Part shown: positions 1 to 64,000 of the stretch, piece by piece | Layout of the letters: each line of letters opens with the position of its first letter | Numbering within the stretch: position 1 is the first letter of the stretch | From: Adineta ricciae | Lineage: Eukaryota > Rotifera > Eurotatoria > Adinetida > Adinetidae | Reading direction: 5' to 3' | DNA length: 64,000 nucleotides | NCBI GenBank assembly: GCA_905250025.1 | Contig: CAJNOJ010000340.1 | Location: forward strand, 37,686-101,685 | The notes under the pieces: generated by a model | Told to the model about the DNA's origin: nothing | The model's input: only the letters and a program-made list of their open reading frames with translations | Databases searched by the model: none | Program-made: the position numbers and the translations under genes

Positions 1-107
1 TTTTGCAAGGTTTACGTTCAAAAGGTATTCGAGTATTTTCAGGATCTTGGGGGGCTTGAGGCGATGCATGACATTTCCGTATGTATAGACATATCCTGCC
101 ATCAGAC

Positions 108-798
108 TTATTGCACCGTATTAGAATGTGTTCCAAACGAAAGGTGCTGTGTAGAAAGTGAATTCGAAATCTTCTGTCGATATAAACGGCTTGTTAAGCG
201 ATGCAAACAGAAACCTTTGAAGCATAAGGGTTCACGGAAAGAAAATATCAGCTGTATATTAACTAGGTCGAATGGCAGAGCTTTAGTCACTGATAGGACG
301 GTTGCCGTTACCATGACGTTGACCGTGAGTGAGAATGTCAGATATACATCTGCACTCTCATGTGCCAAGAGTTTTTTCAGTTCTTATAAAATCAATGATG
401 TTCCACAAAGTTGGTCCACAATTCGCGTCGTCAGTAAGTGTTCAACTTGGAATGGTCTGATTTTGCACTATTTCAATTGATACTTCAACTCTTTCCGGTA
501 TATCAGTGATGGATCTAGTTAAAAGTGGCGACGCCCAGACATTTGATGATTCCTCAACTTTTGCACAAAGAAACTGTTTCTGCAAAGACAGAATTGATTC
601 GTGTTGTTTAAAATTGAATGTTTTATTTCTAGTGAATTCTACTGTTACAATAATATTGGTCTTCAGGAAGAAAAAAGATAAAATAAATTGTGTTTCATGA
701 ATTAATTGGAAAAAAACGCATTCTAAAAAGGTCGAAATTAAAATTATTGAAAAGATAGCGTTAGCTTGCACATCTTTTCTTCGATTTTCTTTCGACAT
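108..798 (-). pseudogene. Disrupted coding remnant of unknown family
   Basis: Two open stretches on the minus strand read like one protein split by damage. The first (798 to 442) ends in TGA right after the residues IVQNQTIP. Shifting the frame by one base at about 448 continues as VEHLLTTRIVDQLCGTSLIL, then an in-frame TAA, then ELKKLLAHESADVYLTFSL and on to about 108. The sequence is protein-like across the breaks, which suggests a gene that recently lost its frame, or base errors in the assembly. It lies 160 bases downstream of the giant SecA-VWA locus on the same strand and could be a decayed neighbour. I do not recognise the family and see no catalytic motif. The reading below about position 200 is uncertain. 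Confidence 0.35.
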
Positions 799-959
799 TT
801 TCAGACTAAACTAGGAAAAAGATGGCACAAAAAAAATGAAAAAAAAATCAATGAGTACAAGCAATTTAAAAGAAAGCATATTGTCTGTTGAATTCGAATG
901 AAAAAGGAGAATAGAAGATGAATATTGCGAAGAGAATGTTCTATTCTCTACTCGAAAGT

Positions 960-2126
960 CTACGATGTGAAAGTAACTTTGCCATATTTTTCTCTGTATA
1001 ACTTCACAGCTTCTTCTCCTTGGCTTCCAGCTGCTTTTCTCAAAACTTCTTCGGTAACATAATTAGTCAGAGCATCAATTCCTGCACTAGAACGAATATC
1101 GAGGAATTCGCATCGACCTTTCGTTTCTTTAGCGATTTCTTCAAAATTACTCTTCGCATAGTCAGTCAAATAAAATGTATGGATTGGAATATCTTTGTCT
1201 TTTAATTTCTTTAATTCATCTTGATAAAAAGTCGGTTTAGAAAACTTCGTCGTTTTCCAATAATTTTCTCCATAACGCGCTCGTTTCGAAGAAACATCTC
1301 CTTGGGAATTTGCTGGTGCATCTCCAATTAAAATCACTTGTGAAATCGATTCTCTCGTCTCACTCTCGTTAACTGCATGCCATAGTCCAATCTCAATCGC
1401 TTCGGCTCCCCATCCTCCTTCTGGTCCAATCGTATTCATAAACGCTCTTAACCCACTACCTTTCGTTTCCCAAGGCGAGACTTCTAAAATCTTCTCGGCT
1501 TGCGAATTGTAGTTTCTGTAAACGACGAATTGCATCGAAAAAATATCGCTCGGTAATTTTTTCTCCTTTAAAATCTCTGAAGCGCGTTCGAACATCGTAC
1601 AAACGGTATCTTTTGTCGCGCTTAGAAGATTCGACATCGATCCTGTTGCGTCTATTAACAAAACTGTACGAGAAACATTCGCATAGATATTTGGTCCACG
1701 ATTTTGTTCAAGTAAAAAGTTCTGAACAATATTCATATCTCCATTGACAATCGCATCAAGAAAGTTTTTCGATTTATTATGATCTGCTTCACATTGATTA
1801 ATTCCGCATGTTTTTCCTGCGCAATTCGCTTCGTACAGTTTGGTTCGTTCATCATTTAGAGCTTCATAAAGAGTTGAACCTTTTATCTCATTTATTTTCT
1901 TATCCCAATCGGAACCGAGAACCCATTCTAAATCATTTTCTAACAAAATCATTCGATATGAACCTCGATCGCCTTGTCGCGCTCCTCTTCCCATAATCTG
2001 ATATTCTTCCGAAAGTTCTTTCGAAAAAAATGTTTGTAGAACGTGAATTCCTCCATTCGCTAAAACTTGTTGATTTCGACAAATAAAATCTGTTCCTCGT
2101 CCAAATGTTCGTGTCAACAATGTCAC
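960..2126 (-). pseudogene. SecA C-terminal helicase half plus VWA domain (3' part of giant locus)
   Basis: This open segment begins with the second RecA fold of a SecA-type ATPase: FGRGTD (compare AGRGTD of SecA), then GGIHVL and MGRGARQGDRGS (compare RGRSGRQGDPGS). At about residue 154 a von Willebrand A domain starts with VLLIDATGSMS, a MIDAS-type metal site (Asp159, Thr and Ser), and runs to about residue 370; the protein ends at TAG/TGA region 960. A cysteine cluster (C101, C107, C112, H116) lies between the two domains. There is no real ATG start: the codon at 2126 is GTG, and the segment is the continuation of the one upstream after a 1-base frameshift in a run of four C (plus strand 2131-2134). 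Removing one base gives TEGKVTLLTRTFGRGTD across the join. I infer it belongs to the giant gene and not to a separate gene. Confidence 0.75.
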
Positions 2127-2127
2127 T

Positions 2128-2769
2128 TTACCCCTCAGTAGCTGCGCGTTTTACAAAAATTTCTCTATCTTTCGGTGAAACTCCCTCAGTTATAATTTGC
2201 ACTAGATGTTTCATTGATGCTAAGCGATCACAATTATAAAATTCTAACAGACGTTCTTCGGATTCGAAAAAAACGAGAATAGAACGTTTGGCATTGACCA
2301 TTGTATCAACTTCTTCTTGAATTCGTGTAAAATATTCGGATTTCTCTACAGCTTCAACATCACTTTTTGGATAATAATTTCGATTACTTTTACCAAAAAC
2401 CGAGGGCATAAACGTATTTCTAGAAATTCCGTAAACTTCTGAAAGGATATTCTTCTCTGCATTAGCTAGCGTCCTTAAGGTTCCCGAAACTCCTGTGATA
2501 TAAATGAAATCTTTGGGCATGTGCGCATAGGAAAATGTTCCACAGCTAAGAATAATTCCGACATTTGCTTCTAAACTTTGTCCACTAATAAGACTGTTTT
2601 TGTTTTCATGAAAATATGCCCATACTGTGTCATAACCACGAACTACATTTTCAACATACGATTCTCCTTCGATATAAACAATTCGATCGTTCTTAACTGC
2701 GTATGTCGATGATTGATATGACTGTAAAGCACAAGTCATACTTTTTATCGCTTCGTCAACAAGAAAAAT
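2128..2769 (-). pseudogene. SecA-type ATPase, middle segment
   Basis: This is an open stretch in the same frame as the segment upstream, separated from it only by the TGA at 2770-2772; the sequence resumes at once with IFLVDEAIKSM. It contains the end of the first RecA fold and the linker into the second, including the stretch ITGVSGTLRTLANAEK (SecA has a comparable TGT motif) and SILVFFESEERLLEF, which resembles the start of the second helicase fold. It ends in TAA at 2128 because of the extra base in the C4 run just before. No independent start is visible. Taken with both neighbours, it shows an ordered SecA-type helicase whose reading frame is broken twice. Confidence 0.65.
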
Positions 2770-4041
2770 TCAGTTACTGAATCGCTGCGCACAATCTATG
2801 TAAGCTGATGTATTTTTTATACTCCGCAATGGCGGAAGATATCGATTATTCCATAGAGTACTTAGTAGATTTTTAATTGTCGGATCGCGTATCAACACAG
2901 ATGGTGTATACAATCCTCCGTAGAATTTCTCGCTAAGAAAAACATCAACTTCATCGATTAGCAAAACTTTCGGACGAGTTTGCACTGTTGTATTCGTTTG
3001 ATCAAGACTGTTTTTATTTTGTAAAATCATATCTCGTACTTTATCTCTCAGATTACATTGTTCATTCAAAAAGTTTTCGCACAGTCGATTAAATGTTCCA
3101 TATTCAATTCGTTCATCAATGCCTAATGCTTGAAATAGTGATGCAAAGTCATTTTTATATCTTTGACTTAGATATTCACTATAACATGAACATTTCACAT
3201 CCATTCCGAGCAAAGCAAAAACACACGCAACAATCGCTAAAATCACTGATTTTCCTTCCCCCGTTCCAACTTCAACTAGATTATTGAACAGATCGTCAGA
3301 AATATGTTTCCAACCTATTCGAAATCCGAAGACTTTTACGTGCTTTGTAAAACCGATTCCGAAAATACGAAAGAGCGAGATAATTTGCGCAACATGTGGC
3401 ATCAGAAGATAGCTTTGTGCCGAATCGATTCCTCTCATGTTATTATAATTCTGAGTGTTTTTCAAGGTCCAGACAGCGAAAATTTGTGCTAATATTTGAG
3501 GAATTTGATCTTGAATGGAGCGATCCCATTCTACTTTGTTATTTTTTTTAACTATTACTGGAACCGAAGATTTGATATCCGATATTAAAATATTCAAGTT
3601 TGGTTCTTTTTGAATTTTGGGATTAAATTCACTCAAATGTTCCGATATTAACCCTTCATAAACATTTCGAAAAAGTGCATAACGTTTTTCTAAAATCTCC
3701 TTAGTATCTTTATCTAGATCATCTCCGGTTAATTCTTCCAAGACATACTTCAGGTCGTCTTGTTTTTGCATTTTTTCTCTTCGTTTTCTCCAATCTTCAC
3801 CACTCAAAACTGAATGTTCAGATATTAACCGTGAACCTATTTCGTCTCTCTCTAAAATCATCGTTAATTGTTCGATTTTCGCCCGTCCTTGAGTCCTTTG
3901 AAAATGTTTCAAACATTCATCGATATTCGTATTAATTTTCGTGTCAAACATTGAGAAATTCTCTGCGAAAAATTTTATTTTGATCAAACATTCGGCAACT
4001 TTAGCGACATCTTCTTTAGCGTCACGAATTTCTTTAACTAA
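2770..4041 (-). pseudogene. SecA-type DEAD ATPase, N-terminal half
   Basis: About 420 residues in the same frame as the giant GTPase ORF upstream, separated from it only by the TAA at 4042-4044. The first 18 codons after that stop contain no Met; the first in-frame ATG comes about 30 codons in. The SecA hallmarks are VEVGTGEGKS (Walker A, compare KTGEGKT) and VLLIDEVDVFL (Walker B with the SecA-style DEVD). Between them lie YSEYLSQRYKNDF and YGTFNRLCENFL, which fit SecA motifs around the nucleotide fold. The first 230 residues are helical and unlike bacterial SecA, so this is a divergent eukaryotic relative. It ends in TGA at 2770. It could be a separate downstream gene, but in-frame spacing of only 54 bases argues for one broken gene. 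Confidence 0.7.
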
Positions 4042-7000
4042 TTAATCAACTTGTCTAAGTATTGATTTTTCAGCTAATTCTAAAGTTTGACGAATTTGAA
4101 GATCAGAGTATTGAAGATGCTTTTCAATCGAAAGAAGATGATTGTAATAAAGTCGAAATTGATCTGCATCGGCTGAAGTTGGACTCGTTTGATTCGAAGA
4201 AGAAACAAGTTTTTCTTTGATTTTTTCGACTTTCATCTTCAGATCTTTTTCAATTTGTTCAAAAACGAATATCGATGCGAATTTATTCGAAAACTCTTTC
4301 TCAATTAATTGAAAAACTTTTAATGTTGCTGAAAGTTTACTGAAAAATTGTTCGCGATCTGCTTCAAATCGTTCGGTTCTATCACTAATCAAATCTTCTT
4401 GAAAAACTAACGCGGATAAACGGATCTCTTCTTGAAAACTCTTCATTAACTTATTATGTTCAGGTATTTGTTTCATTTGTATAAGAAACGATTTCATCAT
4501 TGAATGTTCACATGCACAACAATGAAATTTTTTGAGAACTTGATTTATTGAAGAAGCCGTGTGCAATAACTCCTTAATGACGCTGATATTCATTGCTTTC
4601 AAAGCAGTGTTAAAATTGTCGACTAACACTTGCCAATCTGTTGATAATTTATTCAAACTGAGAGACGTGTTTGTGAATGTTTTTTCCGGAATGAAATCGT
4701 TGATTTGCGGAGAATAAGAATGAACGAAATCCAAACATAAGATTAGATTTTGTAGAGCTTTATCAACACTTTCAAGTTTATTAAGTGAAAACACGTCCGA
4801 AAGTGCTTTGGAATAAAGAAGTATTTTTCCACTAAGCAAATCTGAAACTAACTTCAAATATCTTTCACTAACTGGAATATTCGGTGCATAAAGATGAAAT
4901 TTCAAAATGATTGGGATATTCTCAAGTCCTAATTGAATCTCTTCCTTTTCAAATGATTGTTGAACTAAATTCCAATAATGGTCTAATTTATTTGAAACTC
5001 CTGAATGTAAAATTGTTAACAATTCGTCTTGCTTTCTACTTTCATATATCTCTGCAAATCTATTTAATCTTCGAATCGTGTCATCATTAATTTTCTCACT
5101 CTTCAGAAAATTTTCTAATTCACGTTTATATGTTCGATTTTCTTCGATAACTTTATCTTTTAGCTGAGTAACTTCTGTTTTAAAATATGTTTGTAAATCA
5201 TCTGGAAGAAAGTCTAGTGCATCAAACAGTGGTTTAATCAATTCGACACGTTTTTCAATGGGTTCCTTATCCACATTGTCAATCATTGATTGGAAATTTT
5301 GTTTAATTTGAGCGATAATTCGTCGTATAATCTTGTCATATTTTGTTTTAAGACGTTCAGGAGCCTTTTGTAATTTCAAAACGAGATCTTTCGGAGAATG
5401 AATTGGATATTGTTGAATGTCTTTGAGATAATCATTTTGTTCCAAGATAAGTTGATCCAAATTATCTAATTTCCCTTTGATTTCCTTTAGTTTTGGATCA
5501 ATTGATTCCAAATTCAAAAGTTGATCAAATTCACGTCGAATCAGATCAAATTTTTCGATACTTAATTCCACTTCGAAGACATCATTCGAATCCAAGAGCT
5601 TTTCGATATTTTCGATCGATTGTGACAAGTTTTTTGATAAACAGTCAGTTAATTTCTTTTCGAATTCGTTCAAATCTGTTTTCGTTTCTTCACCATCAAT
5701 CAATGTTAACAATTTTGATCTTCGAACAGTACGCAATTTTTCAAAATTCGCAATTATTTTTTCAATTTGACACTGAGTCATCGTTACAAAGTCATCACTA
5801 ACATTGAGTTTGTTGGCAATTTTCAGTGTGTTTTTCATTAAATCATCCAAAGAACGTTGGAGATCCCGTTTAATCGCACGCATATTTCTTGGATTGGCTG
5901 TTTTCTCATCAAAATCATCCATGACATTGTCAATAGCCGCATAATTTTCGTCTTTGATAAATTGCAAAACGTTCTCATAAGTTTGCTTGGATTGTTTCGA
6001 CGTTTCAATTTGATTAGTTCGATACAAAGCACCGAAACCTTGTGTTAAAAACGTTCCACTACAAAAGTTATCTACTCGACTTAAATGTTGGACAACGATC
6101 AACTCCTTATGTAAATCTTCATAACTTCCCGACGTTTTATAATTTTCAATTCGAGTGGAACTTATTTGATATTGTTCTCCAAATTTTCTTCTCCAAGTTT
6201 CGACTTTTTTATTTCCTTCAATCGATTCAAACACATTTTTATATTCTCTTAATGCAACTAAATCTTCTAAGCGTGTTTCTAAATTTTCCGAATCACATGA
6301 ATTATTTTCTAAAATGGATTTGAAGATTCTTTCAATATCCTTCTGAAGACAAATTCCGTATTCAGTGATATATTTTAGTAAAATTCGATGAGTTTCAGAC
6401 GCCATTTGTTTAAAACAGATATTTCTGATCTTTTCACAGTTTCGTGTATAAACTAAGGCGATATCAGCTGTTGCCGCATTGAAATGATCAAAGTGAAATG
6501 TTTGTTGATCACTTTGATGTTGACTGACAATTTTTTTCTTTTCATCGATGGTTTGAGTCAAAATTTGAATATTTGCGACGTTTCTTCTTTGAAGATATTT
6601 CGATTGTTCTTCTGTGAGAGTATTGTGTGTAATTATCAATGATTCATATTGAGTTTTAATTGAAAGAAGAGGTTCTAGAAGATTTTTATATTTGTTTTCT
6701 GAGTCTTGGATAGTATCTGCTTGAATTGCAAGTCGATTTTCAAAATTGCTTTTCTCTTCTTCTTTGCATTTTGTCAATTTGTCTTCGATATTCGCTTTTC
6801 TTTGATTTTGATGTTGGATTTCTTTGTCTCGGTTATTTTCGAGTTCTTTGATTTCCTTTTCCAATTTATTGAAATCGCTGAAATTATTTTGACGTAAAAG
6901 AACATTAGCTGGATGTAAATCTACCCAGCCTTGTTCGATTTGTTCAAGTCGAATTAATTCCTGTTTGGCTTCATAAATTCTTTTATCTTGTAATTGAAAG

Positions 7001-10000
7001 ATCTTTTGCATTTGATCAAAGTTCGCTTGAACACTTTCAAGGAAACTTTTTATCATTGAATCTTTTTTATGCTTCAATTCGGGTAGAATTCGATCGAAAA
7101 TACTGAGAGAATCAAGTTTATCAAAGATTTCCTGCGCAAAGGGAATATTTTCTGGATGTTTCATCGTTAAATCTAATTTCATCAAACGATCTTCTAAATC
7201 GTGAAAATATTCAGTTAGTTCATCAGTGATTCGTTTTCTTGCTCGATCATATGACCCTGGACAGGTTCGATTCATCCATTTGGCATTATTCATTCGTGAT
7301 AATAAACGAGCGATTTTCACATAGTTTGGCGTTCCTTTTTGTGATTCGAGTGAGTTCAATAGATCTTCAACTTCTTGTTGAATTTGATTCATTTGTGAAC
7401 GAACAAAATTAACTGTTTGATGATAAATTCCCGCTGTTTTCGAATCAATTTCTGGAATCGTTCGAATTGCATCCAAATCACTAATTAAAGTCTCAGTATC
7501 TTCAAGCGCGCGATCACCATGATTTTTAAACAATTGATCTATTCGATTATTGATTTCGTTAAAATATTCCACAATTTTCTCAATCAACGAATTATAAATT
7601 CCATTAAGATTTTCGCTCTTCTTAAACATTTCATTATAAGTTGAAAGACGATCCTGTAGCGCAGCATTTCTTTTCACTGATCCTAATGTCACAACTGAAT
7701 TTTTCACAAATTCAAGCTCATTTTCACTTAATCTCGGTTTAGCTAAAACTAACTGACATTTCTCAAGAATATTCTTCAAAGATTCGACAAGCAGCTGAAT
7801 CGTCTGACGATATTTTTTTTCTACTAAACCATTTAAATGTTTGTTCAAAGTCGGAAGACATTTTGTGATTTGTAAAATCACATTAGCGATTTGATCAAAT
7901 TGATTTGCTCTGATGAGTTCGTCGGTTGTATTCGTGAGTTTTTGAAATTCTTGTTGAAAATATTCACAAATTTGTTTGTACAATGGCTGAATTTGTTCGA
8001 AGGAATTTTTCAAAAGAAAAACATTGTTAAAGAAAATTCCAATGAGATGACTTGATAATTGTTCTTCGAGAAGAACTTTCTTTCGTTCTTGAATTTCATT
8101 AATCATGTTTTGTACGAATAATTCTGATGAAAATATTTCTTCGTCGAAATGTTTTTGTAGTTTTTGACATTTTTGAATAAATTCAATCGAATATTTATAT
8201 TCTTGAATATCTTCATCCTTCATCCCGTCTTGACTTACCAATGAACGATGAAAAGTTTTCGTTCTTTCACTGCAAAAATTTGTTAAGGTTTCTTTAACTG
8301 ATCGAATCGCATCTTCATACGAATCTCTAATTGTATTTAAATCAATCAAATCTTTCAAACTTTTTAATTTATCTAAACAATATAAAGCAAGATCGATATC
8401 TCGATGTTTTAATGCACATTTAATATTCGAATTATCTTGTTGAACTTGATCTGAAATACAAGATTGGGTTTCGGTACTGATAGAAAATCGAAAAACTTCA
8501 TCAAGATGTTTTATTCCACGTAACTGTCGTAATTTTTTAATCAAAGATTTAGGATCTCCCGAAAGAGGATCGAGAATTTCCGCATCAACTCGTGTTTTAT
8601 TAATCATATCCTTTAAAACTGCTACGAATGTGCTATCTGATTGTAACAACGGATCTTTATCAACTTTTGATATTTTGATATCAGATAACAAAGCGTTAAT
8701 GTCCACTGACGATGGATATTTTGTGAATGCATAACAAATAGCGCCTAATCTTTCTTGAATATCTTGAATCATATTAATCAAATGATGCGCGAGTTTCTGA
8801 ATTCCTTGTCCTCGATCTCCTAGACTTTTGTAACTTGAAAGAGCAAGAATTTTCACAGTTTTACAGTCTTTTAAAGCTTCAATAACTCCAACTCCATTGG
8901 CAATATCAACTTCTGGACCCGCTGTATCACCAAAACCTGGTGCATCACATAGAATGATTTCTCCGGATTCATGTGAACCGTAAATATCTCGTAATGGAAT
9001 GGTTACCGGTGCGATGTATCGTGTTTCTGATCTACTCAACGCGCTATTCGTGACATTTATTAAGTCATGGTTCTTGATCGGCCCATCGATCGTAATATGT
9101 TCTAAGAATCTTCCTGGTTCAACTTCAACTTTCGTCTTTTTCATCTTCGAACCACTGAGAAACTGTATTGTCGTGGATTTTCCAGTTCCAGTTTCTCCGA
9201 CCAATAATATTATATCTTTACCAGCAATTAATTTCGCGGCATCTTTAGCTTTGTCTACAAGTCGCTCAATTTCCCGAACATTTAACGGTCGAATTTGTGA
9301 TAAAATTTCAGTTAAACAGCGCAATATTAATGGATTATCATGACTTCGTGTATAACGTTGTAAATCTTGTAAATTCTCCTGAATTTTCTTGGAAAAGAGT
9401 TCTTGTTTCTCAATCTGCTTCTGTAATTGTTTGAACCTTTCATTGATGAATTTTCGATCGAGTTTAACATGAGCACCTTCAAGATTTTTTTCTTGGAAAT
9501 ATTCCAAAAATTCCACAATAGTTTTTTCTGCGCACGGATACATATCGCGACTATTGAATCTCTGTTTTTCAACACTTTGTTCAGTCGTCGGCGCAGGAAT
9601 ATTTTCAACGTCGGGAGCAACTAGACTCGGTTTTGGCATATCATCTGCCGGTTTTTTCGACGAATTTGATTTCAAATTCGTGATTTCGTCAGCCAATTGA
9701 TTTAAATCTTCAAGATTTTTTAAATATACTTTTTCTATTTCTACTTCATCAATTCGATCTTCTTCTTCAAATTCACTAATTCGTTGCTTCGAACGTTGAA
9801 TTTTTTCTATTAAAACTGAAACATTCGGTACTTTCAATTGCGCTAAGCCTTTCGCTAATTTCTCTTCTAATTTGCGCAATTTGGATTCATCTGTTTCTTC
9901 CTCTTTCGACTTATTCAAATCATCAGCTAATTTCTGAAGTTTCTTTAATTCAGTTAAACGATTATTTTCATTTTCTGCTTCTTCTAAGTGACCTTCTTCC

Positions 10001-11361
10001 TGATAATCTTTGATGCGTTGTTCGCATCGATGAATTCTTTCAGGTAAATCTCCGACATTCGAAATTTTATATTTTGACAGCCCGTCGTTTAATTTCTTTT
10101 GTAAATCATCATCTCCTTCTGCCTCGTTACTATTCGATTTCAGCTGAGAAATTTCTTCGAAAAGCTTCTGTAATGCCTTACATTTATTTAGATATTGTTT
10201 TTCTCTTTCTACATCACCAATTCTGTCTTCTTCTTCGAATTCTTTGATTCGTTCCTCAGATTTCGCAATTTTCTCTGATAATTTCGCTGGATCAGCGATC
10301 TTCAAATTCGCTAAATCAGTCGCGAATTGTTGTTCTAACCGATTCAATTTCGATTGCTGATTTTGTCCACTCATCGTTTTTAGATTTTCAATATCTTCCG
10401 CGAGTTTCTGTAATCTCTTGAGCTCATTTAAACGCGTCGCTTCGTTTTTTGCTTCATCTGCTCTCTCTTCCTCTTGATATTCTTTAATTCGTGCTTCTGA
10501 TCGTGCTATTCGTTCTGGCAAAACTTTCACATCAGTTATTTTCAATCTACTAAGGCCATCCGCTAATTGATGTTCGAAATCAGATTCTGAATGATTTGCT
10601 TTCATACGTTCGATTTTCTCAGCAATTTCTGCTAATATTTCGCATTCTTTTAAGTAATTTATTTCCTTTCCTGCATCATCCATTCTTTCTGTTTCGCGAT
10701 ATTCTTCAATTCGAGTTTTCATCTTCAGAATTCTGTCTGACAATATGTTTACATCAGATATTTTGAATTTCGTTAATCCACTTTTTAGTCTTTTCTCAAG
10801 TTCAGATAAATTCTTTTGATTACCTTCACACGATGTTGTCGAAGCTTCTTCATTCGTAGAAGATAAACTGAAGGTACTTGCTTGAGACGAATGTGATTTT
10901 TGCACTGCATTCAATAGATTGGTTACAGTTAACATTCCGCTTCGGGCTTGGTCTTCGTGCTTTGACATCTTCTTCGAACGTAAAACATTTTTTGGAAAGA
11001 TTTTCATGAATTTATTCTGTAATTCATCTGGAACAGTATCACTACCGACAAGTGGATCAATGAATTTCGATTGTTCTATTTGCCCCGCCGAATTCCACTC
11101 GAGCAAAATCCCAGCCCAATGATCAATATTGATTAGATAAGGAATAAGAATGATACGTTGACCACTGTGACATTTATGAGCCTCTAGAAATCTTTCTTCA
11201 ATTTGGCCATCGGCAGTCTCCAAAGCAGTTTTTAGGACGTGTACAGGAACCGGTAAATTATCGGGAGATTGTCGACGTATTTCATCCAGTTGTGTGGATA
11301 TTTCATCGTATATATCAGGCTTTTCATGTGATTGGCTTGATCCGAGTAGAAAGGGTTCCAT
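4042..11361 (-). CDS. Giant repeat-GTPase protein with degenerate C48-like peptidase domain
   Basis: A 2439-residue open frame from the first ATG (11361); an in-frame TGA lies about 30 bases upstream. Residues here are numbered from the TTG at 11379. Residues 20-160 resemble a Ulp1/C48-type cysteine peptidase with His87-Trp88, Asp108 and Gln144, but Ser147 stands where the family has the catalytic Cys. Residues 194-571 are five helical repeats. Residues 722-900 form a P-loop GTPase: GETGTGKST (728-736, G1), DAPGFGDT (812-819, G3) and FTKYP as a possible G4. The remaining 1500 residues are almost wholly predicted helix, rich in Glu/Lys/Gln, as in dynamin-like or very large GTPases. No introns are needed. 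The frame stops at TAA 4042 and continues in phase into the SecA part. Function is unknown; a membrane- or scaffold-remodelling or immune-type GTPase role is inference. A close paralogue copy lies at 20937-25842 and a diverged one at 13360-18423. Confidence 0.85.
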   Translation of the reverse strand: MEPFLLGSSQSHEKPDIYDEISTQLDEIRRQSPDNLPVPVHVLKTALETADGQIEERFLEAHKCHSGQRIILIPYLINIDHWAGILLEWNSAGQIEQSKFIDPLVGSDTVPDELQNKFMKIFPKNVLRSKKMSKHEDQARSGMLTVTNLLNAVQKSHSSQASTFSLSSTNEEASTTSCEGNQKNLSELEKRLKSGLTKFKISDVNILSDRILKMKTRIEEYRETERMDDAGKEINYLKECEILAEIAEKIERMKANHSESDFEHQLADGLSRLKITDVKVLPERIARSEARIKEYQEEERADEAKNEATRLNELKRLQKLAEDIENLKTMSGQNQQSKLNRLEQQFATDLANLKIADPAKLSEKIAKSEERIKEFEEEDRIGDVEREKQYLNKCKALQKLFEEISQLKSNSNEAEGDDDLQKKLNDGLSKYKISNVGDLPERIHRCEQRIKDYQEEGHLEEAENENNRLTELKKLQKLADDLNKSKEEETDESKLRKLEEKLAKGLAQLKVPNVSVLIEKIQRSKQRISEFEEEDRIDEVEIEKVYLKNLEDLNQLADEITNLKSNSSKKPADDMPKPSLVAPDVENIPAPTTEQSVEKQRFNSRDMYPCAEKTIVEFLEYFQEKNLEGAHVKLDRKFINERFKQLQKQIEKQELFSKKIQENLQDLQRYTRSHDNPLILRCLTEILSQIRPLNVREIERLVDKAKDAAKLIAGKDIILLVGETGTGKSTTIQFLSGSKMKKTKVEVEPGRFLEHITIDGPIKNHDLINVTNSALSRSETRYIAPVTIPLRDIYGSHESGEIILCDAPGFGDTAGPEVDIANGVGVIEALKDCKTVKILALSSYKSLGDRGQGIQKLAHHLINMIQDIQERLGAICYAFTKYPSSVDINALLSDIKISKVDKDPLLQSDSTFVAVLKDMINKTRVDAEILDPLSGDPKSLIKKLRQLRGIKHLDEVFRFSISTETQSCISDQVQQDNSNIKCALKHRDIDLALYCLDKLKSLKDLIDLNTIRDSYEDAIRSVKETLTNFCSERTKTFHRSLVSQDGMKDEDIQEYKYSIEFIQKCQKLQKHFDEEIFSSELFVQNMINEIQERKKVLLEEQLSSHLIGIFFNNVFLLKNSFEQIQPLYKQICEYFQQEFQKLTNTTDELIRANQFDQIANVILQITKCLPTLNKHLNGLVEKKYRQTIQLLVESLKNILEKCQLVLAKPRLSENELEFVKNSVVTLGSVKRNAALQDRLSTYNEMFKKSENLNGIYNSLIEKIVEYFNEINNRIDQLFKNHGDRALEDTETLISDLDAIRTIPEIDSKTAGIYHQTVNFVRSQMNQIQQEVEDLLNSLESQKGTPNYVKIARLLSRMNNAKWMNRTCPGSYDRARKRITDELTEYFHDLEDRLMKLDLTMKHPENIPFAQEIFDKLDSLSIFDRILPELKHKKDSMIKSFLESVQANFDQMQKIFQLQDKRIYEAKQELIRLEQIEQGWVDLHPANVLLRQNNFSDFNKLEKEIKELENNRDKEIQHQNQRKANIEDKLTKCKEEEKSNFENRLAIQADTIQDSENKYKNLLEPLLSIKTQYESLIITHNTLTEEQSKYLQRRNVANIQILTQTIDEKKKIVSQHQSDQQTFHFDHFNAATADIALVYTRNCEKIRNICFKQMASETHRILLKYITEYGICLQKDIERIFKSILENNSCDSENLETRLEDLVALREYKNVFESIEGNKKVETWRRKFGEQYQISSTRIENYKTSGSYEDLHKELIVVQHLSRVDNFCSGTFLTQGFGALYRTNQIETSKQSKQTYENVLQFIKDENYAAIDNVMDDFDEKTANPRNMRAIKRDLQRSLDDLMKNTLKIANKLNVSDDFVTMTQCQIEKIIANFEKLRTVRRSKLLTLIDGEETKTDLNEFEKKLTDCLSKNLSQSIENIEKLLDSNDVFEVELSIEKFDLIRREFDQLLNLESIDPKLKEIKGKLDNLDQLILEQNDYLKDIQQYPIHSPKDLVLKLQKAPERLKTKYDKIIRRIIAQIKQNFQSMIDNVDKEPIEKRVELIKPLFDALDFLPDDLQTYFKTEVTQLKDKVIEENRTYKRELENFLKSEKINDDTIRRLNRFAEIYESRKQDELLTILHSGVSNKLDHYWNLVQQSFEKEEIQLGLENIPIILKFHLYAPNIPVSERYLKLVSDLLSGKILLYSKALSDVFSLNKLESVDKALQNLILCLDFVHSYSPQINDFIPEKTFTNTSLSLNKLSTDWQVLVDNFNTALKAMNISVIKELLHTASSINQVLKKFHCCACEHSMMKSFLIQMKQIPEHNKLMKSFQEEIRLSALVFQEDLISDRTERFEADREQFFSKLSATLKVFQLIEKEFSNKFASIFVFEQIEKDLKMKVEKIKEKLVSSSNQTSPTSADADQFRLYYNHLLSIEKHLQYSDLQIRQTLELAEKSILRQVD
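9667..10800 (-). repeat. Five tandem helical repeats of about 75-80 residues within the giant GTPase
   Basis: Each unit follows the plan LE-x-[KR/Q]-L...GL..[FLY]KI.[DN]V..L.[DE][RK]I..[SC]E.RI.E[YF]-EE-DR.....E...L..L..L..[IL]..LK. Units start near residues 194, 268, 348, 427 and 505, a spacing of 74-80. They look like two-helix coiled-coil units with a conserved K[IV].[DN] turn. The paralogue at 13360 has two such units and the copy at 20937-25842 shows at least three before its end is cut. The unit count therefore varies between family members, as expected if units are gained and lost by unequal exchange. Confidence 0.85.
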
Positions 11362-11379
11362 CAGTTGATTGTGTCGCAA

Positions 11380-13359
11380 GAATATTTGTGATCAGCAACA
11401 CAGTTGCGAGTGAAAATTGCTGCAGAAGTTCGCTAAAATGAAAACAAAATATTGAAAAGATCTATGCTGGAAGCGTACTAATAAGGGTGACGGTAAGATG
11501 TTGAATTTTATGAACGTAGTGCGCGGACTTGAAAACAAATTGATGATGGTAGCTGTTTAGCACTTACCAAGATACCAAACAATTATGCCAGTAAAAGATT
11601 TCAGAAGTATAGAAGTGTATAATTGCAACTGTATAGATTATCTAAAACAATGTAAATGAAATTCTACATGGAAAGGTTCAAACGATAGCTTAATCACATA
11701 TTTCAAGTACAAGAATGCTATACAACATGATTATAATAATGGAGAGAAACCCCATTTATGAATCCATCGAAAGTTTTGCTTTTAGAAACGCATCCAAATG
11801 AAAACCCTGGCGTATGACTAAAGTATTGTTCTCTATCATCGTTTTGAAACTAGCACCACTTAAAAGTTAAGTAGCCAGAGAAAATCCACAGGATACCTAG
11901 CCTCTCCCCATTTACCAACCATTTCAACGTTAGTTACAAAAAAAAATCAATCTTCTCATATCATAATTTCCAGCTCAATTATCATCTGTCGATATCAACG
12001 AGTATAATAACAATACTATCCTATAGAAATTCACTGGATCCTAAAAATATCTTTAGAATTCATTACTATCACCAGATAAAATTTAACAATCTAGAGAACT
12101 AAAAAGCCTGAAACATCAAAAATAAAACTTCCTTTCATGGTGGCAACGATGCGCAAACTATCACCAATATAAAAATAATGTTTTACATTTACGTCAACAC
12201 TACCGCTCAATAGTCTTAACACGACTTAAAACGACGTCTTCCATCAAGATATTTTTCTGTTCGCGGAGTCGACTCTGATCGATACGAAATCAAATTCGAA
12301 ATGAAAAGGAGCTGTTTCAAAGGACGATAATTCATTATAGGAGAGACATTCTCTCTTCAATCACATTTGGTGACAGATGTCTATACACATATAACAGAAA
12401 ATTTCATCAATTTTTTTGTCAAATAATTTTTCCATTCGCAAAATTTGCCCAAAACGATGCAGAATCGAATTCTGAATGAAATGCAGCTGTGTCAAGGACG
12501 GCAATTCATTCTAGAGAAAGGCATTATCTCCTTAATCACATTTGGTGACAGATGCGTGTACACGTATGAAAAAATGCGATCGTATTTTTCGTCAAACGAA
12601 TTCCCGTCCTCCGAAACAGCTTCATTCCATCTAGAATGTGATTTTGCATCGTTTTGGGTAGATTCCGTGGAAGAAAAATGTTTTCCATGTCGATTTTAGA
12701 TTTGCATTTTTCAGCAGAAGCATGGATCATAGGTGTTTTGTCTTCCTGGTGAATTAAGGTTGGAACTGCATTTCATTTCGCGTTTGGATTATGTAGTTTT
12801 GTTGTTGATTCCTGATATAGGATGGGGGAAGAAATTTTTGTTAGCATAAGACAAAGATATTATGAGTTTTTCATACGGTTGTTGGTACATGAGGAATGCG
12901 GAGTGTAGGATTAAATAATAGTATGAGACATCTTGTTTTATTTATTGAAATGATTTTGGTTACTGAGGAAGTCCTAAGCCAATTTATGGTCGTTTCTTCA
13001 TTTTCAATTTCTGATTGGTTAATTTTACGCTTTACATTGATTCCCAACATCATCAATCTTAAACCAAAATGGTCACCTCAACGAGCTCCTTCTACTGATA
13101 TAATACTCATAGAGATTTACTGCACAGATAAAAATGTTCTCATTCGACACCTTGCCCGTCCCTATTCTTTATATTAATTAAAAAATGGTTCTATACTTAT
13201 TTGATATGATTTAGGGTACAATTCAACTTTTATTTAGGCTCTAAAATCCCAAAATACAGATATTAAAGACGCGACAACTATTTGATTCGAGCGGTTTATC
13301 ATCATCTATTACTAATTTAATTAATATCAGATCAATCTGCGATATCAATTATTATAAAG
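11380..13359. other. Divergent intergenic region between two GTPase paralogues
   Basis: About 2 kb between the start of the minus-strand giant gene and the plus-strand paralogue, so it must hold both promoters if the genes share the space. It is AT-rich with no convincing exon. The short open frames at 12445-12730 on both strands are produced by the repeat described separately. No clear TATA box or conserved site can be supported by eye. Confidence 0.5.
12281..12662. repeat. Diverged direct and inverted repeat, foldback-like
   Basis: A unit at 12281-12400 is repeated in the same direction at about 12457-12575. Shared marks are the GAGCTGTTTCAAAGGACG / CAGCTGTGTCAAGGACGG stretch and the identical ATCACATTTGGTGACAGATG. 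A third, partial copy is inverted at about 12595-12660: reversed, it reads ACCCAAAACGATGCAAAATC, matching GCCCAAAACGATGCAGAATC at 12446. Because of this, both strands translate to similar peptides beginning PKTMQN. The arms of about 65 bases enclose about 85 bases. It may be a degenerate foldback or MITE-like element; no flanking target duplication was identified. Confidence 0.65.
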
Positions 13360-16300
13360 ATGGAATCAAATAGGATCGCAGTTGTACATGAAAAAGAGAA
13401 TGCGTTTACGAGACAACATGAAGATATTTCAACGCGAGTTGCAGTATTTAATGAAAGTGAGAAATCAGTCGACTTGCTTGGATTGGAAAATCGCTTAAGA
13501 GTTGGCTTAAATTCATGTAAGATCAGAGATATATCTCACTTATCGGAGAGAATAAAGAGAACGGAAATTCGGATACAGCAGTATATCGACGAGACTCGAA
13601 ATGATGAAGCTGAAAAAGAGATCGAATACCTCAATGAATTAAGGCAGTTAGAAATGCTACGCGATCAAATTGTTTTCCAATCAATTGCATATCTTTCGAA
13701 AAATATCGATGCATTAGACACGAAAGAATTAGAAACTCGATTAAAATATGGTTTGGAAAGATGTAAAATTCAAGATATAAATCAAATAGAAGAAAGAATT
13801 CAGCGGACAGAGGAACGTATCGAATCGTATCAACATGAAGATCGACTCGATGCAATCGAACAAGAAATGAAATATTTACATAATTTACAATTCACTCAAA
13901 TCATTCTCAAAGAAATCTTTCGTCGACAATCCGTTGAAAACAATGACGAAGACAAATCCGAACGAATAGAATTAAACGACTTAATTGACGAATTAAATGA
14001 AATACCTGAATGTGCAGAGAGAACTCTTATGGAATTATTAAATGAGAAGACAAATCAAACAACATCGAATTCAATTCATTCGAAACTAAATCAATTAGAA
14101 AAGCAACTTCAATTTGAGAATTTATTTTCTGAGCAAATCGAAAGGAAATTCCAAGAGATCAATCGAACCATCGATAATCAAGATTGTTCCTTTTCTCTTT
14201 ACAATTTGAACCAACTTTTCAAACTTATTCGACCATTAAATCTTCGTCAAATTCACCGATATGTCAAACGATTCGAACAAACCGCTGCTTCAGTTCATAG
14301 CAAAGAGGTCATTCTCTTAGTCGGTGCGACAGGATGTGGAAAATCCACGACTGCTCAATTTCTGACCGGTGCAAAAATGAAACGAACACAAGTCGAAATT
14401 TGTCCAGGAAAATTTCTTGAACATATCACAATCGACGGACCAATAAGAAATCCCGGATTAATCGATGTGAAAAGTAGTCCACTGAGTAAATCTGAAACAC
14501 GATTTGTAATTCCAATTTCAATTCCTTTGAAAGATATTTTTGGTGTTCATGAAACAAGTGAAATCATTGTTTGCGACGCACCTGGTTTTAGTGACACACA
14601 AAGTGGGGAGATTGATATTGCCAATTGTCTCGGAACCATCAAAGTTCTTAAACGATGTAAATCTGTGAAAATCTTCGCTTTATCGAGTTATCGAAGCTTA
14701 GGAGATCGAGGTCAAGGTATTCAACAATTAATCGATTTTTTATCCAATATGATTCAAGGAATTGATCATCGTCTCAATTCAATCTTATTCGGATTTACGA
14801 AATATCCATTAGATATTGATATTCATGCAATGTTAACTGAAATGATGAAAAATTCAAATCAAAGATTTGTCTCCGTTTTGAATTATATGACTCAGAATGA
14901 TCCGATCAGAATTGACCCCCTCAATGGAAATCTCAAAGATATTATTGAAAATTTACAAAAACTTCGAGGTATTTCTTATCCGGATGAAGTTCTGCAAATT
15001 TCTCTCGCTCAGCAAACTCGAGTGGTCATAAAAAATCAAATCTCTCGATACAAATCGCACATTGGTTATGCATTAAGAACAGAAAATCTCTCACTTTTAA
15101 CGTTTTATTTCAATCGATTTCAAAGTTTATCGAAATTAATTGGAGAAATGTTCATCGAAGAAGATTTGTTCAAGTTAATCAAAGAAAACCATCAAGACAA
15201 TTCCAAGAGAATCATCGAGAAGTTGAAACAGTTTTTGAAAATGGATCACAAATTAACCGATAAAGATATCGAACAACTAGAGAAAACATCGATATTTCTT
15301 CGACAAATGACAAAGCATTTTCAATTCAATGATTTATTCTCCGAAGGTCTCCATTTACCGTTGAAAGATTACGACTTATCTCATCCAAGAGTCGGAGTTT
15401 TTCTCGACAACCTTTCTTTCCTTCAAAGGTGTTTTCCGGAATTGGAAAGTGTTTACCTGAAGTATTGTCGAGATCTCTCCGAAGTATTTCAAGTGAAATT
15501 TGGTCAATCGCTTGATGAAACGATTCCCAATCATCAATTGAGTGAAATTCTCGATAAAATTTCTCAATTAATTCCAAGTTTAAATGAACATTTGGACAAA
15601 CGAGTTGAGAAGAAATATTCGGAAATGGTGGAAACGGTTCTTCAACATTTTCAAAAGATTTCCGATCGATCGAAATCAGTTTTATTTAAAATAAATCTAA
15701 ATGAAAATGATCTGAAATCAATTGAAAATGATTTATCGGCATTAAAATCTGCAAAAGAGACAAAATTATTCGAAAAACATTTGAACATAAGTTTCAATGA
15801 CATTTTCAGCGAATTTATGGGAAATTTGCTCAAATTTACCGAAGAAATTCCTTTGAAAGTCAAAGAACACTTAGATAAACACGGTTTCAATTTGATTCAG
15901 CACTTAATTGAACAATTTCGATTAATCCGAACATTGTCTGACATTGAAGAACGGACAAATCGAAGTTTCTACGGAATGATCGATTCAATTTGTGTTTTCC
16001 TTCGAAAACTACGAGGAGAAATCCAAGAACTTATTCACGAGCTCGATGTTTCTCCCAAATCCAATCAAATCCGCAAACTCACCAATTTATTATCACAACT
16101 GAAACAATTCCAATGGATTGATGAATTCTCTCCGAAACTTGTCGAGAAAATTCTCGAAGACATTCAAAAGGAATTTTTCGAACAGATGGAAACCTTGGAA
16201 TGGAAACTAAAAAAGCTAAATCTCGATTTTCACCACCCGGACAACGTTCGTTTAGCCAATGAAATTCTTCAAAAGCTCTATTCGTTGAAAGATCTTCATC

Positions 16301-18423
16301 GTTTTCTTCCTCAGCTTAAAATCTGTGAAGAACGAATCAACAACGAATTGTACGAATCAATCAAAGCAATTTTCGACTCAATTCCACAGAAATTCAATTT
16401 ACAAGAGAGAAAAGTTGACAATCTAAGAGCTGAATTGAACCATTTGAAAGAGTTGCAACAACAATATGAAAGTTTCTGTCCGTCGATTGTTTATTTGAAA
16501 GAATTGGGCTATTCGAACATTGATCAAGTGAAAAATGAAATTGAACGAAGTGAAAAAGAATTTGAAAAACAAAATGAAGAATATCTTTGTGAGAAAAATC
16601 AATTAGACAAGCAAATTAATGAACTTGAATTAATTATTCAATCGTATGGAAAATCAATTCTTTTCAACGTCTCGAAAAAGATCTTCGGAAAAATTTTTAA
16701 TAAGCTAACAAATCCATTGCAACAAAACGAAATTTTAAAACAAAATGGATGTTCGGATATTAATCAAGTTAAAGACAAAATGGAAAAGTGTCAAAACGAT
16801 TTAGAGAAAATTCATCAAAGTCATCTGACAAATGAAAATAATCTCCAGAGAAATTTAACAAATCTTCAGTCCATTCAAAGTCATTATTCAAAACTAATTG
16901 AAGAACATCAGGAAGATATTAACAAAGGAAATCTCTTTCTCATTGAAAATTCCTTTGAGAATTATGAAGATTTGTTAAAGAAAATCGAAGAAATTACCAA
17001 CGATCTTAATGATTTTATTCGATTGAAACAATATTTTTATTTTCACGATGAATTTGATGCATCGGAGATGAATTTCATCTTCATTTATCTTAATCAATTC
17101 GACGATTTCATCGATCCATCTATTCGAAAATTAGCGAATGAGATGAATGAAGGTTTGAAAGCTTATCTTCGTGAATATGTGAATTTTGTCGAAAAAGAAA
17201 TCGAACGACATTTTAATTATTTAATCAAATCAAGAACAAATGAATCTTTGAAAGAAAACTTTCAAAAATATTTATTCGGTTTACTTTCATTGAAGAAATT
17301 TGAAATTCTTTTCAAATATTCGAATGGAGAAAAGAAATTGAAATCTTTTCAAAAGAAATTCGTGAATTTTCATCATTCGATTATCAATGAAATTGAAGAA
17401 GATAAAATCAATGAGAATTATGAAGATTTCAAAGACAAATTATTTCATCTTCAATCGTTCATTTGTTTAGATGAATTTTTCATCGAATTGAACGAAAATG
17501 ATCGATTTGAAAAATCTTTTCGAAAATACCAAGAAGATTTTCGTCAAATCTCCAAAGAATTCTATCAATTAGTCTTAGATTCAATTTCCAAACACGATTT
17601 TCCTTTGATTAACTCGAAACTTTCATACATGATCGAAGTCTTCGCCAATAAGAGATTTGTTTCGCATCTGAAAACGAACTTGGAAACCAATCTCGAACTT
17701 TTGATCAAGAATACGAAACAATTTGCCAATTCGCTTCACGAAAATCTTCAATATAAACAAGAAAATGAAAATCTTTTTCGGAAACTCGTAGCAAATCTTG
17801 ATCAACTGCGAATTGTTCGTCGACAAACGAACATTTTGAATTTTATTGAAAAACCTCTGAAAATTTCATTGGAAAATTTATCCAATGAAATTGAAGAAAT
17901 TTTAAGAAAAAAACTTGTAAATCTTCTTCAATCAATTGAGAATTATTTCAAACAAAATGATTTTGTTTTCATCGAAAAAACAATCGAATATGTGAATTAT
18001 TTCTTAAATCAATTTCAAGATTATTTTTCATTTAAATCAACCGAACATCAAATCAATGAAATGAAGACAAGAATTTCTCAATTACCCAAAGAAATTCTTG
18101 AACAATATGATTTTGCCGATTTGAATAAATATCTGAACGATTCACCAAAATATCTTTGTCAACAATTGGAAGTTGTTTCATCGAATGGTTATACAAAATA
18201 TTCTGATGTTTATCGAAAGATTTTGGAGAAAATTCGAACGAATTTCTTATCGGAAATTAACAATGTCAAAGACAACCGAGTTTTGAATCGATCAAGTAAA
18301 ATGCAATTGATTAGAGATGCTTATCATTCTTTGCCAGACGATCTGCAAACTTTTTTTCAATCTGATATTGAAGAAATTAATCAACTGATTAGAAAAGAAG
18401 TTCGCATATCCGATTTCGATTAG
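13360..18423 (+). CDS. Large coiled-coil repeat GTPase, intact short paralogue
   Basis: A single-exon protein of 1687 residues starting at ATG 13360. It has two helical repeats (about residues 42-106 and 123-188) of the kind seen five times in the minus-strand giant gene. A P-loop GTPase follows, with GATGCGKST at 322-330 and DAPGFSDT at 406-413, and the intervening [13 protein letters not shown] block is shared with the paralogue. The rest is long helix rich in Lys, Glu, Gln and Asn. It lacks the peptidase-like start and the SecA-VWA tail. Its end matches only the point about four fifths along the 2445-residue paralogue, and what follows the TAG does not resemble the missing part. The frame is clean, so this copy is probably functional. 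It stands head to head with the giant gene. The biochemical role is unknown. Confidence 0.88.
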   Translation: MESNRIAVVHEKENAFTRQHEDISTRVAVFNESEKSVDLLGLENRLRVGLNSCKIRDISHLSERIKRTEIRIQQYIDETRNDEAEKEIEYLNELRQLEMLRDQIVFQSIAYLSKNIDALDTKELETRLKYGLERCKIQDINQIEERIQRTEERIESYQHEDRLDAIEQEMKYLHNLQFTQIILKEIFRRQSVENNDEDKSERIELNDLIDELNEIPECAERTLMELLNEKTNQTTSNSIHSKLNQLEKQLQFENLFSEQIERKFQEINRTIDNQDCSFSLYNLNQLFKLIRPLNLRQIHRYVKRFEQTAASVHSKEVILLVGATGCGKSTTAQFLTGAKMKRTQVEICPGKFLEHITIDGPIRNPGLIDVKSSPLSKSETRFVIPISIPLKDIFGVHETSEIIVCDAPGFSDTQSGEIDIANCLGTIKVLKRCKSVKIFALSSYRSLGDRGQGIQQLIDFLSNMIQGIDHRLNSILFGFTKYPLDIDIHAMLTEMMKNSNQRFVSVLNYMTQNDPIRIDPLNGNLKDIIENLQKLRGISYPDEVLQISLAQQTRVVIKNQISRYKSHIGYALRTENLSLLTFYFNRFQSLSKLIGEMFIEEDLFKLIKENHQDNSKRIIEKLKQFLKMDHKLTDKDIEQLEKTSIFLRQMTKHFQFNDLFSEGLHLPLKDYDLSHPRVGVFLDNLSFLQRCFPELESVYLKYCRDLSEVFQVKFGQSLDETIPNHQLSEILDKISQLIPSLNEHLDKRVEKKYSEMVETVLQHFQKISDRSKSVLFKINLNENDLKSIENDLSALKSAKETKLFEKHLNISFNDIFSEFMGNLLKFTEEIPLKVKEHLDKHGFNLIQHLIEQFRLIRTLSDIEERTNRSFYGMIDSICVFLRKLRGEIQELIHELDVSPKSNQIRKLTNLLSQLKQFQWIDEFSPKLVEKILEDIQKEFFEQMETLEWKLKKLNLDFHHPDNVRLANEILQKLYSLKDLHRFLPQLKICEERINNELYESIKAIFDSIPQKFNLQERKVDNLRAELNHLKELQQQYESFCPSIVYLKELGYSNIDQVKNEIERSEKEFEKQNEEYLCEKNQLDKQINELELIIQSYGKSILFNVSKKIFGKIFNKLTNPLQQNEILKQNGCSDINQVKDKMEKCQNDLEKIHQSHLTNENNLQRNLTNLQSIQSHYSKLIEEHQEDINKGNLFLIENSFENYEDLLKKIEEITNDLNDFIRLKQYFYFHDEFDASEMNFIFIYLNQFDDFIDPSIRKLANEMNEGLKAYLREYVNFVEKEIERHFNYLIKSRTNESLKENFQKYLFGLLSLKKFEILFKYSNGEKKLKSFQKKFVNFHHSIINEIEEDKINENYEDFKDKLFHLQSFICLDEFFIELNENDRFEKSFRKYQEDFRQISKEFYQLVLDSISKHDFPLINSKLSYMIEVFANKRFVSHLKTNLETNLELLIKNTKQFANSLHENLQYKQENENLFRKLVANLDQLRIVRRQTNILNFIEKPLKISLENLSNEIEEILRKKLVNLLQSIENYFKQNDFVFIEKTIEYVNYFLNQFQDYFSFKSTEHQINEMKTRISQLPKEILEQYDFADLNKYLNDSPKYLCQQLEVVSSNGYTKYSDVYRKILEKIRTNFLSEINNVKDNRVLNRSSKMQLIRDAYHSLPDDLQTFFQSDIEEINQLIRKEVRISDFD

Positions 18424-19922
18424 GCTTCTTCGAATTATTTTTACCAAGATTTAATCATCAATTTCTCGATATTATCATCATTTCATTTGAATATACTCAA
18501 TGTTTCTTATATTGAAAAAGACAAAATATCACACTAATTTTTGATTTCCTTGCAGTTTTTCTTCGTTTTGCAACGATTTTACCCTTATATTTATCCATTT
18601 TTAAGTTAAATAAAACGTACATAGGATGTCTTAGTATAGGATTCGAGTTTTTTCAACTGAAAACACATGATTTCCAAGTAGATCTCGACGAGCTCTGTCG
18701 ATTCCATTCCTCACTTTCCCATTTTGAGTCATGCATCATAAAGAAAAATGATAATTACATGGCAAAGTATTATACAGTCACATATAGCAATGTCAAGCCT
18801 TTACTCATTCGATTCAGGCAATAAAATCAACAAGACAAGAACATAATATTTATTTTGGCCTGATTTGTGTATCTCCACAGACACGAGATGACGTCCTATC
18901 TGAAATCTAATGCTTAACGTGACAATAAAAGTCTCGATTTGTCAGCCACCTTAATTAATCAAAATATGCATAATTCATATTAATGAATAAAAGTTTGTAT
19001 TTTTAACAAAACCAATACAGAAGCATCAACCAATTCAACGAAATATGCGCATTAGACGCACGATGTGGACAATCTCTCTCGACTTTTCTTAATCGATATA
19101 CACGAATTGATGATGCCGAATTTGAGTACAAATACTTTGTAAAGAATTAATTATTTGCCAATGAAATTTTGTTCCTTCGGAAATTGTGATTTCAGAGGTC
19201 GATAAGTTGATTACTGTTCCATTCTAGAGATGAATCAAATGGTTGATATATTATGTGAATAAATAGGATGGTGTGAATTCATTCGACCTTTTCAATTGTT
19301 ATAATGAATAGTTCTTGTTTTCTAATAATGTATTACACATCGATCATGGAATTCAAATATATGAGATAATGATCGATGAATACGAAAAAGTTACTTCAAG
19401 TAAAGATTTTCTACCCGTTACTATGGGATAGGGAATTATTCATCTTTAAAAGTCAACTGATTTCCTCCGGATGATTTTAGTCAATGGAAATTGTCTAATG
19501 TCAACATATAGAGCAATTATTCCGATTACTATTCAATATACACAATGAAAATTGAATAAATGGAAACAATAAACGAACTTGACATATCATGAATTCGTAA
19601 AGCAATATTAATCAGTGATTAACACAGTAAATAAACAAGTTGTTGAAATACCACGGAGAAGTTGAGCGAAGAAAATATGAAAGAACTATTTGTATGTTCG
19701 GATAAATAGCCATTAAAAATCATAACAAGTGATAAAGGCGGTACATCTCGACAAAAAAACAATTTCAATTATACATTATAGTGCGAGATCTTGATGTGAA
19801 TTACAATTTGTTCCTTACAGTTAATGAATGTTAAAACAATAAAATAGAAACTTTATTTTCGAAATACTCTTTACAAGATCGTGTAAAGTTACATGTATTT
19901 TCCTAGAAATTGACATAAAAGT
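18424..19922. other. Intergenic, tail-to-tail between GTPase paralogue and ClC gene
   Basis: AT-rich sequence with many stops in all frames. I see no exon, RNA gene or repeat array. The 3' ends of both flanking genes must lie here; scattered AATAAA-like hexamers are present but none can be assigned with confidence. Confidence 0.5.
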
Positions 19923-22900
19923 TTAATCATCAAATTTACCCGATACATTTGCATCATGCATCAACCGAATAATATCTTTTCGAGTTAAGATACCTTGCAG
20001 ACGACTAGAATAAAACATATTCGTATTTTCTTCTTATTTTTCCTTTGAAAATTTACCCATTCTTAGTGACAAAGATTTGTCGGCATCCCAATTTCCTAAA
20101 CATATCGACAACTGCTTCCATTGGTGTTTGATCTGTAACGATAATTGGTGCTCGATCAACTAATTTATGTAACTGTAAGATTTTCGATGCTTGCAAAGCA
20201 ATGGATGCCCGTCGTCGTCCAAGTGACGCTGCTTGACCAGATTTATTCAACAAATTCGACATTGAAACGACTGACATTTTTCGATTCAACGATCCAGACT
20301 TTGGTTTTTCATATTCCAACTGTATCTTTCGTGATTTGAGTACAACTAAAAGATCTCTTCGTTGCACTTGACCGACAATGCAGGGAAAATCTGCACTGAT
20401 AACAACTGGGTAGACCGAATGAGGTTGATGACGGACTAATGTATCGATCTGAGCAATGGTCATACCATCTTGATAAATACATGCTAAAGGAGGATTCTCG
20501 CCGGAACGAGTTGCACGTATTGCTTCACCGGCTTTGAGAGAAAAACGAAAACTTTCGCGATTTTCTAAATTAAAGAACGTTCATGCAAAATTCTTCTTTC
20601 TTTCTTTCATTCATTTGTTTTACCTAAGAACGGATAACCACTTAATTTAACGTTTTCTTCATAAATTCCTTCTCCGAATGCATCTCCAACCCATTTTGCT
20701 GTTAGAGCTGTAACCATCAATGGAACAATATAAGATAAACCACCTGTTACTTCACTCATAATGACAACAAGAGAAACAGTCATTCGACTGACTCCACCTA
20801 GAAAAGCACATGCACCGACGACCGCATAGAGTCCAGGTGTAACACAATGTTCATTTGATACTCCGCATTCACGTCGAAGAAGAGCTAAATTCTGATTTTG
20901 AAATGCGATTTGTTCTGTTATAATTCCAATCAGACNTTGATAAACAGTCAGTTAATTTCTTTTCGAATTCGTTCAAATCTGTTTTCGTTTCTTCACCATC
21001 AATCAATGTTAACAATTTTGATCTTCGAACAGTACGCAATTTTTCAAAATTCGCAATCATACTTTCAATTTGACACTGAGTCATCGTTTCAAAATCATTA
21101 CTAACATTGAGAGTGTTGGCAATTTTCAGTGTGCTTTTCATTAAATCATCCATAGAACGTTGGAGATCCCGTTTAATCGCACACATATTTCTTGGATTGG
21201 CTGTTTTCTCATCAAACTCATCCATGATATTGTCAATACCCGCATAATTTTTATCTTTGATAAATTGCAAAACGTTCTCATAAGTTTCCTTGGATTGTTT
21301 CGACGTTTCAATTTGATTAGTTCGATACAAAGCACCGAAACCTTGTGTTAAAAACTTTCCACTACAAAAGTTATCCACTCGACTTAAATGTTGGACAACG
21401 ATTAACTCCTTATGTAAATCTTCATAACTTCCCGACGTTTTATAATTTTCAATTCGAGTGAAACTAATTTGATATTGTTCTCCAAATTTTCTTCTCCAAT
21501 ATTCAACTTTTTTATTTCCTTCAATCGATTCAAATACATTTTTATATCCACCTAACGCAACTAACTCGTCTAAGCGTGTTTCTAATTTTTCCGAATCATG
21601 TGAATTATTTTCTAAGATGGATTTGAAGATATTTTCAATCTCTTTCTGAAGATAGATTCCGTATTCAATGATATATTTTAGTAAAATTCGATGAGTTTCA
21701 GACGCCATTTGTTTAAAACAGATATTTCCGATATTTTCACAGTTGAGGGTATAAACTAAAGCGATATCAGCTGTTGCTGCATCGAAATGAACATCGAAGT
21801 GAAATGTTTGTTGATCACTTTGATGTTGACTGACGAATTTTTTCTTTTCATCGATGGTTTGATTCAATGTTTGAAGATTTGCGAAGTTTTTTCTTTGTAG
21901 ATATTTCAACTGTTCATCTGTGGTCAAATTATGTTCTGTCATCAGTGATTCATAGTGAGTTTTGATTGAAAGAAGAGGTGTTAACAGATTTTGATATTTG
22001 TTTTCTAAGTCTTGGATAATATCTACTTGAACTGAAAGTGGTTTCTCAATTTCATTTTTCTCTTCTTCGTTGCATTTTTTTAGTTCGCCTTCGAGATTCG
22101 CTTTTCTTTCATTTTGACGTTGGATTTCTTTGTCTCGTTTCTTTTCGAGTTCTTGAATTTCTTCCTTTAATTTGTTCAAATCGTTGAAGTTTTTTTGACG
22201 TAGAAAGACATTTGCTGGATGTAAATCTTCACAATCTTGTTTGATTTGTTCAAGTCGAATTAATTCCTGTTTGGCTTCATAGATATTTCTATCTTGTAAT
22301 TGAAAGATCTTTTGCATTTGATCGAAGTTTTTTTGAACGCTTTCAAGAAAACGTTGAATCATCGAATCCTTGGAATTCTTCAATTCGGGTAGAATTCGAT
22401 CGAGAATACTGAGAGAATCAAGTTTATCAAAGATTTCCTGCGCGATGGGAATATTTTCTGGATGTTTCATCGTCAAATCTAATTTCATCAAACGATCTTC
22501 TAAATCGTGAAAATATTCAGTTAATTCATCAGTGATTCGTTTTCTTGCTCGATCATATGACCCTGGACTGATTCGATTCATCCATTTGGCATTGTTCATT
22601 CGCGATAATAAACGAGCGATTTTACGATAGTCTGGTTTCTCTTTTTGTGATTCGAATGAGTTTAATAAATCTTCAACTTCTCGTTGAATTTGATTCATTT
22701 GTGAACGAACAAAATCAGCTGTTCGATAATACATTCCCGCAGTTTTCGAGTCAATTTCTGGAATTGTTCGAATAGCATCCAGATCACTAATTAGACTCTC
22801 AGCATCTTCAAGCGCGCGATCACCATGATTTTTAAATAATTGATCTATTCGATTATTTATCTCAGTAAAATATTCCACAATTTTCTCAATCAACGAATTA

Positions 22901-25900
22901 TAAATTCCATTAAGATTTTCACTCTTCTTAAACATTTCATTATAAGTCGAAAGACGATCCTGTAGCGCAGCATTTTCTTTCGCTAATCCTAATGTCACAA
23001 CTGAATTTTTCACAAGTTCAAGTTCATTTTCAATTAATCTCGGTTTAGCTAAAACTAACTGACATTTCTGAAGAATATTTTTCAAAGATTCGACAAGTAG
23101 TTGAATTGTCTGACGATATTTCTCTTCTACTAAACCATTTAAATGTTTGTTCAAAGTCGGAAGACATTTTGTGATTTGTAAAACCATATTAGCGATTTGA
23201 TCAAATTGATTTGCTTTGATGAGTTCGTCTGTTGTATTTGTGAGTTTTTGAAATTGTTCTTGAAAATATTCACAAATTTGTTTGTACAATGGCTGAATTT
23301 GTTCGAAGGAATTTTTCAAAAGAAAAACATTGTCAAAGAAAATTCCAATGAGATGACTTAATAGTTGTTCTTCGAGAAGAACTTTCTTTCGTTCTTGAAT
23401 TTCATTAATCATGTTTTGTACGAATAATTCTGATGAAAATATTTCTTCGTCGAAATGTTTTTGTAGTTTTTGACATTTTTGAATAAATTCAATCGAATAT
23501 TTATATTCTTGAATATCTTCATCCTTCATCCCGTCTTGACTTACCAATGAACGATGAAAAGTTTTNTTCTTTCGTTCTTGAATTTCATTAATCATGTTTT
23601 GTACGAATAATTCTGATGAAAATATTTCTTCGTCGAAATGTTTTTGTAGTTTTTGACATTTTTGAATAAATTCAATCGAATATTTATATTCTTGAATATC
23701 TTCAATATTCAATCCATCTTGACTTGTCAATGAACGATGAAAAGTTTTCGTTCTTTCACTGCAAAAATTTGTTAAGGTTTCTTTAACCGATCGAATCGCA
23801 TCTTCATACGAATCTCTAATTGTACTTAAATCAATTAAATCTTTCAAGTTTTTTAACTTATCTAAATAATGTAAAACGAGATCGATATCTCGATGTTTCA
23901 ATGCACATTTGATGTTCGAATTATCTTGTTGAACTTGATTCGAAATACAAGATTGAGTTTCGGTACTGATAGAAAATCGAAAAACTTCATCCGGATGTTT
24001 TATTCCACGTAACTTTTGTAATTTTTCAATCAAAGATTTAGGATCTCCCGAAAGAGGGTCGATGATTTCCGCATCAACTCGTGTTTTATTAATCATATCC
24101 TTTAAAACTGCTATGAATGTGGTATCTGATTGTAACAACGGATCTTTATCAACTTTTGATGTTTTGATATCAGTTAACAAAGCGTTAATGTCCATTGACG
24201 ATGGATATTTTGTGAATGCATAACAAATAGCGCCTAATCTTTCTTGAATATCTTGAATCATATTAATCAAAAGATGCGCGAGTTTCTGAATTCCTTGTCC
24301 TCGATCTCCTAGACTTTTGTAACTTGAAAGAGCAAGAATTTTCACAGTTTTACAACCTTTCAAAGCTTCAATAACTCCAACTCCATTGGCAATATCAACT
24401 TCTGCACCAGCTGTATCACCAAAACCTGGTGCATCACATAGAATGATTTCTCCGGATTCATGTGAACCGCAAATATCTCGTAATGGAATGGATACTGGTG
24501 CAATGTATCGTGTTTCTGATTTACTCAACGCACTATTTGTGACATTTATTAAGTCATGGTTCTTGATCGGTCCATCAATGGTAATATGTTCTGAGAATCT
24601 TCCTGGTTCAACTTCAACTTTCGTCTTTTTCATTTTTGCTCCACTGAGAAATTGAATCGTTGTCGATTTTCCTGTTCCTGTTTCTCCAATTAAAAGAATA
24701 ATTTCTTTTCCTGCAATGAATTTCGCGGCATCTTTCGCTTTTTTCACAAGTCGTTCAATTTCCGGTACATCTAACGGTCGAATTCTCGATAAAAGTTCTG
24801 ATGAACAACGTAAAATCGATGGAATATTTTCGCTCGAAAGATAACGATCTAAATCTTGTAAATTCTCCTGAATTTTCTTGAAAAAGAGTTCTTGTCTCTC
24901 AATCTGCTTCTGTAATTGTTTGAACCTTTCATTGATGAATTTTCGATCAAGTTTAACATGAGCACCTTCAAGATGTTTTTCTTGGAAATATTCCAAAAAT
25001 TCCACAACAGTTTTTTCTGCGCACGGATACATATCGTGACTATTGAATCTCTGTTTCTCAACGCTTTGTTCAGTCGTCGGCGTAGGAATATTTTCAACGA
25101 TGGGAGTAACTGGACTCGGTTTTGGCATATCATCTACCGGTTTTTTCGACGAATTTGATTTCAAATTCGTGATTTCATCAGCCAATTGATTTAAATCTTC
25201 AAAATTTTTTAAATATACTTTTTCTATTTCTACTTCATCAATTCGATCTTCTTCTTCAAATTCACTAATTCGTTCCTTCGAACGTTGAATTTTTTCTATT
25301 AAAGCTGAAATATTCGGTACTTTCAATTGCGCTAAGCCTTTCGCTAATTTCTCTTCTAATTTGCGAAGTTTAGATTCATCTGTTTCTTCCTCTTTCGACT
25401 TGTTCAAGTCATTAGCGAATTTCTGAAGTGTCTTTAGTTCAGCTAGACGATTATTTTCATTTTCTGCTTCTTCTGAGCGACCTTCTTCCTGATAATCTTT
25501 GATGCGTTGTTCGCATCGATGAATTCTTTCAGGTAAATCTCCGACATTCGAAATTTTATATTTTGACAGCCCGTCGTTTAATTTCTTTTGTAAATCTTCG
25601 CCTCCTTCTAATTCGTTACTATTCAATTTCAGCTGAGAAATTTCTTCAAAAAGCTTCTGTAATCTTTTGTACTCGTTCAGATATTTCTTTTCTCTTTCTA
25701 CATCACCAATTCTGTCTTCTTCTTCGAATTCTTTGATACGCTGTTCAGATTTCGCAATTTTCTCTGATAATTTCGCTGGATCAGCGATCTTCAAATTCGC
25801 TAAATCAGTCGCGAATTGTTGTTCTAATCGATTCAATTTCGANAACAGATAAAAGCAGTGATTAACGTCAAAATGATCACTTCGGCACGTGGATATCTTC

Positions 25901-27567
25901 CGATTCGACTAGTTTTCTTATATTTTAACCAACGAATATTTGTCTTGATAAATAATGTTCCCCACAAACCTCCCAATGCGCCAAGACCAATAAATGGAAT
26001 AACTTCAAATGTTGCCCAGGGAACATTATACTCAACAGGAAATTGAATTTCATGCCCGTTTCCATATGGATTTATTATTCGAACGACAAGTGCGCCGACC
26101 ATACAGCAAAGAAATGTTCGCCAAAGAGTTTTGTATGGAAAATAGTAACTAATCTCTTCTAAACTAAATAGAATACCACCGATAGGTGCACCGAAAGCAA
26201 CTGAAACACCAGTAGCTGCAGCTGCTGATAGAATTTCACGTTTTCGTGCTTCGTTATTGCCATATTTTGGGAAAAGTTCTAAAATTCAAGTAGTCAAAAG
26301 CATAAACAAATATTTGATTTTTCATGTTGAAAAATTACTTGAAAAGATATTTCCACAACAACAAGAAATATGTACAAATGGACCTTCTTTACCAACAATA
26401 AGACCAGCACTTGTCGCAAAAATCATTCCGATACTTTTTATGAAAAAAGTCCATTTACCCAAATAACCATACATAATAAAACCCGACAGAATTGTTTTAA
26501 TCTCCGGTATACCTTTGAAATATAATCAACATGAATTGTATCTGTCATTCTCCACAAATTTCCTTACCTGATCCACTTGCATACGGAGCAGAACCAACAA
26601 CAAGTATAACAATAAAAGTAGAATATATTACAGACCAAAATATAAACATAAAATAACGAAAAAACCAAGCAGTAACTGCCGTTTCTGTAAAACCAAATAT
26701 ATGTGACCATGATTTCCACTAAAATTTATTCTCATCGATCTCTCACATTCATTGTTCATCACTCACATTATCACATATTTCGTTATGAACATCATCGAAT
26801 TCGACTTTTGACGAAGCCCAACAGCATTGTTCTCGGTTGAGCCAGAATGCTGGTGTACAAACACCGGATCTCCAATGGCTCATCCATTTAGCACCAATAT
26901 CTACGAAACCAGCGACAAAACCTATTCCCAAAGAAGAAGAACGAAATGCTGAGCTTCCATTGATCAATTTACCGGCTAATATGCCAACTAAAAGAACACA
27001 TATCCATCCACTCCATGTATCGAACAAAAATGTGAATCGTTGTCTCCAACTTTTTCTTCGTTGCGAGCGTAAATTTCGATGACGAATACGACTACGCATT
27101 AAATCTTTTAACCAATCAATAGTTTGGAAGTTTTCATAATGTTTATGAACAACATAAGCAACGTCAGTGACTAAACGAATATTGTTGACACAACATTAAA
27201 GAAAATAAATTCATCATCTTACCTAAACCACCATGTCCTTGTACACGAAGTGAACTTGTCACATCATGATTATGATCGAACATAGTCACAGTAGTTGTAC
27301 TATCATATGCACCACCTGTAAGATCCACTTCTTCTCCACTATCATCCTGATCAGTTTCAGGATAATTTCGACGATTGATACTCTCAATTTCATCATCTTC
27401 AACACTTGGAACAGGTGAAAGATTAAATCTCGCATGTGCATCAGTTGATGGAACACCTTCAAAGTAAAATCAAATAATTCTCAACATAGTATCACATAAA
27501 ACAATGTTTTTATCATACGAATCAATTTTCTTTCATTTCCACTCCCAGCACCACTTGAAGATGCCAT
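19923..27567 (-). CDS. ClC-type chloride/proton exchanger (ClC-3/4/5 class), interrupted in the assembly
   Basis: A multi-exon gene for an endosomal-type ClC antiporter. Exons read by eye: 27567-27543, 27456-27223, 27170-26767, 26718-26568, 26512-26339, 26278-25844, then 20935-20624, 20564-20057 and 20004-19923 (TAA). Family marks in order are WLKDLMR, the N-terminal [16 protein letters not shown] (anion site), GKEGP with the gating glutamate, GAPIGG and [11 protein letters not shown], then [11 protein letters not shown] and the CBS domains ending [16 protein letters not shown]. The part between LTLITAFIC (25844) and [12 protein letters not shown] (20935), which in the family holds the second selectivity segment (GxFxP) and about 90 residues, is missing. 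In its place are 4.9 kb of the GTPase family flanked by N bases. The gene itself is probably intact in the animal. Confidence 0.88.
20936..20936. other. Single N: assembly join, left edge of misplaced segment
   Basis: An undetermined base marks the switch from ClC exon sequence to GTPase-family sequence, with both reading frames cut mid-exon. A real insertion would not place its border precisely on an N, so this looks like a gap placeholder. Confidence 0.85.
20937..23565 (-). CDS. Partial third copy of the giant repeat-GTPase, C-terminal portion
   Basis: An open minus-strand segment of the long helical region after the GTPase domain, closely matching the 4042-11361 gene codon by codon, with many shared runs such as [14 protein letters not shown] and [17 protein letters not shown]. 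It ends abruptly at N 20936 just after [10 protein letters not shown], a position about 1900 residues into the 2445-residue relative, with no stop codon of its own. At its upstream edge (23383-23565) it is identical to the giant gene, including [11 protein letters not shown], and duplicates what follows the N at 23566. It is a contig fragment, not a complete gene; it may be an allele, an ohnologue or a recent paralogue. Confidence 0.7.
23384..23704. repeat. Tandem duplicated block either side of an N (unmerged contig ends)
   Basis: About 140 bases beginning TTCTTTCGTTCTTGAATTTC occur at about 23384-23523 and again at 23567-23704, essentially identical, with N at 23566 between. In the giant gene the same block occurs once (about 8075-8215). 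After the block the left copy continues CATCCTTCATCCCG and the right copy AATATTCAATCC, two different gene copies. The simplest reading is two overlapping contig ends from different copies that were joined without merging. Confidence 0.8.
23567..25842 (-). CDS. Partial third copy of the giant repeat-GTPase, repeats and GTPase domain
   Basis: This segment opens at N 25843 inside a helical repeat ([18 protein letters not shown]), carries three repeats, the linker with [12 protein letters not shown], and an intact GTPase domain with GETGTGKST and [10 protein letters not shown], and runs to N 23566. It is very similar to the giant gene, with scattered substitutions (for example [14 protein letters not shown] against [14 protein letters not shown]), so it is a distinct copy and not a re-assembly of the same DNA. 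The N-terminal peptidase-like part and first repeats are not present because the segment is cut. Its placement within the ClC gene is doubtful. Confidence 0.75.
25843..25843. other. Single N: assembly join, right edge of misplaced segment
   Basis: This undetermined base is the border between the GTPase repeat segment and the ClC exon that ends in LTLITAFIC. The ClC codon is cut at the same point, matching the pattern at 20936. Confidence 0.85.
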
Positions 27568-30500
27568 AGTTCTGATAAGAGAAGATCTGAAAGACGCTCG
27601 AAGGATTTGGGAAAAAACACCCGAGTAACCAGATACTGTCAATCAATAAGACTAAAACAATAAGAAAAAGCAACGTACTATGTAACTGAGCGGATTATTA
27701 AACAGGTGCTACTGACAATCTATATTTTATTAGAATACGAACTATGACGATTTCTTCGTTTCTTTTTTTCTTCTCCTCCTCTCGCATTCTTACGCATCGT
27801 CATTGCGATATTGTTCTTCGTTTCAAGGTAAAAAATCCGACTCGATACGCAAGTCTTCGTCATACTGCAAAACAATCAAAAAAAGAAAAGAAAGACTTTT
27901 TTATTAATACTCATAAAAGTTTCCTGTTTATTAATTACGTTAATAAAAGATTATTCTTGAAAGTTAATCATCAGAAGATTTCTTTGGATTGATATTATCT
28001 TGTCACGAACTTTGCTCAAGTGCACAATCATCAAACAATTTTTCGTATGTCCAATAAATCACTTCGACATCTCTCTATCGTCAAAACTAATGACTCTCCG
28101 GCAGAAAATTGATTTGAGAGATATGATCTAATAGCAGTTTCGTTTATTCATTTATCTTTAACCTTAAAACAAATAATGTACGTGATTTTCTTTTCTTTTT
28201 TTACTTATACATACTGTGCGGTTAATGAAGGATGGCACATATGACGTGTTATCATCTTAAAAGAGAGAAAAATTGTGTTCTACCAGACGAAAATATCAAT
28301 CGAAAAAGTAAGCATTTACACATGACAAGAAAAGACAATAAGTCGAATATTCATGAGAAAGTTTTCACCTGTGAGAACCTTCTGACGTATATGATTCTGC
28401 ACGGAATGTTCTTTCTCACAATTACGATTATCGATATTTGTCTGAAATTCTTAACGAATGATAAGATGAATATGTTTTAACTGTTAAATACATATTCATC
28501 AAGAGAAGAACAGAAATTAAACGTTGATATACTGTGGATAGTTGGTTTGATTTATTCGGAATATGTTGTTGAATACTAATGAATATTTAAATGAGTCGAT
28601 TTGTAATGATCCATTGAAAACGCCATCTGCAACAATATTTGATCGTACATCTTGTCATCAAAGTAGAACAAGAACCGAATAAAGTTAATTAATCATTCCT
28701 TACTTAGAAGAAAATTGTTGTAGAGATGTTTGATTATCTATTAGTTAAATAAAACAAACCGATCGTTTGCTCGAAGAACAAATCAATCAATTTCTACGTT
28801 TTTTCACGAAAGAAAACGAATCGATTTGTAAGACGAAGAGAGAGAGTCTGACTTACACGAAGGTCAACTTAATACTAATTTAAATAAATGATCGATAAAG
28901 GACATTTTCGGTGTTTGTCTTCGAAAAAAAAGCATCACGATCGTCTTCCGGCTCTCGCTTATCCAATACATAAGAAGAAAAAGAAGAGAAATGCACTTAC
29001 TGTTTAAGGATCTTCTTGTTGTAATTTCGGTATCGTCTCGATGAAATAATAGATCACTGAAGGTTACAATACATATCTCACTTGTTATTTGTTGATTATC
29101 GTGACGAGCATTCGAGAAATCAAATGTCAAACATATGGGATACAATGCATTCTATAAGCAATATATATATACGTATCATATTAACAAAAAAAAGTTTTCT
29201 CCCTCGACAAAGCTTGTTTTTCTACATTTATGACTCGGAGAAAAAGAAATCTACTTCCATCTCTCTTAATAAATCTTCATTTAACAGATTTCGCATCTCT
29301 ATACTTCTGTTTACAGTTCGAGTTATAAATAACTCGTTTGGACCTGTTGTATAAAATCTTCAATTATCAATTTGTTTATCTGCTAATGGCGAAGAATATT
29401 ATCAATCACTTTCAGCAACTTTCACCAATAAATACTTATGTGATAATTTTCTCATATATACAAGGCATTTGTGCAATATGACTTCCATTTCTCATTATTT
29501 TCTAACTAAACATTCTACCAAAATCAGATTTCTCATTGTGTCTCGATATGAGTCAAGCTATTCGACGTGTCGTGCTCAAAAGAATATGTCAATACGAATA
29601 ACACGCATGAAGAGAAACAAAATGAACAAGCTTGAGAATACTTTTCTCTCCCAGATGATCCATTTCATTGCAATCTTGCGTGTGAAACTTTCTCTCTGAC
29701 TGTCACACGTCCAAGTCTAGACTGACAAAAATGTTTGTTGGAAAACAAAAATTGTTTCGAAGAGAAAATTCTTCATATATGATTACAAATTCGTTATTCT
29801 TTCTTCTTAAGATAAAACCTAAAACGACATGTCTGATCTCTAACTCGATAATGATACATACATGTCTTCATATATACAGTTGATATTAACAGAGCGCACA
29901 TTGCTTTTACCAGGAATTGTGAGTAGCTTTGTAGAACTTTTATTTATACGGAGAAAAAAGCGTGCGGATGAATGCGTACATATTTAATACATCTTGAAAA
30001 TGTCTCTTCGTTCGATAAGAAATCTTGTTTGTCGTTAAAGAACATTCAATTACCAAAAATAAAGTTATGTATCAATTGCGTTCTATCCAATATTATTCAA
30101 TTACAGATTTAGTGTTTCTAATAGTAAGAATATCTGGAAGCAGATCGTTAAATGTTTTTTATCAACCGATAAAAGCGAGAAAAATCATGTTACGCTTCCT
30201 TGCTTTGTATATTCTGATAAAATCCATGTTGATAGGAGAAAAAAAAACTTCAAAAGCATATTTGTAAAGGTTAAAGAAACAGAAGCTGAAGGAGAAGAAA
30301 GAATATCAATGTAGTCAGTAACTCTCTCATGTACTCAATAGTTTTTATCTTAATAAAGATCGTATTTCATAATATACATACAAATTAGTCTAAGCTGATC
30401 ATATACAGTGTATTAACGCATGACCATGAAATGCTTTTTGTTCAAATTAAGATATGAATGACAGAATTGTGTTACATCGACTATGATATCTCTTTTCTGA

Positions 30501-30873
30501 TAAGATCCAAGATCATACATGGATCTTTTCATTGATGAAAACCACATATTTTCCATGCTTATGTATGTGGTATGATAATCGATCGTTTCCGAGTTGTAAT
30601 TAGCAATCAAGACAATGTTAGAAAGTCAATTATACAAATCACTCAGGTGTAATCTAACAAACAGCTGACGAAAGAATGAAAATAAATCAATAGTACAGTA
30701 TTTCTACACTATCCACTAGATCCTTTGTATACTTTGATAAAACAAAAGTATTCTGTATATAAATAAACATCATTTGTGCTTTTCGAATATATTTCAATCA
30801 TATATATTTCTACTAAAAGTATTGAAGGCCAATGATATTTCACATTGTTCTATGATCGACATCGTTTGATGCT
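27568..30873. other. Long AT-rich intergenic region
   Basis: Upstream of the ClC gene and downstream of the small gene at 30874. The short open frames here show no family resemblance, no splice-consistent extension and no repeats. I see no RNA gene. The ClC promoter should lie in the part next to 27567, but no specific element can be supported. Confidence 0.5.
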
Positions 30874-31356
30874 TTAGTTGAGTTTGTTGCTGCTAGGGTA
30901 TTTGCTGCTTGTGTATTTTCCTGCACTTCCACTATCACGACTTGCGCGATCAGTTCCAACTGATGAATGAGATGCATCTGAAAAACATTCGAATAATATT
31001 TGTGTATAAGAGAAAACAAAATTTTACTAGCTGGTGCAGACATTTGTCTTCTTTTGATCTCTTGTTGAATGCGTTCGGTAATTTTGTCTAAAGTTTCAAC
31101 AGGATAGTCAACTTCTCGTTGAATTTGACGAATCGGTCTTGTTGAAACATGTCGTAGATGACGTTCGGTATTATCTTCATCATAGTTCAAATTTAAACTT
31201 GCTATGTAACTATCCGATTGTTCGCGTGTATACTCAGTGTTCTATGTAAGTTTTTCCAATCACATAATTGTACTAATCAGAAGAGAGAACACTTACTTTT
31301 ACACGTAAAATAGCATCTTTTTCTAAACGGCGGACTCGTCGCGAAGCTCCTGGCAT
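30874..31356 (-). CDS. Small three-exon gene, function unknown
   Basis: Start ATG at 31356, reading MPGASRRVRRLEKDAILRVK, then donor GTAAGT. The second exon (about 31240-31030) begins NTEYTREQSDSYIASLNLNY and ends QEIKRRQMSAPA before donor GTAAAA. The third exon, after TTTTTCAG at about 30979, reads NASHSSVGTDRASRDSGSAG and a Ser/Lys-rich tail to TAA at 30874-30876. The predicted protein has about 130 residues, is basic and helical in the middle (LDKITERIQQEIKRRQ) and Ser-rich at the end. Splice phases agree at both joins, which supports it as real. There is no signal peptide or membrane segment, and I do not recognise a family. Confidence 0.6.
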
Positions 31357-32061
31357 GATTGGAGAGTTGCGCGTGATGTAAAACTTGTGTTTTGCTGCTT
31401 CTTTTTGCGTATCAGAATAAATGACGAAGGAAAATGATAGATTTCCTTTTTCTTCGTCCTAACTGAATACAATTATCGTCGCCAAATCCATTAGAACTCA
31501 GACGACGTCAGAGGAAAATATCTTATCATAAAGAAAGAAAAAAAGAACATATGTACGAGTTTTTTTCTCTTGATTCTATCGTTCTGTATACTCCGATATT
31601 CGTATAATAGAAATAACAAAACATTAATATAAGATACCGTTGGATACAGAACAGCAATATGCATCCAATAGGTCATTGTATATCTCACTAAGGAAACGGA
31701 ATACATTGAGGATTGTAAAACCTCTAAAGTTATTTGCGGTAGTTTTTTGTTTCTCTCGATTGACAAAACGGAAAAAATAAGATATATTATTTGTAGATAT
31801 TATCGAGCGTAAGATAGAAAAAAAACAGAATAACATCTATTAAAAGCCGCAAATTCGAATGATAGTAGAGAGGAGAATTTCTTCGGACTATGTGACTTTC
31901 CATTTAAATGATTAATTAGTCGAATAACAATACATGACGAGTTGATGGTTATTGTTTATTTCAAAAAATATGTTTTGTTTCGCCTGAGGTGTTGTAGCAC
32001 TAGTAGCGAAAGTTACTGATGAATATTTGTTTTACTTATAAAACAGGAAAAAGATTCCAAA
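31357..32061. other. Intergenic, no gene seen
   Basis: Spacer between the 3' end of the SLC13 gene and the start of the small gene at 31356, both on the minus strand. The open frames at 31491-31836 overlap each other, are AT-driven and lack any family resemblance. Confidence 0.45.
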
Positions 32062-34528
32062 TCATTGACGATTTGTGTCATTGAATAAGGATGTTTCATT
32101 TAGATTTGGTACCAACTGTTGAATGTGAAAGATAGGAGGTAACAAAATCATCGACGAAAAGAGAATTATGATGATACCAATTATTTTCATACCGAATCCA
32201 ACTTTAATTAAATCGATCATTCTTACGCTACCACTTGAAAATATCATTGCATTAGGTGGAGTAGCTAAAAATGAAGAAGGTCATAGCCAAAAATTCCTAT
32301 GTATGAAAGGCGTACCGATTGGTAACATAAAAGAAAGAGAAACCGCCATGCAAGATGGTAAAATAAGACGTGCTGCATGGATATTCGCTGTATTTGCCTA
32401 TTCAATAAAATCAAGATGTTCAAAAGTATGTGAACAGAAGCGTAACTTACGACACTATCGAGTATCGGAAATAAAATACTCGCACATGTGAGATTACTTG
32501 TAAATTCAGTAAATATTGCACTTATTAAAATTGTCACAAAGATCACAGTTATATCAGATGCTCCGACAACAAACTGAAGAAATGATGCCAACATCGATGA
32601 CAAATCTGATGCCTAGAAGTTAGATGATAGGTCAAAATGCAATTTTGTACATTCTCTTTACTTTAAAACCATCCGCAATGGCTAAACCAGCGCCCTGTAG
32701 CATAAATACACCCCATGGAAATGTTTTACATATTTGCTCCCATCGAAGTATTGGATGGTATTGCCAATCTTCTGCAAAACTTCTTTAGATAAAATATTCT
32801 TCTTTGATTTGAATCGTCACGTACTGTGAAATGGGTTTTTGTCTGGTAAAATAAGAGGTAATGTACCAATTAGCACTGCAATTGTTCCATCTGTAACATA
32901 ACTAAATAAAATTCGGCTTTAGAATGATTTTCTAGACAAAGTAAAACTTCTACTCTTTTCGAAAGATGACCTTCCATCCAGAATAACTTGAAAAATCTCT
33001 TGTTACCCATAGTGCCACCATTGAAACGAATAAAATAGTTATTATGTATTCACGCCAATTAAAACTCCCCAGCTCTGCATACTGTTTTTTAAGTACAGAT
33101 CGCAAATGATGTTGAGATTCGATAGCTTTTCGATCTTTTTTCAGCCAAAAGAGCAATCTAAACAAATCTATGATGATCGCGTCTTTTGCGATATAGACTT
33201 ACTCTCGACGATTGTATATTAATTGCAACCATAACCAACAACATAAAAGCATGATGATACCAGTGGGTAGAGCAAATAGAAGGAAATTGGTAAAAGTTAT
33301 TTCGAATGCGTGTTGACCTTTACTGTAAAATCTAGCTCAAAAGAACGTCGTAGTTTCCCGTCATGTGAATCAAATCAAGTTACTCGTCAGTGAATCCTTT
33401 GATAAAAATGTTCGGACCAGTTCCAACTAGTGTTGCGAGACCACCAATACCTGCGCTATACGCTACAGCAATGAGAAAACCTGCGAACATACAATCGTAT
33501 ATCACCACGCCAATTTACATATCAAGATTACCAGTTTTAAGTTGCTGATAATGTTTTTGAGTGTCGTCACTAAGAAAATCTTGAGGGTGAGAGTTCAGAT
33601 GGATAGATTCACAACTTACACAACTATTTGATTATTCATATCAATGGTAACGGTTTCTTCAGTATCCAAATGCTCCGACTTCTCTGCATTCATATAGCAC
33701 GAATCATCAAAGGCAACTAATAATGAAAACAAAGACAACAACTGTTATTTAGAGCAGAAACGGTGAAAAGTTCGCACCGGTCACTTCTATGGGTGGAATA
33801 TTCTCGCGTTTTATGTCTCCTACTTCATCAGTTTGATTGGTAACTTTCTGTTGAGCTGTACTATGATGCTTTTGAAGTTCTTCGACGATAGCAATCGCTG
33901 CTGGTATCATAATGCTTGTTGCAGCTGAATTATTGATCCACATACTTATAAAGGCAGTTACTCCCATCAAACCAGCCATAATCCTATGAACAAAAAGGTA
34001 ATTAAACATAATCTCCCATAAAAGAGTAATTAATCCAAACCATTTAATAGATGAACTAATGACACTAAGAAGAAATAATGCTAATCTTCGATGTAAACCC
34101 ACTTGTTCGATTGCTTGAGCTAACATCATACTCCCGACAAATAATATTGTGATATCCTAAGAAAAGCATAGAAGAGAGAATTCCTGTAGTCCAATTGAAG
34201 TTTATTTACTTTGAAATAGTTTGTACCGACGCGATCGCTGGGTAAAATACCTGCCATCGGGAAGAAACATAACGGAAGCAAGGAAGTCACTGCATAAGGC
34301 ATTGCTTCAGATACCCAGTAAATTGATAAGAGTAATACTACATAAGCGCATCGAATTTGCTAAATCAATTCGTGAAATATACTGTTCACTTTTCTAACTA
34401 ATGAATTTGTAACTTACAATTGTTTGGATAATGAGTGGAAGTGGTAATAGTACGACCGGTGCGAGTAGGATAATCAGTAGACGCCACCATTGCTTGATAA
34501 CTTTGATCTGACATGATTGTGCCATCAT
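32062..34528 (-). CDS. SLC13-type sodium-coupled dicarboxylate/sulfate transporter
   Basis: A multi-exon plasma-membrane transporter of the DASS/SLC13 family. The start ATG at 34528 has an in-frame stop just upstream and reads MMAQSCQIKVIKQWWRLLII. Exons then give WVSEAMPYAVTSLLPLCFFP, DITILFVGSMMLAQAIEQ, GLMGVTAFISMWINNSAATS (the family's first Asn-Thr-type sodium/substrate motif), GGLATLVGTGPN (compare GGTATLTGTGPN), WGVFMLQGAGLAIADGF, IFTEFTSNLTCASILFPIL and finally MLPIATPPNAMIF after splicing at GTACGC..TTTTAG. The last exon ends at TGA 32062-32064 with a final membrane segment and a short polar tail. Introns are 45-70 bases. Substrate (citrate, succinate or sulfate) cannot be told from the sequence. 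The exact borders of the linker exons around 33540-33780 are uncertain. Confidence 0.85.
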
Positions 34529-37500
34529 TTTTTAATGCTTCATACCACTGTATTTTGAGACTTTTTCGAAGAATATCAATTTTCATTCCAGATTTACTGT
34601 GCCATCTGCTTATATAAGAACTACTACACCCTAAAGTCAAATAATCGATATTACCATATTAGCTATATCGATCCGAGCACTATAAAGTTCATCGGATCAA
34701 TCTTTTCAAAGGTGAATTACTGTGTATTAAAGTACAACATCAACGCCCTATGAGATTAAAAATGATGAAAGTACGATCGATAATCCTCAAATAACAAAAT
34801 AAGTACATATGAAAATAAGACGATGTGATCTCCAATGACGAGGTTGGCTCAGCCGCTTATCTCATGTCGTTGATCTGCCTTCGAAAACATATGAGAATTT
34901 AATAGATATCAAACGGTTTGACCAATTTAATTATACTTTGTACTAAATGGAATCCAACATTTGACTGAAAATAATAGAAAACATTTATTGTGAAAGAATA
35001 GAGAACAAATCACTATTCGAAAGAACTTAAATCCATGCTATTGACTAATCTCTTTCAGCTGATAAACGCTTCTTGTCATTTTGTGAACTGTTCATTATCA
35101 ATTCTGCTGTATGATGAGCTTTAATGATTTTCATATTTCGTATGGCAACTAGTGATGTATGCTGAATATGGATAGTTGACGGGATTTATTATGATGCTTT
35201 TTTCGATATGCTGAAAATTTGAAAAACTATCAGTTGTTACCAAGTTTCCTGCTTATTTTATCTGATTTATGATTGAAATATTTGCAAATTTACTTCTGGA
35301 TTGAGACGTAGATGAATTCTCTGTAAATGTTACTTGTCATGATCAATCTGTTTGTATTGCTTTATTTCGAACGAGAAAATAGATATCATCCATCAGAGTT
35401 ATTTGCATTGTAGTGAAGTTCATTCGAGTTAATGATCGGTGACAATTTTAATTCGTTTAACACAACTCACTATTCGAATCATATTGTTTCTTGATTTCTA
35501 TAATCGTAAATACGCCGAGTGAACATGGATTTATCCTGTTCGAAAACTCTAAATAGATATAACATTGATCATTGCACAGATACAGATAGTCATCAGTTTC
35601 CTTCTGTGCAACTTCTTAGTTGTACTAGAGTACAATATTTTCTTGATTTTAAATGTCTCCTGCATCGATTGAGCACACGAGAAAGTGAAAAACCTACGTT
35701 TCCGTTCGTCTTTTTTTTAATCTGATCGTTCTAATGTTTGTTCCTAATGGGAAAAAAATGTAGGAGCTATATGCCTACTACTTCTGCAATCCATTTATTG
35801 TATTTACACGTTTTTAGTCATGCCGAAGACTGGTGATTGAATCATTGACAGCATAGAAGCAGAAATAAACGCACACATTGAGGAAGTTTAAATAGTGAAG
35901 TGATTCATTCTTGTCGACAACTCGATGTTTTTCAACGCGACGGCGTCATCAAATGTATTTTTGGTAAATGAAGTTCACATTAGAGAATTTCGATTAAATC
36001 AGTGGAACAGAAGACGTTAGAGAATTCGTTTGTATAAACAGCTAATGTATATTGTTCTTTATAGACCAAAATTGCAAAGATCCTGTTTGATCAGATAGCT
36101 ATAGCAAACATTGAACAACAGCGCTATATTTGTTCTTTTTTTTTGCAGATATTCCACACCTCTAGCGTCGGCAGCAGGGATCGTGGAGTTGAACGCTTTC
36201 ATTATATTTTACTTCTCAATGAAAAAACTATTTTCTTGGGTCTTTATCATGTGAAAGAAAATCCTTTTAAAATCAAATGGAAAAATTCTACTCTCTTTTG
36301 AAAAGAAATCTTGTAAACGTGTCTCGTGATACAGGCAGATGTAGTGAATCTAGACTGAAATTATTCCGTCGGTATTAATTGTCACTCACGTATATTAATC
36401 TCTCTCATTATAAACGATCAAAATCATTTGATAGCGACGTGACTTCGTCAAATTGCAGCACGTATATCTCAAACAAATGAACTCTCTTAGAGTTTATTTT
36501 TATAGTGTATGGATGCCAAGTTACTAAGTATATCCTGAAAAAGATCACCTCTAAAGATTCTAGTTTGAAGGAGCGATAAGTAAAAACCGTAGCGTTAGTG
36601 ATGTGCCCGAGTATAAATGATTGAAGAGAAAAAGGTTTAAACGAATTCATGTAAACATGAATCATTCTTCAATACCTTATGATTATGAAAAAGTAAAACG
36701 TTTTGTTTTGATGCTTGAGGAGCTGAGGGATCGAACAATTCTATCATATATGCAGGTTGGGTCATAGAGTTTATTATCCTGAAGTTTTCCATAATATCTT
36801 TACAGAGAAATTCGCTAATTATTTGTTAATTTTAATTATATATCATCACAAAGAGCAAACATTTGTTCATATACTATAAGAAAAGGTACTGTCGTTAAAA
36901 AGTAAAGCGAAATGAGAGAGGTCAATGCCCTGTTTTGCGTGATTTTGCCCATATAAAGATGTAGATGAGAGAGTGATAAAGTGAGTCTAGTGAAAACAAG
37001 TATTCTTGTCAGTTGTCACAATCTCGAGGAATACAAACATATCCAACAATGTATTCATTTATTTTATAAGTTGTACAGTAGTGCTTTTGATAACCATTTG
37101 CATAGGAGTAAAAAATCCTAAATAGTGACAAACAGACCTTTGATAAATATCATTCATGGAGACTAAGATTATAAGTATGAAGATACGCAAAAAGAAGTAT
37201 ATAACCTTCATTACGAAGAAAAACGTGTTATTCTAGCGTGAAACATGCATTAATGCTGTCATTCAAACTGTCATTTACCCATATATTAATGTTGTCTTAG
37301 TTACCGAAGTTTCTTCTTCTAACAAAAACTGGAAAATTTTAGATAATACATATAATTAGAATCAAGTGGAGTATTACTCATGCGGATACAAAACTGATCT
37401 TCGACATCTTTTTTCTTGTGAAGGCACTTCTCTCTCTCTCTCTGAAATGAAAGTATTGAATAGATTCATTTATCGTTCGTCAAGCTTCCGTGTCTCCGTG

Positions 37501-37557
37501 GTAACAACAACGAATAAAACCAGGATATAACCTCACAATAATCTTGACGACATATCC
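34529..37557. other. Long intergenic region, divergent promoters
   Basis: Lies between the SLC13 gene (minus) and the receptor gene (plus). No exon with a family resemblance was found. A CT dinucleotide run sits at about 37427-37444, roughly 115 bases upstream of the receptor ATG. Otherwise it is plain AT-rich sequence. Confidence 0.5.
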
Positions 37558-38430
37558 ATGTCTAACATGAATGGATCTACCGCTCTTGATTCGTCCCCAT
37601 ATAGCTCCACCCTTATTATCATTCAAATAGCAATGTTTTCTCTCACAATCTTTTTCTCTATTGCTTACACAACTCTTATTCTCGTCGAATCTACACTTCG
37701 TAAAAACAGATTAAATTGGTTCACGATTAATGTTTGTCTCACAACTGTATTATTTAGTACCATTATGGTAATGATGAATACTCAGCAATTATTCGGTGTA
37801 ACCGGTAATATATCCTGTCACTCTACAGCTTATCTGGTAACTATGATCGCGTGTCAGTTGATGTATTCGCATTGCGTATTCGCCATCAGTAGACTTCTCA
37901 CGATTGTTTACGCACATAAGCGCGTATTTCGTTCAAATTTATGTCTGTGGGGTTACATCATCGGAGGATGGATTGCTGCTTTCTTACTTGCTTTGCCATA
38001 CGCGTTCACGGACTTTCTTATGTGTTCCAATTCAGAGGAAATAACTTTTATGTCTTACTATGCTCTGATAACTATTCTGTTCTTACCAATCATAATCATC
38101 ACTGCATGCAATACTCGCACTCTTATGTTCGTGCGTAACTCTGCACGTCGAGTACATGTTGACGGTACAGTTGGTCAAGTATCGCATAAACGCGATGTCT
38201 TTTTAGTTAAGTTAACTATTGGCACTTTTATAATGTTCGTAGTGGGATGGACACCTTCTTTTACTATACAAGTATTCGATAAAAATGCTTATATTCCAAA
38301 CATTGCAAACGAATGTTTACAAGTCTTACCATCAATAGCTCTACTTGGTGACGTATTACTATTGATATTTACTAATCAGCCAGTGCGTGTCTTGGTTAAG
38401 AATTTCACAAATAAAATCTTCCATCTTTGA
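37558..38430 (+). CDS. Rhodopsin-like seven-transmembrane receptor, intronless
   Basis: A protein of 290 residues with seven hydrophobic segments at about 19-42, 54-73, 88-118, 129-150, 163-190, 214-240 and 253-273. Possible N-glycosylation sites are Asn5 and Asn84. Cys87 at the top of TM3 and Cys156 in the second outer loop can form the usual disulfide. The TM3 end reads AISRLLTIVYAHK, so the DRY motif is replaced by SRL. TM6 has VVGWTPSF in place of CWxP, and the TM7 end reads FTNQPVRVL in place of NPxxY. It is short, with tiny loops and tail, like the lineage-expanded orphan receptors of small invertebrates. The ligand is unknown. The first of two near Met codons is chosen because it precedes an otherwise polar N terminus. 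Confidence 0.85.
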   Translation: MSNMNGSTALDSSPYSSTLIIIQIAMFSLTIFFSIAYTTLILVESTLRKNRLNWFTINVCLTTVLFSTIMVMMNTQQLFGVTGNISCHSTAYLVTMIACQLMYSHCVFAISRLLTIVYAHKRVFRSNLCLWGYIIGGWIAAFLLALPYAFTDFLMCSNSEEITFMSYYALITILFLPIIIITACNTRTLMFVRNSARRVHVDGTVGQVSHKRDVFLVKLTIGTFIMFVVGWTPSFTIQVFDKNAYIPNIANECLQVLPSIALLGDVLLLIFTNQPVRVLVKNFTNKIFHL

Positions 38431-39407
38431 TATACTACTAAAGAAATTGATCAACATCTATGAAGAACGGTGTCTTTTTACAGTGCCATATTCATGAAAA
38501 TATTTGCGCGTACGGACTTATCGGGGTACGAAACTCTTCATCAAATACTTTGTCATCAGCTATGTTTATACGCTAATTTACACTCTTCTTTTCTCTCTCT
38601 CTCTTTTTTCAGCACGTTGCGCTTCTAAAGTTTTACAGTGCTGTTTGTAACATAATAGTTTGTTTATTTTTAAAAATCAATATCAACGCAGATCAGTTGT
38701 GAAATATGTTGATTCTCAAACAAAACTATGCTCATTCATATCAAAATCGATAGTCATATGATAAAGAGTTCCATACGGATAACCTGCAGCTTAGTATTCG
38801 CTTGAAAGAATGAGGAAAAATGAGATATAAAAATTTATTTTGTAAACCACGATCGAAAATAAGACAACGTTTCTCAGAACGAGTATTTTTCTCTATCTCA
38901 ACTCTCATAAATTACAAAAGTCAATTGATACTCAAGAGAAGCTATCGTATACATTTGATAACATTGTATAAACGCATTTTTTTATTCGTCGTTATGTCAA
39001 TGAAAGAGACAGAAGAGAAAAATTCTTTGCGTATGTAGATAATAATACATCGGTGTGTATCGTCTGCTTCTTTTTCCACGAAATCCATAACTTTTGGATA
39101 TTAATAATCAACGATATGAATTATATTTGAGTTCACATGCAGAAATAGACACTCATATCCGTAATGAGGTTCTATTACCATTCGTTAGTTTTCAATTTCT
39201 ATATATCTTATGAAACAGGTGTGACATTATCTGGTGACTCATTTTATTGTATGTTGGAAATTTTTCTTTTTCGAATGTAAGATTTGCTGGACATAGAATT
39301 CTTTGAAAATTTCATATGTTTCAGAACACTTTCTTATAGAACAGTATCTGATATTACTTAATCAATTTCACCCTTTGTACGTAGATAAGACAAGTCCTAT
39401 CTGGAAC
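38431..39407. other. Intergenic between receptor and PARP genes
   Basis: No gene seen. A CT run occurs at about 38595-38606. The open frame at 38820-39038 shows no family resemblance. The promoter of the PARP gene should lie near the right end. Confidence 0.45.
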
Positions 39408-41258
39408 ATGGGAAACAAGAATAGTTCACATCGAAGTGAACCAAAGTTTGTGTGACATTTGCTATTCAATATGAACTTGTGTTAACTATTTTCTTTTCAT
39501 TATAGAGTAGATGTAGACAAAAATGCTTTCTCTACGCATATATGCAACCGATGTCATGAACAATTTAGTACTGAGATAGATCTTCAATATCATCGAGTGA
39601 GTAAGAAACCGTGTGAGTACTGTTATCCATAGTTCGATAGAAAATCACTAGATGTTATGAAAAAGTATAGCAAGCGGTCAGAAAACATATCAATGATTGA
39701 TACTGCGAATCTATTTCAGCATTTAATTGAATATACAGAAAGATACGGTTAAATTTGAGCACTTGTTTTGCTATCGATGATCTGTGGATGACGAACTATT
39801 CATTGGTATTGCCATTTTCTAGTGTAAGAAAGACGCAGTACACGCTGCAACTCCGAACTCAATAGAAGACGTGCCAGGTAAATCTACGCATACATATCTT
39901 TTTTTTTCTCGCAGAGTCTATCAGCTTTTTAAGCATTACATGACCGTTACTCACTTAGTAATGCCATCAATTTCGTTGTCTTGTTGTAGAAGTTAAAGTC
40001 TTCGGTGGCTCGATCCATGTCTGTACAGGCGATATCACACAACAAAAGGTAAGATCAAATAAAAATTCCTTCTTTATAAGGAAAATATCGAGCGATGACT
40101 AAGAAAACTGACATTTTCTATTCATACAGATGGATGCCATTGTTGTGACGACAACAACCGCTCGTTACAGAGACTCTGTTCTTCAGAAAGCAGGCGATTC
40201 TATCAAAAAACTGTACACAGATCAGGCACAAGCTAAACCAGATACATCTTTTAGTACCGATAGTGGATACCTACCGTGCAAAAAGATATTCTTTATACCG
40301 TCTTCGAAACTATCTAAAACTGCTGATAGATGGGTGTTTCGAACTATTGTTTCAGAAGCTATACAACTGATAGTTAAAGAAAAGACGATCAATATTCGAT
40401 CCATCGTATTTCCGGCTGTCGGTTGTGGCTTTCATGGCTGTGACATAAACTTTGTTGCAGAAACATTACTGAGAGCTGTTGCTTACGAGCTTGAACAACG
40501 ACCAAACTTACCCCTATCTGTTTACTTTATCGTTCAATCAAGAGATTCTATCGTCTTCAATAAGTTTGCAGAGCAGTTAAAGCTGTTGAATTCTCGTCCG
40601 CAATCATCTGCACGGCGCCCAATAACACCTAGAAAACCTTCAGCGAAAGATAATGCGCCAGTTTTCGAACGCAGAGTGCTGGATCCATCTAGCGATGTAT
40701 ATAAAGAAGTTGTTCAACAATTTCGAAAAACTATCTCTGACCAGCACTGCAAACAAATTGTTCGTATTGAAAACATTCGGAATAAACGTTGGTACAGACA
40801 ATATTTAGCAGAACGTGACGATTTCAATCACCGACTCAAAGAAAATACGGAAAGACGCTTATTCCATGGATGCTCAGAGAAAGCGGCTGATGGTATTATG
40901 AAGGAATTTTTCAATCGAGGCTTTGCCGGTAGTCACGGTGTGTATAACTTTTTCGTACCAGTACTCATCAGCTCAGTCTTGACATCATCTACTTTCGTTT
41001 TTGACACTAGGTGTTTCTTATGGGCAAGGATGTTACTTTTCATCAAATGCAAGTTATAGCCATACGTACGCAACGCCTAATGAAAAAGGAGAACGTCGAA
41101 TGTTTTTAGCACGTGTATTAGTTGGAAAGACAACGAGAGGTGATTCTTCTATGAAGTTGTGTCCTCCGGGATTTGATTCAACTACAGATGGTTCTCACAT
41201 ATTTGTTGTTTATCGAGACAGTCAAGCATTTGGAGAATATTTGATTACTTATAAATAA
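39408..41258 (+). CDS. PARP with N-myristoylation start, zinc-finger-like exon and macro domain
   Basis: An ADP-ribosyltransferase in six exons: 39408-39445, 39506-39596, 39823-39877, 39990-40048, 40130-40937 and 41011-41258, with phases agreeing at every join. The start MGNKNSSHRSEPK fits an N-myristoylation signal (Gly2, small residue at position 6). Exon 2 holds THICNRCHEQFSTEIDLQYH, a zinc-finger-like C-x2-C-x12-H. Then comes a macro-type fold from VFGGSIHVCTGDITQQK to about KLLNSRPQ; its second loop FPAVGCGFHGCD is kept, but the usual Asn-rich and Gly-rich ADP-ribose loop is replaced by VTTTTARYRDSV. The PARP catalytic domain has LFHG, then YGQGCYFSSNASYSHTYA, and ends FGEYLITYK, giving an apparent His-Tyr-Glu triad. 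A possible AATAAA lies at 41426. Macro-PARP fusions are known in animals; the likely role is signalling or antiviral, which is inference. Confidence 0.85.
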
Positions 41259-43545
41259 CTTTCCCCAATTTCAGTGGTAGTCGACATTTAGCGAGATATT
41301 GTACAAACTCGAATGAATATGAAATTTCAACTTACTTACACGGAGTTCGCTGAAGTATATCTGTGATTCATATAAAGAGTAAGGATAAAGGCGCCAGATA
41401 CGTACCCACAGCCTAAAAATTTCACAATAAACATAATAATCTAAATCATCAGGTTTGACTATTCAAAAAACTTGACATTGAAGCAAGTCATTCATTGTCT
41501 TTGTATACATATTGTTGATACGGTTTGCACAGCTCGATCTTCATATGTAACGAACATGATATCGTCTCCTCCTGCTCTCTTTTGCTCATCTCTCTCTCTC
41601 TTCCATATAAGCACGTGTCTTATTGTGAAGTGGATATATATATATATTCTGGATATGTGGGTAACCTTAATAAACACGTATACCGTGAGAAGCGGTTGGC
41701 TACTCAACTAGTTTGTCGTTCAGCATATTTATTCTATGTATCGAATGAAACAGTTTAATACAAAAAAACTGAATAGATGCTTAAAAAAGTATCTATTATC
41801 AATGATTTCTGCTATATATGTACTGCTAGATCTTTGCTGGTTGAAAACAGGTGATTCCATTGGTAATGTATTCGTCAATAATTGACCTTTCTTATTTCCT
41901 TTTTTACATCGGATGCTGTACTACAAGGTCATAAGATTTAGTGCCTTCTATAGACGACATTATTTAACTGCTAAACATTGATTATGAATACCATTATGCA
42001 ACGATACGCGTTAAAATATTTATTTTTCATTTCAGGCGTTTATGTCTTTCTAGATTTCATGTTAATTCCAGAAATGCTTAATTTATCCGTTCCACAGTCA
42101 TAATCAAAAATTGCCGATGCACCTGCATATAGAGATTACAATGAAGCAGTAAAGCAACTAGTTTTGTCCTGTGCATTTCATCTGTACTAAACACCATATC
42201 TTCTTATTTTTAGATTTATTACGACTTAATCGAAAATTATAACGAACAAAATAATAATGACACTTCATTGTTGTATGTAGTAGTTTGTATCGGTCTTTTT
42301 CTTTCCGTGAAAAGATATCGAAGTAATCTTTTTATCAGTTTTTATTGTTGACTTTGCATGTCTATTTGTCTTTATGAAGTCATCGGATGTTTGTAATATG
42401 GTCCTTAGTCTCGATCAACTATATGTTTTTTCTTATATTCATAAAGAGTAAGTGGCGTAGTATTAGCGTAGAGTACATCTCACTGTATTTTTCCTGTTTA
42501 TAGTAAACCGTAAACTACATGGGAACAGTAAATGAAGTAAAACGATCATTGAAAAGGCCACACAATATCATAGGTAAGTTGTTTCATCTTACTGCCCATT
42601 GAATAGCTTTTTTTTCTCAGGCAAAATAGCACCCGGTAGAGTTTTCTCTGTTAGCCTACTTTTCTCCCGATATCAAAGCAAAGGAATAGATATTGAGCCA
42701 TTCGGAGACTGACTGAACATATCTTTCGTCACGGCACTATTATATGTCTATAGTGGCGAGTCCCTATATAATGTGATATGCGCGAGGCGATTCATACTTT
42801 CTTAGTTTAACTGTAACTTTGAGATGAAAACTAACTAGCAGATGAGTATATTGGTAGGCTCAAATTGACTTGCTTAGAAAATAAATAAACATCAGTTTAG
42901 ATTTTAACGACACCATCCTTTCTTTGTAGAACGATGGTTCCTGCAACAGTATTGTATGAATTTCCGACGCAAACTAACGGAAAACACCTGGTTTCCGTGC
43001 GAGATTGTTCGACCTGGGCTATTCAATGCTTTTCCTTCAGTCTTCTGTTCGTTGCTCGATGTTTGCTTGCGCCAAGTTCGAATTTCCATCAATGGTGATA
43101 TGTGAAGCTGTTGTTCAAACGAAATGTCAATTGTTAAGTTTGTTTTCGTTTCACATAAGCTTCTCTTCAATAAATGGCTCCACGCACAAATCTTTTTTTC
43201 TTATCAAAAGATTTCGTTTCTCCCCTAATATACGTGGTCTCACTTAATAATGAGTAATCCGATCTGAACCCGGAAGAATGTCGATATAACTTTGTAAAAC
43301 ATTTCTCTTTTTGTCGTTCTTTCTTCGAAATCATTTAAATTTAGAGCAAAACAAAATCTGAGAAAAAAGTTCTCATCAACTTTATAGAACAAAGTGACAC
43401 TAGAAATGAAAAACGAAGAATACAAACAAAGTGACGAGAAAAAGAAACTATAAACACATAGAATGAAAACATAAAACTGTTATGAAACAGATATCACTGA
43501 TATACATAGATTATACAGAAGAAGGAATATCAATCATTGTCAACA
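41259..43545. other. Intergenic region with simple repeats
   Basis: Lies between the 3' ends of the PARP gene (plus) and FZR1 (minus). It holds a CT run near 41587-41600 and a TA run at 41635-41647. No exon set can be supported; a short ATG frame at about 42517 followed by a donor leads nowhere because stops follow the next acceptor. Confidence 0.5.
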
Positions 43546-45376
43546 TTATCGAATCTTGTTGAATAAATTTAGTACACTGTCAGACTCTTTGTTTGCGCGA
43601 CATTTTGTAAACACATTCCAAAATCGCAGTGTTTCATCCCCAGCGCCTGTGACAATCGACTCACCATCGGGTGAGACAGCCAAGTATAGGACACGAAACG
43701 TGTGTCCAGTCAAACGAGCTAGTTGTAACATCGACGGATATTTCCAAACGACGATTTGATTCTGAGAATAGCCATGCTATATAAATAGAACGTTTAGAGA
43801 AGAAAATCGGACGGATGACAATGTGTTTACCGTTGATACAAGTTCATTGGAATGTTTCGACCAAGCTAAATTACATACTTGAGATCCTGTGTCGATACAC
43901 TGTAAACTTTGCGCAGTTAATGTATTCCAAAATCGAATGTATCGATCAGCTGTTCCACCACCGCTTGCAAGTAGACCTTGTTGATGTGGACTCCATGCAA
44001 TGGCTTTCACAGCAGCTGTATGATCCGTATAGATTTGTATAGGATTAATACATGATTGATTCCATACAAGTAATCGATTATCATTTCCACCACTAGCTAA
44101 TAATTGGCGATCAGGGGACCATTTCAATCCACACACTTCTTGTCGATGTCCAGCTAGTTTTCTTTCTTGTTTACTGGAACGTGTATCATTTTGTAAGATG
44201 AATCGATCACGTGAACCCGAGTAGATACATTGATCATTCCAAGCTAATGCACCAACACGTGCTGTATGGCGTGGAAACGATGCCGTTTTGCGATTTGTTT
44301 GTGCATCCCAAATTTGAACGATACCTTTATGTGTGCCAACAGCGACATATTGTCCTCGATCACTCCATGCGACACTGGTTACTGTATCTGATTCCGTTTG
44401 TAGATCACATAAGCGTGTAACATTACTTGTATTCGCGTTCCACAAATAGACAGATGCATTGAGACCAACGGCAAGAATGTTTGTTGATGACCAATCAACA
44501 AGATTCAAATAAAAATCATCTTGAAGTTCAGGTGCATCAAGAACTTTGAATGGCGTCTTAGGAATTTTTCGTAGCTGTTTACGTGGCGAACGTAGAAGAC
44601 GAGTCGATGCAGGCGATAAGAGTGAAAGTGAATAAGGCGAATAATGAAGATCATCTGCATTTCGACGAGCTGAATAACGAAATATTGTATTTGGATCATG
44701 TGTACGTAGTAGATTCGAGTTTGTATTCGAATATGGTAAACGCTGTTGAGATGACTGAGTAAGAATCCCCTAAAATGGATTGCAATTTAATAGATGAAAC
44801 AAAATCAAATAGAGGAATTACGTTTAGGCCCGATATGGAAGCTGTATGTATTTGTCCATTTGCAACTGTTGTATTGATTTGTACGTTGATTGTTCCGTTA
44901 TTCATTGGATCAAGAATTGTATTTGATGATGTTGTTGCGTGAAGATGAACGTTATTGGTATTATTATATGAATTGTTCATAGAATAGTCATCATACAAAG
45001 TATCTATTTGTGTGCCAAACATTTCATTCTGCAATAGGGTCTGGTAAGTCAAAATATCTTTTGTTCGATCAGCTGCGCTCGTAGTAACATTATTTGAAAA
45101 ATTTCCACTAGCGTTCGTTGTCGTCGTCGCCGTCGTCGTCGTCGTTGTTAAAGAAGATAGATCACGTGAAGTTTTTTTATCAGTCATTGGCCCTTTATAC
45201 GTTTGTTCCTGATCGACAAAAAATGCAGACGGTTGTGCTAAACTTCGAAGAGGAACAAAACGATCACTGCATTTGATAGGAGACGGAGACGATGTTGATG
45301 ATGAAAATGGAGAAGATGACAAAGACGAACAACCTGACATTGATCGAATGAGTCGACGTTCAAAATCGGCCTCCAT
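43546..45376 (-). CDS. FZR1: Fizzy-related/Cdh1, activator of the anaphase-promoting complex
   Basis: A WD40 co-activator that brings substrates to APC/C in late mitosis and G1. Start ATG 45376. The C-box DRFVPLR binds APC/C. Next comes a long Thr/Asn-rich insert, then [20 protein letters not shown] and YLNLVDWSS, which are almost the animal consensus. Seven WD40 blades follow, with [42 protein letters not shown] and [20 protein letters not shown]. The protein ends [10 protein letters not shown], the Ile-Arg tail that docks on APC3. Two introns are visible: after SGLN (44827-44767, GTAATT..TTTTAG) and after ELVST (about 43800-43770, GTAAAC..TATATAG) just before [12 protein letters not shown]. 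It is the Cdh1 type and not Cdc20, judged by the [18 protein letters not shown] stretch. Confidence 0.95.
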
Positions 45377-45953
45377 GATTATCTTCTTTATAAAAAGATT
45401 AAAACTTTACTGTGATGAGAACCAATCTACTGATCACATGAATATAGAATAGAATGTATGTGGAAGATTGAGACCTCTCTCATGATTTGTCACTTTTCGA
45501 ACGCCAATCCGAATTGCATCAACATCCTTCATGTATATAAATATATCAGTATCTCTGATCAACGTGCCTGTATCTTTTGAAATTATCGTACTACGAACAT
45601 ACTTTTTAGATCGATTGAATCAAATTCTTTCGTTGCATGTATTTATCCCTAAAAAATGTCTCCAATAGGTGGCGCTAATACATCGTAGTCGTATATCGCA
45701 TGAAGGATACGATGGTGACTCTGAAGACATATTGCAAGAGTAATCTAATTCTGAACTTGAGCATTTGAATTCGATCTGAATTGGTAGTAGAAAGTATATA
45801 TTTGAAAATCTTTGACTGATTGAGAAATTGAACAACATAAAATAGAACGCATGATTAAAGAATTAATAGACAAAATGAGAAAACGGCAAGTGATGAAAAA
45901 TGGAAAGAAAAGAGACATTTAAACGTCTGCTCGTTTTTTCTAGATGATGTTTT
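45377..45953. other. Short intergenic spacer
   Basis: Separates FZR1 from the C18orf32-like gene, both on the minus strand. It should hold the FZR1 promoter. No coding signal is supported. Confidence 0.45.
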
Positions 45954-46344
45954 CTATTCGCTAGGAGCTGTTGTTCGATGATGGACATCCATATCTTCTT
46001 TTGTTGCTGTCGATAAATCAGGATACAATTTGTTGTTACCAGCAACTGGACACTAAAAGATAAAAAACTCATACGCTATAATCATTGAATTTATTTGACT
46101 TATTGCTTACTTTCGAAGGATCTGTTTTCTTCTTTGGCATTGGACATGATTCTGGCATACGAATACCAAATTTCGCTCCGAATTGTTCTAGTTTTTCACC
46201 CCAAACTCCAAGTTGAGTGCCAACGATTCTCAATGGTGGATAATACTGACAGAGTCGTTCATAAATCGGGCGAATGTATGGTTCAAGAAATTTACACCAA
46301 ATGACAATAGCTAAGCCAACGAAAATGCAAGGTACACAGACCAT
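45954..46344 (-). CDS. UPF0729 / C18orf32-like small membrane protein
   Basis: Two exons. The first starts at ATG 46344 with MVCVPCIFVGLAIVIWCKFL, then EPYIRPIYERL. This matches the conserved start of the UPF0729 family (MVC.PC...., hydrophobic segment, KFLEPYI.P). The protein continues polar and basic to MPKKKTDPSK, donor GTAAGC, and after TTTTAG resumes CPVAGNNKLYPDLSTATKED and ends TTAPSE at TAG 45954-45956. The total is about 110 residues, somewhat longer than the vertebrate protein. The N-terminal segment with the Cys pair acts as a membrane anchor in the family; human C18orf32 is linked to the ER or lipid droplets and to NF-kappaB signalling. Confidence 0.8.
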
Positions 46345-47052
46345 TTTTGCCGGTGATTTCCTTCTTTCTATCTAAAAAAGAGTATGGATGAAACAAAGTG
46401 CTAAAGGAAATGTCGTGTCCATATATAAAAACACAAATATCTTCAAAAGATAGTATTTTGAAATAACATTGAAGACGATGCTTATATGAATAAACTCGTC
46501 TCATATTACGTGTCAGTCGATTTGAAGATGATGATGATGATGATGACTGACGATCAAGTTGTCGTTGGTTGGTATTGGTTCCTATTAAAAGATCAATCAG
46601 AATGAAATATTAGGTGGAGTAAAGCTGTTTTCAATCTCAGTCAACATAAACTCAAGAAAGAATTTTGACAGTCGAAAGAAAAATTATCGTATATGAATCT
46701 ATTTTTCATCTATAGATGTCACCTATAGAACAGTACAGTCTACAGACGATAGAAGAAGCTCTAGTGTGGCTTAATCAATAGTTCGTAACATTTTCCAGCA
46801 GAATGTTACAGATAATAATAGTTATTTGGAATGGGTTTAAATACTAATAAATCTATTGGAAATACAAAATTCAAGCGTTTTGGCATTTAAACGATACCAT
46901 TAATCATTGTTTTTTAGCAGTTTTCCTATCATCATTGAGTACAGCATGTTTTATTAACACTCACATATACCGAAAGTTGAATTCATGCAAGGATATATTT
47001 CACATATGAAAACAAATGGAACGAACAGACAAGAATAGAGAAAAAGAAATGT
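46345..47052. other. Intergenic spacer with GAT repeat
   Basis: Lies between the C18orf32-like gene and the 3' end of cactin. A GAT trinucleotide run sits at about 46523-46545. An upstream non-coding exon of the C18orf32-like gene is possible but cannot be shown. Confidence 0.4.
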
Positions 47053-49452
47053 TTATCGACGATATTTCCATTTGCGGAAGTGAAACCATAGTTGAAAGAT
47101 ACCATTTTGAAAATGACATCGAAAGCCATGTTTATATGAAAAATCCCATTCTTTACTGACAATTTTGAATGCAATATCCTGAAGAAAACGTAATGATTTC
47201 ACATAATTTTGCCACCTGACTTCTTACCTCATATGGTGGACCAGCATGGAATTTCAAGATTGAAAAATCGCGATTATCTTCACAGACCGTCTAAAATCAC
47301 AAGATGAGTATTGTTTACATTGAATATGACAACACATACCAAGCTATACGATGGTGTTTTCGTTTTGTCGATCAAATCAGGATAGAAAATCTAAAACACA
47401 GGGTTAAAATAAATCCTGCTTCATACAATCACTTACATTAAATTTATATCCTTGAACTGTTTTAGGCGGCGGATTATCCGTGTCGTAATGTTTCTTATTA
47501 TATTGATTCCAGTCATAACCCTAAATAGAGGATGTTTATTACCCTAATTCAAATACAATTTGTCAACCTACTGTATGAACTTTATTGAAAACACGAGGTT
47601 TGCGTGGTCGATATTTATCTGACCATAGATATTGAACATCCATAGGTACACCGGTATTAACATCTGTGTCATCAGCTGTTAGGGTACCCATGGTTCTTGC
47701 ATAAGCTTCAAATGCGTCTTCGACGTCAGGTTTAACTGAACCAGACTTCATTACTGATTCTCGTTGTTGTCTTAATTTTTCCCAATCATCCGTTTCATCT
47801 GTGCAACGCTTTTGAATTTCCAAATCCAGATCATTGATACTGACTAATATTGGTGAATAGCGACCTTGTTCATAATCACGTATACACCGATTTTCTAATT
47901 CTTCGGAAAATAGGTATTCATTATCGTTGTTAGACTCCGTTGCATCAATGTCTTTTTTCTTTTTTGGTATTGTTGATGATGAGGTTGCAGATGAAGTAGA
48001 TACAGGTGCATGGAATATTCCTTGTTCTTGTTTAATCTTCTGTAATTTTCGTTTCAACGTTAACTGATGGCGATCGTGAAGACGAGCTCGAGCCATATGT
48101 GCTTGCAATTGAGATAAAAGTGACTCCCAAAAACCAATATCGATGCCTTTTTCATTTTCAATCTTCGATCTAAACAAGAATATGATCATTACGAAACAGG
48201 AAATAAAATACACATACCTGATTCTTTGTTCCAATTGCTCGAGCTGTTGTGGAGTTTTGTTTTTAAATGTTTCTGTGACATCTTGAGAAACAGATTCATG
48301 AATTCCATCACGTCGATCATCAACTCGTTGATCATTGTACAATTTCGAAGATAGTTTTTTTAATTTTGCTAATTCATCTTCAGTAATTGTTGTAACATCC
48401 TGCCAATATTGCGCATCATAATTATGTGCTAATTTTCCACTGGTTTTCTGTTGTTGTTCTAACTCCGTGTACACACGAATGTCAGCAAGTAAATCTTCGA
48501 GATCACGAATGGTAAGACCATTTAAATAAGTTGATGGTTCGTGCATTTCCACAGCTAAATCGTCGTCATCTTCATTGATATAATGAGCGAGAAGATCAAT
48601 AGGTTTAGCACGCCCGTCAGTGATACGAATTTTTGACCGAAGACGAACTTGATTGAAATGAAATGAATCTTCTTGTTTTTCCCATTCCCGATAATATTCA
48701 GCTTCTTTGACTCGTTGTAGAAATTCTTTTTCTTTTTCCATTTCCACTTTTTGACGTTCACGTTCTAATCGTTGTTTCTTCAATTTTTCCAATTCATTCT
48801 AAATAAATCCCATTCGATCGATTGTCTCTCGATAGACATAATGTCAGCTTACTTTGTTTTCTTCAACACGTCGCGCTGTCATCGTTTTCAATTGATCTGG
48901 TGCAACATCTGTTAGACCTTTCTTTTCTAATTTCTTTCCCCATACAAAAGTATCTAACAATTTCTCATCACCGAATGGATTGTTTGCATTTGTCATACCC
49001 TATTGTAAAAGATGAGGTTTTTGATTGGAATAAAATTTAAACTCGATCATACTAGTTGCTCAGTATCCCATCCTAGAGCTGCTTTTTGTCGTCGTTCCTT
49101 TTCCATTTTCTTCGCTAAACGCCGTTGTCGTTTCTCGTGCGGAGTTTCATAAACTTTTCGGAGTTCACGCTGACGCCTAAACATTCGATAAGTATAAATC
49201 AAGACATGGGAATATTTACCTTTTCTCGAGTCTTATTTCATAACCCTCACGTTCGATATCTTCCATTGTTCGACCTTTGGTTGAAGTGGGTCGTTCTCGG
49301 TATTCTTCTTCAGATGTTTTGGAACTTTCACTAGACGACGATGAAGATGGTGTATGACGCCGTTCACGATGCCGGTGTTTCCGATCATCATCATCATCAT
49401 TTCTATCTCGACTTCGATGCCGGTGATGTTTCTTGTGTTTCGAATGGCCCAT
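47053..49452 (-). CDS. CACTIN: Cactin, splicing-associated protein
   Basis: A multi-exon gene starting at ATG 49452 with an Arg/Ser/His/Asp-rich head (HKKHHRHRSRDRNDDDDD). Coiled sections follow (KKLEKKGLTDVAPDQLKTMT), then the mid-cactin domain with RLRSKIRITDGRAKPIDLLA, DDLAVEMHEPSTYLNGLT and WQDVTTITEDELAKLKKL, and GFWESLLSQLQAHMARARL. The conserved C-terminal block reads YLWSDKYRPRKPRVFNKVH, NPPPKTVQGYKFN, IFYPDLIDKTKTPSY, FSILKFHAGPPYE and finally DIAFKIVSKEWDFSY to FHFRKWKYRR and TAA at 47053-47055. Short introns are needed, including an in-frame one at about 48163-48219 that keeps an ORF open (GTATGT..TTTAG). Cactin works with the spliceosome and was first linked to NF-kappaB/IkB signalling. 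Neighbours are divergent UNC13 upstream and the C18orf32-like gene downstream. Confidence 0.93.
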
Positions 49453-50660
49453 TGAGAGCTAAACGAAATGAAGAAACTTTGAACTGAAATTACCGATTTG
49501 CTTGAATATTCTTTTGTGTATTATTGCAGTAATAACGTCTGTTTATTGTATTGGCCTGTATCGAGTGATCAATCGAAAAATAAGATTTCGAAAATCGAGA
49601 ATCTTCCGTTCAATTTTTAATCAAGGTGAAAAATTGTGAAAAGCAAAAGAAGATAATGAAATTTGAATTTATTCCGTCTGCTAGATAGATGTCGCTTTAC
49701 AACAGGCAAATGTTTCATCGCCCTTGGAAATTCAATATACTGTCCAACTCGAGAGTTAGTTTTCCAAGCTATATATCTTTTACTAACAAGCACATGAGCA
49801 GACCTTTCGTAGAACAAATTGCTCTCGATACCAAGGTGGAACTACGAAATAATACAATATCCACGTCATTTTCCGCACTAGCTGAACAATCCTCATCTAA
49901 AATCTCGATAAATCTTAACTAATACCTAACAAAGCGTAAAGTATTAACATCGAACAAAGTTGATCTTAAAGATAATTCATTACACAAATCCTACCATCCA
50001 TTGTCGATCCACGGTAGACAAGTTTTTCAATTACAATTGCACTTGAGTGCATTATCAACAGAATACGAAATGTTTTAGTACCCGCTTTTCTCTCTTGATG
50101 GTTGATAATTAATGTGATGGTGATAGATAGAAAAATGGAAGCTTTCCTAATACAATGAAAGAAGACAAAATCACCGAAATATATGGTATTTTACTGCATT
50201 TATAGATGTCGCTTCAGAAAAGTGCTGAAAAATCTTCGTAAAATGATAAATTTTCCATTTGTTCAGACATTCGACACCCAAAAATCCGTAAAACTAATTA
50301 AAAATTTCTTAAATGGATCGATCTCTTCGCCAATAATATTCGTTTGAGATGACAGGACAACAACAACAATATTCCATGAAGAACAACAAATAGGATTAGT
50401 CGTATGAAATCTTTTTTTCCAGTTCTGCTCTATTTTTTTTTCTTTCTGCAAAACCTCTTCGTTTGATCATTATGTAAAGAATATAAGATATCTTTTTATG
50501 TATGTTTCGTTCTGAATTTAGATATGCACGAATTGAATACAATTCCTCATTATCTGTAATCATCGAAGCATGAGTATTGGTGACACTCTATTATCAAAAC
50601 ATTTTTTCCTTCGTATCGATTTGTCAAGCAATCTGATATTCTGAATGTTTATGCATATCT
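49453..50660. other. Divergent intergenic region, cactin and UNC13 promoters
   Basis: Cactin starts to the left and UNC13 to the right, so both promoters should be here. No exon is supported. The open frames at 49617-49922 lie on opposite strands over one another and show no family resemblance. Confidence 0.5.

Positions 50661-64000
<13,340 letters not shown>

Follow-up and report, generated by a model that had tools for sequence, protein, structure and literature searches.

A broken copy of a giant GTPase-SecA-VWA gene family in the rotifer Adineta ricciae, with probable horizontal transfer between animal and bacteria

Results

The window analysed here is a stretch of 64,000 nucleotides of the Adineta ricciae genome, and its minus strand holds from 963 to 11391 a broken copy of a giant gene joining a GTPase, a SecA-type motor and a VWA domain, with the first ATG at 11361. 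The encoded chain is ordered, and a pair of in-frame stops together with a frameshift splits it into four open frames, all on the minus strand and all counted with their stop: 4042-11391 (2449 aa), 2770-4041 (423 aa), 2128-2769 (213 aa) and 960-2150 (396 aa). The first three pieces lie in a common frame with a single stop between neighbours (4042..4044 and 2770..2772), while the fourth is reached by one frame change near 2130-2150, where pieces 3 and 4 overlap (2131..2150).

Along this chain, again all on the minus strand, a conserved N-terminal domain of unknown fold (10897..11361) is followed by five repeats of 72 residues each (9655..10800, residues 198-579), placed and counted as in the original prediction and found in the window copy, C281 and C137. 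Next come a P-loop GTPase domain (8701..9315, residues 693-897) and a long middle region that extends over about 1550 residues and is presumed to be helical (4045..8700). Piece 2 (2773..4041) holds the first lobe of the SecA-type motor with its preceding stretch, and piece 3 (2131..2769) holds the middle of the motor and the beginning of the second lobe. The remainder of the second lobe and a linker lie at 1680..2132 (end approximate), and a VWA domain closes the chain at 963..1679 (start approximate). Motifs which we take to be of P-loop type (GETGTGKST and CDAPGFGD) and of SecA type (TGEGKS and DEVDVF in piece 2, GVSGTL in piece 3, GRGTDF and QIMGRGAR in the remainder of the second lobe) stand in the expected positions, as does the DATGSM of the VWA domain.

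In profile searches SecA_DEAD, MMR_HSR1 and VWA were found, and AIG1, Peptidase_C48 and SecA_PP_bind were not reported. The SecA-type motor is upheld by a SecA_DEAD match in piece 2 above the Pfam cut-off (38.7 bits versus 24.6), together with the SecA-type motifs spread across the window pieces. The P-loop GTPase holds as well, with MMR_HSR1 below the cut-off of 21.9 when the whole first piece is scanned (20.3 bits) and above it for the G domain scanned alone (23.8 bits). In piece 4, P-loop_SecA (21.6 bits) and VWA_2 (14.6 bits) both fall below their cut-offs of 27; the VWA assignment is carried by the motif in the window and by VWA_4 matches in two paralogues (C281, 29.5 bits, and likewise C137; cut-off 27). 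The first window piece gave no match in PDB at E<=1.

That these pieces form a single chain agrees with three intact paralogues (C281, 3213 aa; C373, 3112 aa; C137, 3381 aa), which are colinear with the window chain across each of its breaks. As these paralogues cross the same parts in single uninterrupted frames, the window chain is more than a chance alignment of open frames. The intact genes are intron-free and run for 9-10 kb in one frame. Introns were rejected as the source of the breaks in the window, since the paralogue protein alignment crosses each break with nothing missing. A near copy of the window gene, C364, is 83-89% identical to it and is ended by a contig boundary; like the intact paralogues it reads through both stops. 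The window copy is best read as recently broken or mis-assembled.

SecA_DEAD also exceeds its cut-off of 24.6 in the intact paralogues (C281, 30.3 bits; C373, 29.8 bits; C137, 42.3 bits), and MMR_HSR1 falls below its own when they are scanned as long pieces. The Walker A, DEVD, GRGxD and Q-GR-R motifs are present in the window pieces taken together and in all four paralogues of this group, which we call group A (C281, C137, C373 and C364). The MIDAS motif DATGSM is found in the window, C281, C137 and C364; in C373 it is lost and no VWA match was obtained. The original prediction had placed the GTPase and SecA parts in one gene, and three intact paralogues hold both in one frame. A second member in the window (13321..18420, plus strand, a 1700-aa ORF) comprises repeats, GTPase and middle region, and tblastn at E<=1e-4 detected neither a SecA nor a VWA part in it, so that the GTPase and SecA parts are usually, not always, linked. 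A third member (20937..25842, minus strand) is a fragment about 92% identical to 5634-10353 that is bounded and interrupted by single Ns.

The genes flanking the locus are of animal type: nine further ORFs of the window were scanned and six gave hits at E<=0.001, among them 7tm_1, CDC20-Fz WD40, Cactin_mid, LIDHydrolase and MUN. With such neighbours, the one gene design joining a GTPase, a SecA-type ATPase and a VWA domain lies on an animal chromosome.

Two of the labels originally given to the chain did not survive. The N-terminal domain had been taken for a dead C48 peptidase; it has no Pfam match at E<=1, a four-row profile of it found nothing in PDB better than E 1.2, and none of the 14 Peptidase_C48 places found in the genome, in a search that lay outside the window, is on a contig of an intact paralogue. 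The histidine of the HW pair in the window, the supposed catalytic residue, aligns with a histidine in C373, a tyrosine in C281 and an asparagine in C137. The GTPase had been called dynamin-like. Dynamin_N matches at E<=0.01 in two of seven family G domains (best E 2.6e-4), the window domain not among them, whereas MMR_HSR1 matches in all seven at the same threshold; AIG1/GIMAP is absent from the 18 families found for these domains at E<=0.01. Like MMR_HSR1-type P-loop GTPases, the family G domains carry G1 GxTGxGKST and G3 (C)DxPGF-like motifs. A GTPase profile searched against PDB matched P-loop proteins of many kinds, including midasin (4e-12), Der (1.6e-5), septin-9 (7.5e-4) and IRGB10 (0.0035), aligned over the P-loop alone. 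A known anti-phage defence protein was also considered and rejected: three of the four window pieces and L040 matched no PADLOC family at E<=0.01, and L039 matched mad8 (18.6 bits) in the surroundings of the P-loop only.

The fusion had been thought peculiar to an animal, a view that a bacterial genome overturns. In the Gammaproteobacteria MAG OFTM54 (G003), a single 3464-aa ORF encodes a GTPase, a SecA-like motor and a VWA domain in the same order as C281; the fusion is therefore not an animal novelty. The two proteins align over the SecA part (37% over 374 aa, E 2e-59), the middle and first lobe (24% over 602 aa, E 6e-24), the GTPase (30% over 199 aa, E 2e-15) and the VWA domain (25% over 279 aa, E 2e-10), with E-values scaled to 60e9 letters. 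Taken alone, the GTPase scores 94.7 bits and the VWA domain 77.8 bits, against maxima of 23.1 and 22.7 in 200 shuffles each.

Other bacterial relatives include the Chlamydiae MAG OFTM140 (G001; G3 motif and SecA part, cut by the contig end), the Gammaproteobacteria MAG 7_bin.57 (G002; 1821 aa with GTPase and SecA, MMR_HSR1 27.1 bits versus a cut-off of 21.9) and the genomes G075, G100, G331, G402 and G050. Several are represented in part only. DATGSM was found in three of the eight, G402 lacks four of the five motor patterns, G075 lacks one of the five, and the G050 ORF has just 599 aa. In the Chlamydiae order and the groups of the gammaproteobacterial MAGs, carriers are sparse (4/232, 1/36 and 3/369 genomes, seeds included). 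A viral carrier was rejected, as none of 50 pattern matches in viral contigs was a relative. A plasmid search gave 31 matching records, every one below 60% identity; the best 20 of the 31 comprised ten secA/secA2, one SecA-like, two DEAD/DEAH helicase and seven with no annotation under the match. The records examined further were from Euplotes symbionts, Megaera polyxenophila (a giant SecA-like protein of 5225 aa) and Bandiella woodruffii (2966 aa).

Two trees were built, a quick one in which win2, win3 and win4 entered as one joined row, and a careful one of 23 rows chosen from 39, with the window row left out. The quick tree excludes Megaera2p and C505b, which have no full core, and the Megaera 5225-aa protein, which yielded no row from the core search, is absent from both. 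The careful tree unites the four animal paralogues in a clade (support 100/100), and these together with all eight bacterial relatives and the animal row C451a make up a further 100/100 group. This group is separate from canonical SecA (rows L045, L048 and L064, so labelled by length and sequence) and from the animal's other SecA-like genes, and the quick tree concurs. Within the animal and bacterial group the midpoint-rooted careful tree lacks resolution. Constraining the eight bacterial rows to one clade was not rejected (AU p 0.139), with that clade in 0 of 200 bootstrap trees, and neither was constraining all five animal rows (p 0.053). In the quick tree only, the animal clade adjoins one bacterial subgroup (SH-aLRT 94).

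To judge from codon comparisons, the family is under purifying selection in the animal. Between the window copy and C364, dN/dS is 0.28, 0.20 and 0.16 for pieces 2, 3 and 4; between C281 and C137 it is 0.22, at a dS of 1.3 that is near saturation.

Discussion

The window locus is probably a broken copy of a giant GTPase-SecA-VWA family that moved horizontally between animal and bacteria and was then amplified and selected in the animal. Its intact relatives in the genome encode an N-terminal domain, a GTPase, a long middle region, a SecA-type motor and a VWA domain, about 3100-3400 residues in an intron-free frame. The shared order of GTPase, SecA-like motor and VWA domain in the bacterial giant suggests that the family was exchanged by horizontal transfer; homology and order are seen in the sequences, and the transfer itself is likely. 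The direction was more likely from bacterium to animal, perhaps via a protist, and would have been followed by amplification in the animal and retention by selection.

The reverse direction, in which bacteria associated with eukaryotes acquired an old giant gene of a protist or animal, appears rather unlikely. The scattered and sparse bacterial carriers favor it but are compatible with either direction, and it gains from the unsettled branch order of the careful tree and from the other giant SecA-like proteins on plasmids of the ciliate symbionts Megaera and Bandiella. However, the animal genes are free of introns over their whole length, one bacterial subgroup neighbours the animal clade in the quick tree, and SecA is generally known as a protein of bacteria and plastids, where it serves as the secretion ATPase. 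Bacterial-type domains and the lack of introns could also suggest that the window is bacterial contamination, which is scarcely credible given that close relatives of the gene lie on four other contigs and that, barring a false join, the linked animal genes on the same contig contradict it. Whether the window gene is broken is less certain, and there is an appreciable if minority chance that it is functional and that its breaks are assembly errors. The low dN/dS of pieces 2-4 and the absence of indels in 1468 aligned codons versus C364 (break points excluded) argue for this, as do the single Ns at 20936, 23566 and 25843, which mark imperfect joins nearby. Against it stand two separate stops and a frame change inside about 1.9 kb, and a small excess of amino-acid changes on the window branch at sites identical in three outgroups (12 versus 6 on the C364 branch).

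Like the preprotein translocase, the family motor is two-lobed with TGEGK, DEVD, GRGxD and QxxGRxxR, and its profile matches solved SecA structures (best E 1.3e-20), but it is one part of a protein that exceeds 3000 residues and also contains a GTPase and a VWA domain, and in both trees it stands apart from the rows labelled canonical SecA. That the protein is a true translocase acting at a membrane channel is very unlikely, even though SecA_DEAD is above its cut-off and the profile alignment spans both lobes. The NCBIfam SecA/SecA2 models give partial matches whose best score of 33.8 bits falls far short of the cut-off of 862, the scaffold, wing and C-terminal regions have no Pfam match in the window or intact paralogues, and among the PDB matches listed no stretch extends beyond SecA residue 657, after which the VWA domain follows. 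The preprotein cross-linking region lies within the SecA-aligned PDB stretch; SecA_PP_bind was not reported for group A.

Two other systems invite comparison. The Megaera and Bandiella giants are likewise very large proteins with a SecA-type motor, but Pfam at E<=0.05 finds neither a GTPase nor a VWA domain in them, and in the trees the Bandiella protein falls among the other SecA-like genes of the animal (group B) rather than in the GTPase-SecA-VWA family. In the Amoebophilus endosymbiont, SecA-like and GIMAP-type GTPase domains are among the effector domains proposed to contact the eukaryotic host (Zhang et al. 2012, PMC3482391). Both kinds of domain occur there among those listed, but as alternatives, C-terminal and behind APD1/APD2, whereas the present family is found in an animal and has GTPase, SecA-like motor and VWA domain in a single chain.

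A mechanism can be proposed tentatively. The GTPase and VWA domains would pick and grip a target, and the SecA-type motor would spend ATP on pulling or unfolding a polypeptide. As no SecA scaffold or wing region was detected, the protein would act as a cytosolic remodelling machine rather than as a secretion translocase, and a role in host defence or membrane remodelling may be envisaged. It is conceivable, if doubtful, that the animal lineage adopted a bacterial machine entire, a protein-pulling motor of SecA type with a GTPase gate and a VWA grip, then multiplied it and has retained it by selection as a remodeller or weapon in the cytosol, which may be aimed at intracellular microbes like those that carry such a machine themselves.

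Protein databases contain SecA-family entries of rotifers and other invertebrates that were named automatically, and the mere presence of such genes may therefore not be news. Our literature searches found no paper pairing SecA with bdelloid (as whole words), none on a giant protein with SecA, von Willebrand and GTPase parts and none on horizontal transfer of a SecA domain to animals, and among the matches listed in wider searches no title concerned a GTPase-SecA-VWA fusion. The interest of the family lies in a SecA motor that shares a chain of over 3000 residues with a GTPase and a VWA domain, occurs in several copies under selection in an animal, and is found in the same arrangement in a bacterium. 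If confirmed, it would mean that SecA works outside secretion and that giant genes with many domains, some 10 kb long, can move whole between bacteria and animals, and it would provide a concrete candidate system for conflict between animals and microbes that is open to expression and assay.

A fragmented gene and its intact paralogues

The window gene lies on the minus strand at 963-11391 and consists of four open pieces of 2449, 423, 213, and 396 residues. Pieces 1 to 3 share one frame with single stops between them at 4042-4044 and 2770-2772, and piece 4 joins after one frame change near 2130-2150. The original prediction read these as an ordered chain, a reading borne out by the animal's 130 Mb genome. 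Piece 2 as query turned up six relatives, four close and two weaker; piece 1 found the same four along with fragments on contigs C373, C508, C389, and C1014 (best 19 of 30 candidates). None of the matches listed, with any query, lies at the window's own locus. The frames of the paralogues on C281 (3213 aa), C373 (3112 aa), and C137 (3381 aa) are uninterrupted; the C364 paralogue, 83-89% identical to the window pieces, stops at the contig end after 1471 aa. As all four window pieces align in order to C281 and three paralogues are uninterrupted, the chain is a single gene design, with breaks that are specific to the window copy.

GTPase, SecA-type, and MIDAS motifs are all present in the window gene. 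The proposed SecA-type ATPase was recovered in piece 2 (Pfam SecA_DEAD, 38.7 bits versus a cut-off of 24.6), though NCBIfam SecA models gave partial matches far under their cut-offs. The P-loop GTPase, sub-threshold when the whole of piece 1 was scanned with Pfam, passes when the G domain is scanned alone (MMR_HSR1, 23.8 bits; cut-off 21.9). In piece 4 the Pfam P-loop_SecA and VWA_2 matches are both below cut-off; the predicted VWA is upheld by its MIDAS motif and by VWA_4 in C281 and C137 (29.5 versus 27). The C373 paralogue has lost the MIDAS, and no Pfam VWA match was found in it. The five predicted repeats are 72-residue units at residues 198-579; C281 and C137 have two each, and none were found in C373. 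Two earlier assignments fell away, as the putative dead peptidase does not classify as Peptidase C48 and the GTPase does not classify as dynamin. Tests for membership of the AIG1 family were likewise negative for the GTPase, as were those of the SecA preprotein translocases for the window gene family.

State of the window copy

Break points left out, the window and C364 copies have zero indels across 1468 aligned codons, and dN/dS between them is 0.28, 0.20, and 0.16 for pieces 2, 3, and 4, respectively. At the codon level, purifying selection on these pieces is evident. At sites identical in three outgroups, 12 amino-acid changes map to the window branch and 6 to the C364 branch. Given the lack of indels, the low dN/dS, and the branch changes, either the copy was inactivated recently or its breaks are errors of assembly. 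The 444 codons directly before pieces 2 to 4 (4045-5376, compared with C364 locus L011) have a dN/dS of 0.78 and a dS of 0.09 versus 0.32-0.36 elsewhere; this drop in dS may reflect gene conversion.

Joins near the window gene are imperfect, as shown by single Ns at 20936, 23566, and 25843. They bound and split a third, fragmentary copy on the minus strand at 20937-25842, which is about 92% identical to 5634-10353 and is likely an assembly patch. About 190 bases are repeated across its inner join. A second family member, on the plus strand at 13321-18420, carries two repeats, the GTPase, and the middle region; no SecA or VWA part was found downstream, and it appears to be a GTPase-only paralogue.

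The window is animal chromosome. Six of the ten window ORFs scanned have Pfam matches at E≤0.001, all at 37-64 kb (7tm_1, Macro/PARP, CDC20-Fz WD40, Cactin_mid, LIDHydrolase, and MUN). The four without such a match are three at 37-64 kb and the 13321-18420 member.

Relatives in bacteria

The SecA-VWA part of the animal genes, as a five-row alignment, was used to scan bacterial and archaeal genomes, with two short peptide patterns as seeds. The scan gave at least three loci out of 162 pattern matches, a lower bound because it depends on those patterns. In the Gammaproteobacteria MAG OFTM54, a 3464-aa ORF encodes a GTPase, a long middle, a SecA-like motor, and a DATGSM-bearing VWA. It is colinear with C281 over the GTPase (2e-15), middle and first lobe (6e-24), SecA part (2e-59), and VWA (2e-10), with E-values scaled to 60e9 letters. 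The GTPase and VWA score 94.7 and 77.8 bits, and 200 shuffles each reach at most 23.1 and 22.7. The order of parts is the same against C137, and every part except the VWA is matched in C373. The ORFs downstream on the OFTM54 contig appear to be ordinary bacterial genes. Another Gammaproteobacteria MAG, 7_bin.57, has the GTPase and SecA part within 1821 aa with MMR_HSR1 above cut-off, and the contig-cut locus of the Chlamydiae MAG OFTM140 shows a G3 motif and the motor. By sequence, the fusion is common to the animal and bacteria.

In total, eight bacterial relatives were found, and zero among the viral contigs scanned. DATGSM is present in three of the eight (OFTM54 and genomes G331 and G075). 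Four of five motor patterns are absent from genome G402 and one from G075, these two and G331 having been compared without their N-terminal halves; the G050 ORF is only 599 aa. Carriers at E≤1e-40 (eight-row alignment, seed included in each count, best candidates per genome scored) number at least 4 of 232 genomes in the order or phylum of the Chlamydiae MAG, at least 1 of 36 in the order of 7_bin.57, and at least 3 of 369 sampled from the OFTM54 class; OFTM54 and G331 are each the sole genome of their order. At 1e-20 the Chlamydiae figure is at least 15 of 232, the extra ones having their matches mostly in the motor's second half.

Origin of the gene family

Eukaryotic rows in both our trees come from this one animal. 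In a midpoint-rooted tree of 23 rows, all four animal paralogues fall into a single clade (100/100), which joins the eight bacterial relatives and the animal sequence C451a in a 100/100 group, separate from canonical SecA and from the animal's other SecA-like giants, with no supported branching order inside. In a quick 39-row tree, the window row pairs with C364, and the animal clade lies beside OFTM54, G331, G075, and G402 (SH-aLRT 94). A single clade of the eight bacteria was seen in 0 of 200 bootstrap trees and is not rejected (AU p 0.139), nor is one of all five animal rows (AU p 0.053). Transfer from bacterium to animal is the likelier direction, as the animal's genes, 9-10 kb long, lack introns.

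The genome also encodes a second, distinct set of SecA_DEAD giants, on C11, C31, C97, C165, C212, C275, C323, and C451, as well as on C505, which is outside the trees. The largest is 5303 aa (C451b). This set groups with the Euplotes symbiont Bandiella and a 3756-aa ORF of 7_bin.57, apart from the window gene, and is likely a further transfer. At its C-terminus, the 5303-aa ORF (C451 51171-67079; L018, L019) matches Agrobacterium VirD5 in Pfam (52.1 bits versus a cut-off of 25); SecA_DEAD and weak TPR matches are also present in this ORF. Also on C451, at 45190-50010 (L017), a 1607-aa ORF combines ankyrin repeats with a SecA-like motor and belongs to the well-supported group of the window gene. 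For the giant at C31 150757-160479 (L022, L023), there are matches to TPR and, slightly below cut-off (22.2 versus 23.3), an OTU-like one at the C-terminus. On a plasmid of the ciliate symbiont Megaera (L072; CP113870.1), a gene at 347-16024 encodes a 5225-aa protein that includes a SecA motor. Its RickCE-like peptidase match is sub-threshold, and the next gene is annotated SecA-like.

Effector domains of the endosymbiont Amoebophilus include GIMAP-type GTPase, SecA-like, and Ulp1-like domains (Zhang et al. 2012, PMC3482391), and SecA-like ATPase domains are mentioned for giant secreted toxins of actinobacteria (PMC8195603). In their accounts of such domains, neither paper describes a single chain with GTPase, SecA, and VWA, or an animal carrier of one. 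A literature search pairing SecA with bdelloid found no paper.

Possible role of the protein

The alignments show two nucleotide-binding engines and a metal-site domain kept in order in animal and bacterial proteins. The two lobes of this type in SecA move polypeptides, P-loop GTPases are switches, and VWA domains hold ligands via the MIDAS metal. That the protein is a true Sec translocase is unlikely, since among the matches listed to solved SecA none extends past residue 657, and the VWA comes after the SecA part. More plausibly, the protein would be a cytosolic machine for pulling on proteins or unfolding them, in which the GTPase would provide control and the VWA would provide targeting.
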